Shown here in pieces: positions 1 to 64,000 of a DNA stretch of 64,000 nt (within the stretch, counting starts at the first letter, position 1; every line of letters starts with the position of its first letter). The stretch is from positions 62,001 to 126,000 of the forward strand of contig NZ_CP047935.1 in the NCBI RefSeq assembly GCF_014279995.1. The letters run 5' to 3'. Position numbers and translations under genes: made by a program. Source of the DNA: Synechococcus sp. BIOS-E4-1 (lineage in GTDB: Bacteria > Cyanobacteriota > Cyanobacteriia > PCC-6307 > Cyanobiaceae). Under the pieces are notes generated by a model. It saw only the letters and a program-made list of their open reading frames with translations, did not search any database and was not told the DNA's origin.

Positions 1-1091
1 AACTGCTTGACCAGGGCATCCCTCGGTTCGGTGAGGATGGATTCAAGAGCGTGTTTGTCCAGCGGATCCAGGACAGCGCTCACGGGCATGCGACCGATGA
101 ATTCGGGGATCAGCCCGTACTTCACCAGATCATCCGGTTCGAGGTGACGCAGCACTTGTGAAGCCTGAAGATCGCGCGTGGCCTTGCCGCGACCGCGGCT
201 GTCGCTGGGCACGAAGCCAATGGCGTTCCGACCCATGCGTTTCTGCACCACATCGTCCAATCCCACGAAGGCACCACCACAGATGAACAGGATCTGGCTG
301 GTGTCGATCTGGATGCAGTCCTGATAGGGATGCTTGCGGCCGCCCTGGGGCGGAACGTTGGCCACAGTGCCTTCAAGCATCTTGAGCAGAGCCTGCTGCA
401 CTCCCTCACCGGAAACATCCCTGGTGATCGATGGGTTTTCGCTCTTACGGGCGATCTTGTCGATCTCGTCGATGTAGATGATCCCCCGTTGGGCGAGATC
501 CACATCCATGTCGGCCTTCTGGAGCAGCCGCAGCAGGATGTTCTCCACGTCTTCACCGACGTAGCCCGCTTCCGTGAGGGTGGTGGCGTCGGCCACGGCG
601 AAGGGCACATCCAGCATCTCCGCGAGGGTTTGGGCAAGCAGCGTCTTGCCACAGCCCGTTGGGCCGATCAGAAGAATGTTGGATTTGTGCAGCCTGGTGG
701 CGGTCTGTTCAGTCTCCCCTTTGCCGTCTCCCTGCCAGGCCAGGCGCTTGTAGTGGTTGTAAACCGCCACCGACATGACTTTCTTGGCAGCGTCCTGTCC
801 CACGACCTGCTGGTCCAGGAAACCCTTGATCTCCTGTGGTTTGGGAATGGAGGCGAGGGTCGGCGCAGGCTTGGAGGTCTTGCGGGGCTGGTTTGAGCCG
901 CTCTTCCTGGTCGGCTCATTGCCCTGCCGGCTACCACCCTGAGCATCGATCAGCTCCTCATCCAGGATCTCGTTGCAGAGATCGATGCACTCATCACAGA
1001 TGTAGACGCCAGGGCCTGCAATCAGCTTGCGCACTTGCTCCTGGGACTTTCCGCAGAAGGAGCACTTCAGATGGGCGTCGAACTTGGCCAT
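1..1091 (-). CDS. clpX: ClpX, ATPase subunit of Clp protease (C-terminus cut by window edge)
   Basis: AAA+ unfoldase that recognises substrates and feeds them to the ClpP peptidase in the cytoplasm. The reading frame begins with [10 protein letters not shown] and stays open to the window edge, showing about 363 of the usual ~450 residues. The N-terminal C4 zinc-binding domain is complete (C10, C13, C32, C35), followed by an acidic/polar linker. Next come the motif [12 protein letters not shown] and a Walker A loop GPTGCGKT. The last visible residues, [11 protein letters not shown], match the ClpX large domain. It lies 88 bp downstream of clpP on the same strand, so tig-clpP-clpX form a likely operon. 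The ATG at 1091 is the first in frame and gives the standard ClpX N-terminus. Confidence 0.97.
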
Positions 1092-1179
1092 CGGGCGCTT
1101 CGCAGGTCAGTCGGAACACAGAGCTGGATCGAATGGAACTCGGCCCAGGTACTGAGGATCGCGACAGAACGGGCTGATG

Positions 1180-1869
1180 TCAGCCCTCCGTAACGATTTC
1201 TCCGTCTCCGAAACTGTCCACGACGCGATCAATCAGGCCGTAAGTGACGGCTTCGGCGGGAGACATGAAGTTGTCACGGTCCGTGTCTTCAGCGATCTTC
1301 TCCAGTGGCTGTCCGGTGTGATCGGCCATGAGACCGTTGAGGGTTTGCTTGAGGAACAGGATCTCCTTGGCCTGGATTTCAATATCCACTGCTTGCCCCT
1401 GAGCACCACCAAGGGGTTGGTGGATCATGATTCGAGCATTGGGAAGCGCCAGTCGCTTGCCTTTGGCACCTCCGGACAGCAGGAAGGCTCCCATGGAAGC
1501 TGCCAGGCCGTAGCAGATGGTGACAATGTCAGGCGCCACTTGCTGCATGGTGTCGTAAATCGCCAGGCCGGCAGTCACAGAGCCGCCTGGGGAATTGATG
1601 TAGATCTGAATGTCCTTCTCGGGATCCTCCGCTTCCAGGAACAGCAGCTGAGCCACCAGGGCGTCCGCCACCTGATCGTCCACACCGGTGCCTAAGAAGA
1701 TGATCCGCTCGCGCAGCAATCTGGAATAGATGTCGAAGGCACGGTCACCTCGACCGGACTGCTCAACCACTGTCGGCAGCACGCCAGGAGCTGCCTGAGG
1801 ATGCTGCGAGACAGGCTGAATCCCCCGCCAGCGGTTCTGAATCGGATGGTGAATGCGGTCGTCGATCAC
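1180..1869 (-). CDS. clpP: ClpP, proteolytic subunit of Clp protease
   Basis: Serine peptidase that forms the barrel of the Clp protease. The catalytic serine lies in GLAASMGAF, the catalytic histidine in MIHQPLGG and the oxyanion region in INSPGGSV; the core is full length. It sits between tig and clpX on the same strand. The start is uncertain. An in-frame TTG at 1896 lies only about 15 bp past the tig stop. A GTG at 1869 gives [14 protein letters not shown], and another GTG at 1782 leaves only the conserved [20 protein letters not shown] region. I chose 1869 because that extension resembles those of picocyanobacterial ClpP2-type paralogues; no clear ribosome binding site settles it. Confidence 0.95.
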
Positions 1870-1910
1870 TCGGCGGCTAGCGGGCTTTGCAAGCAATCTA
1901 TGGCTGCAGA

Positions 1911-3356
1911 TCAGGCTTCGGCGCCATCACTGTCCTTCTTGGCGCTTTTTGCTTTGGTTGTTTTTTTCTTTGCAGCGGGTTTGTCGCTCTTGGCTGCGGC
2001 CTTCCTGGCTGATCCCTTGTCTTCTTTCTCAGAGTCTTCCGGAGCTTTGTCGGTGATGGTGCTGTTCTCTTCCAGCCAGCCCAGAAGCTTCTCTTGAAGC
2101 AGATCATCAAGCACAGCCTGACGAAGGCGCTCGGGGTCGATGTCGCGCTCGCCGGAAAGCTGTTGCTTCACATCCTCGAGTTTGGCCTCAAGCTCGCTGT
2201 CCTCGACAGTGAGCTTTTCACTCTCTGCCAGGGCTGTTAAAGCAAGGCTTCGGCGCAGGCGCTCCTCAGCTTCAGGGCGTGAGGAGTCCATCAGGTTGCG
2301 GACCAGTTCGGGAGTGAACAGCGATTTCACATCCATTCCCTGCTGGGCAAATTGTCCAGCGGTCTGTTCCACCAGATTGCGAACCTCCTGTTGGATCAGG
2401 CTTTCGGGAAGTTCGACTTCCAGTTGTTCCACCAGAGCGGCCAGCAGAGCGTCGTGGCGGTTGCTGCGTGCGCGGCGTTCGGCGTCATCCTTGAGACGTT
2501 GTTCAAGGTCGCTGCGCAGATCCGCCAGGGACTCCTGCTCGCTGGCCTGCTTCGCGAACTCATCGTTCAGTTCAGGCAGCTCGCGAGTCTTGAGGTCTTT
2601 CAGTTCGATGTCAAAGCTGGCCTTGCGTCCGCGTGCATCTTCCTTGGGATAGTCCTCAGGGAATGTGCAGTCCACCGTCTTGCTGTCTCCGACTGCCATG
2701 CCCACCACACCTTCAATGAAGCCTGGGATCATGCGCCCATGCTCGAGATCGACATCCATGGAATCGGCGCTGCCGCCCTCGATCTCACTGCCGTCATCGC
2801 TGTAGATGCCCTTAAAGCCCACAACAGCGATATCTCCCTTCTCCGCCTTGCGTCCTTCAACGGGAACCACGGTGGCCAGCTGGCGGCGTGAGTCCTCCAG
2901 CATTTCGTCCACGCGCGCCGGGTCGTAGCTGACGTTTTCGGCCTCGGCCTTCAGCCCCTTCGTGCTCTTCAGCTTCGGTGTTGGGGCGACGTCGGTTTCC
3001 AACGTCAGAGTGAGGCCTTCTCCAGGCTTGAAGCTCTCGAGCAGTTCATCGAAGCCGCCGCTCAGTTCGGGCTGGCCGAGAGCTTCAATCGTTTCCTGTT
3101 CGAGGGCATCACGCCAAACGCTGTCAACAAGTGTTTCCAGTGCTGTAGCGCGGATCCGCAGAGCACCCAGCTGCTGCAACAGAACGGTGCGGGGAACTTT
3201 GCCCTTGCGAAAGCCCGGCAGATTGACACTGCGGCTCAGCCGCTTGATTGCTTCCTCGTAACTGGCCTCACAGCGTTCTGCAGGAACAGCGACCTCCACT
3301 GCCAGTCGGCTACCGGGACGGGAGGAGGTGGAAACCTTCAGGCTGGCGGCACTCAT
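1911..3356 (-). CDS. tig: Trigger factor, ribosome-associated chaperone
   Basis: Ribosome-bound chaperone and peptidyl-prolyl isomerase acting on nascent chains. The 481-residue protein has the ribosome-docking signature [11 protein letters not shown] near residue 50. An FKBP-like domain follows at about 160-250 ([12 protein letters not shown], then FPEDYP). The rest is a long helical substrate-binding region. The last ~45 residues are a low-complexity tail rich in Lys, Ala and Ser ([14 protein letters not shown]), longer than in E. coli trigger factor. It is the first gene of the tig-clpP-clpX run. The ATG at 3356 is the natural start, with 166 bp to the divergent asd gene, which should hold both promoters. 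Confidence 0.97.
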
Positions 3357-3522
3357 CGGCTGGGTCGCAGGTACAAGCAGCCCAACACATTAATTAAGTG
3401 CCTGACCATCACCCCCGCGTAAGCTGCTTTGTAGGAAAAGCCACACCCTGTCTTCAAGTGTTCAGGGTTGTTGCAGCCGGTGGTTGCACCACCTGCCCGT
3501 CTGTATCTGAGTCCCCGTCCGT

Positions 3523-4554
3523 TTGACCCCCGTTAACCAGTTACCGAATCGACCTCTGACGGTGGCCGTCCTCGGTGCCAGTGGTGCGGTGGGGCAGGAG
3601 TTGCTTCAGCTGCTTCAGGAGCGCAATTTCCCAGTGGCCGAGCTGCGTCTGCTGGCCTCGGCCCGTTCAGCAGGGCAGGTCTGTCAATGGAACGGACAGA
3701 CGATCACGGTTCAGGAAGTCTCTGAGTCCTCCTTCCAGGGAGTTGATCTGGTGCTGGCATCCGCTGGCGGTTCGGTGTCGCGCCAATGGCGAGAAGCGAT
3801 TGTTTCCGCAGGTGCCGTGATGGTGGATAACTCCAGTGCCTTCCGCATGGAAGACGGCGTGCCCCTGGTGGTTCCTGAGGTGAATCCGGAGGCTGCTGCT
3901 GAGCACAAGGGGGTGATCGCCAACCCCAACTGCACCACGATCATCCTCACGCTGGCTCTGGCCCCTCTTGCTGCCAAGCGTCCGATGCACAGGGTTGTCG
4001 TGAGCACCTATCAGTCAGCCAGTGGTGCCGGTGCCCGGGCCATGGAGGAACTGAAGGATCTCTCCCGGGTTGTGCTCGATGGCGGCACCCCCAAAAGTGA
4101 GGTGCTTCCCCACTCGCTGGCCTTCAACCTTTTTCTGCACAACTCACCACTGCAGTCCAACAGTTACTGCGAAGAGGAAATGAAGATGGTCCATGAAACC
4201 CGCAAGATCATGGGTTTGCCACAGCTTCGGTTCACGGCAACCTGTGTGCGGGTGCCGGTCCTTCGTGCCCATTCAGAAGCGGTCAATGTGGAATTCACAG
4301 AGCCCTTTTCCGTGACTGAAGCCAGGGAGCTGCTCGCTGCTGCGCCGGGTGTGGAACTGCTTGAAGACCCTGCCAGCAATCGTTTTCCCATGCCTACGGA
4401 CGTGACTGGTCGTGATCCCGTTGTTGTGGGGAGGATCCGACAGGACATCAGTGAAGAAAAAGCACTCGAATTCTGGCTTTGTGGAGATCAGATCCGTAAA
4501 GGTGCGGCCCTCAACGCCATTCAGATCGCCGAATTGCTGTTGCCCGCCGCCTGA
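3523..4554 (+). CDS. asd: Aspartate-semialdehyde dehydrogenase
   Basis: Makes L-aspartate semialdehyde from aspartyl phosphate with NADPH, the branch point to lysine/diaminopimelate, threonine and methionine. The N-terminal nucleotide-binding loop is [11 protein letters not shown]. The catalytic cysteine is C137 in NPNCTT, and the substrate-binding region [10 protein letters not shown] is present. At 343 residues it has the normal family length. The proposed start is TTG at 3523 ([12 protein letters not shown]); no ATG is available before the nucleotide-binding loop. dapA starts 5 bp after its stop, so the two are surely cotranscribed and perform consecutive lysine-pathway steps. The lysC gene for the preceding step is about 8 kb away on the other strand. 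Confidence 0.96.
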
Positions 4555-4559
4555 ACGTT

Positions 4560-5468
4560 ATGAGTACCGCTGCAGAACTCTCCCCAACTCCTTTCGGTCG
4601 TTTGGTGACGGCCATGGTCACCCCCTTCGATGCAGAAGGCGGCGTGGATCTGGCGCTCGCAGGTCGTCTGGCCCGTCACCTGGTGAATGAGGGTTCGGAA
4701 GGTCTCGTGGTGTGTGGAACCACCGGAGAGTCCCCCACGCTCAGCTGGAGCGAGCAACTGAAGATGTTCGAGGCCGTGCGGCAGGCCGTTGGTCCCGGTG
4801 TGCATGTGCTGGCAGGAACCGGCAGTAATTGCACCCGCGAAGCGGTTGAGGCCACCCGCGAGGCTGCGGCAGCCGGTGCTGATGGTGCTCTAGTGGTGGT
4901 GCCCTACTACAACAAACCCCCTCAGGACGGGATGGAAGCCCATTTCCGCGCCATCGCTGAGGCTGCTGATGACCTGCCGCTGATGCTTTACAACATTCCC
5001 GGCAGGACAGGTTGCAGCATGCAACCGGACTCAGTTGCCAGGCTGATGAATTGCGCCAATGTAGTGAGCTTCAAGGCCGCCAGTGGAACCACCGAAGAAG
5101 TGTCCCAGTTACGACAGGCCTGTGGTCACCGCCTGGCGATCTACAGCGGTGATGATGGCCTCACACTGCCGATGCTGTCTGTGGGCGCTGTGGGTGTCGT
5201 GAGTGTGGCCAGCCATGTGGTGGGGCGTCGACTGCGCAACATGATTGAGGCTTATCTGGCTGGTCAGAACGCAGTCGCTCTTTCACATCACGAGCAGTTA
5301 CTGCCGTTGTTCAAGGCCCTTTTCGCCACTACCAACCCCATTCCGGTCAAAGCCGCTCTCGAGTTGAGTGGTTGGCCGGTGGGTGCTCCCCGACTTCCCC
5401 TCGTTCCGCTGGAGCCTGCCATGCGCGCTGCCCTCTCCGAAGCCCTTGATGCCCTGCGTCAGACCTGA
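4560..5468 (+). CDS. dapA: 4-hydroxy-tetrahydrodipicolinate synthase
   Basis: Condenses pyruvate with aspartate semialdehyde, the first committed step to diaminopimelate and lysine. It is a TIM-barrel aldolase of 302 residues. The Schiff-base lysine is K172 in VSFKAASG and the catalytic tyrosine is Y144 in LYNIPGRTG. The motif [12 protein letters not shown] binds the substrate carboxylate. It follows asd with a 5-bp gap and precedes the RNase J gene by 68 bp on the same strand, a gene order that I recall from other cyanobacteria and Gram-positive bacteria. Confidence 0.97.
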
Positions 5469-5536
5469 CGCCAAGGCTGTTGACCAGCGCTGAAGTGCGC
5501 CTCCCTGATTGATTTTCTCCATACCCAAGCGATCCC

Positions 5537-7597
5537 ATGACCGTCACAACTGCCCAGACCAAGCAACCAACCCTGAGAGTGATCCCTCTCGGAGGACTGC
5601 ATGAAATCGGCAAGAACACCTGCGTTTTTGAATACGGCGATGACCTGATGCTGGTTGATGCCGGCCTCGCCTTCCCCAGCGATGGCATGCACGGCGTGAA
5701 CGTCGTTCTGCCTGATACCAGCTTCCTGCGCGAGAACCAGAAGCGTATCCGCGGCATGATCGTCACCCATGGTCATGAAGACCACATCGGCGGGATCGCC
5801 CACCATCTCAAGCACTTCAATATTCCGGTGATCTACGGGCCTCGACTGGCTCTTTCGATGCTCACCGGAAAGATGGATGAAGCCGGCGTCGCCGATCGCA
5901 CCACCCTGCAGACCGTCGGACCTCGCGACGTGGTGAAGGTGGGTCAGCACTTCTCAGTGGAGTTCATCCGCAACACCCACTCGATGGCCGACAGCTTTTC
6001 GCTGGCCATCTCCACGCCTGTCGGAACGATCATTTTCACAGGCGACTTCAAGTTCGATCACACCCCTGTTGACGGCGAGCACTTCGATCTGGCCCGTCTA
6101 GCTCACCATGGCGACAGGGGAGTTCTCTGTTTGTTCAGCGATTCCACCAATGCTGAGGTGCCGGGTTTCTGTCCTCCCGAGCGGTCTGTGTTCTCCAACC
6201 TTGACCGTCACATCGCCGAGGCCGATGGGCGAGTGATCGTCACCACCTTTGCCAGTTCAATCCATCGTGTGTCGATGATCCTTGAGCTCGCCCTCAAGAA
6301 CGGGCGCAAGGTTGGCTTGCTGGGACGCTCCATGCTCAACGTGATCGCCAAGGCCCGTGAACTGGGTTACATGCGTGCGCCTGATGAACTGTTTGTGCCG
6401 ATCAAGCAGATCAACAATGTCTCCGATCGCGAGACCCTGCTGCTGATGACCGGCAGTCAGGGTGAGCCTTTGGCAGCGCTGAGCCGTATCTCCCGTGGTG
6501 AACACCCGCAGGTGAGAGTCAAGAGCTCCGACACGATCATCTTCTCGGCGAGTCCGATTCCCGGAAACACCATTTCCGTGGTGAACACGATCGATCGGCT
6601 GATGATGCTGGGAGCCAAGGTGGTGTACGGCAAAGGCGAAGGTATCCATGTCTCTGGCCACGGCTTCCAGGAGGACCAGAAGCTGATGCTGGCGCTCACT
6701 CGTCCGAAATTTTTCGTGCCCGTGCACGGTGAGCACCGCATGCTGGTGCGTCATGCCAGGACCGGTCATTCCATGGGCGTTCCCGAGAACAACACGCTGA
6801 TTATTGATAACGGCGATGTTGTTGAGCTCACCGCTGATTCCATCACCAAGTCGGACCCGGTGAAGGCTGGTATCGAGCTGCTCGATCAGTCACGGAACGG
6901 CATTGTTGACGCTCGCGTGCTCAAGGAGCGTCAGCAACTGGCGGAAGACGGCATCGTCACGATCCTGGCTGCAATCAGCACCGACGGCGCCATGGTGGCC
7001 CCGCCTCGCGTGAATCTTCGCGGTGTCGTCACCACTGCCGACGCCCGCAAGATGTCGCTGTGGACTGAACGCGAAATCAAGTGGGTGCTCGAGAATCGCT
7101 GGAAGCAGCTGACCCGCAACACCGGTGGCAAAGCCCCTGATGTGGACTGGATGGGTGTACAGCGGGAAGTGGAGGTCGGCCTCAGCCGCCGAATGCGCCG
7201 TGAACTTCAGGTGGAGCCCTTGATTCTCTGTCTGGTACAGCCCGCACCGGCAGGAACACCTGTGTACAAGGGTCGAGCGGACTCCGAGCCCGATGATCGC
7301 CCGGCGCCGCGTGGACGTGGTGGTCGCCATGGTGGTGGTCATGGAGCTGGTCGCCACGGTGGAGGTCGTGACGGTGGTGGTCGAGATCGCAACCGGGAAG
7401 CCACGCCAGCGCGGGTGATCACGACAGCTCGCTCAGCTGCTGTTGAGGCCAAGTCGGCTGCAGCGAAGCAACCTGTGGTTGCAGCTTCCAAAGCCCCTGA
7501 GCCAGCCAAGGTGCCTGCGCCCGCCGCTCCAGCCCCAGCAGTCGATCAGGACATGCCCGCTGGCCGCACCCGTCGTCGCCGCTCAGCGGCTGCGTAA
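5537..7597 (+). CDS. rnj: Ribonuclease J
   Basis: Metallo-beta-lactamase ribonuclease with endonuclease and 5' exonuclease activity in RNA maturation and decay. The zinc motif THGHEDHIGG is near residue 75, with a beta-CASP domain (TGSQGEP, SASPIPGN) and the later VSGHGFQEDQ motif. At 686 residues it is about 130 longer than Bacillus RNase J. The extra C-terminus has a Gly/Arg/His-rich stretch (residues ~590-620), an Ala/Pro/Lys-rich linker, and a terminal basic block GRTRRRRSAA. Such a tail may bind RNA or partner proteins; that is an inference. Its last 15 bp overlap the end of the convergent gene on the minus strand. Confidence 0.95.
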   Translation: MTVTTAQTKQPTLRVIPLGGLHEIGKNTCVFEYGDDLMLVDAGLAFPSDGMHGVNVVLPDTSFLRENQKRIRGMIVTHGHEDHIGGIAHHLKHFNIPVIYGPRLALSMLTGKMDEAGVADRTTLQTVGPRDVVKVGQHFSVEFIRNTHSMADSFSLAISTPVGTIIFTGDFKFDHTPVDGEHFDLARLAHHGDRGVLCLFSDSTNAEVPGFCPPERSVFSNLDRHIAEADGRVIVTTFASSIHRVSMILELALKNGRKVGLLGRSMLNVIAKARELGYMRAPDELFVPIKQINNVSDRETLLLMTGSQGEPLAALSRISRGEHPQVRVKSSDTIIFSASPIPGNTISVVNTIDRLMMLGAKVVYGKGEGIHVSGHGFQEDQKLMLALTRPKFFVPVHGEHRMLVRHARTGHSMGVPENNTLIIDNGDVVELTADSITKSDPVKAGIELLDQSRNGIVDARVLKERQQLAEDGIVTILAAISTDGAMVAPPRVNLRGVVTTADARKMSLWTEREIKWVLENRWKQLTRNTGGKAPDVDWMGVQREVEVGLSRRMRRELQVEPLILCLVQPAPAGTPVYKGRADSEPDDRPAPRGRGGRHGGGHGAGRHGGGRDGGGRDRNREATPARVITTARSAAVEAKSAAAKQPVVAASKAPEPAKVPAPAAPAPAVDQDMPAGRTRRRRSAAA

Positions 7598-8593
7598 GGC
7601 TGTTCGCAGCCACGACCAACGGCTTTTGGGCTGGTCGCCCACCGAGCTTTTCTTGGTGGGCTCCACCAGTGCCGTATCTGGGAGCTTCACCAGCAAATTC
7701 CCCGCTTCTAGCCGTTTGATGAAGGCTTCATTGATCTCCGGATCGGCTTTGGGCTTGGTTGCGATGGGGACGACTTCAATTGTTGTTCCATGGGCGAGCT
7801 CACCGCTGGGTTCAGATTCGCAGTCAGGTTCAGGTTCCAGTTCAGTGATGGACTGAGCTTCCGCTTCGGGCTCAGGCTCAGCCAGAGCGTTGATCTGGTT
7901 GGAGGGTGTTTGGTCAAGAATGCTGTCTGATGGCTCGTCGTTGATCACAGTGCTGATCTCGGTGATCGTGGATGTTGTCTCAGGCTCAGGCTCAGGTTCA
8001 GGTTCCAGTTCAGTGATGGGCTGAGCTTCCGCTTCGGGCTCAGGCTCAGCCAGAGCGTTGATCTGGTTGGAGGGTGTTTGGTCGTGGCTGTCCACGATTT
8101 GCTCGTCCTTGAGCCAGGGCATCGCGGTTGCGATCACCGTCGGCTGCAGAGAGTCCTCCTCGGCGGATGCCGCGCTGAGAAAGGGGTCAGCGATCAAGGC
8201 CAGCGAGCCTGTTGTTTGTGCAGGCTGCGTGCATTGATCCTCACCTTGATCAATCACCTGCTCCGATCCGGTCACCAACTCCGGCGTGCCACGGGTCCGT
8301 TCAAGGCCTTGTTCCGCCAGTTCCCGCAATGTGTCTTGGGGGTTGCTGGCCAGTACCAGTTGGTAAAACTTCCGAGCTTGAGCAGGCTCCTGAAAGCCAT
8401 ACAGGTCAATGTGACCTGCCAGCAGAGCCACGAAGGCTCGCCATGCCAGAACCGCATCCCGTTCAGCACCCTCTTCCGGTATTGGTTCCAGCTGACTGAG
8501 CAGTTCAAGGGTGATCGATTGCGCAGCCTCGAAATCACCAGCGCCATAGGCTTTTTCAGCGGCGAGGTACTTGCTTTGGAAGTCGCCGTCCAA
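7583..8593 (-). CDS. Acidic TPR-like protein with internal Glu/Pro repeat, function unknown
   Basis: I do not recognise a specific function. The first ~110 residues are helical and alanine/leucine-rich and resemble tetratricopeptide repeats (AAEKAYGAGDFEAAQ, QARKFYQLVLASNPQD). The middle is strongly acidic, with two near-identical blocks containing QTPSNQINALAEPEPEAEAQ and TELEPEPE, and the C-terminus is basic (SRWSWLRTALRSR). The start is TTG at 8593, 6 bp after the tilS stop, suggesting coupling to tilS. The 3' end overlaps rnj by 15 bp tail to tail. The length probably varies between relatives because of the repeat. It may be a lineage-specific protein; being cotranscribed with tilS does not by itself indicate a role in tRNA work. 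Confidence 0.75.
   Translation of the reverse strand: MDGDFQSKYLAAEKAYGAGDFEAAQSITLELLSQLEPIPEEGAERDAVLAWRAFVALLAGHIDLYGFQEPAQARKFYQLVLASNPQDTLRELAEQGLERTRGTPELVTGSEQVIDQGEDQCTQPAQTTGSLALIADPFLSAASAEEDSLQPTVIATAMPWLKDEQIVDSHDQTPSNQINALAEPEPEAEAQPITELEPEPEPEPETTSTITEISTVINDEPSDSILDQTPSNQINALAEPEPEAEAQSITELEPEPDCESEPSGELAHGTTIEVVPIATKPKADPEINEAFIKRLEAGNLLVKLPDTALVEPTKKSSVGDQPKSRWSWLRTALRSR
7825..8083. repeat. Pair of 91-bp direct repeats inside the acidic protein gene
   Basis: Positions 7825-7915 and 7993-8083 are identical except for one base (gactgag versus ggctgag). They are spaced 168 bp apart, exactly 56 codons, so the frame is kept. The DNA between them (7916-7992) is not part of the repeat. 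The near-perfect identity points to recent duplication or ongoing gene conversion. Confidence 0.95.
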
Positions 8594-8599
8594 TGGGGT

Positions 8600-9619
8600 T
8601 CAGCGGTTGTTCTCCAGTTGTACCCAGTTCCGGCACCAGTGGAGTCGCTTCTGCCCTGCCAGATGGCGCTCGCCGGGCGGTTGGCTGGGACCGATGGCAC
8701 TGCTCAGTTCTTCAAGCTGTCGGGCCGAGAGTGCTGGCATGCCCTGGGCCTGAAGCCATCCGTGCAAAAGCAGTCGTCTTGCCGAATCGGGGAGTTGTTG
8801 TAGGGGCGTTCGCTTCAAGGCACCGTCAGCACCCTTCAGATTCTCCAGACTCATCTTCACCAGTGCGTTCTGGGTGTCCTGCAGCTGGGACACTCGCTCG
8901 CTCAGCTCAGCCATCCGCCTGCTGCAGCCGGGGTGCAGGGCCTCCAGCACCGGTAGGACCTCCTCACGGATGCGGTTGCGATCGAAGCGTGGATCGCTGT
9001 TGCTCGGATCTGTCCAGATCGGCAGTTGCAGGTCCCGGCAGATGGCGGACGTGTCGTCACGGCTGAAATGCAGCAATGGTCGGACCAGTTGAATGTCATC
9101 CTTTGCATCGGCATTCAGGGTCCGCTGCCAACGCATGTTGCCCAGCCCGGCCAGATCCGTTCCTCGGCTGAGTTGTAACAGCAAGGATTCGGCTCGGTCG
9201 CTGGCGGTGTGTGCGGTCACGACCGTGCGGCACGGTTCGCCTGTCTTGTTGAGGTTGAGCTGTTGACAGGCCTGATGCAGCTGGGCGTAACGCCATGCAC
9301 GAGCTTTGGCTTCGCTGCCGGTGGTGCTGAATGTGCTGGTACTGACCAGCAGGGGCAGTTGATGCCTCTGGCACCAGCTGGTCAAATCTGCGGCAATGCG
9401 AGCGGACCTTGGATGCCAGCCATGGTCTCCATGCCAGAGCTGCAGAGTCCAGTGATGTCGACTGGACAGATCCCTCAGCAGCCCCAGCAGAGCCATCGAG
9501 TCCTGACCGCCGGAAATCGCCAGTAAAAGGGTTGCCCCTTTGGGCAACAGCTGGGGATTTTGTAGAAGTTGGCGGTGAAGCCTGTCGTGCCAGTTCAGCC
9601 AAGGCTCGCCGGCTGTCAT
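8600..9619 (-). CDS. tilS: tRNA(Ile)-lysidine synthase
   Basis: Adds lysine to the wobble cytidine of tRNA-Ile(CAU) so that it reads AUA. The PP-loop ATPase motif is LLAISGGQDSMALL near residue 35. The partner motifs HDGHG-like GDHGWHPRSA and TAHTASDRAESLLLQLSRGTDLAGL follow, as does the RNRIREEVLPVL helix. At 339 residues it matches short cyanobacterial TilS, which lacks the long C-terminal domains of the E. coli enzyme. The ATG at 9619 is well placed. The repeat-containing acidic protein follows it after 6 bp. Confidence 0.95.
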   Translation of the reverse strand: MTAGEPWLNWHDRLHRQLLQNPQLLPKGATLLLAISGGQDSMALLGLLRDLSSRHHWTLQLWHGDHGWHPRSARIAADLTSWCQRHQLPLLVSTSTFSTTGSEAKARAWRYAQLHQACQQLNLNKTGEPCRTVVTAHTASDRAESLLLQLSRGTDLAGLGNMRWQRTLNADAKDDIQLVRPLLHFSRDDTSAICRDLQLPIWTDPSNSDPRFDRNRIREEVLPVLEALHPGCSRRMAELSERVSQLQDTQNALVKMSLENLKGADGALKRTPLQQLPDSARRLLLHGWLQAQGMPALSARQLEELSSAIGPSQPPGERHLAGQKRLHWCRNWVQLENNR

Positions 9620-9692
9620 TGCTCTGGTTGGGTGTGGCTTCGATCCTGGCTGTTCATGCGGTGGGAGAATTTATCCATCTGATGTCAGCTTG

Positions 9693-10466
9693 ATGTCCCG
9701 CCTTTCTCTGCTGCCTGCTGCTCTCCGCCGCAGCCTGGAACAGCGTTCCTCGCTGAAGGTGATTGCCGGTCTGATGAACTTCGACGCGGAATCGGTCGCC
9801 CGTGTGTCCCGTGCCGCTGGTCTGGGTGGGGCCAATTTGATTGATGTGGCCTGTGATGCGGAACTGGTGAAGCTGGCGGTTGAGGCATCCGCTGGCCTGC
9901 CGGTCTGCGTGTCGTCTGTTGAGCCCGAGCAGTTTCCCGCTGCTGTTGCTGCAGGAGCTGCGATGGTGGAGATCGGTAATTTCGATTGCTTCTATCCCCA
10001 GGGGCGCATCTTCGGAGCCGACGAGGTGCTGGAACTCACACGCCGCTCTCGTGGATTGCTGCCTGAGGTGGTGCTGAGCGTCACCGTTCCCCACGTGTTG
10101 CCGATGGATCAGCAGGAACAGCTGGCCGTGGATCTGGTGGCGGCCGGTGCCGATCTGATCCAGACCGAGGGTGGTACCAGTGCCAAACCATTCAGCGCCG
10201 GCAGCCTTGGCCTGATTGAGAAGGCAGCTCCCACTCTGGCCGCGGCTCACAGCATCAGTGCTGCTTTGCAGGATGCCGGTGAGACGGCACCGGTGCTGTG
10301 TGCATCGGGTCTTTCAGCTGTCACCGTGCCGATGGCGATCGCAGCTGGCGCAGCGGGTGTGGGCGTTGGTTCCGCGGTGAACCGCCTCGATGATGAGTTG
10401 TCCATGGTTGCTGTGGTGCGTGGTTTGCGTGAAGCCTTAGGTCGTGAGGTCGCCAGCCGCGTCTGA
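9693..10466 (+). CDS. ycf23: Ycf23 / DUF561 TIM-barrel protein
   Basis: Member of the family also encoded in red-algal plastids as ycf23; the biochemical role is not established. The 257-residue sequence has a (beta/alpha)8-barrel look: KVIAGLMNFD, GGANLIDVACD, MVEIGNFDCFYPQG, ADLIQTEGGTS and GAAGVGVGSAVNRL, the last resembling a phosphate-binding end. A TTG directly before the ATG (9690) is also in frame, but ATG at 9693 gives the expected MSRLSLLP start. It is divergent from tilS with a 73-bp spacer. The presence of this gene supports a cyanobacterial origin. Confidence 0.88.
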   Translation: MSRLSLLPAALRRSLEQRSSLKVIAGLMNFDAESVARVSRAAGLGGANLIDVACDAELVKLAVEASAGLPVCVSSVEPEQFPAAVAAGAAMVEIGNFDCFYPQGRIFGADEVLELTRRSRGLLPEVVLSVTVPHVLPMDQQEQLAVDLVAAGADLIQTEGGTSAKPFSAGSLGLIEKAAPTLAAAHSISAALQDAGETAPVLCASGLSAVTVPMAIAAGAAGVGVGSAVNRLDDELSMVAVVRGLREALGREVASRV

Positions 10467-10539
10467 TTGCTGCGGACACGCGCGCGCCAATGGGCCCCGT
10501 AACGTGAGTGCCCAATTCAGGGTTTAAAGCGCGAGGACC

Positions 10540-12576
10540 ATGCCTGCCTACGACCTGACTGCGCCCTATGCCCCCAAAGGTGATCAGCCGACGGCGATCA
10601 CTCAACTGGTGGAAGGTGTGAATGGTGGTCGTCGTTATCAGACTCTTCTGGGTGCGACCGGCACGGGAAAAACGTTCACGATGGCCAATGTCATTGCTCA
10701 GACCGGACGTCCTGCCCTGGTGTTGGCTCATAACAAGACTCTGGCGGCACAGCTTTGCAATGAGCTGAGGGAATTCTTTCCCAACAATGCTGTGGAATAT
10801 TTCATCTCCTATTACGACTATTACCAGCCGGAAGCGTATGTGCCGGTGAGTGATACCTACATCGCCAAAACAGCATCGATCAATGAAGAGATCGACATGC
10901 TGCGCCACTCAGCGACGCGATCGTTGTTTGAACGGCGCGATGTGATTGTTGTGGCTTCCATCAGTTGCATCTACGGACTGGGAATTCCCAGCGAATACCT
11001 GAAGGCATCGGTGCAGTTCCGGGTGGGCGAGTCTCTCGATTTACGAGGCTCCTTGCGCGAATTGGTGAATAACCAGTACAGCCGTAATGACATGGACATC
11101 ACCCGCGGTCGCTTTCGCGTGAAGGGCGATGTGTTGGAAATCGGTCCTGCTTATGAAGATCGTTTAGTGCGGGTGGAGTTGTTCGGTGATGAGGTGGAGG
11201 CGATCCGCTATGTCGACCCCACCACGGGCGAAATTCTGCAGAGCCTGGACTCCATCAACATCTACCCGGCCAAGCACTTTGTGACGCCAAAGGATCGTTT
11301 GGATTCGGCTGTCAAGGATATCCGCCATGAGCTCAAAGACCGACTGGAGTTTCTGCAAACCGAAGGCAAGTTGCTGGAAGCTCAGCGCCTGGAGCAACGC
11401 ACCACCTACGACCTGGAGATGCTGCAGCAGGTGGGCTATTGCAATGGCGTTGAGAACTACGCCCGTCATCTGGCAGGACGTGAACCGGGCTCCGCGCCGG
11501 AATGCCTGATCGATTACTTCCCCGACGACTGGCTGCTGATTGTTGATGAGAGCCATGTCACCTGTTCACAGCTTCAGGCTATGTACAACGGCGATCAGGC
11601 TCGTAAGAAGGTGTTGATCGATCACGGTTTTCGTCTTCCCAGTGCAGCCGACAATCGGCCGCTCAAAGGCGAAGAGTTCTGGACGAAGGCACGCCAGACC
11701 GTGTTTGTGAGTGCCACGCCTGGTGACTGGGAAGTGAAGGTGAGTGATGGCCAGGTGGCAGAGCAGGTCATACGTCCCACGGGAGTGCTGGACCCGGTTG
11801 TGGAGGTGAGGCCGACAACAGGTCAGATCGACGACTTGCTGGGAGAGATCCGCACGCGGGCCGAGAAACAGCAGCGCGTGCTGGTGACCACGCTCACCAA
11901 GCGCATGGCGGAAGACCTCACGGATTATCTGGCCGAGAACAAGGTGCGGGTGCGCTACCTGCACTCGGAGATCCATTCGATTGAGCGCATCGAGATCATT
12001 CAGGATCTGCGCCTGGGTGAGTACGACGTGCTCGTGGGTGTGAACCTGCTGCGGGAAGGCCTCGACCTGCCCGAAGTCAGCCTGGTGGCGATCCTTGATG
12101 CTGATAAGGAGGGCTTCCTGCGAGCCCAGCGTTCACTGATTCAGACGATCGGCAGGGCTGCACGGCATGTGGAGGGGGTTGCGCTGCTGTATGCCGACAA
12201 CATGACGGATTCGATGGCGAAGGCGATCGAGGAGACCGAACGGCGGCGCAAGATCCAACAGGTCCACAACGAACAGCATGGAATTGTGCCGACGGCGGCT
12301 GGTAAAAAGGCCAGCAATTCAATCCTTTCGTTTCTGGAGCTCTCGCGAAAACTCAAGACCGATGGCCCCGACGCAGACCTGGTGCAAGTGGCCGGCAAGG
12401 CAGTTCAGGCCTTGGAAGATGACACTGATGGCCTGGCTCTCGATGCCTTGCCCGAACTGATCGATCAGCTCGAGGTCAAGATGAAGGATGCGGCCAAGAA
12501 GCTTGATTTTGAGGAGGCTGCCAACCTTCGTGATCGGATCAAGAAGCTGCGTCAGAAGCTTGTGGGTCAGAGCTGA
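10540..12576 (+). CDS. uvrB: Excinuclease ABC subunit B
   Basis: Damage-verification helicase-like subunit of nucleotide excision repair. It has 678 residues, normal for the family. The Walker A motif is [14 protein letters not shown], the beta-hairpin region is [12 protein letters not shown], and helicase motifs include [18 protein letters not shown] and QTIGRAARH. The C-terminal UVR domain [19 protein letters not shown] contacts UvrC. The ATG at 10540 follows a GAGGA-type ribosome binding site. It ends 18 bp before the convergent lysC stop. Confidence 0.98.
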
Positions 12577-12594
12577 GCTGCTGAGGCTCCTCCG

Positions 12595-14397
12595 CTAGGC
12601 CACCAGGGGTGATTCGCTTCCCTCGGCTGCATGTCGGGTGCTGCCGCCCAGCTTGAAACCGGCATGTACGGCCTGAAGTGCTGCCACACCATCGGCCTCA
12701 GCGACTACGCAGCTGGTGCGGATCTCACTGGTGGCGATCATTTCGATGTTGACGCCTGCTTCCGCCAGAAAACGGAACATCCGGCCTGCGGTGCCCGCCG
12801 TTGCAGGCATGCCCGCGCCCACGGCACTGACCCTGGCAATGGCTGGACCGTCTTCGAGCAGGGCTCCAGGCCACTGAGCCAGCAAAGCACTCAGGGCGCG
12901 ATCCGCCGCAGTGCGGTCGTCACGTTTCAAGGTGAAACTGATATCTCGGCTGCCATCTGCGTGCTGGCGTTCCGACTGGACGATGGCATCGAGGCTGATG
13001 CCCGCGTCGGCCAGCGCATTGCAGAGGGCTCCGGCGGTTCCGGGTTTATCGGGTACATGGCGCACGCTGACCTGGGCCTGGTCACGGTCGAGGGCCACTC
13101 CACGCACTTCCGGCTCAGCTTCGCCGCTCGCGCTGGGATTGAGGCTGATCTGACCGGCTTCCAGTTTGAAGGCCTCCTGAATGGCCTGCAGGGCTTTGCT
13201 GCCCACGTCGGCGTTGATCACACAGCTCACCTTCACCTCACTGGTTGCGATCACACGCAGATTGATGCCCACCCGGGAGAGGGTCTGGAACAGACCGGCG
13301 GCAATGCCCGGGCGGCCCATGATGCCGGCGCCGCTGATGCTCAGCTTGCTCATCCCGGACTGGGCGACCAGCTCACCGCCCAGCTTCTGGATCAGGGATC
13401 CACAGATGCTGCGAGCTCTCTCCAGGTCGGTTTCAGCCACGGTGAAGGTGATGTCGTTGCTGTTGCCGTCGTGGGTGGCCTGGATGATCAGGTCCACATT
13501 CACGCCTCCCTCAGACAGGCTTTCGAAAAGCTGGGCGGCAACGCCGGGCTGATCGGACACGTGGGAGAGAGCCAGCACCGCCTGGTGTTCCACCAGTTCG
13601 GCGCCGTCCACCGGCCTGCCCAGTTCAAGACCTTCGCGGCCGATGGGCCGGGAGTTGCGGCTGGTGAGGGTTGTGCCGGGTTCATCACTCCAGCTGGAGC
13701 GCACCACCATCGTGACGCCGTAGTTGCGTGCGATCTCCACGGCACGCGGGTGCAGCACGGCAGCGCCGAGACTGGCCAGCTCGAGCATTTCGTCGCAGCT
13801 CACCTGAGGCATCAGCTGGGCGTCTTCCACCTTGCGCGGATCGGTGGTCAGTACCCCTGGCACATCGGTGTAGATCTCACAGGCCGCGGCACCCAGGGCT
13901 GCCGCAAGGGCTACAGCAGAGGTGTCGGAGCCTCCGCGCCCCAGTGTGGTGATTTCGGCGGTGCCTCCGCTGCTCTGGCTCGTGCCCTGAAAACCGGCCA
14001 CCACCACGACGCGGCCTTCGGCCAGTCGGCTGCGCAGTCGATCTGTGCGCACATCGAGGATGCGTGCCTTGCCATGGGCGGATTCAGTCACGATGCCCAC
14101 CTGGGTGCCGGTCATGGAGATGGCAGGGACGCCCAGCTCATGCAACGCCATGGAGAGCAGCGCAATCGACACCTGTTCACCGGTGGCCAGCAGCATGTCC
14201 ATTTCCCGCTGGGGTGGATTGCTGCTGATGGCGTTGGCCTTGGCGGTTAATTCATCGGTGGTGTGACCCATGGCCGAGACCACGATCACCAGATCGTGCC
14301 CCTCCTCCTTGCAGCTGGCGATACGCCTGGCCACGGCCTGGATGCGCTCCACGCTGCCGACGGAGGTTCCGCCGAACTTCTGCACCAGAAGGGCCAT
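12595..14397 (-). CDS. lysC: Aspartokinase with four ACT domains
   Basis: Phosphorylates aspartate, the entry to the lysine, threonine and methionine pathways. The kinase domain occupies residues 1 to ~250 (VQKFGGTSVGSVERI at the start, RGGSDTSAVALAAALGA in the middle). After it come two ACT pairs: residues ~270-420 (LALSHVSDQPGVAAQLF, GAGIMGRPGIAAGLFQ) and ~435-590 (VSVRHVPDKPGTAGAL, GAGMPATAGTAGRMF). At 600 residues it is the long cyanobacterial form; common bacterial enzymes have about 400 residues and one pair. The second pair repeats the first, implying internal duplication and probably allosteric control by lysine and threonine. holA lies 30 bp upstream on the same strand. Confidence 0.96.
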   Translation of the reverse strand: MALLVQKFGGTSVGSVERIQAVARRIASCKEEGHDLVIVVSAMGHTTDELTAKANAISSNPPQREMDMLLATGEQVSIALLSMALHELGVPAISMTGTQVGIVTESAHGKARILDVRTDRLRSRLAEGRVVVVAGFQGTSQSSGGTAEITTLGRGGSDTSAVALAAALGAAACEIYTDVPGVLTTDPRKVEDAQLMPQVSCDEMLELASLGAAVLHPRAVEIARNYGVTMVVRSSWSDEPGTTLTSRNSRPIGREGLELGRPVDGAELVEHQAVLALSHVSDQPGVAAQLFESLSEGGVNVDLIIQATHDGNSNDITFTVAETDLERARSICGSLIQKLGGELVAQSGMSKLSISGAGIMGRPGIAAGLFQTLSRVGINLRVIATSEVKVSCVINADVGSKALQAIQEAFKLEAGQISLNPSASGEAEPEVRGVALDRDQAQVSVRHVPDKPGTAGALCNALADAGISLDAIVQSERQHADGSRDISFTLKRDDRTAADRALSALLAQWPGALLEDGPAIARVSAVGAGMPATAGTAGRMFRFLAEAGVNIEMIATSEIRTSCVVAEADGVAALQAVHAGFKLGGSTRHAAEGSESPLVA

Positions 14398-14427
14398 CCA
14401 TGCCGCCTCATGTCGCAGGAGATTGTC

Positions 14428-15417
14428 TCACTGTGCTGCTCCAAGCAGCCCATCGCGGAACGCATCTCCCGGCTGGGTGCCGCGTTTGAGGGCTGCTTCC
14501 ACATCCAGCAGACGGCCCAGCAGGTTGAGGCAGCGCTGGGGTGAACGCCCCTGCAGCTGTTTGCGCATCACATAGATGCGCTTGGGGTTGCCGATTCCTG
14601 CCGCTTTGGCGATCACCCCCACGTCCCGCTCTCCTTGTTGTTCGAGCAGCATCACCCAGAGCCACCCCCTGATCTGACCGGTGAGTGTGGCCACAATTCG
14701 CAGGGCCGGTTCGCCGGCATCGTTCAGGGCATCCAGCAAGGCAATCGCCTCGCCTGGATCACCTGCCAGCAGGGCATCACCCACCTGAAGAGCGTTGGTG
14801 CTTAGACCCTCGATCAGGCTGTCAACCGAGCTGGCACTGATGCGTGCCTCTCCGCTGCTTTCAGCATGCAGAGCCAGCTTCTGCAGTTCCATGGTCAACC
14901 TTGCGCTGTCGTTGCCGATGGCATCGATCAAGGCATCCACAGCACCGGGCTCCAGCCTCAGGTTCAGTTCCTCAGCGGTTCGCTCCACCAGCTGGCGCTG
15001 GCCGGCGCCGTCCCAGACCGCAGGCAACTTGAAGCTGCGCTCGCAGGCTTCTCCCGCCTTGATGCGTTTGATCAGGGCTTTGGTGGTGCGCAGACGACCG
15101 TCAGGTTTGGAGGGATGGCAGAGCAGCAGCTGGGTGCTTTCAGGGATGCCATCCAGAGAAGCTTCGAAGCGATCGGCGAGCTCGCTGGGACAGGCGTTGC
15201 AGAAGGGAGACCGCTGCAGCAGCACGACCCTGGATCCAGCGCCGAAGGGTGGCGTGCGTGCTTCTTCCAGTGCCTGCCTGGCCTGTCCCGCTTCGCTGCC
15301 ATCCAGTCGACTCACGTTCACGCTCGCCCAGCTTGGATCCACTGCCTTCTCGATCAAGGCCTGAACCGCCCGTTCCAGCGCGGCGGAATCATCGCCCCAG
15401 AACAACTGGATCGGCAT
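14428..15417 (-). CDS. holA: DNA polymerase III delta subunit
   Basis: Clamp-loader subunit that opens the sliding clamp. The 329-residue protein starts MPIQLFWGDDSAALERAVQ, with a vestigial AAA+ fold typical of HolA (TPPFGAGSRVVLLQ, STQLLLCHPSKPDGRLRTTKAL). A helical C-terminal domain follows, containing TGQIRGWLWVML and the PKRIYVMRKQLQG segment. A GTG at 15435 is also in frame but would add only MRRHAS, so ATG at 15417 is preferred. Spacing to lysC is 30 bp, suggesting cotranscription. It is divergent from cbiC. Confidence 0.93.
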   Translation of the reverse strand: MPIQLFWGDDSAALERAVQALIEKAVDPSWASVNVSRLDGSEAGQARQALEEARTPPFGAGSRVVLLQRSPFCNACPSELADRFEASLDGIPESTQLLLCHPSKPDGRLRTTKALIKRIKAGEACERSFKLPAVWDGAGQRQLVERTAEELNLRLEPGAVDALIDAIGNDSARLTMELQKLALHAESSGEARISASSVDSLIEGLSTNALQVGDALLAGDPGEAIALLDALNDAGEPALRIVATLTGQIRGWLWVMLLEQQGERDVGVIAKAAGIGNPKRIYVMRKQLQGRSPQRCLNLLGRLLDVEAALKRGTQPGDAFRDGLLGAAQ

Positions 15418-15486
15418 TGAGGCGTGTCGTCGCACAATGTCGAAGTCTGCCCTGACTGGCAGCCCCCGTCAGAGGAACTTGCTGCA

Positions 15487-16122
15487 ATGGCTGACCATCC
15501 GATCTTCACGGAAAGCATCCGTCGAATTCGGGCCTTGATGGGGTACACGGGACTCGATCCTCTGCAGCAGCAGGTGTTGGAGCGTCTGGTGCACAGCAGC
15601 GGAGATCCAGGCCTGCAGCCGTTGCTGCGGTTCAGCGAGGGGGCCTGCGAGCAGGGACTTGCGGCGTTGCAGGGCAGAGCAGCGATCCTCACCGACACAG
15701 CCATGGCCGCGGCTGCCGTGACGCCCATGGCCATGCGCACACTGGGCACGACCGTGCGCTGCCTGCTCGACTGGGCTCCTGAGGTTTCACCGCAGGAGTC
15801 CACCCGTTCCGCTGCGGCCATGCAGAGGGCCTGGCCGGAGCTCACACAGGCGGCCAACGCGAGCGGGCAGCCCATGCCGGTGCTGCTTGTGGGCAGTGCG
15901 CCCACGGCTTTGGAACAGTTGCTGGATCAGCTCGATACCGGGGCCGCGGCCCCTTCGCTGGTGATCGGCATGCCCGTTGGTTTCGTTGGTGTCCCTGAAA
16001 GCAAGCGTCGTCTGGCGGCGACGGCTCTGGCTCAGATCCGCCTGGAGGGTACCCGTGGCGGTGCAGGTTTGGCGGCGGCGGCGGCGAATGCCCTGCTGCG
16101 AGCGGCTCAGGCCGCCAGCTGA
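15487..16122 (+). CDS. cbiC: Precorrin-8X methylmutase
   Basis: Moves the methyl group from C11 to C12 to make (hydrogeno)cobyrinate in cobalamin synthesis. The family start [15 protein letters not shown], the middle motif [18 protein letters not shown] and the end motif [16 protein letters not shown] are all present; 211 residues is the usual size. ATG at 15487 follows an AGAGGA box by a good distance. An in-frame GTG at 15424 would overlap the holA start region and adds an unconserved segment. The last 16 bp overlap the convergent mutS end. Cobalamin synthesis, often as pseudocobalamin, is typical of picocyanobacteria. The symbol cobH is used in aerobic-pathway organisms. Confidence 0.93.
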
Positions 16123-18845
16123 TCGAGCACCTGCCTGGCCCGTTGCACAACGGGGGAGGGGACCCCTGCAAGGCGGGCCGCTTCGATGCCGTAACTGCGG
16201 CTGGCACCGCCGCTCTGCACCTGATGCAGGAACACGAGATCCTCGCCGGTTTCCTCCACCATCACCTGGAAGTTGGCCACGTTGGGCCGCTCCTGCGCCA
16301 GGTTGTTCAGCTCGTGATAGTGGGTGGCGAACACCGTGCGCGCCTTGAGATCGCCGGCCAGATGTTCGCTCACGGCCCAGGCGATGGATAGGCCATCAAA
16401 GGTGGCTGTGCCGCGGCCGATTTCATCAAGAAGCACCAGGGAGCGGTCGCTGGCGTGGTGAAGGATGTTGGCGGTTTCGGCCATTTCCACCATGAAGGTG
16501 GACTGGCCTGCGGCCAGATCGTCCACGGCTCCCACCCGCGTGAAGATGCGATCGGCTATGCCGATCTGAGCGGCGGAGGCAGGCACCCAGCTGCCGATCT
16601 GAGCCAACAGCTGGATCAGGCCAATTTGGCGCAAATAGCAGCTTTTGCCGCTGGCATTGGGTCCCGTCAGCACGATCAGGTCGGTGTCACGTCCGAGAGC
16701 CAGATCGTTGGGGGTGAAGGGCGCTTCCACCAACAACTGTTCCACCACTGGGTGACGGCCAGCTGTGATCGCCAGCTCACGGTCGTCGCTCAGTTGGGGG
16801 GCGCACCAGCCTGCGGTGGCGGCCGTGTCAGCCAGGGCACAGAGTGCATCCAATCCGGCCGTGGCGCGTGCTGCTTCGCGGATAGGTGTCGCCATGCTGC
16901 CCACCTGGTCGCGCAACTTGCAGAACAGCTCGTATTCGCGCTGAAAAGCCCTTGCCCGCAGCTGGAAGATGCGGCCCTCCCGCTCTTTCAGTTCAGGAGT
17001 GATGAAGCGTTCTTCATTGGCAAGGGTTTGGCGGCGGATCCAGTGGTCGGGCACGGAGGACGCCTTCGCCTTGCTCACCGCCAGGAAATACCCGAAGGTG
17101 CGGTGGTACTGCAGACGCAGGTTGCTGATGCCACTGAGCTCTTTCTCCAACCGTTCCTGCTCGGCCAGCCAGGCGTCCTGGTCATCGAGTTGATTGCGCA
17201 GGCCATCCAGCAGCGGGTCCACTCCGTCATGGATGAGCCCGCCTTCGCTGAGGGAAAGGGGCGGAGCGTCCACCAAGGCATGGCGAATGGCGGAGGCCAG
17301 TTCAGCGAGCGCTGGATCCGGCTGCAGCAGTGCCTCAAGAACGCGTGGCCATGTTTCCAGGGTTCCCATCAGGCGACTGGCAAGGCGGGGAAGCCGCTCC
17401 AGGCCATCGGCGATGGCCACCAGATCACGGGCGCTTGCATGTCCGGCGCCGGCCCGACCCGCCAGCCTTTCCAGATCCCCCATCGGTCTGAGCAGACGCC
17501 GCAAGCCCTGGCGCAGGGGCCTCTGGCTCACCAGCAAGCTCACCACGCTTTGTCGCTCCCGGATTGTGGTGAGAGTCATCAGCGGCGCCTCCAGCCAGCG
17601 GCGTAGACATCGCCCACCCATGGCCGTGAGGGTCTGGTCGATCGCCCAGAGCAGCGAACCCTGGAGTTGTCCGTCGCGTTGGGTGGCCGTCAGCTCCAGA
17701 TTGCGGCGGGTCTGGGCATCGAGCACCAGGGCATCACCGGCCTGCACGATCTTCGGCACATCAAGGGGGACTCGCGCTGCCTCCTCGAGCGGTTGCGTGT
17801 CATTGACGTACTGCAGCAGCCCACCAAAGGCCCGCAGGGCCAGGGGTAGTTCCTGCAGGCCAAGGCCATCCAGCCCGGCCAGCCGGTAGTGCGTTTTCAG
17901 GGCCTGTTCGGCCTGGGGGCGGCTGAAGGGTGTGAGCGCCATCGGGCTGAGCATCAGCCGTTCAGGACACCAGGCAGGTCGCTGCGTGCCGGCGTCGTCC
18001 GTGGCTGCCCAGAGCAGTTCCGAGGCCTCCAGCTGGGCTAATTGCTGATGCAGGGCATCGCTGCCGCTGCGTTCCAGCACCTGAACGTCACCGGTGCTCA
18101 CATCGGCGCTGGCCAGACCCCAGCGCAAGGGTTGCTTGCCGCTGGCAGGTTCCACCACCACTGCGGCCAGCCAGTTGTTGCGGCGGGCAGCGAGCATGCC
18201 TTCCTCCAGCACTGTGCCCGGAGTGAGCACCCGGGTAATGCCCCGCTTGAGCAGGGCTCCCTTGGCGGGGGTGGTTTCCAGTTGGTCGCACAGCGCCACG
18301 GAGTAACCACGACGGATGAGCTCAGCGCAGTAACGCTCGGCGGCGTGATGGGGAATTCCCGCCATCGGCACACGTCCGATCGCCTTGCCCCCTTCCTTGC
18401 CGGTGAGGGTGAGTTCCAGCACTCGCGAGAGCTCGACGGCGTCTTCGAAGAAACATTCAAAGAAGTCGCCGAGTCGGTACAGCAGCACGCGTTCAGGGTG
18501 TTCGGCCTTGAGCTCCACGTAATGGCGCAACATCGGCGTCAGCAGGATCGGATCCACCTGGCTGTGGTGGGCCCAGGCCGGGGCCTCGCTGTCGTCGTTG
18601 TCTGAGCTGGTCAGGTCGTCGTCCGGGTTGGAGGCCTGGTCGGGATCACCGCTGCTCTGACGCTGTCTGGGGCGAGAGGCTGCATCAGCGCTGAGGTCGG
18701 CGTCACTGACCTCTGACAATGCATCGCCTGCCAGTGCCTGTGAGGCATTGGCAGGTGAGGGCGAGGGCCCTTTGGTCGGTTCCGGAGCCCCGAACAGATT
18801 CCCCTGCAGTGACTGCTCCTCGGGCTGGGGGCAGGTGAGGGGCAT
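16107..18845 (-). CDS. mutS: DNA mismatch repair protein MutS
   Basis: Binds mismatches and starts repair. The 912-residue protein has the mismatch-recognition domain ([20 protein letters not shown]), connector and lever regions. A Walker A motif [32 protein letters not shown] and the helix-turn-helix end [12 protein letters not shown] follow. The first ~115 residues before the mismatch domain are a low-complexity, acidic, Ser/Pro/Asp-rich extension not found in E. coli MutS (853 residues). I chose ATG at 18845 ([11 protein letters not shown]); a longer frame reaches 18935 but gives an unlikely leader. No mutL is visible in the window. It overlaps cbiC by 16 bp at the 3' end. Confidence 0.96.
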
Positions 18846-18979
18846 GGGACATCCGGAAGTGGCTGGATCGTACCGATCCTGTTCAACACAAGCTGTGAAG
18901 CTTGATGCGCAGGCAACGGAGAGGGCTCTCCCCAACGTGTGAGAATCCCCGGGAACGACCTGGCGTCGACCGATTCACC

Positions 18980-19168
18980 ATGCAAATCCTTAACACCCTC
19001 ACCGTTCTGGCACTTGTGGTGATGTCCTTTGCGCTGATCGTGGCTGTGCCCGTCCTTTACGCCTCGAATGAGGACAGCGGCCGCTCCAACCGCCTGATCC
19101 TGCTTGGTGGCATCGCCTGGGTGGCCTTGGTGCTCGTGAACTGGGGCATGAGCTTCTTCGTGGTCTGA
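18980..19168 (+). CDS. psbZ: Photosystem II protein PsbZ (Ycf9)
   Basis: Small thylakoid membrane subunit of photosystem II with 62 residues, exactly the expected size. The two hydrophobic segments are [19 protein letters not shown] and [20 protein letters not shown], separated by the polar loop [12 protein letters not shown]. This is direct evidence of an oxygenic phototroph. It is divergent from mutS and lies 77 bp upstream of ribH on the same strand. The ATG at 18980 is the only start giving the family N-terminus MQILNTL. Confidence 0.96.
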
Positions 19169-19245
19169 AGCCAGGTCGGCGAGCATCTTTTTTGTCCAGT
19201 TCACGTCGGCTGGGTGTGAACATGGAATGAACCGATCAAGGCGTC

Positions 19246-19728
19246 ATGGCCACCTTTGAAGGACGGTTCACTGATGTGCAGGGCCTGCGCATCGCCGTTG
19301 TTGTTGCTCGATTCAACGATCTGGTCACAGCCAAGTTGCTGAGCGGCTGCCTTGATTGTCTTGGACGCCATGGGATTGATACCGGAGCAGACAGCAACCA
19401 GCTCGATACGGCCTGGGTGCCTGGTTCCTTTGAGTTGCCGCTGGTGGCCCAGCAGTTGGCTCGCAGCGGTCGCTATCAGGTGGTGATCACCCTTGGCGCA
19501 GTGATTCGGGGCGACACGCCCCATTTCGATGTGGTGGTGGCCGAAGCCAGCAAGGGGATTGCCACCGTGTCCCGCGACACCGGTGTGCCGGTGATTTTCG
19601 GTGTGCTCACAACCGACACGATGCAACAGGCCCTTGAGCGGGCAGGGATCAAGAGCAATCTGGGATGGAGCTATGCCCTGCAGGCTCTGGAAATGGGGTC
19701 TCTTGTTAAGGCATTGCCAGCGGCTTGA
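19246..19728 (+). CDS. ribH: 6,7-dimethyl-8-ribityllumazine synthase
   Basis: Penultimate enzyme of riboflavin synthesis; it assembles into large icosahedral or pentameric shells in relatives. The 160-residue protein carries [20 protein letters not shown], the substrate loop [30 protein letters not shown] with the catalytic histidine, and [24 protein letters not shown] at 19246 gives MATFEGRF. It follows psbZ and precedes tRNA-Gly by 73 bp. Confidence 0.97.
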
Positions 19729-19801
19729 ACGGTGGATTGACCAACTGCCCCTTGGTGGTGCATGCTTCTCGGGTCGTCAGGTGACATTCACCTGCTGGCC
19801 T

Positions 19802-19873
19802 GCGGATGTAGCTCAGTGGTAGAGCATCTCCTTGCCAAGGAGAGGGTCGAGAGTTCGAATCTCTTCATCCGCT
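19802..19873 (+). tRNA. tRNA-Gly (anticodon GCC)
   Basis: A full cloverleaf can be drawn: acceptor arms gcggatg and catccgc pair over seven bases, and the D arm is gctcagtggtagagc. The anticodon arm is tctcc-ttgccaa-ggaga with GCC, and the T arm contains gagagttcgaatctctt. The CCA end is not encoded. Confidence 0.95.
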
Positions 19874-19880
19874 TGTTGAA

Positions 19881-20336
19881 TCATTGTTTTCGGATCAGCA
19901 GCTGCTGAGAGGAAACGGCTCTGAACCCCATTTGTTCGTAAAACCCGTTGCTGTTGGTGGTCATCAGATACACACGCTCCACCTCACGCAGTTTTGGGGA
20001 AGCCAGCAGCGCTTCAACGACCCGCCGTCCAAGCCCACGTCCCTGAAGGTCTCCGGCCACCACCACATCCCAGAGCACGGCCCTGTAGATCCCGTCGCTG
20101 CTGGCTCGGCCGAAGCCCACCATGCGTTTGCCGCGCCAAAGGCTCACAACCACCGGGCTGCCTTGCAGCATCCGACGCAGTTGTTGACGGCTGCGGCCCT
20201 GGGCCCAGAAGGCGTGTTTATTGAGTAAGCGCCGCAGTTTGAGCAGACCGCGCGTCGGGCGTAGGTTTGGCCCCAGCCCAATCAGGCGCAGGCCTGGGGC
20301 TCCTGGTGCATGTTCAACCAGATGGATGCGGGCCAT
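19881..20336 (-). CDS. GNAT-family N-acetyltransferase
   Basis: Acetyl-CoA-dependent acetyltransferase of unknown substrate. The 151-residue protein has the GNAT core: a beta strand YRAVLWDVVVAGDL followed by the acetyl-CoA pyrophosphate loop QGRGLGRRVVEALL (Q/RxxGxG/A), then VYLMTTNSNGFYEQMGF, the usual motif B region. The N-terminal ~60 residues are basic. It ends 7 bp from the tRNA-Gly gene, convergent to it, and is divergent from the following glycosyltransferase. Nothing in the context predicts its substrate; small GNATs act on amines, amino acids or proteins. Confidence 0.88.
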   Translation of the reverse strand: MARIHLVEHAPGAPGLRLIGLGPNLRPTRGLLKLRRLLNKHAFWAQGRSRQQLRRMLQGSPVVVSLWRGKRMVGFGRASSDGIYRAVLWDVVVAGDLQGRGLGRRVVEALLASPKLREVERVYLMTTNSNGFYEQMGFRAVSSQQLLIRKQ

Positions 20337-20433
20337 CGTCTTCTGATGCAGGCCTCATCATCCGTCTCACTGCGACCTCACTTGTTGTGTGCACCAAAAT
20401 TCATTTGTTCCAAGGCTTTGATGCGCCGAGGTC

Positions 20434-21660
20434 ATGACGTCAGTGCCTGGTGAACAGCGGCTTCCTGAACAGCGGCTTCCTGAACAGCGGCCCCAGACCA
20501 TCCAGCAGTTGTTGCGCGAGTGGCCACCGGGTTATGGCGGTGTTGAACGGGTGGCTCATGAATTGGCGATGGTCTGGGGAGGGGCGGTCTGGAGCCTGGA
20601 TGCGCAAAACCGCAGCCTGAGCGAGCACGACGCCATCCCTGCCCACTACCCGCGCAGACGACTGGCGCGCACGCCAGCCCTTGGACGTCTGGTCTTGCCG
20701 CTGCCTTCGCCTGAACTGTGGTCGTTGTTGCGTTCTGATCAGCCTCTGCATGGTCATCTGCCTTCCATCGGGGTGCTTCTGGTGCTGCTGCTCGCCCATT
20801 TGGGCCGCCCCCGGCGTCGTGTTACGGCGCACTGGCACTTCTTTTTCGAACCTGCTTCAGGCTTTAAGGGATGCTTTTTCAGCGTTTACCAGTGGCTGGC
20901 ACTCAGGGTTGTGTCCTGGCTTCCGGGGGTGATCACCACTTCGCCGTTGCTGAAAGCCGAATTGGTGCGTTGCGGTTGCCGGCCTGAACGCGTTGCGGTT
21001 CTGAGCTGTTGTCTCAGCCACGACCAGGAAGCTGCGGCACAAGTGGCGACCGGATCGATGTCTCAACCGCGAGCCAATCGGCCCATGCGGGTGCTGTTCA
21101 TCGGCCGCTTAGGCAGCTACAAACGACTGGATTGGCTGTTGCACAGTCTTGCCAGTGTCAAGGGCTCCTGGTCGCTGGATGTTGTCGGTGATGGGCCGCG
21201 GCGGGCTGAATTTGAAGCACTCAGTCGTGAACTGACTTCAACTCATCGTGATCGGGTCGTGCGATTTCATGGCCGCTTGTCGGAGGCCGACAAACTGACT
21301 CAGCTGCTGCAGGCCGATCTGCTTGTTCTGCCCTCGCAAAGCTCCAATGAGGCGTTTGGCATCGTTCAACTGGAGGCGATGGCTGCTGGTTTGCCCGCTC
21401 TCGCCTTTCAGCGTTGGCGTTCGGGTATGGGTTGGGTCTGTCAGCTGGCTGATCTCGACTGGTCTCAGACGCCGGAGGATTTGCCGCGGGTGCTGCAAAA
21501 GCTTGCTGATGACCCGGCTCTGCTGTGCCATCTCGGAGTGCAGGCGCGCCTTCGCTACGAGCAATTGTTCTGCCGCAGCATCTGGCTGGATCGGCTCAAC
21601 CACTGGAGCAAACCCCTGAATCGTTCCCAGACCCCGGTAGGCTTTCGGGTCCGAGGGTAG
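20434..21660 (+). CDS. GT4-type glycosyltransferase
   Basis: Retaining glycosyltransferase of GT-B fold, probably adding a sugar to a surface glycan or glycolipid. The N-terminal domain contains [15 protein letters not shown]; the C-terminal domain has [22 protein letters not shown], the nucleotide-sugar site [25 protein letters not shown], and ends near residue 395. The first 20 residues consist mostly of a tandem 5-residue unit EQRLP encoded by a 15-bp repeat. It lies directly upstream of secA, whose start falls 11 bp after its stop. Acting outside the main glycan cluster, its product may be a separate glycolipid; that is open. Confidence 0.88.
20451..20490 (+). repeat. 15-bp tandem repeat at the glycosyltransferase start
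   Basis: The unit tgaacagcggcttcc occurs twice in full and once in part (20451-20490), encoding [14 protein letters not shown]. In-frame repeats of this kind can gain or lose units by slippage without breaking the frame. Confidence 0.93.
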
Positions 21661-21671
21661 TTGTCGACACC

Positions 21672-24527
21672 ATGCTCAAGCTCCTGCTGGGTGACCCCAA
21701 TGCCCGCAAGCTGAAGCGGTATCAGCCGATTGTTTCTGACATCAATCTGCTGGAGGAGGAGATCGCCCCGCTGACTGATGATGAGCTGCGCGCCAAGACG
21801 ACTGCGTTTCAGCAACGTCTGGCCGATGCCGGAAGCCTTGAGAATCAGCGCCCGATTCTCGACGAGATCCTGCCCGAGGCGTTCGCCGTGGTGCGCGAAG
21901 CCGCCAAGCGGGTGCTGGCCATGCGTCATTTCGATGTGCAGTTGATCGGCGGGATGGTCCTGCACGAGGGCCAGATCGGTGAGATGAAGACCGGCGAGGG
22001 CAAGACCCTGGTGGCCACCCTGCCCAGCTACTTGAACGCTTTAACGGGCCGTGGGGTTCACGTCGTGACCGTGAATGATTATCTGGCCCGTCGTGATGCC
22101 GAGTGGATGGGTCAGGTGCACCGTTTCCTGGGCCTTTCAGTGGGCCTGATTCAGCAGGATATGGCTCCTGCTGAGCGTCGCATCAACTATGGCTGCGATA
22201 TCACTTATGCCACTAATTCCGAGCTCGGGTTTGATTATCTGCGCGACAACATGGCCGCAGATATCAGTGAAGTGGTTCAACGCGAATTTCAGTATTGTGT
22301 GATCGATGAGGTCGATTCCATTCTGATTGATGAAGCCCGTACGCCTCTGATTATTTCCGGTCAGGTTGAACGTCCGCAGGAGAAATACCAGAAGGCTGCT
22401 GAGGTGGCATCAGCCCTGGCGCGTGCAGCTGAAATGGGCAAAGACGGTATTGATCCTGAGGGTGATTACGAGGTGGATGAGAAGCAGCGCAGCTGCACTC
22501 TCACCGATGAAGGCTTCGCCAAGGCCGAGCAGATGATCGGCGTCAATGACCTCTATGACCCTCAGGATCCCTGGGCTCACTACATCACCAACGCTCTCAA
22601 GGCCAAGGATCTGTTCACGCGCGATGTGAATTACATCGTGCGTGATGGTGAAGCGGTGATCGTGGATGAATTCACCGGTCGTGTGATGCCTGGTCGCCGC
22701 TGGAGTGATGGCCAGCATCAGGCGATTGAAGCCAAGGAAGAATTGCAGATCCAGCCTGAAACCCAGACGCTGGCTTCAATCACTTATCAGAACTTCTTCC
22801 TGCTCTATCCGCGACTGGCGGGCATGACCGGCACGGCCAAGACGGAGGAAACCGAGTTCGAAAAGACCTACAAGCTTGAAACCACGATTGTGCCTACCAA
22901 CCGGGTGCGTGCCCGTCAGGACTGGGTTGATCAGGTGTACAAAACTGAAGAGGCCAAATGGCGTGCGGTGGCGCAGGAGACCGCTGAGGTGCATCAGCAG
23001 GGCAGGCCCGTGTTGGTGGGCACCACCAGCGTTGAAAAAAGTGAGTTGCTGAGCTCCCTGCTGGCGGAACAGAACATTCCCCACAACCTGCTCAACGCCA
23101 AGCCGGAAAACGTGGAGCGGGAGGCTGAAATTGTGGCTCAGGCCGGTCGCTCCGGCGCCGTGACCATCGCCACCAACATGGCCGGACGTGGCACCGACAT
23201 CATCCTTGGCGGCAACAGCGATTACATGGCCCGTCTCAAACTGCGGGAGGTGTTGTTGCCCCGGCTTGTGCGGCCGGAAGAGGGGCATCGCCCGCCGGTG
23301 CCGCTGCAGCGCAGCACCGATGGTGGTGATGGCTTTGCAGCTAAAGCAGCGCCGGCTTCCGGGCCCCATGGCAGTGCCCCCAGTGAAGCCAAGGCCATCG
23401 GCAGCCTCTATCCCTGTCAGCTCACCGATTCAACCGACCAGGCTCTTGCCGGCTTGGCCAGGGATCTGGTCAAGGCCTGGGGCGACCGCGCTCTCAGCGT
23501 GATCGAACTGGAGGATCGCATCGCAACAGCTGCTGAGAAGGCTCCCACCGACGATGCCCAGATTGCGGCTCTGCGTGCTGCCATCGCCATGGTGAAGGCC
23601 GAATACGACGAGGTCGTGAAGCAGGAAGAAGGCCGGGTGAGAGAGACGGGTGGCCTGCATGTGATCGGTACCGAGCGTCATGAGTCGCGCCGTGTTGACA
23701 ATCAGCTGCGTGGACGCGCCGGTCGTCAGGGTGATCCAGGTTCAACCCGCTTTTTCCTCTCTCTGGGCGATAACCTGTTGCGCATCTTCGGCGGTGAGCG
23801 CGTAGCCGGACTGATGAATGCCTTCCGTGTGGAAGAAGATATGCCGATTGAATCCGGCATGCTCACCCGCTCTCTGGAGGGAGCCCAGAAAAAGGTGGAG
23901 ACCTACTACTACGACATCCGCAAGCAGGTGTTCGAGTACGACGAAGTGATGAACAATCAGCGCAAGGCGGTCTATTCAGAGCGCCGTCGTGTGCTCGATG
24001 GTCGCGAGCTCAAGAAGCAGGTGGTGGGCTATGGCGAGCGCACCATGAACGAGATCGTGGAGGCCTATGTGAATCCCGACCTGCCGCCCGAGGAATGGGA
24101 CGTGGCGCAGCTGGTGAGCAAGGTGCAGGAGTTTGTTTACCTGCTTGAGGATCTCAAGGCCGAGCAGTTGCAGGGTCTATCGATGGAGGAGCTCAAGGCC
24201 TTTCTGCAGGAACAGCTGCGTAACGCCTATGACCTCAAAGAGGGTCAGATCGAGCAGCAGCGTCCAGGCTTGATGCGTGAGGCCGAGCGCTTCTTCATCC
24301 TTCAGCAGATTGACACGCTGTGGCGTGAACACCTGCAGGCCATGGACGCCCTGCGCGAATCGGTGGGTCTGCGCGGTTATGGACAGAAAGACCCCCTGAT
24401 CGAATACAAGAACGAGGGGTACGACATGTTCCTGGACATGATGACCAACATGCGCCGCAACGTGATCTACTCCATGTTCATGTTCCAGCCGGCACCACCA
24501 GCTGCTCAGCAGACAGCCACCGCCTGA
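21672..24527 (+). CDS. secA: Preprotein translocase ATPase SecA
   Basis: Motor of the Sec export pathway at the plasma and thylakoid membranes. The 951-residue protein has [14 protein letters not shown] (Walker A region), [21 protein letters not shown] (DEAD-like), [15 protein letters not shown] and the arginine-finger region [29 protein letters not shown]. Between [14 protein letters not shown] and [23 protein letters not shown] there is an insertion of roughly 140 residues whose first part is low complexity. A similar insertion occurs in other cyanobacterial and plastid SecA. The C-terminal zinc-binding tail of E. coli SecA is absent; it ends [16 protein letters not shown] at 21672 was chosen because [21 protein letters not shown] is the family start. 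Confidence 0.97.
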
Positions 24528-24652
24528 GGATGAGCGTCATGCGAGGCTTTCAAGGCTTCGAATGCATGTTTGTGTCAGCTGTTGGTGAGGGAGTGTTCCT
24601 TGCGAGCTGTAGTCTCCGTCTCTCCTGATCAGCCTGGTTCCGGAGTTGACTT

Positions 24653-25270
24653 ATGACGGCTGAAACTCTGAAAACCGTCTCTGGAGCATCGATTCAGGGC
24701 CCGTTGCTGATCACTCCCCAGATCTTTGGTGATCGCCGTGGCTATTTTTTTGAGAGCTGGAATGAGCGACGTTTCCGCGCCGAACTGATCGCTTCAGGCT
24801 GTTCTGCAGATGAGGCTCAGGCCCTCCGCTTCCGGCAAGACAACCACTCTCGCTCAAGTCGTGGTGTTTTGAGAGGCTTGCATTTTCAGTTACCTCCCGA
24901 GCCCCAGGGCAAGCTCGTGCGTTGCAGCTTTGGCAGCATTTTTGATGTGGCGGTTGACCTACGCATGCATTCCTCAACGTACGGGCAGTGGGTGGGAACG
25001 ACTCTCAGTGCCGACAACCACCAGCAGCTTTGGGTGCCAGTTGGTTTTGCCCATGGGTTTCTGACCCTCAGTGAGGTCGCTGAGGTGCAATACAAGGCCA
25101 GTGGTTTCTGGAACCGCGAGTGTGAACGCTCTCTGCGCTGGGACGATCCAGCCCTGGCGATTCAGTGGCCTCTGGAACAGCTCTCTGGAGCTGCACCCTC
25201 TCTCGCTGAAAAAGACGCCGAGGCTCCAAAATTGGTGGTCTTGGAAGCGGCAAACGAGGTGTTTGCTTGA
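24653..25270 (+). CDS. rfbC: dTDP-4-dehydrorhamnose 3,5-epimerase
   Basis: Third enzyme of dTDP-L-rhamnose synthesis (RmlC). The 205-residue cupin has GPLLITPQIFGDRRGYFFESWNE, the catalytic region HSRSSRGVLRGLHFQLPP, RCSFGSIFDVAVDLRMHSSTYGQW and VPVGFAHGFLTLSEVAEVQYK. ATG at 24653. It overlaps rfbD by 4 bp, so the two are translationally coupled. It is the first gene of the glycan island after secA. Confidence 0.96.
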   Translation: MTAETLKTVSGASIQGPLLITPQIFGDRRGYFFESWNERRFRAELIASGCSADEAQALRFRQDNHSRSSRGVLRGLHFQLPPEPQGKLVRCSFGSIFDVAVDLRMHSSTYGQWVGTTLSADNHQQLWVPVGFAHGFLTLSEVAEVQYKASGFWNRECERSLRWDDPALAIQWPLEQLSGAAPSLAEKDAEAPKLVVLEAANEVFA

Positions 25271-26178
25271 AAGTTCTGCTCACTGGTGCCAGTGGTCAGC
25301 TCGGCCAGGCGCTGATTGCATCCAAGCCTCCCCGGGTGCAGTTGATCAGCACGAGCCGCAGTGGAGGCCAAGGCCTGGAAGCTCTTGATCTGGCGGATCA
25401 CGATGCTTGCCAGAGAGCGGTGCAGGACCATCTCCCCGATTGGGTTCTCAATGCCGGTGCTTACACCGCTGTGGATCAAGCTGAATCGGAACCTGTGCTG
25501 GCGCAGGCCGTGAACGCGGGTGCACCGCGTGCTCTGTCGCAGGCCCTGGCCTCGTTTTGCCCAGGCGGTCGTCTGTTGCAGCTGAGCACGGATTTTGTCT
25601 TCAACGGAGAGCAGGGGCGTCCCTATCAAACGGATGAGCGCCCTGATCCCCTCGGGGTTTACGGCGCCACCAAGGCGTCTGGCGAACAGGCTGTGCGTGA
25701 GCTGCTGGGCACAGAAGGGGATGGCCGTGCCGCGATTTTGCGGACCAGTTGGGTGTACGGCCCGGTGGGACAGAATTTTTTGCTGACCATGTTGCGTTTG
25801 CACCAGCTGAAGTCAGAAGCCAAGGAACCGCTTCGGGTTGTTGCTGATCAGGTGGGCTGTCCTACCGCCACGTTTGGCCTGGCCCAGACCTGCTGGACTG
25901 TCATCGCCCGTCAGGCCGCTGGAATTCTGCATTGGAGTGATGCTGGTGCTGCCACGTGGTTTGACTTTGCCGTTGCGATTGGGGCTCAAGCCGCAGCACG
26001 GGGTCTGATCTCGTCAGCTGCTGAGGTGAAGCCGATTCGCACCAGTGATTACCCCACCCCAGCCCATCGGCCTGCGTATTCCTTGCTCGATGGCACGTCG
26101 ACTCACGAACGCCTGGGAGTGTCCCCCCGCCATTGGCAATCCATGCTTGATGAGGTGCTGGGGGAGCTCAATGAATGA
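25267..26178 (+). CDS. rfbD: dTDP-4-dehydrorhamnose reductase
   Basis: Last step of dTDP-L-rhamnose synthesis (RmlD). It is a short-chain dehydrogenase-like protein of 303 residues: the nucleotide loop is LLTGASGQLGQALI, then LNAGAYTAVDQAESEP, STDFVFNGEQGRPYQTDE, and the catalytic YGATKASGEQAV (YxxxK), then RTSWVYGPVGQNF. TTG at 25267 starts within the end of rfbC. The stop overlaps the next ATG by 8 bp, so rfbC-rfbD-sugar transferase are coupled. Confidence 0.96.
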   Translation: MKVLLTGASGQLGQALIASKPPRVQLISTSRSGGQGLEALDLADHDACQRAVQDHLPDWVLNAGAYTAVDQAESEPVLAQAVNAGAPRALSQALASFCPGGRLLQLSTDFVFNGEQGRPYQTDERPDPLGVYGATKASGEQAVRELLGTEGDGRAAILRTSWVYGPVGQNFLLTMLRLHQLKSEAKEPLRVVADQVGCPTATFGLAQTCWTVIARQAAGILHWSDAGAATWFDFAVAIGAQAAARGLISSAAEVKPIRTSDYPTPAHRPAYSLLDGTSTHERLGVSPRHWQSMLDEVLGELNE

Positions 26179-27520
26179 TCCCCGCACGCTGCTCGTGCGT
26201 GCGGTGATGTTCGACTGGCTCGGGCAGCTGTTGATTCTGGCGCTGGTGATGCTGTTCCCACGCCTGGCGGGGTTACCGAGTGATGGCATGACGTTGTTCA
26301 GCCAGACAGGCTGGTTGCTGTTCATGGTTTTGCTCTATCCAGCCCTGGGATGGTTGTTTGGCAGCTACACCGTGTTGCGCTGGCGCCGGCTGACATTGCC
26401 CGTGCTTTTGCAGCGTTTGCTGCTCACCGCTGTAGCGACACTGATGGTTGTTGCCATCGTTCGTTGGCTTTTGAACCCTGGAGTTGAGTTGTGGCTCGTG
26501 CATCGCAGGGTTCAACTCCTTTGGATGACAGGGGTCAGTGGCTGGGCGTTTGCGGTTCGGCTGGCGATGCGCCGTGGACTGTTGTTACCGGAATCACCTC
26601 GCTTGTTTTTGTTGGCGGAGCCCGATGAAATTGCGCAAGTCATGCGGGCCTGGAAACGCGTGCCTGAGCGCCAGAGACTCTGGCCTACGCAGCCTGAAGT
26701 GTTACTCGAACGGATGAAGCGAATGGACGAGCCTTTGCTGCTTGCGATCACTCCAGCGCTGCGTCAGCACTCTGAATTGCTGCCGCTACTGGAGTGCTCC
26801 GAGACCAGTGATCCTCGTGAAATTCGGATGTTGTCGCTGCTCAGCTTGTTTCAACAGCAGCAGGAGCGTTTGCCTCCAGCCTTTATCGGCCAGGACGGTC
26901 TGGCCTATGACGACCTTCCCTGGGCTGCCACCTTCAGCGTGCAGGCCCAGCTCAAACGCATGGCCGACCTGCTTGTGGCAGCAGCCCTGCTGCTGATCAC
27001 ATTCCCCTTCGTTGTGATCTCCGCCCTGTTGATCTGGATCGAAGATCAGGGGCCAGTGTTTTACACGCAGCAGCGCAGTGGCTGGCTGGGTCGCCCTTTC
27101 TGGGTGATCAAGTTACGCACAATGAGCGTTCAGCCCAGTCACGAACCGCCGTCCTGGACCAAGCCTGGAGACCGTCGGATTACATCCGTGGGTGGTTGGC
27201 TGAGACGGTTTCGCATTGATGAATTGCCTCAACTGTTCAATGTGCTCAAGGGAGAGATGAGTCTGATCGGTCCGCGACCTGAGCGACCAGAAATGGAGCA
27301 GGAGCTCGAACGACAAATCCCGCATTACCGAAAGCGCCACTGGATGCGACCGGGGTTGAGTGGTTGGGCTCAGGTCTGTGCTCCCTATGCAAGCAGTGTC
27401 GAAGACTCTGATCTCAAACTGTCCTATGACCTTTATTATCTTTTGAATTTCAGTACCTGGCTGGATCTTGTGATCCTGTTCCGCACTATCAAGACGGTGC
27501 TTAAAGCAGGTGGTCGCTGA
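26171..27520 (+). CDS. WbaP-type polyprenyl-phosphate sugar phosphotransferase
   Basis: Initiates a lipid-linked glycan by moving a sugar phosphate to undecaprenyl phosphate at the inner membrane. The C-terminal ~190 residues are a bacterial sugar transferase domain: KRMADLLVAAALLLITFPFVV (hydrophobic anchor), FYTQQRSGWLGRPFWVIKLRTM, RRFRIDELPQLFNVLKGEMSLIGPRPERPEME and the tail RPGLSGWAQVCAPYASS. The N-terminal ~250 residues have hydrophobic helices, partly like WbaP/PglC fusions, with a variable domain. ATG at 26171 overlaps rfbD by 8 bp. Which sugar it uses is not predictable. Confidence 0.92.
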   Translation: MNDPRTLLVRAVMFDWLGQLLILALVMLFPRLAGLPSDGMTLFSQTGWLLFMVLLYPALGWLFGSYTVLRWRRLTLPVLLQRLLLTAVATLMVVAIVRWLLNPGVELWLVHRRVQLLWMTGVSGWAFAVRLAMRRGLLLPESPRLFLLAEPDEIAQVMRAWKRVPERQRLWPTQPEVLLERMKRMDEPLLLAITPALRQHSELLPLLECSETSDPREIRMLSLLSLFQQQQERLPPAFIGQDGLAYDDLPWAATFSVQAQLKRMADLLVAAALLLITFPFVVISALLIWIEDQGPVFYTQQRSGWLGRPFWVIKLRTMSVQPSHEPPSWTKPGDRRITSVGGWLRRFRIDELPQLFNVLKGEMSLIGPRPERPEMEQELERQIPHYRKRHWMRPGLSGWAQVCAPYASSVEDSDLKLSYDLYYLLNFSTWLDLVILFRTIKTVLKAGGR

Positions 27521-27614
27521 TCGCTCAGACGATTCTCAGTGTTCAATCATATTTGGGTCACATCCTGCTCAAATCGTTGGTCTAGGTTGAAGTTAGAGAG
27601 TTTTAAATATCCTT

Positions 27615-28811
27615 TTGTCAAGTTATTTCCATCAGCATCAGTCATTAGGGCATCAGGCAGTTCCTGCTCAAGCAAGTGATCCCAGTGTTTTGAGTGGGCT
27701 TTCGATTGCTCCTGCACAATTAATCGATGAGTTGAGTGTCAGCATCACTCGCCGGGCAGTGGTAATTGACGGTTTTCTTGATTTCTACATGCAGTCTGCG
27801 GGCGGCGTTGTCAATGTATCGGGCGGAAGTTCGGGTGGGCAAGTGATTCAGTCTGTGCCCATTCCTTTGGTCGATCAAGAATTTGTTCGCTCGGTGATTG
27901 CAAGGCTTGATGCAATTATTGATCTGGATTTCCGTGTTGTTGATCGTGCCGCAGCCGCTGATATTGATCTTTTTTACGACACTGGCATTGATTTAGGTGA
28001 TCAAGAAACAACACTTGGTTTGGCGGTTTCATCCGGCCAAGATTGGGAGTTATTCGTTAACTACCCCCCACTCCAAGATGATGAAGCCTATCGTCGTTAT
28101 GTGTTTCTTCACGAGCTTGGGCACGCACTTGGCTTGGAGCATGCCTTCGATTCTTCCGATGGTGATGTTTCGCTAGGGATTACAGATCCATGGAGTAGTA
28201 ACTACCCAGAAGAAACTGTGATGGCTTATCGATCTCCATTGTTTGGGCAATGGCCCGATTTCTTTACTGCCAATGACCTCAATGCGTTGGCAGCCATTTG
28301 GGGGCCTGAGCAACAGCAATTATCAAGCTTGGGTGAAGCTCGTGAAGGTGGAGATTATTCAGAGGCCTTTCTTGGTGGTTTGGGTGACGACATGATCCGC
28401 TCCAAGGGCGGAGATGACATAGTGAGCGGTGGTTTAGGTGTTGATGCTTTATTTGCTGGTGATGGTGATGACTGGATCAATGGTGATCAGGGAGATGATC
28501 GCCTTGATGGCCAGTTGGGTGATGATTGGATTCATGGTGGCCTCGGCAATGATTGGTTGAATGGTGGATCAGGTAATGATTGGCTTTCAGGTGGTGTTGG
28601 TGCTGATGCATTTGTTCTGTCTGAGGGTTTCGATGTGGTGACAGATTTTGATTTTTTCTCTGGAGATCGTGTGCTGGTTGCTTCAGGATCAGAGTTCAGG
28701 ATTCTTCAAGTTGGGGCTGATTTGCAAGTTTCTGCTGATTTTGGTTCCCTGAACTTGCAAAATGTTGATAGATCGATGATTCCATTGTCTTCTCTGGTCC
28801 AGCAGATTTGA
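27615..28811 (+). CDS. M10-type metzincin protease with RTX repeats
   Basis: Probable secreted zinc protease of the serralysin-like kind. The zinc motif is HELGHALGLEH (H166, E167, H170, H176), followed by a Met-turn at M203 in ETVMAYRSP. Residues ~245-335 carry glycine/aspartate-rich RTX repeats (GGLGDDMIRSK, GDGDDWINGDQGDDRLDG, GGSGNDWLSGG) that bind calcium. The end is a hydrophobic and acidic tail. No signal peptide is seen, as expected for type I secretion. Start is TTG at 27615, weakly supported. It stands alone between rfbD-linked genes and rfbA, with long spacers on the downstream side and a more AT-rich codon choice than its neighbours. Confidence 0.85.
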   Translation: MSSYFHQHQSLGHQAVPAQASDPSVLSGLSIAPAQLIDELSVSITRRAVVIDGFLDFYMQSAGGVVNVSGGSSGGQVIQSVPIPLVDQEFVRSVIARLDAIIDLDFRVVDRAAAADIDLFYDTGIDLGDQETTLGLAVSSGQDWELFVNYPPLQDDEAYRRYVFLHELGHALGLEHAFDSSDGDVSLGITDPWSSNYPEETVMAYRSPLFGQWPDFFTANDLNALAAIWGPEQQQLSSLGEAREGGDYSEAFLGGLGDDMIRSKGGDDIVSGGLGVDALFAGDGDDWINGDQGDDRLDGQLGDDWIHGGLGNDWLNGGSGNDWLSGGVGADAFVLSEGFDVVTDFDFFSGDRVLVASGSEFRILQVGADLQVSADFGSLNLQNVDRSMIPLSSLVQQI

Positions 28812-29169
28812 TTTTATTTTTGACTGGTTGATTGGATGGTATTGGACTCATGAGTTGTGTTGTGTGGCTTGGTTTTTGGCTGCCCTGTCAGTCTTTCAGT
28901 TTTAAATGATGTGAGAGCTTGATATGTGACGTGATTTCAGATTCAGTGCTGGCACGTTGCCTTTGGACGACTTGTGACATGAGCGATGGATCAATGAGTT
29001 GGTCCAATGCAACAGATTTAAATGCACTTTAGAGTTGGTTCTCAATACTTTGAGATCATTGTTGGCTCACTTCTTCGATGGATAAAAATTAAGTGTCATT
29101 CACTTTCCAATCGATCCACTGATTTGTTTCTGGCTTCCATGCGGCCGTTGTTGTGGCAGTATTCATGCA
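28812..29169. other. 358-bp spacer between the RTX protease and rfbA
   Basis: AT-richer than the core genome. I see no plausible gene, RNA gene or strong hairpin with a T-run. It should hold the rfbA promoter, but no convincing -35/-10 pair was found by eye. Confidence 0.5.
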
Positions 29170-30090
29170 GTGAGGATGCATGGGTTGGCTCAGTCTCGAA
29201 AAGGCATCATTCTTGCGGGCGGTAGCGGCACCAGGCTGCATCCGATTACGAAGGCCGTCAGCAAGCAGTTATTGCCTGTCTACGACAAGCCTATGGTGTA
29301 TTACCCATTGAGCACTCTGATGCTGGCAGGGATCAGGGACGTGTTGATTATCACGACCCCATCAGATCAAGCGGCATTTCAGAGTTTGCTTGGTGATGGA
29401 CGTCAATGGGGTATGCGTTTGAGCTACGCGGTCCAGCCCGATCCGGACGGTCTGGCTCAGGCTTTCTTGATTGGCGCTGATTTTTTGGACGGTCATCCTG
29501 CAGCATTGGTGCTCGGAGATAACCTTTTCCATGGCCAGGATCTTGTGCCTGATGATTTATCTGATCAGGGTGCCACCGTTTTTGCTTATCCCGTGAGAGA
29601 TCCTGAGCGCTACGGGGTTGTTGATTTTTCTGCTGATGGACACGTCATCAGCATTGAGGAAAAGCCAGCAAGACCCAAGTCGCGTTACGCCGTGACTGGT
29701 CTCTATTTTTATGACAGCACTGTTGTTGATCGCGCCAAAAAGGTCAAACCCTCTGCCCGTGGTGAACTGGAGATCACGGATCTCAATCGTGATTATCTCA
29801 AGGATGGTTTGCTCAAGGTTGAGCTGATGGGTCGAGGGATGGCCTGGTTGGATACTGGAACCTGTGATTCTTTGCATGAAGCATCCAGCTATATCCGTAC
29901 ACTTGAGCATCGACAGAGTTTGAAAGTGGGCTGCCCTGAAGAGGTGGCCTGGAGGCATGGCTGGATTTCTGATGATCAGCTTCGGGCTTTGGCTGAACCT
30001 TTGAAAAAGAGTGGTTATGGCAATTACTTAATGCAGCTTCTGGAAAACGGATGCCGACCAGATTCAAAGGCAGGTCTCCTAGGAGTTTGA
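29170..30090 (+). CDS. rfbA: Glucose-1-phosphate thymidylyltransferase
   Basis: Makes dTDP-glucose, the first step to dTDP-L-rhamnose (RmlA). The 306-residue protein has [75 protein letters not shown] and [16 protein letters not shown], all diagnostic of RmlA. The start is GTG at 29170 or ATG at 29176; both precede [10 protein letters not shown]. It is separated from rfbB by 470 bp. All four rml genes lie on the same strand but not as one packed operon. Confidence 0.97.
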
Positions 30091-30560
30091 GCTGATCATC
30101 AGCCACTGATATTTGCAAATCCACTGATATATGATCTGCTTCTAGAGAGTCGGGTAGAGCGAGCTTCCATTTGATTTTTTGAATTGGTTGATTGTTCGTT
30201 ATCCTTTGCGAATATGATGATCTGAATCGAAGTTGGTTTAATTTTTCTCGCTTTTGCGTGTTTGTTGCGGTAACTTTCTCGCAGGTTTAGATATTTTGGC
30301 ACTTGTTTTGATTGTCGATTCATTATTGCCGTCTGATATTATTGTGTAATATAAGGCTTGGATCGGCGCGCATGACATTCTCTATTTTTGCTTTGTAATT
30401 GTTGGCTTTGATTGTCTCACTTAAGCGGAGGGATGTGTTCTGCTTCGATCGTTGATTGGAAAATGGGTTGATTGGCGTTTGCAAAAGAAGTCAAGCTTGA
30501 ACAGCAGCTCGCCTTTCTGGGCATTTGGGGGTTTATCCTTCCATCAGGATTTGAATTGTG
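30091..30560. other. 470-bp AT-rich spacer between rfbA and rfbB
   Basis: Contains a short direct repeat of ccactgatat (about 30102 and 30121) and many T-rich stretches. No gene of convincing length or codon use is visible on either strand. An AGGA box at 30546-30549 lies at the end and serves rfbB. Confidence 0.5.
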
Positions 30561-31667
30561 ATGTCTTTTCACCTGCCAGCTGATTTCCGTGTGTTGGTGA
30601 CCGGGGGAGCTGGATTTATTGGGAGTTCTGTCGTGCGCAGGCTTTTGCATCACTCAGATGTTCAGGTCTTCAATCTGGATAAAGTTGGTTATGCCAGTGA
30701 CCTCACAAGCATCGGTGACCATCCCCATCACCATTTACTCAGGGTGGATTTAGCCAATGCCGAGGCTACGCAGGAAGCGGTCCGAATCGCGGATCCGGAT
30801 CTCGTGATGCATCTTGCTGCAGAAAGTCACGTCGATCGTTCAATCGACGGCCCAGGCATATTTATTGAAAGCAATATCGTTGGGACTTTTCATTTACTTC
30901 AGTCCGTGCGTCTCCACTGGGAGCAGCTGGCGCCCCATCGCCGTGATCGTTTTCGCTTCCATCACATCAGTACGGATGAAGTGTTTGGTTCGCTGGGAGA
31001 TCAGGGACGCTTTTCTGAAACCACTGCTTATGATCCTCGCAGTCCGTATTCTGCGAGTAAGGCTGCTAGCGATCATCTTGTTAATGCATGGCACCACACC
31101 TTTGGTTTGCCTGTCGTTCTGACCAACTGCTCCAATAATTATGGTCCTTGGCAGTTTCCAGAAAAGTTGATTCCCGTTGTCATTCTCAAGGCCATTGCAG
31201 GTGAATCTATTCCTCTTTATGGAGATGGTTTGAATATCCGTGATTGGTTGTATGTTGAAGACCATGTTGATGCTCTTCTGCTTGCAGCAACGCGCGGTCG
31301 AATCGGCGATCACTATTGTGTCGGAGGGGCCGGTGATCATGGCTCTGCGAGTGAGCGAAGTAATCGCGATGTTGTTGAAACGATCTGCTCGATTCTTGAT
31401 CGAATCAGGCCACAGAATGAGCCCTATGCAAGCTTGATCAAATGTGTGTCTGATCGGCCAGGGCATGATCGCCGATATGCGATTGATGCCAGCAAAATAT
31501 CCAGAGAACTTGGTTGGAAGCCGCAGCACAGTTTTGAGGAGGGCTTACAGGCCACGGTTGAGTGGTATTTACAGAACCTTGACTGGTGTCAAGCGGTGCG
31601 TGAACAATCGGGATACGACGGTGAGCGGATTGGAATTACCGATCAGAGCGCTGTTTCGGGTTCATGA
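30561..31667 (+). CDS. rfbB: dTDP-glucose 4,6-dehydratase
   Basis: Second step to dTDP-L-rhamnose (RmlB). The extended short-chain dehydrogenase has TGGAGFIGSSVVRRLLHH, HLAAESHVDRSIDGP, ISTDEVFGSLG with the active-site Asp-Glu pair, YSASKAASDHLVNAW (YxxxK) and NCSNNYGPWQFPEKLIP. The start is ATG at 30561 (MSFHLPADFRVLV); an in-frame GTG lies just before it at 30558. The stop overlaps the next glycosyltransferase start by 4 bp (ATGA), so they are coupled. About 368 residues, slightly longer than average at the C-terminus. Confidence 0.97.
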   Translation: MSFHLPADFRVLVTGGAGFIGSSVVRRLLHHSDVQVFNLDKVGYASDLTSIGDHPHHHLLRVDLANAEATQEAVRIADPDLVMHLAAESHVDRSIDGPGIFIESNIVGTFHLLQSVRLHWEQLAPHRRDRFRFHHISTDEVFGSLGDQGRFSETTAYDPRSPYSASKAASDHLVNAWHHTFGLPVVLTNCSNNYGPWQFPEKLIPVVILKAIAGESIPLYGDGLNIRDWLYVEDHVDALLLAATRGRIGDHYCVGGAGDHGSASERSNRDVVETICSILDRIRPQNEPYASLIKCVSDRPGHDRRYAIDASKISRELGWKPQHSFEEGLQATVEWYLQNLDWCQAVREQSGYDGERIGITDQSAVSGS

Positions 31668-32464
31668 GTGAGTCAGAAGCTCCATTACGATCTTTGATCC
31701 TGCTCTTGGTGGCGTTTCATCCTTCTGAGCGGGAGGTGAATTGTTTGAACACATGCTTGAGGTCCCTTCCTGAGAATATTGGTTATGCAGTTGTTGCGAA
31801 TGATTATCTGCCTGGTGAGCCGATCGATCTTTTGGCAGAGTATGCAGATAGTTGGCTATGCAACTCAGATAACCCAGGTTATGGAAGAGCAGTTAATCGC
31901 CTGGTTAAAACTTTGCCAAATATTCCCAAGTATTTAGGCGTTCTTAATACTGATCTTCAGTGGAATAACGGTACTTTCGCGACGATGATGTCCTGGATGG
32001 ATCAACATCCAGATGTGGTCCTCGTTGCGCCTCGGATTCTTGACCCGTCAGGCAATGAACAGAAGCTCTGCAAGAGAAATCCCACTGTATTGGGATTGTT
32101 GAGCCGGCGATTCATTCTTGATTGGTTCAAGCCTGGTTGGTTGAAGCGCTATGACCGATGGTATGTCATGGCTGATTCTTCGTATGAAGATCAATTCGAC
32201 GTTCCTTATTTGAGTGGATGTTGCATGGTGATGCAATCCAAGCCTTTTTTGCAGATTGATGGCTTTGATGAGCGCTATTTCCTTTATCTGGAAGATGCGG
32301 ATTTAACCCGTGAGATGTCTTTATGGGGTCGTTGTCAGCATTTTTCAGGTGCCTCCGTTGTCCATTCCTGGGGGCGCGGAAATTATAAAAGTCTCAGGTT
32401 GATGGTCGTGAATTTTCAAAGCGCCTGGCGTTATTTTTGTAAGTGGGGTTGGAAGTTCTGGTGA
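31664..32464 (+). CDS. GT2-family glycosyltransferase, rhamnosyltransferase-like
   Basis: Inverting transferase of GT-A fold, 266 residues. The N-terminus is LLLVAFHPSEREVNCLNTCL, followed by NDYLPGEP, DNPGYGRAVNRLV and the metal-binding region LGVLNTDLQWN. Next come VPYLSGCCMVMQSKPFLQIDGFDERYFLYLEDADLTREMSLWG and a C-terminal VHSWGRG, typical of WbbL-like rhamnosyltransferases. It is coupled to rfbB (ATGA overlap) and to the next transferase (GTGA overlap), so it probably uses the dTDP-rhamnose made here; the acceptor is unknown. Confidence 0.88.
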   Translation: MSESEAPLRSLILLLVAFHPSEREVNCLNTCLRSLPENIGYAVVANDYLPGEPIDLLAEYADSWLCNSDNPGYGRAVNRLVKTLPNIPKYLGVLNTDLQWNNGTFATMMSWMDQHPDVVLVAPRILDPSGNEQKLCKRNPTVLGLLSRRFILDWFKPGWLKRYDRWYVMADSSYEDQFDVPYLSGCCMVMQSKPFLQIDGFDERYFLYLEDADLTREMSLWGRCQHFSGASVVHSWGRGNYKSLRLMVVNFQSAWRYFCKWGWKFW

Positions 32465-33423
32465 GCAATTATGAAGTCGTCATGGCCACTTGTAATGGTG
32501 AGCGCTTCCTTGAACAGCAAATTGCATCAATTTGCAGGCAGACCATTTTGCCTAAGCGTTTGTTGGTTGCTGATGATTGTTCTTCGGATCAGACATTGGA
32601 ATTACTGCACCATTGGCAAAAAAAGAGTGATGTGCCGCTTGAGCTTTTAACAACAAGGGAATCTGGGCGCTTGGGAAGTTGTCGTAATTTTGAACGACTT
32701 CTCTATGCGAGTAAGGCGTCTCACGTGATGTTGTCTGATCAAGATGATGTTTGGGATGTTGATAAAGCCGCACGCCTACTGCAGCAGATGGATGCTCTGG
32801 AGCAGCGGCTTGGTGCTGACCAGCCCCTTCTCGTGCATGCTGATCAGCGCCTGATTGATGCTGAGGCTCATCAGATTCACCCTTCCTTTCATCGTTGTCA
32901 GGGCTTGCATCCTGAGCGTGATGGCCTGTTTGAGATCGGGCTGCAGAACGTGGTGACGGGTTGTGCGTTGCTGCTGAATCGATCGGCGGTTGAGCGATCT
33001 CTGCCCTTCCCAGCAGAAGTGGTTCTGCATGATTGGTGGCTGGCTCTTGTGGCCGCCCAGGCGGGTGGTTTGTTCTATTGGCCCGAAGCTTGTTCAAGTT
33101 ACCGGCAGCATCAGGCCAATGTGGTGGGCGCGCGGGGATGGCGCAGGCAGTTGATCAAACGACTTCGAGATGTTGATGCTTTGCACTTCAGGCGTTCTGC
33201 TCAGCGATTGATCAGTCCTGGTTTATTGCAGTTGCGGGCATGTCTGAACCGTTTTGGTCCGCCAGAGAGTGCAACCAGGCTTGAACGGTTGTGGAGTGCT
33301 TCGGTTTGGGTCCGTTTGTCGACTGCATTGAGGCTGGGATTACGCAAACATGGCTGGTGGCGTACAGCGGGTTTTTATGCAGCATTGTTGTGCTCCAGGC
33401 CATCACGACATGAGTCGTCTTGA
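32461..33423 (+). CDS. GT2-family glycosyltransferase
   Basis: GT-A transferase of 320 residues. Motifs in order: YEVVMATCNGERFLEQQIASI, LLVADDCSSDQTLELL (first Asp site), SHVMLSDQDDVWD (DXD-like), and a C-terminal part with VTGCALLLNRSA and VVLHDWWLALVAAQAGG, resembling rhamnosyl- or glucosyltransferases of O-antigen clusters. I chose GTG at 32461, giving MSNYEVVMAT with a 4-bp overlap with the previous gene. A longer GTG start at 32443 would add six unconserved residues. The TGATG junction couples it to the next GT4 gene. Confidence 0.88.
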   Translation: MSNYEVVMATCNGERFLEQQIASICRQTILPKRLLVADDCSSDQTLELLHHWQKKSDVPLELLTTRESGRLGSCRNFERLLYASKASHVMLSDQDDVWDVDKAARLLQQMDALEQRLGADQPLLVHADQRLIDAEAHQIHPSFHRCQGLHPERDGLFEIGLQNVVTGCALLLNRSAVERSLPFPAEVVLHDWWLALVAAQAGGLFYWPEACSSYRQHQANVVGARGWRRQLIKRLRDVDALHFRRSAQRLISPGLLQLRACLNRFGPPESATRLERLWSASVWVRLSTALRLGLRKHGWWRTAGFYAALLCSRPSRHESS

Positions 33424-34700
33424 TGCGAATTCTTCTCGCTGTTCATCAGTTTTTTCCTGATTTCCGCGCTGGTACGGAAACGCTCACGAGGCGAACGGCG
33501 GAAGAACTGCAGAGACGTGGCCATCAAGTCTGGATTCTCACCGCTGGCCCTTATGAGCCTGGTTGCCCAACCTGGCAGCGTGAGAGCTGGGAAGGGCTTG
33601 AGCTGGTCCGTTTGAATCCACCTCCTGAGGCTTCTCCTTTTTTGGGGGGAGTCGCTCAGAGTTATTGGAGGCCTGAACTGGAAGCTGGCTTCATTGCCTT
33701 GCTTCGGGATCTGCAGCCCGATCTGTTGCATGTGTTTCATCTGCGTCGGCATACCCTCACCCTTGTTCAGGCTGCCCAGCGTTGCCGCGTGCCGGTATTG
33801 GCCAGCCTGACTGATTACTGGATGGTCTGCCCCTCCGGCCAACTGCAGTTTCCTGACAATTACCTGGCTCGGCGCTTCGGTCCTCCACTGGCCTTCATCT
33901 TGCTTTGGCTCTGGCGTTGGCTCTACCCCTTGTTCTCGTTGATCCCCAGGAGTCCTTTTTCGGCTCTCAAGCGGCGCCCTTTGTTGATGGCCCAGGCGTT
34001 TGAGCGATTTGAGCAGGTGTTGGTTCCTTCCCAGTTGATGTGGAGCACGTTTGCAGACATGGGTGTCTCGACCCATCATTTCGCGTTGTGCCCCTATGGC
34101 ATTTCTCTGCAAGGCCTTGATGCACTGCCGCAGCGGAAGCCCTGGGCCGGGCCGGAGCAGCGATCACTGCGTGTGGGTTTCATCGGTAGTTTCAATCAGG
34201 CCAAGGGTGCCCACGTGTTGCTGGAGGCCTTGTCTTTGATGAGCGGGATTCAGTCTTGGGAAGCCGTTCTTTATGGCAACCCAGCAGATGATCTTGACTA
34301 TTGGCATAGCTTGAAGCGGCAGACTGAAGCACTGCCACAGGTTCGCTTTGGAGGCGTATTCGCTTCAGATCAGGTGTTTGAGGTGTTGGCGTCTCTCGAT
34401 GTTCTCGTTGTGCCTTCGCTTTGGCGAGAGAATGCGCCCTTGATTGTCTCGCAGGCCAAGGCCAGTGGACTGCCGCTCTTGCTTTCAGATGTTGATGGAA
34501 TGGCAGATCAGGTGGCTTCCGGCATGAATGCCATGCTCTTTTCGCCGGGCGACAGTCGAGGATTGGCTGCTGATCTCAGCCAATTTGTTCGTGATCCTCT
34601 GGTTCTGGCGGCCTTGGTGAATCGTGGAGGTGTTCCACGAACGATTGCTGATTACGGCGATCAGCTCGAACAGATCTACGCTCGCGTGATCAGGCGTTAA
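33423..34700 (+). CDS. GT4-family glycosyltransferase
   Basis: GT-B transferase of 425 residues. The N-terminal domain begins MRILLAVHQFFPDFRAGTETLTRR, with the acceptor-side glycine/Thr-rich loop. A middle segment with hydrophobic residues (FILLWLWRWLYPLFSLIP) may associate with the membrane. The C-terminal donor domain has VGFIGSFNQAKGAHVLLEAL and LVVPSLWRENAPLIVSQAKASGLPLLLSD. It overlaps the previous gene by one base (TGATG). ATG at 33423 is preferred over a TTG directly before it. The following epimerase starts 3 bp after the stop. Confidence 0.9.
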   Translation: MRILLAVHQFFPDFRAGTETLTRRTAEELQRRGHQVWILTAGPYEPGCPTWQRESWEGLELVRLNPPPEASPFLGGVAQSYWRPELEAGFIALLRDLQPDLLHVFHLRRHTLTLVQAAQRCRVPVLASLTDYWMVCPSGQLQFPDNYLARRFGPPLAFILLWLWRWLYPLFSLIPRSPFSALKRRPLLMAQAFERFEQVLVPSQLMWSTFADMGVSTHHFALCPYGISLQGLDALPQRKPWAGPEQRSLRVGFIGSFNQAKGAHVLLEALSLMSGIQSWEAVLYGNPADDLDYWHSLKRQTEALPQVRFGGVFASDQVFEVLASLDVLVVPSLWRENAPLIVSQAKASGLPLLLSDVDGMADQVASGMNAMLFSPGDSRGLAADLSQFVRDPLVLAALVNRGGVPRTIADYGDQLEQIYARVIRR

Positions 34701-34703
34701 GGC

Positions 34704-35627
34704 ATGCAGGCCGTTGTTACCGGTGCCAGTGGCTTCATTGGTTCCCATCTGGTGGATGGTCTGCTGCGTGCGGGGTACAGGGTCAAGGCCCTGGGGCGTC
34801 AGCTTCCAGGTTTGATCAGTGCTGAGGCGCAGCTCCATCCCGATCTGACGCTGTCTTCCGTGCCATTGGCAGATGGCCTGGCTCTGCAGCAAACGCTGGA
34901 GGGTGCGCAGGTTGTGTTTCATCTGGCTTGCGGGAGTCTTCCCCAGACCTCCAATCGCGATCCACAGGCGGATGTGCAGGTCAATCTGCTCGGATCATTG
35001 AATTTGCTTGAAGCGGCGCGTCTCACCGATGTGAAGCGCTTCGTGATGGTGTCGTCGGGCGGAACGGTGTATGGCGTGCCTCGAGAGGTGCCGATTCCAG
35101 AAACCCACCCCACAGATCCCATCTGCTCCTACGGCATCACCAAGCTTGCAATCGAGAAATATGTGGTTCTTTATCGCCAGTTGCACGGCCTCGAGGCGGT
35201 GGTGCTGAGGGTGGCGAACCCTTTTGGTCCGCGTCAGCGCCTGGATGCAACACAGGGTGTGGTCCCCGTGTTCCTTGGCCGAGCCCTGAGAGGCGACCCC
35301 TTGCAGATCTGGGGTGATGGAACAACCGTGCGCGATTTCCTGGATGTGTCTGATGTGGTCGAAGCCCTGTTGATGGCGGCTCGCTCTCAATCGGATCAGT
35401 ATCTGTTCAACATTGGCTCCGGCCAGGGTCTGAGCCTCAACCAGCTCGTTGGTCTGTTGGAGGTCCAGCTGCAGCGATCCCTGAATGTTGAGTATCTGCC
35501 CTCAAGGGGATGTGATGTTCCCACCAACGTTCTCTGCATTGAACGAGCGAAGCAGGCTCTGGGTTGGACGCCCAGGGTGTCTGTCGCTGAGGGGCTTCAG
35601 CGTCTTTGCGACAGTCTTAACGACTGA
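34704..35627 (+). CDS. NAD-dependent sugar epimerase/dehydratase
   Basis: Extended short-chain dehydrogenase, 307 residues, probably making an activated sugar for the glycan. The Rossmann loop is VTGASGFIGSHLVDGLL, then VVFHLACGSLPQTSN, VMVSSGGTVYGVP, the catalytic YGITKLAIEKYVVLY (YxxxK) and ANPFGPRQR. It resembles UDP-glucose 4-epimerase and UDP-glucuronate decarboxylase families; the precise reaction cannot be told by eye. It completes the forward-strand operon from rfbB. The last 11 bp overlap the convergent RgpF fusion gene. Confidence 0.9.
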   Translation: MQAVVTGASGFIGSHLVDGLLRAGYRVKALGRQLPGLISAEAQLHPDLTLSSVPLADGLALQQTLEGAQVVFHLACGSLPQTSNRDPQADVQVNLLGSLNLLEAARLTDVKRFVMVSSGGTVYGVPREVPIPETHPTDPICSYGITKLAIEKYVVLYRQLHGLEAVVLRVANPFGPRQRLDATQGVVPVFLGRALRGDPLQIWGDGTTVRDFLDVSDVVEALLMAARSQSDQYLFNIGSGQGLSLNQLVGLLEVQLQRSLNVEYLPSRGCDVPTNVLCIERAKQALGWTPRVSVAEGLQRLCDSLND

Positions 35628-37947
35628 GCCCAGGCACATGTGTCATGGCATAGCGCTTGCCGTTGGCCATGCAGATCTGAGGGAGCAGCCGCTCGATGGC
35701 ATGCAGCATGGTGCCGTCATAGCCCAGGGGTTCTTCTGGATAGTCGTCCCAGTTCAGACCAAGGTTGTAGAGGTTGCTCAGGGCTCCTTGACGAGTCCAG
35801 AACATGGTGCCCACTGGAAAGTTGATCGCTTGCGGCAGTTGTTGGATCCCAAGACGCTCAGCCACTTGTTCAGCATGGGCGCGGTTTTCAGTCCAGCCCA
35901 GGCAGCCGGGATCATCGGGAAACACCAGGCCAAGATCGGGATCGCTGTTGATGGCGGCAAGGATGATGTCGGCCATGGGTTGCTCGGCATCACCGAGCAG
36001 GTTGGCCAGAAGAAAATCACGCCAGCGCGCGGCTGTGCTGCTATCGATCAACACACTTTTTTTGGTGTGCAGATGCCCGTGAATGGTGTAGTCGCGATCA
36101 AGCTTTTGGCCCAGTTCGCTGAGCAGGGGTCCGATGTCGCGACCTCGGTTGGGCACCGGGTGAAGGCTGGCTTCCAGCTGGTTGTTGTGCAGGATTTGGC
36201 AGATCTGTGATTCGATCGTTGGATCGCTGAAGCTCAGAAAAAGATCTGGTTTCACTTTGCTTTGACCAAGGCGATCCAGGATGGGGGCCAGTAACTCCGG
36301 ATAGAACACGTGTATGTGTAGGGCGACCTCGCTGGAAGCGGGCAAGCGTTTGATCACATCTCGGGGTTGAATGGTTGGCACCAGCCAGGGACCCTTGGGT
36401 TGTCGTTTTCGATGCCAGTGTGCGAGCGGGTCACGGCGGGAACCCTGAACAAGTTGGTGCTCCCTGTAGATCCCTGGATGAAAACCTGGAAAAGGTTTTC
36501 GTGCCTGGATATTGCTGCGCCAGCTGAGTAAATAATGTTGGTTCAGCTCCCGCTCAGTGAACCGTTGCATCGGATAAGCAAAAGTGGCATTCACAAGCTT
36601 CTTCTGACGCAGCAGAAGGAGTTCGGCTTCTTCCTGCTCAACTTCAGTACGGCTGATTCCAGCCAGCTTGATCAGAGCCTTGATGTAGGAGGGCATGTGG
36701 AACCAGCGTCTGGCCTGTTCGCGGCTGAGGGCTCCCAGCTGTTTCATCCGTTCAGGGGAGCGCAGAAGTGCCACAGCTTTGCGGGCCATGGCGGTGCAAT
36801 TGAAGTAAGGGGCCACGCCGGCTGAGTGAAGGAGGGGTTGCTGTTCCAGCAGATTGGCGATTCCGCAGGCTTCGGCGAAGCAGAGCACCGGAGTTCCTGC
36901 CAGCATCGCGTCGATCGCCACATTTGGCAGTGGGTCGAGACGTGAACTCACAACAAAAAGATTGCTGCGATCGATCAGGTCCTGGTATGCCGGTGATTCA
37001 TCCAGCATCACAAGATGGTTGGTCAGCCCGCTGCGGATGATCTGATCTTTCAACCAAATCGAGACGTTGAAGTCATAGTCAGGTTCGTAACCGCTGCCGA
37101 TCCAGGCGAATCTCACTTTGAGCTCTGGCGCCTGCTGAATGATTTCAGCCGCCATGGCCACAAACAGATCAACACCTTTGCGGGGTTGCACAGCTCCGGC
37201 ACCCAGCACCAGGAGGGTGTCCTGGTGGAGCTGTTGCAGAAAGGTTGCGGCGTCTTGAACGTTGCTGCTCTGTTGGGCTCGTTGTGGTTTGTCTGTTTGG
37301 GTCTCTTCGGGCAGCTTGCACTGCCCTTGGGGAAGCACGGCCACCTGGACATCGGCGAGATCGTTGCAATGGCAGAGCACGTCTCGCCAGGTCAGTGGTG
37401 TTGAACACACCACGCGCGAGGACCACCGGCCAATCTCGTTGAAGATGTCGAGTGGCTTGACGTAAGTCACGAACTCATGCAACAGGCAGAGGCAGACAAT
37501 CCCCTCTCCGCGCAAGGGCTCCAGAAAAGGAGCTGAAACCACTGAATTCACTAATGCAAATTCAGGATTTCCCTGCTTGCAGGCCGTTTTGAGTGCACGT
37601 TTGACCAGTTTGCGGTTCACAAACGCCAGCCTTGCCTGGATCAAGGCAGTGCCGCTCGCTTGGAACTGCTGGCGTAAGGCTCCGCCTTTCAGCAGCATCA
37701 CCACCACGTTGTGGCTCTGGCTGAGTTGCTGCACCAGATTGAGAGCCAGGATCGGTGCCCCTGTGGCGGAGGCCTCATGACTCACCACGATGGCGGTAGG
37801 TCGGCTGGGCTGGAAAGGTTGTCCGCCCGCCTGCATCTCCATGCCAAGACTGGTGAGCAATTGGATGTAGGCCAGACGGGAATAGTGCTTGATGCGCCGT
37901 CCAAACAGGGAGTTCTTCAAGGCGTGAGCGGTTGGGATGCGCGGCAT
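35617..37947 (-). CDS. Two-domain protein: GT4 glycosyltransferase plus RgpF domain
   Basis: A 776-residue fusion. Residues ~40-430 form a GT-B glycosyltransferase (TAIVVSHEASATGAPILALNL, VLGAGAVQPRKGVDLFVAMA, LFVVSSRLDPLPNVAIDAMLAGTPVLCF). Residues ~545-770 form a rhamnan-synthesis protein F domain (LHIHVFYPELLAPILDRL, PVPNRGRDIGPLLSEL, IHGHLHTKKS, FPVGTMFWTRQGAL). RgpF proteins are associated with rhamnose polymers in streptococci. ATG at 37947 (MPRIPTAHALKN) is preferred over an upstream start at 38127. It overlaps the stop of the next upstream gene by one base (TGATG). Together with the dTDP-rhamnose genes this suggests a rhamnose-containing glycan; which sugar each domain transfers is inferred only. 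Confidence 0.88.
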   Translation of the reverse strand: MPRIPTAHALKNSLFGRRIKHYSRLAYIQLLTSLGMEMQAGGQPFQPSRPTAIVVSHEASATGAPILALNLVQQLSQSHNVVVMLLKGGALRQQFQASGTALIQARLAFVNRKLVKRALKTACKQGNPEFALVNSVVSAPFLEPLRGEGIVCLCLLHEFVTYVKPLDIFNEIGRWSSRVVCSTPLTWRDVLCHCNDLADVQVAVLPQGQCKLPEETQTDKPQRAQQSSNVQDAATFLQQLHQDTLLVLGAGAVQPRKGVDLFVAMAAEIIQQAPELKVRFAWIGSGYEPDYDFNVSIWLKDQIIRSGLTNHLVMLDESPAYQDLIDRSNLFVVSSRLDPLPNVAIDAMLAGTPVLCFAEACGIANLLEQQPLLHSAGVAPYFNCTAMARKAVALLRSPERMKQLGALSREQARRWFHMPSYIKALIKLAGISRTEVEQEEAELLLLRQKKLVNATFAYPMQRFTERELNQHYLLSWRSNIQARKPFPGFHPGIYREHQLVQGSRRDPLAHWHRKRQPKGPWLVPTIQPRDVIKRLPASSEVALHIHVFYPELLAPILDRLGQSKVKPDLFLSFSDPTIESQICQILHNNQLEASLHPVPNRGRDIGPLLSELGQKLDRDYTIHGHLHTKKSVLIDSSTAARWRDFLLANLLGDAEQPMADIILAAINSDPDLGLVFPDDPGCLGWTENRAHAEQVAERLGIQQLPQAINFPVGTMFWTRQGALSNLYNLGLNWDDYPEEPLGYDGTMLHAIERLLPQICMANGKRYAMTHVPGLSR

Positions 37948-40463
37948 CAGCGATTCTCTGCGGCAAAAGCGAGTTGCAGCCATGGATGGCGATGCAGCAG
38001 CAGACGGCTGAGTTGTCGTTGGCGTTGATTCGTCTGGCTCTGCAGCATCGATGTGCCGTGCTGGGTGTAGGTGGCAAGGGGTTGTGGGTACAGCACGCCA
38101 TGCCAACCGGCCTCGATCAGCTTGCACCAGAAATCGAAATCCTCCCAGCCTCCGGGGATGTGGCTGTAACCACCAACGGCTTCCCAGGCGCTGCGACGCA
38201 CCAGTGCCATCGCGTCAATCATGTTGCCGGCTCGCAGTTGCTCGCGCTGCCAGGGATGGCCGCCTCCCACCAATCCCAGAGGCTGCCCGTCGTCATTGCA
38301 GATCCGGATGAGCGGATGCACAACAGCGGTTGTGTCCGGGCTTGCTTTGGCCAGTCCAAGGCAAAGCTCGCAGGCCCTGACATCGATCTGATTGTCAGCA
38401 TCCAGCACCCAGCACCAGGGAGCTGAAGCAACGGCAAACGCGGTGTTGCGTGCAGCAGCCAGGCCTGAATTCTTGTGGTGTTTCAGTAGCTTCGCGCTGC
38501 AGAATCGTTGCCCGTGTGCGTCCAGCCATTCATGGCAGCATCTGAGGCTGTCGTCGGTGGAGGCGTCATCGACAATCAACAACTCCACGGCGGGCAGGGA
38601 TTGACCTAGACAGCTCTCCAGTGCGGCAGGGATCCGTTCGGCGTAGTTGTAGGAGCTGATGCAGATCGAGATTTCGGGCGGCAGGCCACTGGCGTGCTGC
38701 CAGAGCACCTGCGATGTTGGTGATGGTGTGTGGATCGTGCCCGGGGCAGGTTTGCCTGCCTTGTGCCAAGCCAATTCCTCCAGCAGTTCCTCGGGGTTGA
38801 TTGGCTGTTGAAAACAGAGCACACCCAGGCTCTTCCAGAGCAATGGCTCTGATGATTGGGGATTGATGCGCACAAGATTGAGGCCGGCGCTGCAGCAAGC
38901 TTGAACCCATGCCGCGAGCAGCCTGGCTTGCTCTGGAGAGAGGGCCGGCGCGGGGGGAAAGACAGGCAGATGCAGGAGCGCAGCAGGGAGCCTTTGCCAG
39001 CTGTCTTCTGGTTCGCTGCTGCCCAGACAGAGCCACTCCCCGCCAAGCATCACCAGTGCTTCGGGGCAAGGCAGGCCTAACTGGGCGGAGGCTTCAACGT
39101 TGTTGCTGTTGAGCCAGCCCTCGCACGCTGCGTTGTGGAGGGTGTGGTGAATGCTGAGCTGTTCAGCATTTACTCCGAGAAGCCGTAACAGCTTCACCTG
39201 ATCGGGATCGGGATCGAACACCCGCTCCACCTTGGTGAGATGCAACAGCTGTTTTGGGTCTTGCGCCGTGATCTCGAGCGTTTGCAGATGCAACGCCGCG
39301 TCTCTTGCTGCTTCAGCCGAGCAAATCTCAGGATTGCTGCCTGGGCTGAGTGGCAGGTGGTGGATCCACAGGTGTGTCGTCCAGTCCTCCAGGGAGCCGC
39401 CAATCAAGCCAAGCCTCAGTCTCTGAGGGAGAGGCCCTCCCTGGTCGGCACTGGGGTCATCGCCGGGGAAGCCTGGATGGTTGAGACATCTCAGTTGAGC
39501 AAGGCTGATGGGAGCAATGCCGCTTTGGGTCCAGGCTTGGATCCCAGCAGCCTGGAGTTCACTTTGATCACTTCCCAGAGCCGTGAGCGCTCGGCTCCAG
39601 GGGTGCTGATTGGGCGTTGAGAGGTTCCGGGGGTTGAGACGCGCCGATGGCTCCGGTTGTCGTCTGGCCCATTGCCGCAGTGCTTCCACCGACCCGGCTG
39701 CGGCCTGTTCTAGTTGTCGATGCCAACGCCTGACCTTGCGCTTCAGGAGGGGGGATTGGCCGTGGGTCTGGCTGCGGCGATAGTCAGAGCAGATGCAGCC
39801 CAATGCCGTTTGCAAGGCGGTTGGATCGTCGTTGTCTGGCCTGCAGAAGGTTTGCAAGGCCTGGATCTGAGTTTCGGGCGCATCAAACCACCTGCTGTAA
39901 CTCACCACATGCAGAGGCAGATCACCAGCGTCGACCAGCAGTTGCTGCTGATGGCGAATCCACAGTGCCTGCGCTCGCGCGCTGGTCATCTCGGTGGCTG
40001 CTGCATCGCGGTTGATGAGCGACGTGACCACCTCTGCAGGGTCACGAAAGGCGAGCAGCAAGCGTAAGGTCAGATTCAGCTCAGCAGCCACATCTCGCCA
40101 GAGCGGCAAGAGCAGAGAACTGCGCGGATCCTTGATGGCCCAGGGCCCTGATTGTTGCTGCTGATCGACCGTCAGCAGCCGTTTGAGGCAAATGGCGGCG
40201 CGCTGGGCGCGCGGCGTTGTTAACCAATCCTGAGGAAGCGCCAGGGTGCCCTGTTCGCTGGGCCACCAGCGCTGGAGATCAATCAGCAGCTCTTCCTGCA
40301 GGGCCGTGATGTCTGATCGCTCGAAGTAGCCAGCGGGATTGTGGTCATCAGCGGGGATCAGAGGCCCTGGCAAGGCGACGCCGAGGGCCTCGAGAATCGA
40401 TCCCAGCAGGGACGTGCCACTGCGGTGCATGCCCACCACCAGGATCAATGGCGCACGATTCAT
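37947..40463 (-). CDS. Fusion: sulfotransferase-like domain plus GT2 glycosyltransferase
   Basis: An 838-residue multidomain protein. Residues 1 to ~260 match a PAPS-dependent sulfotransferase (LILVVGMHRSGTSLLGSIL loop, GPWAIKDPRSSLLLPLW, FRDPAEVVTSLINRD). Residues ~270-600 are an unrecognised region with a weakly GT-like look (VFDPDPDQVKLLRLLGV). Residues ~600-838 are a GT2 domain: EISICISSYNYAERIPAALES, LLIVDDASTDDSLRCC, WVLDADNQIDVRACEL and GGWEDFDFWCKL. ATG at 40463 gives MNRAPLILVVG. It overlaps the following gene by one base and the preceding sulfotransferase by 4 bp, so all three are translationally coupled. It may add a sugar and a sulfate in one protein; that is inference. Confidence 0.87.
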   Translation of the reverse strand: MNRAPLILVVGMHRSGTSLLGSILEALGVALPGPLIPADDHNPAGYFERSDITALQEELLIDLQRWWPSEQGTLALPQDWLTTPRAQRAAICLKRLLTVDQQQQSGPWAIKDPRSSLLLPLWRDVAAELNLTLRLLLAFRDPAEVVTSLINRDAAATEMTSARAQALWIRHQQQLLVDAGDLPLHVVSYSRWFDAPETQIQALQTFCRPDNDDPTALQTALGCICSDYRRSQTHGQSPLLKRKVRRWHRQLEQAAAGSVEALRQWARRQPEPSARLNPRNLSTPNQHPWSRALTALGSDQSELQAAGIQAWTQSGIAPISLAQLRCLNHPGFPGDDPSADQGGPLPQRLRLGLIGGSLEDWTTHLWIHHLPLSPGSNPEICSAEAARDAALHLQTLEITAQDPKQLLHLTKVERVFDPDPDQVKLLRLLGVNAEQLSIHHTLHNAACEGWLNSNNVEASAQLGLPCPEALVMLGGEWLCLGSSEPEDSWQRLPAALLHLPVFPPAPALSPEQARLLAAWVQACCSAGLNLVRINPQSSEPLLWKSLGVLCFQQPINPEELLEELAWHKAGKPAPGTIHTPSPTSQVLWQHASGLPPEISICISSYNYAERIPAALESCLGQSLPAVELLIVDDASTDDSLRCCHEWLDAHGQRFCSAKLLKHHKNSGLAAARNTAFAVASAPWCWVLDADNQIDVRACELCLGLAKASPDTTAVVHPLIRICNDDGQPLGLVGGGHPWQREQLRAGNMIDAMALVRRSAWEAVGGYSHIPGGWEDFDFWCKLIEAGWHGVLYPQPLATYTQHGTSMLQSQTNQRQRQLSRLLLHRHPWLQLAFAAENR

Positions 40464-41056
40464 GCTGCGATTCCTGCTCCATAGACACGCTTCTGCCATG
40501 CGTCCCAACGTGGGTTCACAGCCGCGATGCGCTGTCGCTCGGCTGAGCTGAAGCCAGGTTCGGCTGGCCTGATTGGCCGTGAGTTGTCCCGTGGTGGCGC
40601 TTGAAAGGGTGCTGTGCCAACTGGCAGCAGAGGCAGCAGCAGGCGGTTGAGATCGTCATGCAGTGTCTCGAGACGCAACGCGGTGACCTGCTGATCGACT
40701 TCAAAGTATTGGAGCCACCAGTCGGCAGCCACCCAGGTTCCGCCCAGTCGCAAGGAATAGGACAGACCACTGCGCACGGGTTCGAAATCCAGATCCGGCA
40801 AGTTCATGTGCCGGCGTTTATGTTCCCAGTCGCTGATCAACCAATCTTCCAGACGTCGGCTGGTGATGAAACGTTGGCGTGCGTTGGCACGCCATACTCC
40901 TCGACTCTCTCGCAGGGCCACGGAGTCATGCTTGAGGGGCGTCGAATCATCGTCCACTTCAACCCCGCTGAACTGCCTCTCATGAAACAGACGGTTCATC
41001 GAGGTTCCCCCGGTTTTGGGAAGATGAAGCCAGAGGAAGGAATCAGCGATGATCAT
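40460..41056 (-). CDS. Sulfotransferase-like protein
   Basis: A 198-residue protein. The PAPS-binding loop is FLWLHLPKTGGTSMNRLFHE near residue 12, followed by SRGVWRANARQRFITSRRLEDWLISDW, less conserved than in classical sulfotransferases. The C-terminus contains RPAEPGFSSAERQRIAAVNPRWDAW, as in several bacterial sulfotransferase-family proteins. ATG at 41056 (MIIADSFLWLHLPKTGG) was chosen because the longer frame to 41197 has an unconserved leader that would overlap the divergent neighbour. A 4-bp overlap couples it to the fusion gene. It begins 31 bp from the divergent second sulfotransferase. Confidence 0.82.
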   Translation of the reverse strand: MIIADSFLWLHLPKTGGTSMNRLFHERQFSGVEVDDDSTPLKHDSVALRESRGVWRANARQRFITSRRLEDWLISDWEHKRRHMNLPDLDFEPVRSGLSYSLRLGGTWVAADWWLQYFEVDQQVTALRLETLHDDLNRLLLPLLPVGTAPFQAPPRDNSRPIRPAEPGFSSAERQRIAAVNPRWDAWQKRVYGAGIAA

Positions 41057-41087
41057 GACGCGATAAGCCCTCCAGCAGGAGCAGTGT

Positions 41088-41837
41088 ATGGATGGCCGGC
41101 TGCCGGACTTTCTTGGAGTGGGCGTGCAGAAGGGGGGCACCACCACCCTGCAGGCCATGTTGCAGGAGCATCCTGGGGTCTTTCTGCCGCCCGCCAAGGA
41201 ACTGCAGTTTTTCAGTCTTTATTACGGCGAGGGAGAGGAGTGGTATCGCCAGCAATTTGTGGCGGCGCAGCCGGGGCAGCGCTGCGGCGAGATCACGCCC
41301 TACTACCTGTTTCACCCTGAGGCTCCGGCCCGCATCCGGCGATTGCTGCCGGATGCGCGCCTGATCGTGCTGCTCAGGGATCCGGTGCAGCGTTGTCTTT
41401 CGGGGTTGTTCCATTCCCGCCGGTTGGGCCTTGAGCCGCTGCAAGTTGAGCAAGCCCTGGAGGCTGAGCCGGGCAGGTTGGTGGGGGCGGAGGCTGTTCT
41501 GGCGGCCAACGATGGTCGCCACTTGTCCCACCAGGTGCACAGCTATCTGAGTCGCAGCCGCTATGAGCAACAGCTCATGCGCTACGAGCAGTTGTTCCCA
41601 AGAGAGCAACTTCTGCTACTGCGCAGTGAGGATCTGTTTGGGAACCCTGAGGGCCTGTGGCAGCGAGTGCTGGCGTATTTGCAGCTTGAAGATTGGCCGC
41701 TACCCCATGAGGTAGGGCGGCTCAATGCCGGTGCCGGCGAAGCCAAGCATCTGGATCCAGCCCTGGTGCAGAGGCTGCGCCGGCAGCTGGCTTCTACATA
41801 TGAGGCGATGGAGCGGCGATATGGGTTGCAATGGTGA
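41088..41837 (+). CDS. PAPS-dependent sulfotransferase
   Basis: A 249-residue sulfotransferase close to the heparan-sulfate N-deacetylase/N-sulfotransferase type. The 5'-phosphosulfate loop is FLGVGVQKGGTTTLQAMLQEHPGVFLPP; GEITPYYLF follows. The 3'-phosphate loop is LIVLLRDPVQRCLSG, the most diagnostic second motif, with LLLLRSEDLFGNPEGLWQRVL after it. ATG at 41088. It is divergent from the other sulfotransferase; the methyltransferase follows after 34 bp. Likely it sulfates a hydroxyl of the island's polysaccharide; the substrate is inferred from the location. Confidence 0.9.
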   Translation: MDGRLPDFLGVGVQKGGTTTLQAMLQEHPGVFLPPAKELQFFSLYYGEGEEWYRQQFVAAQPGQRCGEITPYYLFHPEAPARIRRLLPDARLIVLLRDPVQRCLSGLFHSRRLGLEPLQVEQALEAEPGRLVGAEAVLAANDGRHLSHQVHSYLSRSRYEQQLMRYEQLFPREQLLLLRSEDLFGNPEGLWQRVLAYLQLEDWPLPHEVGRLNAGAGEAKHLDPALVQRLRRQLASTYEAMERRYGLQW

Positions 41838-41871
41838 GCTGTTAAGGTCCCTTTCGTCAGATCAGTGATCC

Positions 41872-42552
41872 ATGGGTTGGTGGTGGCGTCGAGGCAACCG
41901 GATGGCTGACGCGACTTCCTCGGACAAGGCCCAGGGGCCTGAAGGCATTACCCAGATCGGCCATCGAGATTATGTGGGTGGTCTGTGGGATGAGATTGGT
42001 GAGCTCCAGTTCAGCTTTCTCAAGCAGCAGGGGTTGCGGCCGGAGCAGGTGCTGCTCGATATCGCCTGTGGATCCCTGAGATTGGGGGTCAAGGTGATCC
42101 CCTACCTGCAACCGGGCCATTACCTGGGGATGGACAAAGAGCAGCAGCTGCTTGATGCGGGTGCTCACCAGGAGCTGGGGGAGACGTTGCTGGCGAGCCA
42201 GCGCCCGAAGTTGTTGTGTTCCGCCGATTTTGCTTTTGAGCAGTTTGCAACGCCGGTTGATGCGGCGATCGCCCAATCCTTGTTTACCCATCTGCCGCCG
42301 CCGCTGATCGGCCATTGTCTCGAGAAGCTGCGGCCGTGGCTGAAGCCGGATGGTCGCTTTTTTGCCACATTCTTCGAGGTGGAGCAGGAGAGGGATAATC
42401 CAAGTGATCCCCACGACCACGGTTATTTCGCCTATACGCGCGAGCAGATTGAGGCGTTTGGCGCGGATCAGGGCTATCAGATGGACTACATCGGTGACTG
42501 GGGCCATCCGCGCGACCAGGTGATGGTGGTCTACCGCCACCCGGATTGTTGA
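41872..42552 (+). CDS. SAM-dependent methyltransferase
   Basis: A 226-residue class I methyltransferase. Motif I is LLDIACGSLRLGVKVIPYL, preceded by QIGHRDYVGGLWDEIGELQ. Motif post-I YLGMDKEQQLL, a VDAAIAQSLFTHLPPPLIGH motif and LKPDGRFFATFFEVEQ follow. ATG at 41872 gives a short Trp-rich leader (MGWWWRRGNRM). A second ATG at 41902 would also suit. It probably methylates a sugar or another small component of the glycan; the target is not known. Confidence 0.87.
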   Translation: MGWWWRRGNRMADATSSDKAQGPEGITQIGHRDYVGGLWDEIGELQFSFLKQQGLRPEQVLLDIACGSLRLGVKVIPYLQPGHYLGMDKEQQLLDAGAHQELGETLLASQRPKLLCSADFAFEQFATPVDAAIAQSLFTHLPPPLIGHCLEKLRPWLKPDGRFFATFFEVEQERDNPSDPHDHGYFAYTREQIEAFGADQGYQMDYIGDWGHPRDQVMVVYRHPDC

Positions 42553-42675
42553 AAGCCCTCAGCCGCAGCCATTCATCGAGCCTGATCTGAGATTGGGCAG
42601 TTTTGCTTTCGAGAGGACTGTGTGGCCTTAAACGCTGGCACCTGAAATGGATGGAGCCTGTCCAGACCAACCAGT

Positions 42676-43926
42676 TCAGTTCAAGGCGCCGATCGAACCG
42701 CTGGCCACCAGTTCCATCAAAGCCAGCTGGCGCTGCACGCAGTTGGCCAGCCGGAAGTGCTGCAGCATGGTGGCCCGTGCCGCCTCGCCCAGCTCCTGGG
42801 CCAGTTTGCGCTCGCTGAGCAGTTCGGCAATCGCTTGCGCCAGCTGTTGCGGTGCAAAAAAATCCACCAGCAAGCCGTTGTGGCGATCACGGATCACCTC
42901 CTGCACCGGCGCAGTGGCCGAGCCCACCACGGCACAGCCGCAGCTCATCGCTTCCAGCAGGCTCCAACTCAGCACAAAGGGATAGGTGAGATACACATGC
43001 GCCTGGGAGAGCTGCAGGATCGGGATGAACTGCTCATAAGGCACCTTGCCGGCGAAATGCACGCAGCTCGGGTCGTACTGGCCTTCGATTTCCGCCAGGA
43101 ACTTATCCTTCCATTCGCCATCGGGGCAAGCGGCGCCGTAGCTCACACCACTGGTTTCACCCACGATCAGCAGTTGTGCGTCCGGAATGAGCTGCTGCAG
43201 ATGCGGAATCGCGCGGATCATCGTGTGGCAGCCGCGATAGGGCTCCAACCTGCGATTCACGAAGGTCACGATCTTCTGGCCCGGGCTGAGCACGGTGCCG
43301 TCGGCGAGGGTCACAGCCTTGGGATCCTTGCTGGGACAGGCCTTGTCGGTATCGATCCCGTCGTGAATCACGCTGATGCGATCGTGCCAGGCGGCCGGAT
43401 AACTGCTGCGCTGAAACTGTGTTGGTGTCACGCACCAGCTGCTGGCTTCCAGATTGACCAGCTGATTGGTGGTTTTCATCCGCAGCCGCGCGCAGCCGGC
43501 CCAGTCGGGTTCGCCCTGCAGTTCGGGATCGAAGTCGTAATCGAAGCCGCGCGTGTTGTAAAAGAATTCCTGGTAGGTGAGCAGTGGCACCTGGGGCCAT
43601 ACATCGCGCAGGAAGAGCAGTTCACCCCAGCCGGGGTGGCCGCAGATCAGATCCGGCGTGAAGCCTTTCTGTTTGAGCTGGCTGGCGGCGCGAGCGCAGG
43701 CTTCGGCACGCAGCACCTTGCTTTCGATGTCCTGCACCCAGGGATGGATTCCGGGCTGATTGCCGCGCGCCAGGCGGTAGCGGAAGTAATGCATGCCGCT
43801 GGGCAGCACCTCTTCGCTCTCCTCGATCCCCAGCCCCACGAGCTGATGGCCCCCCAGGGCTTCCAGTGCCCGCAGAATATGAATGTATTGGCCCGGGAAG
43901 CCCTGGTGCACGAACAGCAGCTTCAT
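42676..43926 (-). CDS. GT4-family glycosyltransferase
   Basis: GT-B transferase, 416 residues. It begins MKLLFVHQGFPGQYIHILRAL, with YQEFFYNTRGFDYDFDPEL in the N-terminal domain. The C-terminal domain starts about 220 (IVTFVNRRLEPYRGCHTMIRAI) and includes LSQAHVYLTYPFVLSWSLLEAMSCGCAVVGS, the donor nucleotide region. ATG at 43926. It is divergent from the following unknown gene by 53 bp. Donor and acceptor unknown. Confidence 0.9.
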   Translation of the reverse strand: MKLLFVHQGFPGQYIHILRALEALGGHQLVGLGIEESEEVLPSGMHYFRYRLARGNQPGIHPWVQDIESKVLRAEACARAASQLKQKGFTPDLICGHPGWGELLFLRDVWPQVPLLTYQEFFYNTRGFDYDFDPELQGEPDWAGCARLRMKTTNQLVNLEASSWCVTPTQFQRSSYPAAWHDRISVIHDGIDTDKACPSKDPKAVTLADGTVLSPGQKIVTFVNRRLEPYRGCHTMIRAIPHLQQLIPDAQLLIVGETSGVSYGAACPDGEWKDKFLAEIEGQYDPSCVHFAGKVPYEQFIPILQLSQAHVYLTYPFVLSWSLLEAMSCGCAVVGSATAPVQEVIRDRHNGLLVDFFAPQQLAQAIAELLSERKLAQELGEAARATMLQHFRLANCVQRQLALMELVASGSIGALN

Positions 43927-43979
43927 GGCAAGCGCTTCTGGCGTGGCTCATTATGATGCCGCAGCTTTAAGGCTTGATC

Positions 43980-44894
43980 GTGTCAGCTCTGCGCCTGCGG
44001 GTGGTGATCCCCCACTTCTTCCGGGAGGGGGCCAGCGAGGGTAGCGGCGGCTATGGCTCCGGGCGCAGCGGCAATCGCCTGCCGCGTTGCCTGGCGCTGG
44101 CTCGCTGTCTGGGAAGCGTTCTGGCGCTGAACCGCGCTCCGCGTGACTGGATTCTCAACATTGCCGAAGAGCAGATGGAGCTCACGCCGACCTCGTGCCT
44201 GGCCGGTCTGGCAGAGCTGCAGGTTGAGGTGCATCTGTTCGTGTGCGGGGAACACTGGCTGCAGGAGGTGGTGGAGCTGTATGCGCCCCGGCTGCAGCTG
44301 CACCATCTGGATCTGGAGGATCCGCGTCAGCTGCCCCTGGCGGCGGTTCGCCAGCTGCTCGACATGCCAGCCCCTGCTGATCTTTCGCTGTATCTGGAAG
44401 ATGATCTGGTGATTCAAGATCGGCAGTATGCCGACAAGCTGGCCTGGTTCCACAAGCGCACGGAGCACCGTTGCGTGCTGATGCCCCATCGCCACGAGCT
44501 CGCGGTGGCCCATGCACCGCAGCATCTGTATGTGGATGGGCCAATCAAGAAAGAGGGAGAGATGCAGCCGGTGTGGGCTAGTGATGAAACAGTGGTGGCC
44601 AGCGGTCGCTTCTGGGATGGCCAGGATCTCAGCTTTGTGGAGGCCTCGAATCCCCATTCTGGCAGCTTCTGCGTAAGTGCCCCTCAGTTGGAGCAGCTGC
44701 GCAGCGCCGCCTGGCCGCCGCCAGATTTTGTAGGCCCACTGGAGACCGCGGCAACAGGCACGCTGCTGGGTCGTTTCCCGGTGCTCAAAACAAGTTGGGC
44801 CTGCCGGGAGTTTCTGACTCTCGAGCACGGCAATCCATCGTTCCTGCCGCTACTAGTTGAGCTGCCCCAGCGGGAGCGCCCATTGGGGCCGTAA
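43980..44894 (+). CDS. Unknown protein, possibly glycosyltransferase-like
   Basis: I do not recognise this protein. The 304-residue sequence begins MSALRLRVVIPHFFREGA and continues with a Gly/Ser-rich stretch. A glycosyltransferase-like acidic motif lies near residue 140 in DLSLYLEDDLVIQDRQYADKLAW. It then has MPHRHELAVAHAPQHLYVDGPIKKEG and ends with a segment rich in leucine. A metal-binding acidic site and its place in a glycan island suggest a GT-A-type transferase, but no family could be assigned by eye. GTG at 43980 has an AAGG box 8 bp upstream. A TTG at 43974 is also in frame. Confidence 0.78.
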   Translation: MSALRLRVVIPHFFREGASEGSGGYGSGRSGNRLPRCLALARCLGSVLALNRAPRDWILNIAEEQMELTPTSCLAGLAELQVEVHLFVCGEHWLQEVVELYAPRLQLHHLDLEDPRQLPLAAVRQLLDMPAPADLSLYLEDDLVIQDRQYADKLAWFHKRTEHRCVLMPHRHELAVAHAPQHLYVDGPIKKEGEMQPVWASDETVVASGRFWDGQDLSFVEASNPHSGSFCVSAPQLEQLRSAAWPPPDFVGPLETAATGTLLGRFPVLKTSWACREFLTLEHGNPSFLPLLVELPQRERPLGP

Positions 44895-45936
44895 CCTGCG
44901 CGCTTAGGATGGGTTAACCCCTAATCGAGCAAACCGATCTCAAATATGTAGCCTCTCGTGGCTTAGATTACATAGTTATCAAAGTTAGATTTTACAAACG
45001 GCTAAGGCGTCAGGCTTTGCAAATGGTTTTTTATCGACGCATGCTTACCAAAAGTAGAAATAGAAGCTCGGTTCAAGTGATGTCTATTCGCATGGCTATA
45101 CAACTGTAAAAAATAGAACTTTTGAATCATAATTCCTCGCAATCTGTAGAAAACGGTATGGCTTATGCGTATTAGGTTTTACTTGTTGATCTCCTCAAAG
45201 TCTAGAGATGCTTGCTTTAAGAAGTTGCTATCATGTAATTACAGAAACGAGCTAAGATGTAATTGGCTTATTTTTGTTCTCAAGAAATTTCTCTTTATGG
45301 CCAAAAGACAAAAGATATTCTGAACTCATTAAGAGTGGCTTATTTATTTGTAGTGCATATATTGAAGAAAATGGTCTGTTGTTTGTTGGTAGTTAAAGCT
45401 ATTTTTGGCTCATGCTTCTTCGTAACTATTTTTTCCATCCTATCACCTTCGGATTTCTTTGTCGGCGATTGGATGCATGCTGATGAATGATTTTTGTCAT
45501 TGCATTTTTGGGTGATTTGCTTTATCGACTTCTCCTGCGTGCATCAAAGCTCAGACTGAAGACTGACATGATTAATGCCATCATTGTTTTTTGATGTCAT
45601 TTGTGTGATCTTGTCGATAACTTCAATGGTTGATTTTAGAGCAGGTTACGTAGCGCCAGTGTTTTGTTTAGTGTGAATTCAATGTTCGTTCGCTTTTGTT
45701 AGATTGTTGTTGGAGCGCACAATCTCTCTTTGCTGAACGATCGCTGCCCGAAATTTATAGATTTGACCGTCTTTGAAGACTTCAGTTCAGCTTTAGGCTG
45801 CAATTAGAAACGCTAAATCTACGCATGGTTATAATAGGCAGCGAGGTTCTGAATCTATGGATATAGCAGCTTTTCAATTACAAAAAAAAGACCCCGCATT
45901 CGCGGAGTCTTGATGTTATCGATAATGATCGGATAA
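44895..45936. other. AT-rich 1-kb spacer between converging genes
   Basis: Strongly AT-richer than the flanks. A palindromic gggttaaccc lies at 44911-44920. Between about 44916 and 45110 the plus strand is open for ~64 codons and reads a basic sequence (VIKVRFYKRLRRQALQM) without a usable early start. Another frame at 45245-45390 is open for ~46 codons. These may be decayed gene fragments or chance openings. A 75-codon frame at 45263-45490 beginning with TTG has no support. A terminator for the next gene ends the region. Confidence 0.5.
45882..45911 (-). terminator. Rho-independent terminator of the RTX repeat gene
   Basis: Read on the minus strand: arms 45911-45902 and 45897-45888 (aagactccgc / gcggggtctt) pair over ten positions with one mismatch, with loop gaat. 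A run of eight T follows at 45889-45882. It lies 26 bp past the RTX gene stop. This is the clearest terminator in the window. Confidence 0.9.
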
Positions 45937-47115
45937 TCAGACGAAATCAGCTGCTGTAACTGAAGTTGCAGCCGCCTGTGCTGTGGCGAACGAACCTGTT
46001 GTCCCAATTTGGACAATGAAATCAGCCGCACCAGCAGCCCGAGAACCAAACAAGTAACCTGTCCAGGAGGTACCAGAACCAACTGCTAGGAGGCTGGCAG
46101 AATCATTTACGTTGTTGAGGTTCGCAGCTCTGTCGTAAGCAGCAGCGAAGTTTGCAAAACCAGCAAGATCGGTCGCATTAGCAGTATTGTTAATGGCCCG
46201 CGCCATAGTCAATCCTGCAGCACTCGTTGCAATCCTGTCGGTTGCCGAGAAGAAGTCTGCAAGAACATCAACGGAGCTGTTGGTATTAGCTGAAGCACCG
46301 TTAATACTCTGGCCAACAGTGGCGTAGTTGAAGGTGTCAACTCCACCTCCACCAGTCAGAACGTCAGCGTTAGCACGACCTGTGATGACATCACTACCTT
46401 CTCCGCCGTTGATGTTGTCAGCAGCAGCGGCACCGGTGAGTGCGTCAACACCATCTCCACCATTGATAGTGGCACTGGAAGTAGTACCTACATTCATTGT
46501 GATGGTGTCATTGCCATCACCACCTTCGATAGTATTTCCCCCGAGGAAGCGGTTTGCTGCTCCTTCGACTAGAGAGTCATCGCCTGTGCCTAACAGCCAA
46601 GAATTGGAAGCTGAAGTTCCACCAACGAAACGAAGGGTGTCATCACCTTGACCGCCGCCAATGGTTCCCCCAGCAGCAGCTCCAATAACATCTATGTTGT
46701 CGTCACCTTTGTTGCCGTTGAAGAGAGTTCCAGTTGAGTTGCCAATATTGAGGGTGTCATCACCTTGACCACCATGCACTGTGGAATTTGCTGCGGCAAT
46801 GCCCGCAGCTTGGCTTGCAAAAATGTCGTCGCCCTTATTCCCGGAATAATAGACGCCAACATGGTTTACCTGGTTGTTTAAGATGGCAAATGTATCGTTG
46901 CCATCTCCGCCTCTCATAGAGCCGTTAGAGAAGGTGCCAGTTGTCAGGGCATTTACGTTGTTAAACGCGATGAAGTCATTGGCCTTTTCGGCGCCAAGGA
47001 AAAAGTCAGAAGCATTTCCCTCGAAAACGATGTTATCGATCGCGTCAGAACCCACATAGGTTGCGCCGACCGAGTCTGAGCCGCCGGGGCCGGGAAGAGT
47101 TGTGAAAGAAGCCAA
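45937..47115 (-). CDS. RTX-type calcium-binding repeat protein, probably secreted
   Basis: A 392-residue protein rich in Gly, Asn, Asp, Ala and Thr, with no Cys seen. Many Gly-Asp-Asp/Asn nonapeptides lie between about 65 and 275 (GGDGNDTF, GNKGDDIF, GGQGDDTL, GTGDDSLV, GGDGVDALTG). From ~275 a non-repeat C-terminal domain follows (VDVLADFFSATDRIATSAAGL, ending TSVTAADFV). There is no signal peptide, typical of type I secretion. The start is TTG at 47115 after a GAGGA box; MASFTTLPGPGG follows. It has its own promoter-like site and a strong terminator, so is probably monocistronic and well expressed. A role as surface layer or adhesin is possible, not proven. Confidence 0.85.
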   Translation of the reverse strand: MASFTTLPGPGGSDSVGATYVGSDAIDNIVFEGNASDFFLGAEKANDFIAFNNVNALTTGTFSNGSMRGGDGNDTFAILNNQVNHVGVYYSGNKGDDIFASQAAGIAAANSTVHGGQGDDTLNIGNSTGTLFNGNKGDDNIDVIGAAAGGTIGGGQGDDTLRFVGGTSASNSWLLGTGDDSLVEGAANRFLGGNTIEGGDGNDTITMNVGTTSSATINGGDGVDALTGAAAADNINGGEGSDVITGRANADVLTGGGGVDTFNYATVGQSINGASANTNSSVDVLADFFSATDRIATSAAGLTMARAINNTANATDLAGFANFAAAYDRAANLNNVNDSASLLAVGSGTSWTGYLFGSRAAGAADFIVQIGTTGSFATAQAAATSVTAADFV

Positions 47116-47146
47116 GGTTCCTCAAGAAAAGAGAAGAGTCGTAGGA

Positions 47147-47174
47147 AGTCTAAGAACTCGTCGAGAACTGTCAA
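47147..47174 (-). promoter_or_regulatory. Putative sigma-70-type promoter of the RTX repeat gene
   Basis: On the minus strand a consensus -35 TTGACA (47174-47169) is followed after 16 bp by TAGACT (47152-47147), matching four of six bases of the -10 consensus. A transcript would start near 47140, about 25 bp before the TTG start, and include the GAGGA ribosome binding site. Confidence 0.6.
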
Positions 47175-47333
47175 CTCCATCCCGAAAATAATATCCGGAT
47201 GGTCTGCAGATTGAGCAAGACGTGGCCAGTCTCGGCAGTGGCACGTGCTTTCAGGCTGCCTGCGCTGCAAGGGATGTCACTACTCAATTTAACACTCATG
47301 CGGGCCGTGTGCATGTCAGCAGTTGCAAACTTG

Positions 47334-47562
47334 TTATCTCCGGCGTTGAGAATTGAGCTCGTCTTCAAATTTGCCCAACAGGGTCTGCTTTGAGGTCACT
47401 TTGCCCAGATTGACGTTGGCGTTCACGCTGTAGCCCGCTTGTAGAGGCAGCTGCTGACTGTTATTGAGCTTGAACTGCTCACTGGCCACCTGGATGAGCC
47501 CTGAGTTGTTGTGGTCAAAATGGTCTGCGCTTGGGTATGGCGGCCGCGTCGTTTGTCAGACA
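47334..47562 (-). pseudogene. Remnant of an HlyD-type secretion adaptor (C-terminal part)
   Basis: The minus strand is open for about 75 codons and ends with a stop at 47334-47336. The reading includes ADHFDHNNSGLIQVASEQF, then QQLPLQAGYSVNANVNL and GKVTSKQTLLGKF. This matches the C-terminal pattern of HlyD-family membrane fusion proteins, where P-L-Q-x-G-M-S-V-x-A-N-I-x-L is followed by a short tail. No start or N-terminal part is present, and a stop lies just upstream. So it is a truncated remnant of a type I secretion adaptor next to the RTX gene. Confidence 0.6.
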
Positions 47563-47816
47563 CATCCAGTTACTAGTCAGTTTTCCCGTCGGTGGGCGAC
47601 CAGTTGCCGTACAGAATTAATGACGTGCTTGAGGATCTCAAGGCAGACCTGAGCAGGGTCAGATCGAACACCAATGCTCTGGCCTCAATCGCGTGTGGAT
47701 CGATCTCTGTGGTGATTGGCAGAACGATCACCTAACCGAATTTACGTATGAGGCTTATTACCTGTGGTCGAGACGATGCCCAACAGCCAACCATCACACC
47801 ATGATCTCGTCGATGT
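47563..47816. other. Rest of the spacer upstream of the RTX gene
   Basis: From 47577 to 47735 the plus strand is open for about 52 codons between two stops (GDQLPYRINDVLEDLKADLSRV). It looks coding-like but has no start or recognisable family. It may be another decayed fragment. Otherwise nothing is seen. The whole non-genic stretch runs from 47116 to 47816, including the HlyD remnant. Confidence 0.4.
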
Positions 47817-49007
47817 TCATGCTTCAGCTCGCAGCAGCCGCTTCAACAACCGCCGCAGTTTCCATATGGGGGAGCTGGCCATCAGCTTGTTCAGCTCTTC
47901 AGTGGTTGTGATCAGCTGCTGATTGGTCGCCTCCGCAGATTCAAGTTGTTGGATGTAGCGATCGAGATTCACCTGGGCGCATTGCAGTTGTTCGTCTTGC
48001 TGACGCAACCGTGCCGCAAGCAGAGCAGTTGCCTGTTCGAATGTTTCAGTCTGAGGCTTCAGCACGCTGATGGCTGCTGGGCCTGTTGTTGAGCCAGTGC
48101 CTGGGTTCTCGCAAAACAGTTGCCAGTAATGGCCTGAGGCTTCGCAGGCATGGGCCACCACCCGTTCCATGGCATGCAAGCTGCTGCCGTCGATCGGCAG
48201 TGGTTCCGGAGGGAGTTCTTGTAGTGACTGAAAGCACTGAGTTAAGGGGGCTAGGGCTGCGGGGCGCGCCCAGAACATTCCACCTGCTGGAAACATCAAA
48301 ACAGCATCGCGATGAAGGCGTTGATCGAGCGGCTTCAGCAGTTGATGTGCCAACTCGAAATTGTTCCCCCAGTTCAGGTAAGGGCGGATCAGCTCAGGGG
48401 GTTGCGGCATGACCACACCCATCTTTGGAACGTTGTGGAACTGTTGGCGAAGAGCCAGCACGGTGTTTGCGTCAGGAAGCAGTCGCTTCAGCAGTTGTGC
48501 AAGCCAGGCTTCTCCGAAGTCGGTTTCAAGCGAGCGTTTCCCGTGCAGATGCAGCACGAGTGCTTCCTGCCTCAGCTCGGGCCAGAGATGTTGCAACAGT
48601 GGCCCGAGGTTGCGGCCGCGATTGGGGCAAACCCTCACGTCAGTGGATCTGGCTTGTTCAGCGATTGGGCTTTGCCGAAGTGTTGCAGTGATGGAGTCAG
48701 CTTTGGCTGAACTGTCCGTGCTGATCCAGAGCCGCAGGTCTTCAAGTCCCGACTGACAAGCGCTCAGGGCGCCAAGCAGCGTTGGCAGGGTTTCGAGGTA
48801 GTGCACATGCAGATGCACTGCCAAAGGTGGCAGGGGGCTTTTGTCTGTTTCAGGCTCACTGTTTCTCCCTTTGTGCGTTGGTTCTGATTGCTGTTGCAGT
48901 CTCCAATCCAAGCGCTGCTCGAGTCCTGGTGATGGCACGAGGGTGGGCATCCCATTGGGATGCATGATGTTCAGTTCGAGATCTCCGCAGGCAATTGAGC
49001 TGAGCAT
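47817..49007 (-). CDS. RgpF-family (rhamnan synthesis F) protein
   Basis: A 396-residue protein sharing key motifs with the C-terminal half of the GT4-RgpF fusion at 35617-37947: LHVHYLETLPTLLGAL, CPNRGRNLGPLLQHL, LHLHGKRSLETDF and FPAGGMFWARPAAL. After residue ~310 it has a polar, probably coiled-coil tail (LAARLRQQDEQLQCAQVNL) ending with SSPIWKLRRLLKRLL, a tail shared with many surface-glycan transferases. ATG at 49007 overlaps the stop of the ABC ATPase by one base (TAATG), so it is translated with the exporter. This supports a role in rhamnose-containing glycan assembly. Confidence 0.87.
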   Translation of the reverse strand: MLSSIACGDLELNIMHPNGMPTLVPSPGLEQRLDWRLQQQSEPTHKGRNSEPETDKSPLPPLAVHLHVHYLETLPTLLGALSACQSGLEDLRLWISTDSSAKADSITATLRQSPIAEQARSTDVRVCPNRGRNLGPLLQHLWPELRQEALVLHLHGKRSLETDFGEAWLAQLLKRLLPDANTVLALRQQFHNVPKMGVVMPQPPELIRPYLNWGNNFELAHQLLKPLDQRLHRDAVLMFPAGGMFWARPAALAPLTQCFQSLQELPPEPLPIDGSSLHAMERVVAHACEASGHYWQLFCENPGTGSTTGPAAISVLKPQTETFEQATALLAARLRQQDEQLQCAQVNLDRYIQQLESAEATNQQLITTTEELNKLMASSPIWKLRRLLKRLLRAEA

Positions 49008-50314
49008 TAGAGCGATGCCTGCTGCAGTGTTGGAGCTCCGGCGCTGAGATCGCAGAGGCCAAAGCCTTTCACTGGTTGCTCAGTGGTGATGCGCAGTGCA
49101 CAGGCATCGACGACGCGATGCAGGAAGTCGCCGGGGCGATCGCTGGGCCAGATCCCGCCTCCGATGAAGTACAAACCCGGCAGCAGGCCGCCGTTGAAGT
49201 GAAACGTCATGCTGAAGGTGTCGCCTGCGGCGCAGGTCGGCCCCTGGTGCTGCTGACCGGTGATGCGAATGCCTGTCTGGTTGGCAATGTTGCAGGCAAG
49301 ACGAAGATCTTTTTGGGGTTCGTCGGCTCGGTAGGAGAAGCGCAGGCTGAACCTTTCTCCAACGGGGATCAGATTGGCCGCATTCCCATCTTGATTGAGC
49401 ACTTCCACAGCTTCGATGCGAATGCCGCGGGCGTCGTAGCTCACGCTCGAGCTGGGCACCAGGTTGGCGTCATGCTCCGCGTTGCTGAGATCAGGCGACT
49501 CTGTTTTAGGCCCAGGGCTGTTGCCTTCATCGAGTCGATCCGCGGCCTGGGCCAGTAGGGAGCTCCACTCATCAGCTGGTGCGTTGTTGAGCCGTTGGTA
49601 GGTGCTGGTGATCAGTTTGGGCGACCCCATCAGCTTGAGTTCTCCGCCGCTGAGCAGCAGTGCCTGGTCGCAGTGTTGAAGGATCTGCGGACAGCTGTGG
49701 GTGACGAGCAGGATCGATGTGCCGTTGGCCTTGAGTTGCTCCAGGTGGGTGTAGCACTTCTTCTGGAACATCTCATCGCCAACTGCCAGGGCTTCATCCA
49801 CCACCAGAAGATCAGGCTGAACATGCGCTTGAACTGAAAAAGCCAGGCGCACAGCCATGCCACTGGAATAGGTCTTCACAGGTTGATGGATGAAATCACC
49901 GATCCCCGCAAACTCAAGAATCGTGTCCAGCCGTGCATTGATCTCGCTTTTTGTGAGCCCTAACAGGGTGCCGTTGAGGTAAACATTCTCCAGGCCCGTG
50001 AATTCTGGATTGAAGCCACTACCCAGCTCAAGCAGAGCTCCGATGCGGCCTTCAACCCACACCCTGCCCGTTGTTGGCGTGAGCGTGCCACAGATCAACT
50101 GGAGCAATGTGCTTTTGCCAGATCCATTGCGCCCAACAACACCGAGAGTTTGCCCGCGTTTGAGCTGAAAACTCACGTGCTCCAAGGCCCAAAATGGACG
50201 ATACAGCTGTTTTCGCTTTCCCCAGATCGCTTGCAGCAGTCGATCGCGAGGATGCTCATAGATGGGATAGAGCTTGCCGAGCTCTTCCACTTCAAGGGCC
50301 AGATCAGAGCACAT
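49007..50314 (-). CDS. Polysaccharide ABC exporter ATPase (Wzt-type)
   Basis: Nucleotide-binding subunit of an ABC-2 exporter of lipid-linked glycans. The Walker A loop is VVGRNGSGKSTLLQLICG, the signature is TYSSGMAVRLAFSVQAH and Walker B is DLLVVDEALAVGDEMFQ. Residues ~290-430 form a Wzt-type C-terminal domain (LRFSYRADEPQKDLRL, YFIGGGIWPS) that binds the glycan in relatives. ATG at 50314 (MCSDLALEVEEL) overlaps the permease by 11 bp; a GTG at 50362 would also be in frame but overlaps it by 59 bp. The C-terminal domain implies a defined non-reducing glycan end, perhaps a methylated or sulfated residue; that is inference. Confidence 0.93.
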   Translation of the reverse strand: MCSDLALEVEELGKLYPIYEHPRDRLLQAIWGKRKQLYRPFWALEHVSFQLKRGQTLGVVGRNGSGKSTLLQLICGTLTPTTGRVWVEGRIGALLELGSGFNPEFTGLENVYLNGTLLGLTKSEINARLDTILEFAGIGDFIHQPVKTYSSGMAVRLAFSVQAHVQPDLLVVDEALAVGDEMFQKKCYTHLEQLKANGTSILLVTHSCPQILQHCDQALLLSGGELKLMGSPKLITSTYQRLNNAPADEWSSLLAQAADRLDEGNSPGPKTESPDLSNAEHDANLVPSSSVSYDARGIRIEAVEVLNQDGNAANLIPVGERFSLRFSYRADEPQKDLRLACNIANQTGIRITGQQHQGPTCAAGDTFSMTFHFNGGLLPGLYFIGGGIWPSDRPGDFLHRVVDACALRITTEQPVKGFGLCDLSAGAPTLQQASL

Positions 50315-51149
50315 CGGCAAACCCCCGGCGAGCTTTGCAGAAGAATCTGTAGCTGAATTCACAGACCCCCAGCATCAGCACTGAGCCAAACAAGACATAA
50401 CTCAGGCTCGGCATGTCTCCCTGCACCAAAACGCGCCTGCTTTGTTCGATCACCACAACGAGTGGGTTCAGTCCCATCAATGTTTGCAATCTGGGAGGCA
50501 GGGCTGACAGCGGGTAAAACACAGCGCTGAGAAACATCAGCATGCTGACGGCGACACCCATCAGTTGCTCCAGGTCGCGCAGAAAAACTCCTAGTGCTGA
50601 TAACAACCAGCTCATCGACAAACAACCAAGCACAAAGGGCAACCAGACAATCGGAAGCAGCACGATGGTGAGCGGCACCTCTCGAACAGCGATGAGCTCG
50701 AAAATAATGAGTACCAGGGTGCTGGTAAACGCGTGAAAGAGAGCGGCGGCGACTGATACGGCACCCAGTGATTCCAAGGGAAAAATCACTTTGGTGACGT
50801 AATTCACATTCTTGAGAATCAGTGTTGGTGCCTGTGTGGCGCATTCGGCAAAGAGGCTGAATGTGATCAGCCCGGCAAACAAATTGATGGCAAACCCGAA
50901 TGATCCTGCTTGTTCCAGATCGCCCCAGCGTGCTTTGAACACGGTGGAGAACACAAAGGTGTACACCGCCAACATCATCAATGGAGTCAACAGACTCCAT
51001 CCCCAGCCGAGAATTGAACCGCGATAACGGCCAGCGATTTCGCGCTCACTTAGGCGCAGCCATAATTCTCGATGATGCAGAAGACTCCTGGCAAAACTCA
51101 GGCCGCGTGGATGCCGTGACTTGGACCGGATGTGTTCTGCTTGGCTCAT
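50304..51149 (-). CDS. Polysaccharide ABC exporter permease (Wzm-type)
   Basis: Membrane subunit of the ABC-2 family, 281 residues with six likely transmembrane helices (SLLTPLMMLAVYTFVFSTVF, FAINLFAGLITFSLFAECA, VSVAAALFHAFTSTLVLIIFELIA, IVLLPIVWLPFVLGCLSMSWLL). An N-terminal amphipathic cytoplasmic segment LWLRLSEREIAGRYRGSILGWGWS precedes them, typical of Wzm/TagG. It overlaps cysE by 4 bp (ATGA) and the ATPase by 11 bp. With the ATPase it forms the glycan export route of the island. Confidence 0.94.
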   Translation of the reverse strand: MSQAEHIRSKSRHPRGLSFARSLLHHRELWLRLSEREIAGRYRGSILGWGWSLLTPLMMLAVYTFVFSTVFKARWGDLEQAGSFGFAINLFAGLITFSLFAECATQAPTLILKNVNYVTKVIFPLESLGAVSVAAALFHAFTSTLVLIIFELIAVREVPLTIVLLPIVWLPFVLGCLSMSWLLSALGVFLRDLEQLMGVAVSMLMFLSAVFYPLSALPPRLQTLMGLNPLVVVIEQSRRVLVQGDMPSLSYVLFGSVLMLGVCEFSYRFFCKARRGFADVL

Positions 51150-51895
51150 GTGTCCTCACGATCACCAAGAAATTCAAGGATCTCTCGGTCCTTGAGATTC
51201 TGGGATTCTCCAGGTTGCACCTCACTGATCGGCCGACCCGTTGAGATGGCTTTCAGGCATGCCTGGAGCGTGCTCACCTGGTTTTCCAGTTGATCGATCC
51301 GTTCCATCAGATTGCGGATCACGTTGGCCTCGGCGTCTGGCAGTGCTGAGTGGGCCAAAGGATTGATGCGCACGCCGCTTTGATGAATCACGCGTCCGGG
51401 GATGCCGACCACCGTGCAGTTCGCTTCCACATCACGCACCACCACAGAGCCAGCTCCGACCCTTGTATTGCTGCCCACCGTGATGGCACCAAGCACTTTG
51501 GCGCCCGCGCCAATCACCACATTGCTGCACAGTGTGGGATGACGTTTGCCGCTTGCTTTTCCGGTGCCTCCAAGGGTGACTCCCTGGTAGAGCAGGCAGC
51601 GGTTTCCCACTTCCGCTGTTTCACCGATCACCACCCCCATCCCGTGGTCGATGAACACTCCGCTGCCGATCTGGGCTCCTGGATGGATCTCGATTCCTGT
51701 CAGGCCTCTGCCCAGTTGGCTGAGCAATCTGGACGCAAGCTTGAGCGGCAAGCGTGAGTGCCACATGCGGTGGCTGAGGCGGTGCAGGGTCAGGGCCTGA
51801 AACCCTGGATAGCAGAGCAGGATCTCGAGGGCGCCGCGGGCTGCAGGGTCGCGTTCACGGATGAGGGCCAGGTCGGCTCGGATCGACTTGAACAT
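51146..51895 (-). CDS. cysE: Serine O-acetyltransferase
   Basis: First step of cysteine synthesis: acetylates serine. The 249-residue protein has the N-terminal helical part (LALIRERDPAARGALEILLCYPGFQAL, HRLSHRMW) and the left-handed hexapeptide-repeat helix (EIHPGAQIGSGVFIDHGMGVVIGETAEVG, VTLGGTGKASGKRHPTL, VIGAGAKVLGAITVGSNTRVGAGSVVV). ATG at 51895. It overlaps the glycan permease downstream and so may be cotranscribed with it, an unusual pairing that may reflect island insertion after cysE. Confidence 0.96.
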   Translation of the reverse strand: MFKSIRADLALIRERDPAARGALEILLCYPGFQALTLHRLSHRMWHSRLPLKLASRLLSQLGRGLTGIEIHPGAQIGSGVFIDHGMGVVIGETAEVGNRCLLYQGVTLGGTGKASGKRHPTLCSNVVIGAGAKVLGAITVGSNTRVGAGSVVVRDVEANCTVVGIPGRVIHQSGVRINPLAHSALPDAEANVIRNLMERIDQLENQVSTLQACLKAISTGRPISEVQPGESQNLKDREILEFLGDREDT

Positions 51896-51964
51896 GACTC
51901 GGTCCGGACCGCACGCTTGCCTGGTTCAGGCATCATCACCCGTCGCCGGCACCGGTTGGGCTGG

Positions 51965-52954
51965 CTAGTTGAGTTGCAGGCCGATTTCCTTGCGCAGCAG
52001 TTCGATCGTGTCTCCACTGAGATAGCTCTCTGCGCAATGCAACTGAGGCATGCGCATCAGCTGGGATCGGTTCTGGCGCAGGCTCTGCTCAACCAGAGGC
52101 ATGCTGGGGCGATCGCAGAGCACATGGCTGGAGGCTCGGAGCAGGGCCAGCAGTCGGCTGCCTACATCAGGAGTGGCCGTCATCAGCAGCAGCTCGTTGC
52201 CGCGCATGCTGTGAAGGATCACTTCCGCAGCCCGCAGGATGCCGGGGCTGATGCTCACGAGCCCCACGCAGCTTCCCTGTCGCAGCTCCTTGAGCATGGC
52301 CAGCTCCTCTCGGAAGTCATTGAGGTCCACGGCCACGGCACGCACCCCATGCCGCTTCGCCAGTTCCTCCACTGGTTGAAGGAAATAGCGGCTGGTCACA
52401 ACGGTGCCGTTGCTGGCGCTTTCCAGAACGCTTTCCAGTTCTTCCATCGGCACCACTTCCACCGGTACATCGAGGCAGGGTTCGAGTTCTTCAGCGATGA
52501 GCATCGAAGCACCGATGTCTTCCCGCGGGGTGCTGACGAGAACCCTGGCGCCGCAACGCAGGCGCCAGTCAATCTCCCGGGTCAGCAGATCCCTGGTCTG
52601 CTGCAGGGTGCAGCCCGCATTCAACAGGCCATCCACACACTTGCGCACTTCTCGGTCCACATCGGTGACCCCGCGGTTGCGCATGTTGGTGGGTGTGCGC
52701 AGTTCTCTTGGCTTTTGCTGATCACGCACGTATATGCCGGAGCCGGCCATGGCTTCCACCACGCCATCGGTCTCCAGTTGGCGATACACCTTGCTGATGG
52801 TGTTGCGGTGCAATCCCGTCTGCATGGCCAGCTGCCGTGTGCTGGGCAGTCGGTGACCCGGCGGGTAGTGCCGTGCTGCGATTGCGAAACAGATTTGGTT
52901 GTAAAGCTGGGTTGAAGCCGGTATGTCGCTTTCCTGTTGGATGTGGAATCGCAC
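51965..52954 (-). CDS. GntR-family transcriptional regulator
   Basis: A 329-residue protein with an N-terminal GntR winged helix: PASTQLYNQICFAIAARHYPPGHRLPSTRQLA, then GLHRNTISKVYRQLETDGVVEAMAGSGIYV. The C-terminal ~230 residues do not look like a known effector domain by eye. They include EVRKCVDGLLNAGCTLQQTRDLLTREIDWRLRCGARVLVS and a segment like VSISPGILRAAEVILHSMRG. GTG at 52954 (MRFHIQQESD) is preferred over a TTG at 52972. It lies 69 bp upstream of cysE on the same strand; a target is unknown. Confidence 0.9.
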   Translation of the reverse strand: MRFHIQQESDIPASTQLYNQICFAIAARHYPPGHRLPSTRQLAMQTGLHRNTISKVYRQLETDGVVEAMAGSGIYVRDQQKPRELRTPTNMRNRGVTDVDREVRKCVDGLLNAGCTLQQTRDLLTREIDWRLRCGARVLVSTPREDIGASMLIAEELEPCLDVPVEVVPMEELESVLESASNGTVVTSRYFLQPVEELAKRHGVRAVAVDLNDFREELAMLKELRQGSCVGLVSISPGILRAAEVILHSMRGNELLLMTATPDVGSRLLALLRASSHVLCDRPSMPLVEQSLRQNRSQLMRMPQLHCAESYLSGDTIELLRKEIGLQLN

Positions 52955-53392
52955 GCCGGTGGGCCAGATCAAGATGCGGCCACCTTAAAGACTGATTGGC
53001 TCGGTGACAATTGCTGGTGTGGTTGGTGTCCCTATGCCAGTTCTGTTTCGCTGATCAATGTCTGCTTGTGAGTGCCTTTCACACAAGCTTCTTGCGTCTC
53101 AGAGGTGTGGGCTTCAGTCCCTTTCAAGAGCTCACTCAAGCTTCTTGCTCGTTCGCTGAGGGTCTCTCAACCCAGTTTGAGCTGACCTCCAGCCAGCTGA
53201 TTGGAGTTTTGAAAGGGTTTGCTGGACAGTTGTTTGGATCGGTTGCCGCCAACTCTCCGGCTGGGGATCAAGACAGCCTGTCAAGACAGAGTGAACTGCG
53301 CTCATGGAGGAATGCCACGGCTCAGACGCCCTGGTTCCAGACACAATTTCAGCTGTAAGCGTTAGTGCAAGCTCTCGGAGCTTGTCGCTGGT
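52955..53392. other. 438-bp spacer with a doubtful ORF
   Basis: A 115-codon frame on the plus strand (53011-53358) is open but has no clear ribosome site or known family. It reads LTSSQLIGVLKGFAGQLFGS in its middle. It could be a small lineage-specific gene or chance. A 7-bp perfect inverted repeat (caagctc-tcg-gagcttg) at 53368-53384 lies 9 bp past the infC stop, without a T-run. Confidence 0.35.
53368..53384 (-). terminator. Possible hairpin after infC
   Basis: The arms 53368-53374 and 53378-53384 are perfectly complementary (7 bp) with a 3-base loop. There is no T-run after it on the minus strand, so it may only be a processing or 3'-end hairpin. Confidence 0.35.
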
Positions 53393-54055
53393 TCAACCGT
53401 TCGTTCCTGGTTTGCTGATCTGCCGCGCTGCCGCCGTGCGCGGCGGTGCAGTGATCGTGCGTACCGCTTTGTTAGCCGCTTCTTCCTTTTCGTCTTGCTT
53501 GGCTAGAGGCGTCTTGCGCGGCGTGAGGAACATGATCATGTTGCGACCCTCGCGTTTGGGAGGCTGCTGGATCTCGGCTGGCTCCTCAAGATCCTTGGCC
53601 ATCCGCCTGAGCAGAACCTCAGCAAGGGCGGTGTGTTGGATCTCGCGGCCGCGAAAGATCACAGTGCATTTCACCTTGTCGCCGGCCTTGAGAAAACGCT
53701 GAGCCTGGCCGATCCGCACGTCGTAATCGTGCTGATCGATTTTGTATCGCATCTTGACTTCTTTAACTTCGGTCTGATGCGATTTTTTCTTGGCTTCCTT
53801 GGCCTTTTTCTCCTGTTCGAATTTGTACTTGCCGTAATCCATGATCCGGCAAACCGGCGGATCAGCTTTTTCGCTGACCAGAACAAGATCCAGTTCCCGT
53901 TCTTTGGCCACTGATAGAGCTTCTTCCCGATCAATCACTCCAAGTTGAGTGCCGTCTGCATCCACCACACGCAGCTGTGGGTAGTTGATGCGATCGTTGA
54001 TGTTGGGGAGCTCCCTGACAGGAGCACGGCGGTCAAAACGGGGACGTGGTGGCAT
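53393..54055 (-). CDS. infC: Translation initiation factor IF-3
   Basis: Prevents 50S joining and checks the initiator tRNA. The 220-residue protein has [24 protein letters not shown], the central linker [23 protein letters not shown], and the C-domain [40 protein letters not shown]. The tail of about 40 residues after [11 protein letters not shown] is an extension not found in E. coli (180 residues) and is typical of cyanobacteria. It starts with ATG at 54055, unlike the rare AUU start of E. coli infC. Next to miaA. Confidence 0.96.
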
Positions 54056-54108
54056 TCAGTGATGAAGAGGCTGCCGGAGAACAAATGGGCCCGGCGGGGT
54101 TTCAATGC

Positions 54109-55041
54109 TCACCCTAGACCGGCTTCGATCAGCTGACTGGCTTCCTTGAACGGATCGGTATCACTGAGCCAGTGAGGCTGGTGTTGACGTCTGAACCAGG
54201 TGCGCTGGCGCTTGGCGAACTGTTGCGTGCGCTTGGTGGTTTGTGCGATGGCGCCAGTTCGATCGAGCTGCCCTTCCAGCACCTGCAGTGCTTCGCCATA
54301 GCCGATGGTTTGCAGCAACGGCAGGTCAGCTCCGTAGCGCTCTTTCAGTTGCTGGGTTTCTTCAATCAACCCCAGTGCGTAGAGCTGTTCGGTGCGCTGG
54401 CTGATGCGCTGGCGCAGATTGGCTGGATTGAGGCCGAGTTCGAGCACACGCCAGGGAGGTGGGCTGGCACTGGTCTGCGAGCTCATCGTCCTGCCCGTGG
54501 CATACAGCACCTCCAGGGCGCGTTGGGTGCGGACTGCATCCGCCGCGGCGATTCGGCGACCTGCCTCAGGGTCTGCGTCCATCATCAGTTGATGACAGGT
54601 TTCCTGGCCTAGCTGAGCAAGTTGCTGACGCAGTGCCGGCTGAGGTGAAACCGAGGGTGGCTTCAGCCCAGCGGTGAGTGCTTTGAGATAAAGGCCGCTT
54701 CCACCCACCAGCAAAGCCGCAGCCCGTTGTTCCAGGTTGCGGTTCACCGCTGTCAGGGCCTCGTCCTGAAACTCGCGCAGGGTGATTGGCTGATCAGGTC
54801 GGCGCAGGTCCAGCAGGTGATGGGGTACCCGTGCTCTCTGCTCTGTGGTCGGCTTGGCCGTGCCCACCGTCATGTCTTTGTAGAGCTGCCGTGAATCAAC
54901 ATTCACAATCTCCAGCTCAAAGCGTTCCGCCAGCTCGAGGGCCAGAGCCGTTTTGCCACTGGCGGTGGGTCCCAGCAGCACCACCACCAGTGGTGGAAGC
55001 TGCGCTGATCCTGGCGCTGCCGGTGGGCTGTGTTCAGACAT
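54109..55041 (-). CDS. miaA: tRNA dimethylallyltransferase
   Basis: Adds a dimethylallyl group to A37 of tRNAs reading codons that start with U. The P-loop is [20 protein letters not shown], then the substrate Asp/Arg region [31 protein letters not shown] and [14 protein letters not shown]. The C-terminal part ends with [13 protein letters not shown] at 55041 ([11 protein letters not shown]) is preferred over one at 55110. It precedes infC by 53 bp and is divergent from gyrB, with 117 bp between them. Confidence 0.96.
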
Positions 55042-55077
55042 GAAGCGGAATAGGGGGTGGACCCCCTGAAAAAATGA

Positions 55078-57125
<2,048 letters not shown>

Positions 57126-57126
<1 letters not shown>

Positions 57127-57464
57127 TGAATCACTCCACAACGGTGGTGCTGCGTTGGAGCTGGTTGCTTGTCGTTTCGTTGTTTGGTCCTGTCGCTTTG
57201 CCGGCAGGTGGAGCGGAGCGACGCTTACCCCAGGTTCGACGCCAGCAGGGCAGTGGCCCTCTGCTCAGTGGCAGTGATTGTGTGCTCCATTCCAGTCCGC
57301 TGGTAGCAGCTCCTGCTTTGCGGCGACTTGAGATCGGGACCCCGTTGCAATTGTTGCGTCGTTGGCGCAGTGAGGATGGCAGTGATTGGATCCAGGTGAA
57401 GGTCACCTCTGGACCTGTGCCCAGTGATTCTCTAGAGCAGCAGCGAGGTTGGATTCATCACTGA
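57126..57464 (+). CDS. Small SH3-like protein with signal peptide
   Basis: A 112-residue protein. The N-terminus is a likely signal peptide with a hydrophobic core ([18 protein letters not shown]). The remainder looks like a bacterial SH3 fold: [34 protein letters not shown] and [11 protein letters not shown], ending with [11 protein letters not shown] at 57126 overlaps the gyrB stop by one base. Likely exported; function unknown. A similar gene after gyrB is, as I recall, common in picocyanobacteria. Confidence 0.75.
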
Positions 57465-57486
57465 CTTCAGTTCTTATCAGGCCCTG

Positions 57487-57858
57487 ATGGTTGGGCTGGG
57501 TGCCATTCCTGGAGCCTGGTTGCGCCTGAGGGTGGTCAACCACTTTGAACCGTTGGTTCCGCGCAAACACTGGGGAACTTTTGTGGTAAATCTCGTGGCT
57601 GCGTTCGCCCTGGGTCTAGTGCTCGGTTTAGAGCGTGCGGGTCGTTGCGACAGTTCCGCAGGTTCCACTGCGCTGATCTTGCTGGTTGGAACGGGTTTTT
57701 TTGGCAGTTTGAGCACCTTTTCCACTTTTGCGGTGGAGGTTCTTGCCACCTTGCGTGAACATCGCTGGGGCGAAGCTGTGCTGCTCACCGCTGGCTCGGT
57801 GATTGCTGGTCTGTTAGTGGCTGCTGCAGGTTTCAGTTTGGGACTCGTCGATGCCTGA
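57487..57858 (+). CDS. crcB1: CrcB/Fluc-type fluoride channel, first copy
   Basis: Small membrane protein of 123 residues with four hydrophobic segments ([62 protein letters not shown]). The diagnostic [12 protein letters not shown] contains the pore Phe box and sodium site. ATG at 57487 yields [14 protein letters not shown], matching the G-A-x-P/G-A start of the family. Fluoride channels are double-barrelled, and the next gene is a second copy that overlaps by 8 bp. The two probably assemble as one channel. Confidence 0.92.
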
Positions 57859-58255
57859 ACAGTCACCTTCTCTGCGTACGGAGCTGCAGGAGCTGATGTT
57901 GGTTGCGGTCGGTGCAGTCCCAGGGGCGTTGCTGCGCTGGCAGTTTGAAGTGCTTTTGCAAGACCGAGATGTGCTGGTCAACGTGGTCGGTTCTCTGATC
58001 TTGGGCCTGTTGCTGGGCTTGCCGTATCGGCCCAGGGTTCAGCTGCTGGTTGGGATTGGTTTCTGCGGTTCGTTGACCACCTTCAGCAGCTGGATGGTGA
58101 GCAGCGTGGATCTGATTTATTCGGGTCAGACGCTTGCGGCCTTTGGGCTGATTGGCATGACCCTGGGGCTGGGCCTTGGTGGCGCAGCCCTTGGTTTGTG
58201 GATCGGCCGCAGGGTCTATGCGCTGGCGATCAAGCCTTCAGCGCCGCCTCGATAG
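57851..58255 (+). CDS. crcB2: CrcB/Fluc-type fluoride channel, second copy
   Basis: A 134-residue relative of the preceding gene: [51 protein letters not shown] with the conserved Phe box, and a last hydrophobic helix. ATG at 57851 lies inside the end of crcB1, suggesting coupled translation and equal dose. Its last 26 bp overlap the convergent gpx gene. Confidence 0.93.
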
Positions 58256-58709
58256 CGCTACTGAGTTCAGCATCTTCTGGAGCAATGCCGCTCTTGTATC
58301 GATTGAGAACGGTACCGTCCTTGCCGACAAGGAATTTTTCGAAATTCCAGGCCACATCTCCCGCAGGTTCTGACTGATTGAGTGTGGTGTAAGGCTCCGT
58401 GGTGCTGCCTGTGGCATGCACCTTGTCGAACAATTCGAAGCTGGCGCCGTAGGTGGTTGAGCAGAAGCTCTTGATTTCATCCAGGCTGCCGGGCTCCTGG
58501 GCTCCGAAGTCGTTGCAGGGAAATCCCAGAACGCAAAGGCCCTCTGTGCCGTACTTGTCTTGCAGGGCCTGGAGACCGGCATATTGCTTGGTGAAGCCGC
58601 AGCGGCTGGCCACGTTCACGATCAGCAGCACCTTGCCCGCGTAGGCGCCAAGTGATTTTTCGCTGCCGTCTGGGGTGCGCACGGAAACGCTGCTGATGCT
58701 GGGAGCCAT
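58230..58709 (-). CDS. gpx: Glutathione peroxidase (thioredoxin-type Cys form)
   Basis: Reduces peroxides. The 159-residue protein has the active-site NVASRCGFTKQY with Cys in place of selenocysteine, GFPCNDFGAQEPGS, and WNFEKFLVGKDG. ATG at 58709 (MAPSISSVSVRT) gives the usual length for a short glutathione peroxidase. ATGs at 58751 and 58757 would add a MQASYRL-type leader. It is convergent with crcB2 (26-bp overlap) and divergent from mgtE. Confidence 0.93.
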   Translation of the reverse strand: MAPSISSVSVRTPDGSEKSLGAYAGKVLLIVNVASRCGFTKQYAGLQALQDKYGTEGLCVLGFPCNDFGAQEPGSLDEIKSFCSTTYGASFELFDKVHATGSTTEPYTTLNQSEPAGDVAWNFEKFLVGKDGTVLNRYKSGIAPEDAELSSAIEAALKA

Positions 58710-58783
58710 GGCTTTGGATGAGGATTGGCGCAGACGATAACTGGCTTGCATCGGCATACACTTGAGTGCGCTGGGCACGGGGC

Positions 58784-60253
58784 ATGGATCAGGCACCGGA
58801 TTCCAGTGAAAGCCTCGCTTTGAGCGATGTTCCTTCCCATCAGAAGGTCGTGGAAGTGGTCGCTCGCCAGTTGGAGTCAATGCTGAGTGTGGGCAATTAC
58901 GACGGAGTCAAGATTCTTCTGGCACCAGTCCAGCCCGTGGATGTGGCTGAGGCGATTGGCAGCCTGCCCCGCACGATGCAGGCCCTGGCGTTTCGTTTGC
59001 TCGGCAAAGATGAGGCGATCGAGGTTTATGAGTATCTAGAGCCGCCCATCCAGCAGAGCTTGCTGGAGCGCTTGCGTTCCGGTGAGGTGCTGGAGCTGGT
59101 GGAGGAGATGTCTCCCGATGATCGGGTACGGCTGTTTGATGAACTGCCTGCCAAGGTGGTGCGTCGACTGTTGACGGAGCTCAGTCCGGTGGAGCGCCGT
59201 GTGACTGCTCAGCTGCTGGGTTACGCCAGCGAAACGGCTGGTCGTCTGATGACAACCGAATACATCGATTTAAAGGAGTTTCAAAGCGCGGCCCAGGCAC
59301 TCACGATCGTGAGACGCCGCGCCCGCGAGACGGAAACGATCTACAGCCTTTATGTCACGGATGGGCAGCGCCATCTCACTGGGATCCTGTCGCTGCGGGA
59401 CCTCGTCACAGCAGACCCCGAGGACCGGATTGGCGATGTCATGACCAGGGATGTCGTGAGCGTGAACACCGATACCGATCAGGAGGAAGTTGCCCGTGCT
59501 ATTCAGCGTTACGACTTTCTGGCTGTGCCGGTCGTGGACCGGGAGCGCCGTCTGGTGGGCATCGTCACCGTGGATGACGTGATCGATGTGATCGAGCAGG
59601 AGGCCACCCGCGATCTTTACGCCGCAGGTGCAGTGGAGGCCGGTGATGAGGACGATTATTTCCAGAGCAATCTGTTCACCGTCGCTCGACGCCGGGTTGT
59701 TTGGCTGTCGGTGTTGGTTGTGGCCAGCTTTGTCACTTCAGAGGTGATTGCTCTCAATGAAGAGGTGCTCAAGCAGGTCGTGCTTCTTGCGGCGTTCATT
59801 CCGCTGTTGGCAGGAACCGGCGGCAATGTCGGTGCCCAGAGTTCCACCGTGGTCATCCGGGGCTTGAGCACGCAGAGCATCACCTCCCTTGGCCAGTTCA
59901 GGGCTGTTGCGCGCGAAGCGACCGCAGGGCTTTTGCTGGGACTGTTGATGATGCTGTTGGTGGTTCCTTTTGCTTGGTGGCGTGGTCAAAGCCCGCTGGT
60001 GGGGTTGTCGGTGGGGACAAGTCTGTTGGCCATCACAACCTTGGCTGCAACGGCCGGTGCTGCGTTCCCTCTGCTGTTCAACCGTCTGGGCTGGGATCCG
60101 GCGCTCATGTCCACGCCGTTCATCACCACCTGCACTGATGTAGTGGGCACTCTGATTTATCTAAAAACCGCTGCGTGGCTCTTGCTCAACATGCCCCAGC
60201 TGCTCACAACCACAGGTATTTCTACCCAATTACTCGTTGCAGCCCATTTCTGA
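58784..60253 (+). CDS. mgtE: Magnesium transporter MgtE
   Basis: Gated Mg2+ channel, 489 residues. The N domain ends with LSPVERRVTAQLLGYASETAGRLMTTEYI. Two CBS domains follow (SLRDLVTADPEDRIGDVMTRDVVSV and FLAVPVVDRERRLVGIVTVDDVID). The C-terminal membrane domain has five helices, among them FIPLLAGTGGNVGAQSSTVVIRG, the MgtE pore signature. ATG at 58784 is preferred; an in-frame GTG at 58766 adds MRWARG. It is divergent from gpx with a short region for promoters. Confidence 0.95.
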   Translation: MDQAPDSSESLALSDVPSHQKVVEVVARQLESMLSVGNYDGVKILLAPVQPVDVAEAIGSLPRTMQALAFRLLGKDEAIEVYEYLEPPIQQSLLERLRSGEVLELVEEMSPDDRVRLFDELPAKVVRRLLTELSPVERRVTAQLLGYASETAGRLMTTEYIDLKEFQSAAQALTIVRRRARETETIYSLYVTDGQRHLTGILSLRDLVTADPEDRIGDVMTRDVVSVNTDTDQEEVARAIQRYDFLAVPVVDRERRLVGIVTVDDVIDVIEQEATRDLYAAGAVEAGDEDDYFQSNLFTVARRRVVWLSVLVVASFVTSEVIALNEEVLKQVVLLAAFIPLLAGTGGNVGAQSSTVVIRGLSTQSITSLGQFRAVAREATAGLLLGLLMMLLVVPFAWWRGQSPLVGLSVGTSLLAITTLAATAGAAFPLLFNRLGWDPALMSTPFITTCTDVVGTLIYLKTAAWLLLNMPQLLTTTGISTQLLVAAHF

Positions 60254-60305
60254 GAGGACGTTTACGTTTCTTAGGAGTACGCTTTACACAACTCAATGAA
60301 GCGTC

Positions 60306-61364
60306 ATGGCACCTGCTATCGCCGCTGCGCCCGTAGCGACTCCTCTCAAAGCTGTTCCTTCAAAAGCAGCACCCTCCAAGGCTTCTGTCGGTAAGCCTGT
60401 AGCTGTTCGTTCAGCAGGTGCCGACGTTGACCTGGTGCGTTCCTACTTGCGGGACATCGGACGTGTGCCGCTGCTGAGCCATCAGCAGGAGATCACGCTG
60501 GGGCGTCAGGTGCAGGAATTGATGGATCTGGAAGCCCAGGAAGCGGAGCTGAGCGATCAACGCGGCGGAGAGACTGTGCCGGCGGCGGAGCTGGCCAAGG
60601 CAGCAGGACTGAGTGCAGCGCAACTGAAGCGCAAGCTTCAGGCTGGTCGCCGCGCCAAGGAACGGATGGTGGCGGCGAATCTGCGACTGGTGGTGAGTGT
60701 GGCCAAGAAGTACACCAAGCGGAATATGGAACTGCTGGATCTGATCCAGGAGGGAACGATCGGCCTGGTGCGTGGTGTGGAGAAGTTCGACCCGACCCGT
60801 GGCTACAAGTTCAGCACCTATGCGTACTGGTGGATCCGTCAGGGGATCACGCGTGCGATTGCGGAGAAGAGCCGGACGATCCGTTTGCCGATCCACATCA
60901 CGGAGATGCTGAACAAGCTGAAGAAAGGTCAGCGTGAATTGAGTCAGGAGCTTGGCCGGACGCCATCGGTGACGGAACTGGCTGGATTTGTGGAGCTGCC
61001 TGAGGAGGAGGTGAAGGATTTGATGTGCCGTGCGCGTCAGCCTGTGAGCCTGGAGATGAAGGTGGGCGATGGCGATGACACCGAACTGCTGGACTTGTTG
61101 GCGGGTGATGGCGAACTGCCGAGTGAGCAGGTGGAAGGCGAGTGCCTGAAGGGAGATCTGGGCGATCTGCTGGGCCAGCTGCCGGAACTGCAGGAGCGTG
61201 TGTTGCGGATGCGCTACGGGATGGACGGCGAGGATCCGATGAGCCTCACCGGCATCGGTCGGGTAATCGGAATTAGCCGCGATCGGGTCCGCAATCTGGA
61301 GCGGGATGGTCTGGCGGGTTTGCGTCGACTCAGCGATCAGGTTGAGGCATACGTTGCCTGTTAA
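60306..61364 (+). CDS. Group 2 RNA polymerase sigma factor (RpoD-like)
   Basis: A 352-residue sigma-70 protein. Region 1.2 DLVRSYLRDIGRVPLLSHQQEITL, region 2 MVAANLRLVVSVAKKYTKRNMELLDLIQEGTIGLVRGVEKFD and YAYWWIRQGITRAIAEKSRTIRLP are very well conserved. Region 3 KLKKGQRELSQELGR and region 4 RVLRMRYGMDGEDPMSLTGIGRVIGISRDRVRNLE follow. The first 40 residues are an Ala/Pro/Lys-rich leader replacing region 1.1 of the main sigma. Cyanobacteria carry several such group 2 factors for stress and light responses. ATG at 60306. Confidence 0.94.
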   Translation: MAPAIAAAPVATPLKAVPSKAAPSKASVGKPVAVRSAGADVDLVRSYLRDIGRVPLLSHQQEITLGRQVQELMDLEAQEAELSDQRGGETVPAAELAKAAGLSAAQLKRKLQAGRRAKERMVAANLRLVVSVAKKYTKRNMELLDLIQEGTIGLVRGVEKFDPTRGYKFSTYAYWWIRQGITRAIAEKSRTIRLPIHITEMLNKLKKGQRELSQELGRTPSVTELAGFVELPEEEVKDLMCRARQPVSLEMKVGDGDDTELLDLLAGDGELPSEQVEGECLKGDLGDLLGQLPELQERVLRMRYGMDGEDPMSLTGIGRVIGISRDRVRNLERDGLAGLRRLSDQVEAYVAC

Positions 61365-61391
61365 AAAATTCCGGTTAGTGCGATTCTGGGT

Positions 61392-61407
61392 CGGCTTGTA
61401 AAAGCCG
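61392..61407 (+). terminator. Weak hairpin after the sigma factor gene
   Basis: The sequence cggct-tgtaaa-agccg is a perfect 5-bp stem with a short T-run after it, 28 bp past the sigma gene stop and before the next start. Too short to be sure of function. Confidence 0.35.
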
Positions 61408-61416
61408 TTTATCCCA

Positions 61417-63138
61417 ATGCCAAGCCATCGCAGCAATGTCAATCAAGACTTGTTGAGCAGAATTCCTCGAACGGGTTTAAGGATTCTGGACATTGGTTGT
61501 GGTGACGGATCGCTCGGGTTGGCTTTTAAATCGTTCAAGCCAACTTCATTATATGTTGGAGTTGAATTTGCTCCGGAAAACGTTCAAGTAGCAAGCCAGA
61601 GCTTAGATCAAGTAATTTGTGGGGATATTGAAGATTTAAATCTAAGTATTCCATTGATTAATGATAAAAAATATGACTGCATTATTTATAATAATGTGCT
61701 CGAGCATTTAAAAGAACCATGGTCTGTTCTTGAAAGTCATCTGGACCTTCTTGCTGATGAAGGAACAATTCTCGCTTGTGTTCCCAATGTTCAGCATTGG
61801 AGTGTTCTGGCGGATTTATTGAATGGTAACCGGCCCTTGAGTGATCAAGGTCTGTTCGGCAGAACTCACTTGAGTTGGTTCACGCGCAATACAATTCTGG
61901 AACGGTTTCGATCGCTAAATCTTTCCATTTATGAGCTTTACCCCAGAATTTTTGATCTCGATCAATCCAAAGAATTTGTTTCAAAGCTTTTACCTGCTTT
62001 GAACAATCTTGAGTTAGAACCCCAAGTCGTCCATGCGGGCATGGCCCCGTTGCAATATGTGGTTACCGCAGGCCGCTTGCCAAAAATTCCGCTGTTTGTA
62101 GAGGGCTTCAGTACTCTTCAGCCCACATCAATGGCGGAAGTTCGCCTGGCTCAGCCTCTGCGTTCTCTTTGCAGCTGTCCCGGTGTGCAGGCAACAGTTC
62201 ATATGAATCAAATGCAGTTGCCTTCAAATGCTGGACATGTGAAACGTATTCTGATCTGGCAACGACCAATTTTTCGTTTGCGGCAGTTTGATTTTGACAA
62301 TATACAAAAATTACTCAAAAGTGATTATATCTTGGTCATTGATTGGGATGATGATCCAGATCATTGGCCAGTTCTTGCTCAAGATAACTATGTTAGTTTC
62401 CAAATGGTGCATGCTGTTCAGGTCTCCAAGCCTGAACTTGCTGAAATGATAAAAAAATGGAATCCCAATGTGGCTGTTTTCCCCAATATGATTGAACGTT
62501 TGGCGCCTTTGGCGTCGCCTGGCGTGAAGAGGGCTGGTTCGGGTCTGAGAATGTTTTTTGGAGCCCTTAATCGTGAAAATGATTGGGAGCCGCTCATCGA
62601 AGATTTGAATAAAGTTTTGAGTTCAGATCATGATTTTTGGAGCGTTTCTGTTGTTCACGACAGGAAATTCTATGATTCGCTTGAATTGCCCAATTCTCGA
62701 AAGTCTTTTGTTCCTATTTGCCCTCATTCCACCTATATAGAAGAGATGTCGCGCTGTGATTTTGTTTTTTTACCCTTGCTCGATAATCGTTTTAATCAGT
62801 TTAAATCTGATCTCAAAGCCTTAGAAGCAGCTGCAAATGGCCTGGCGGTCTTGGCAAGCCCTGTCGTCTATCAATCTTCCGTGCGGCCTGGTATTACAGG
62901 TGAATTGTTTGATTCACCTAGTCAAATGGTTGCGCATCTTTCAGCTTGGAGACGAAATCCTGATCTCGTCAAAAAAATGGGTTTCAATGGTCGTAGGTGG
63001 GTTGCAGAAGAACGGATGTTTGCCTATCAAGTGGCTGAACGTGAAGCCTGGTACCGCCAGCTTGCCGATCGGCAGCAGCAGCTCAATCAAGAGTTGCTCG
63101 CGAGAGTTCCTCAATTGAAGGCCTCAATATCTTCTTGA
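61417..63138 (+). CDS. Fusion of a methyltransferase and a glycosyltransferase-like domain
   Basis: A 573-residue protein. Residues 1 to ~210 are a class I methyltransferase: ILDIGCGDGSLGLAFKSF (motif I), YVGVEFAPENVQVASQSLD, YDCIIYNNVLEHLKEPWSVLE and TILACVPNVQHWS. After ~260 it has a glycosyltransferase-like part: ILIWQRPIFRLRQFDFDNI, SDYILVIDWDDDPDHWPV, MFFGALNRENDWEPLIEDL and LKALEAAANGLAVLASPVVYQSS. Codon use is AT-richer than the flanks, with many AAA and TTT codons. ATG at 61417. The last 56 bp overlap the convergent hydrolase. It may be a transferred gene of surface-glycan function; the acceptor is unknown. Confidence 0.82.
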   Translation: MPSHRSNVNQDLLSRIPRTGLRILDIGCGDGSLGLAFKSFKPTSLYVGVEFAPENVQVASQSLDQVICGDIEDLNLSIPLINDKKYDCIIYNNVLEHLKEPWSVLESHLDLLADEGTILACVPNVQHWSVLADLLNGNRPLSDQGLFGRTHLSWFTRNTILERFRSLNLSIYELYPRIFDLDQSKEFVSKLLPALNNLELEPQVVHAGMAPLQYVVTAGRLPKIPLFVEGFSTLQPTSMAEVRLAQPLRSLCSCPGVQATVHMNQMQLPSNAGHVKRILIWQRPIFRLRQFDFDNIQKLLKSDYILVIDWDDDPDHWPVLAQDNYVSFQMVHAVQVSKPELAEMIKKWNPNVAVFPNMIERLAPLASPGVKRAGSGLRMFFGALNRENDWEPLIEDLNKVLSSDHDFWSVSVVHDRKFYDSLELPNSRKSFVPICPHSTYIEEMSRCDFVFLPLLDNRFNQFKSDLKALEAAANGLAVLASPVVYQSSVRPGITGELFDSPSQMVAHLSAWRRNPDLVKKMGFNGRRWVAEERMFAYQVAEREAWYRQLADRQQQLNQELLARVPQLKASISS

Positions 63139-64000
63139 GGGCAGTATTCACTCGATCTGGTGCTTCATCGTGAGGACAATGACCTGCCCCGTCGATGATC
63201 TTTAATGATTGAACGCAACTAAATGTTTTAGTCCAGCGTTCAGCCTCTGCGAGTGGTTCCCAGGGATCTTTTTCTCCCCAGATCAGATGCACAGGAATAG
63301 GTAGGTTTGTCATGAGCTCGGGTGCTAAGTAGTCATCAAACAGATTGATGAAACCTCGGAAAGCTTCCGCTGCTCCAGAGCGTTGCGTTGGCTGGTACAG
63401 AAGCTCAACGAGCTGATCGTCCACGTTGTCGCCACTGGGGTAAGCCTGTTTCAAAACACTTCTGATCACTCTTGGGCGTGCAGCATTGCGGAATAAGGCT
63501 GTGCTCAGCCAGCGTTGGCTGACCAGTGTCTTCAAGAGCGGCCTGATCCAGGCCATCCAGGCTGGTTGGTTTGCCAGTTGCTTGTCGTCCATCAGCCGTT
63601 GAGCGCAGTCGATCAGCACCACTCCTTTGCATTGCTCTTCAAGCAGTTGCGCGGCGCGTAAGCACACGACTCCGCCAATCGAGTTGCCGACCAAAAGCAC
63701 CGGACCTTGCACCACTGCCTTGCAGAAGTCGGCAACCTGCTTGCCCCAGAGATCGAAGCTATAAACGAGGGCTTGACTGTGATCTGCTTGGTCTAGAGCA
63801 GGTTGTTCGCCTGCCAGCAGTGCCTGAGGCTGGCTGCTGCCGCCAAAGCCAATCAGGTCAAGGGCATAGGAAGGGGTTTGTTGCCCCAGCACAGGCAGAT
63901 TGTGACGCCAGTGATTGCTGCTGGCGCCGAAGCCGTGCACCAGGACGACAGAGGGAACAGTGCTGTTCTGCTTGTGCTCTGAAGTGTCTGCATAGCACTG
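63083..64000 (-). CDS. Alpha/beta hydrolase (N-terminus cut by window edge)
   Basis: A cytoplasmic-looking serine hydrolase, 305 residues visible and open to the window edge. The oxyanion region is VPSVVLVHGFGASSNHWRHN. The nucleophile lies in LLVGNSIGGVVCLRAAQLLE (GxSxG), the acid in WGEKDPWEPLAEAE and the catalytic histidine in IDGAGHCPHDEAPD. This family is common in cyanobacteria next to photosynthesis genes, but no substrate can be named here. The start is not inside the window; TSEHKQNSTVPSVVL precedes the fold. The 3' end overlaps the fusion gene by 56 bp tail to tail. Confidence 0.9.
   Translation of the reverse strand, partial: QCYADTSEHKQNSTVPSVVLVHGFGASSNHWRHNLPVLGQQTPSYALDLIGFGGSSQPQALLAGEQPALDQADHSQALVYSFDLWGKQVADFCKAVVQGPVLLVGNSIGGVVCLRAAQLLEEQCKGVVLIDCAQRLMDDKQLANQPAWMAWIRPLLKTLVSQRWLSTALFRNAARPRVIRSVLKQAYPSGDNVDDQLVELLYQPTQRSGAAEAFRGFINLFDDYLAPELMTNLPIPVHLIWGEKDPWEPLAEAERWTKTFSCVQSLKIIDGAGHCPHDEAPDRVNTALKKILRPSIEELSRATLD

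Follow-up and report, generated by a model that had tools for sequence, protein, structure and literature searches.

Can a picocyanobacterium place sulfate on its surface glycan, and do three adjacent genes of Synechococcus sp. BIOS-E4-1 form the module that would do so? Most descriptions of sulfated polysaccharides in bacteria come from cyanobacteria. The genes lie in a stretch of 64,000 nucleotides (hereafter, the window; positions 62,001 to 126,000 of contig NZ_CP047935.1), taken from a genome assembled as a single contig of 3.31 Mb. An earlier note counted three sulfotransferase-like genes at this place, one of them fused to a glycosyltransferase, and suggested that the surface glycan is sulfated. 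Synechan, produced by the xss cluster of Synechocystis PCC 6803, is the tested case of a sulfated exopolysaccharide, and Maeda et al. 2021 (PMC8205485) also noted that Wzx/Wzy- and ABC-type clusters of cyanobacteria hold many sulfotransferases.

Organization of the three-gene locus

All three open reading frames were found intact at 37947-41837, and the three motifs singled out previously (GMHRSGTSLLG, HLPKTGGTSMN and GVQKGGTTTLQ) occur in them (Table 1). The stand-alone sulfotransferase gene is best started at ATG 41088 (+). On the opposite strand, the best starts are ATG 41056 for the small gene, rather than the TTG at 41197, and ATG 40463 for the fusion gene, rather than the TTG at 40508. 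The TGA of the small gene overlaps the ATG of the fusion gene as ATGA, and the two are, therefore, probably co-translated.

Table 1. Features of the sulfotransferase locus and its surroundings (window coordinates)
Feature	Position	Strand	Remarks
rmlC, rmlD, polyprenyl-phosphate sugar transferase, rmlA, rmlB	24653..31667	+	RTX-type protein between
GT4 + RgpF-like glycosyltransferase, next downstream	35617..38127	-	Pfam RgpF 146 bits, Glyco_trans_1_4
Fusion protein: sulfotransferase + middle region + GT2	37947..40463	-	838 aa
Fusion, GT2 (GT-A) domain, aa ~594-838	37950..38684	-	DD632-633, D688-A-D690, W773-E774-D775
Fusion, conserved middle region, aa ~345-590	38694..39431	-	no known family
Fusion, sulfotransferase domain, aa 1-230	39774..40463	-	5'-PSB GMHRSGTS, E48, KDPR 111-114, 3'-PB R140...S148
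Small HLPKTGGTS protein, putative third sulfotransferase	40460..41056	-	198 aa, motif
Spacer between divergent start codons	41057..41087	.	31 bp
Stand-alone sulfotransferase, Sulfotransfer_3 type	41088..41837	+	249 aa, Pfam and PDB profile matches
Methyltransferase	41872..42552	+	related genes next to the trio in several genomes
GT4 glycosyltransferase	42676..43926	-	related genes next to the trio in many genomes
Wzt (with Wzt_C domain) + Wzm, ABC glycan exporter	49007..51149	-	

The trio lies in an ABC exporter-type glycan locus

The locus encodes RmlA-D, a priming sugar transferase, several glycosyltransferases, two RgpF-like proteins and the exporter pair Wzm/Wzt, the Wzt_C domain of the latter being glycan-binding. 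It thus contains the Wzm and Wzt, priming transferase and sugar-nucleotide genes that define an ABC transporter-dependent surface glycan locus, and neither Wzx nor Wzy was found among the part of the window's ORFs that was scanned by domain. These surroundings (rmlABCD, RgpF, Wzm/Wzt) point to a surface glycan that contains rhamnose and is assembled in the cytoplasm. The GT4/RgpF gene downstream of the fusion probably has its true start near 37950. None of the three proteins has transmembrane-like segments, and the genome encodes an APS kinase for PAPS supply, which, together with the glycan-locus context, makes cytosolic sulfation during glycan assembly plausible. A phage-defence role was also considered and rejected, there being no PADLOC match.

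Other features of the region deserve mention. Proteins with RTX/calcium-binding repeats are encoded inside the glycan locus at 45937-47115 (-) and 27615-28811 (+); the former resembles an S-layer-like protein, and genes related to it stand close to the fusion in two other loci (L072 and L074). A SecA gene (21525-24527) lies inside the glycan locus between glycosyltransferase and rml genes, and the gene at 61417-63138 encodes another fusion, of a methyltransferase domain with a GT1-type glycosyltransferase domain. About 6-20 kb past the right end of the window (L055, positions 5929-9393, 11624-15124 and 16859-19552), there are very similar tandem TPR-repeat proteins, two ending in Sulfotransfer_3 and one in a methyltransferase domain. 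They are probably the result of a recent duplication with swapped C-terminal domains.

The presence of an RTX-type protein in this locus, and of related ones at L072 and L074, raises the alternative that the three genes sulfate a different acceptor, either a glycoprotein (for example, the glycan on the product of 45937-47115) or a glycolipid, while the ABC exporter serves another polymer. Characterised bacterial sulfotransferases are indeed often glycolipid-directed, as are NodH and Stf0 (PMC11625862). However, the neighbours that recur in relatives of the fusion are rml genes (L066, L070, L080, L081 and L110), Wzt (L077, L079, L081 and L085) or both, whereas RTX neighbours appear in those two relatives only. 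We consider a different acceptor unlikely.

Two of the three proteins carry the residues typical of PAPS sulfotransferases

The stand-alone protein matched Sulfotransfer_3 of Pfam with 65.5 bits in the HMM search that the earlier note had proposed. In the PDB, the profile of its family matched 3rnl, 1t8t, 1vkj and 1nst, reaching 2e-26 for heparan sulfate 3-O-sulfotransferases and 4e-18 for NDST; these two groups are its closest solved relatives after the bacterial 3rnl, although the sequence relation is remote. K37-E38, R97 and S105 are invariant, and K15 is near-invariant, in 18 relatives, and the KE and RDP..R..S residues are conserved in the alignment to 3-OST. The family profile is thus accompanied by the PSB lysine, the 3'-PB arginine and serine, and a glutamate that would act as the catalytic base. 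NDST resembles the locus described here in placing sulfation and another glycan-modifying activity in one chain, but it joins sulfation to deacetylation and not to glycosyl transfer.

The N terminus of the fusion protein also matched Sulfotransfer_3, scoring 28.7 bits where the cut-off is 27 (33.0 bits when the domain was searched alone), and PDB profile searches matched it to TPST1/2 (E 6e-7 to 3e-5) and the CurM sulfotransferase. Its closest solved relatives are TPST1/2 and Sulfotransfer_3 proteins. The TPSTs of animals are Golgi enzymes with protein acceptors, whereas the fusion domain is cytosolic, joined to a GT2 domain and encoded in a glycan locus. A profile of this domain type was built from 23 sequences, some cyanobacterial and some of other phyla, in which H13-R14-S15-G16, E48, K111-D112-P113-R114, R140 and S148 are invariant. 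The 5'-PSB loop GMHRSGTS, therefore, keeps its Lys/Arg (R14) and glycine (G16), and R140 and S148 align with RDGRASVHS of TPST as the 3'-PB arginine and serine. E48 lies in the loop after the PSB helix and would be fit to serve as the catalytic base, although the profile alignment does not align it with the TPST base. Polysaccharide sulfotransferases are defined by a PSB Lys/Arg, a PB serine and a His/Glu base (PMC11625862); these features are present in both the fusion domain and the stand-alone protein, the glutamate being the presumed base. Structural modelling, which the earlier note had also suggested, helped in part: the AlphaFold model of the fusion has a pLDDT mostly of 80-95, but the matches listed by the structure search were all to the GT2 domain.

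Could this domain be catalytically idle, serving as an acceptor-binding or scaffolding part of the glycosyltransferase? The Pfam score is modest, the P-loop has been lost from the fusion of Synechococcus sp. WH 5701, and the relatives in L078 and L085 lack the sulfotransferase domain altogether. An idle domain is, however, not expected to keep the PSB, KDPR, 3'-PB and E48 invariant in 23 sequences that include split and non-cyanobacterial forms, and we regard idleness as quite improbable. With PAPS residues in two of the three proteins, a surface-glycan locus around them and an APS kinase in the genome, the best reading is that a rhamnose-containing glycan served by the ABC exporter would be sulfated.

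The small protein is sulfotransferase-like by its motifs

The count of three sulfotransferase-like genes has to be qualified at this point. The fusion and the stand-alone protein qualify by their Sulfotransfer_3 matches and PAPS residues, while the small protein does so by motifs alone, since searches of Pfam, NCBIfam and the PDB returned no match for it. Its HLPKTGGTS and RRL..WL.S motifs resemble a 5'-PSB and 3'-PB pair, the latter assigned by eye, and K14, GGT, R67-R68, S75 and several histidines are invariant in its family. Its AlphaFold (AF2) model, with a pLDDT of 53, is too poor for a fold search. In a profile-profile comparison of the three sulfotransferase types, there were no significant links, apart from one 24-column P-loop match, between the small family and a PKTGG-type protein (L151).

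Among 386 cyanobacterial genomes, the small-protein family is confined to Cyanobiaceae, bar marginal short matches elsewhere, and its gene is broken in some genomes. Remnants with several stop codons occur in L148, L154 (record of Prochlorococcus MIT 0701) and L149.

Instead of being a sulfotransferase, the small protein may be P-loop-like in another way or accessory, with a role in regulating or stabilising the fusion. The failed family and structure searches, the poor model, a profile match limited to 24 columns and the many fusions that have no small gene beside them all fit that view, which is a real possibility. The paired motifs and the invariant K14, R67-R68, S75 and histidines speak against it, and the protein is treated here as a putative third sulfotransferase.

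The fusion protein is genuine and contains a conserved middle region

The sulfotransferase-GT2 fusion reported in the earlier note proved genuine and conserved. Full-length relatives with 37-70% identity and invariant catalytic motifs are encoded in many genomes, and this recurrence as a single ORF rules out an assembly artefact or a chance fusion. The C terminus matched PF00535 (GT2) with 87 bits, and DD632-633, D688-A-D690 and W773-E774-D775 are invariant in 21 sequences. In the model, this domain superimposes on chondroitin polymerase 2z86 with a Z of 24.5 over 238 residues (rmsd 2.9), and it has the GT-A fold with the DxD motif and the catalytic acidic residue. The note had it elongate the chain; this is a guess, and the domain may instead add a side sugar. 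The E. coli K4 chondroitin polymerase (2z86) and the Pasteurella heparosan synthase 2 share the GT-A fold of the C-terminal domain (Z about 24), but, unlike the fusion, they carry a pair of GT domains and lack a sulfotransferase domain.

About 350 residues, on which the earlier note was silent, separate the two domains, and at least 250 of them are conserved and unannotated. Pfam and PDB searches found no relative of this middle region (best PDB E 1.5). It is also kept in the split proteins of Prochlorococcus and may be the part that docks the acceptor. No sulfotransferase-glycosyltransferase fusion is described in the open-access papers searched, an incomplete collection, in which both the fusion and the architecture of the trio appear to be undescribed.

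The arrangement is conserved in Cyanobiaceae

In a scan of named genomes, 80 loci were retrieved. The full trio, with the sulfotransferase gene followed by the small gene and fusion in the same order and orientation, is present in eight of them (L060, L061, L062, L065, L071, L072, L074 and L080), which are records of Synechococcus, Cyanobium and Vulcanococcus. In 15 out of 21 loci with enough flank, a divergent gene of the stand-alone type lies no more than 3 kb from the fusion, and the ATGA overlap of this locus is repeated in L060, L065 and L080. Three Prochlorococcus loci (L083, L084 and L086) encode the sulfotransferase and middle region in one ORF and the GT2 domain in the next, with an overlap of a few bases; this split is a natural fission of the fusion. 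Outside cyanobacteria, a GT2 gene of this subfamily has both sulfotransferase types as neighbours in two cases: Methylobacterium (L117), and a Peptococcaceae MAG (L128) in which the two types are joined in one protein. Together, the order of the trio, the ATGA overlap, the Prochlorococcus fission and these two neighbourhoods argue that the parts work together.

The Peptococcaceae MAG also encodes, at L128:10823-12355, a protein with two different sulfotransferase domains head to tail, beside the GT2 gene, although a binning error is possible.

In Synechococcus sp. WH 5701 (L073), the fusion has a degenerate P-loop and an interrupted frame, indicating that the trait can be lost; the proteins of L078 and L085 consist of the GT2 domain and middle region without a fused sulfotransferase domain. 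The fusion query matched 37 out of 271 genomes of the family at E 1e-40 or better, and, since a few of these match one domain only, the fusion is present in roughly 30 of the 271. Of 200 genomes sampled from the family, 139 have Sulfotransfer_3, which makes sulfotransferases in themselves a common feature of it. They are also known already from polysaccharide clusters of cyanobacteria, including those of the ABC type (PMC8205485). The view that such genes are unusual to see in a picocyanobacterial cluster is thus not supported.

Proposed function of the trio

We propose, with moderate confidence, that the three genes make up a module for the PAPS-dependent sulfation of a rhamnose-containing surface polysaccharide exported by Wzm/Wzt. 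The polysaccharide would be O-antigen- or capsule-like and assembled in the cytoplasm before its export. The GT2 domain of the fusion would attach a sugar to the lipid-linked chain as it grows, and the sulfotransferase domain tethered to it would move sulfate from PAPS onto that sugar or its neighbour. Since the sulfotransferase is tethered to the GT2 domain, glycosylation and sulfation would occur at the same chain end. Further sulfate might be added by the stand-alone enzyme, at a second position, and by the small PKTGGTS protein, at a third, unless the latter assists the fusion. That all three proteins act on one glycan, and the order of the glycosylation and sulfation steps, are suppositions of this model. 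A case from Aeromonas salmonicida calls for caution: its O-antigen cluster has an ORF with a sulfotransferase domain, yet no sulfate was detected in the O-antigen (PMC4483657).

A more specific proposal can only be made tentatively, and we hold it possible but doubtful. In it, the fusion glycosylates and sulfates the same chain end and, with the Cyanobiaceae-specific PKTGGTS sulfotransferase and the third enzyme, gives widespread picocyanobacteria, some Prochlorococcus among them, a coat that contains rhamnose and is multiply sulfated.

The xss cluster of synechan, as described in the available part of PMC8205485, is similarly a cyanobacterial polysaccharide cluster with several distinct sulfotransferases beside glycosyltransferases. 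However, xss is of the Wzx/Wzy type, whereas the BIOS-E4-1 locus has an ABC exporter, and XssA and XssE are described there as separate sulfotransferases without a glycosyltransferase fusion.

A flavobacterium in a Synechococcus culture has loci predicted to degrade sulfated polysaccharide, and the SusCD proteins of these loci were detected (PMC7029141); this is compatible with a sulfated picocyanobacterial glycan, albeit indirectly. If the conserved sulfation module proposed here is real, a sulfated glycan may be exported by phototrophs that are very abundant in marine and fresh waters. This would matter for recognition by phages and grazers and for the sulfated carbon supplied to heterotrophs that bear sulfatases, and the coupling of glycosyl transfer and sulfation in a single chain would be a useful enzyme design.
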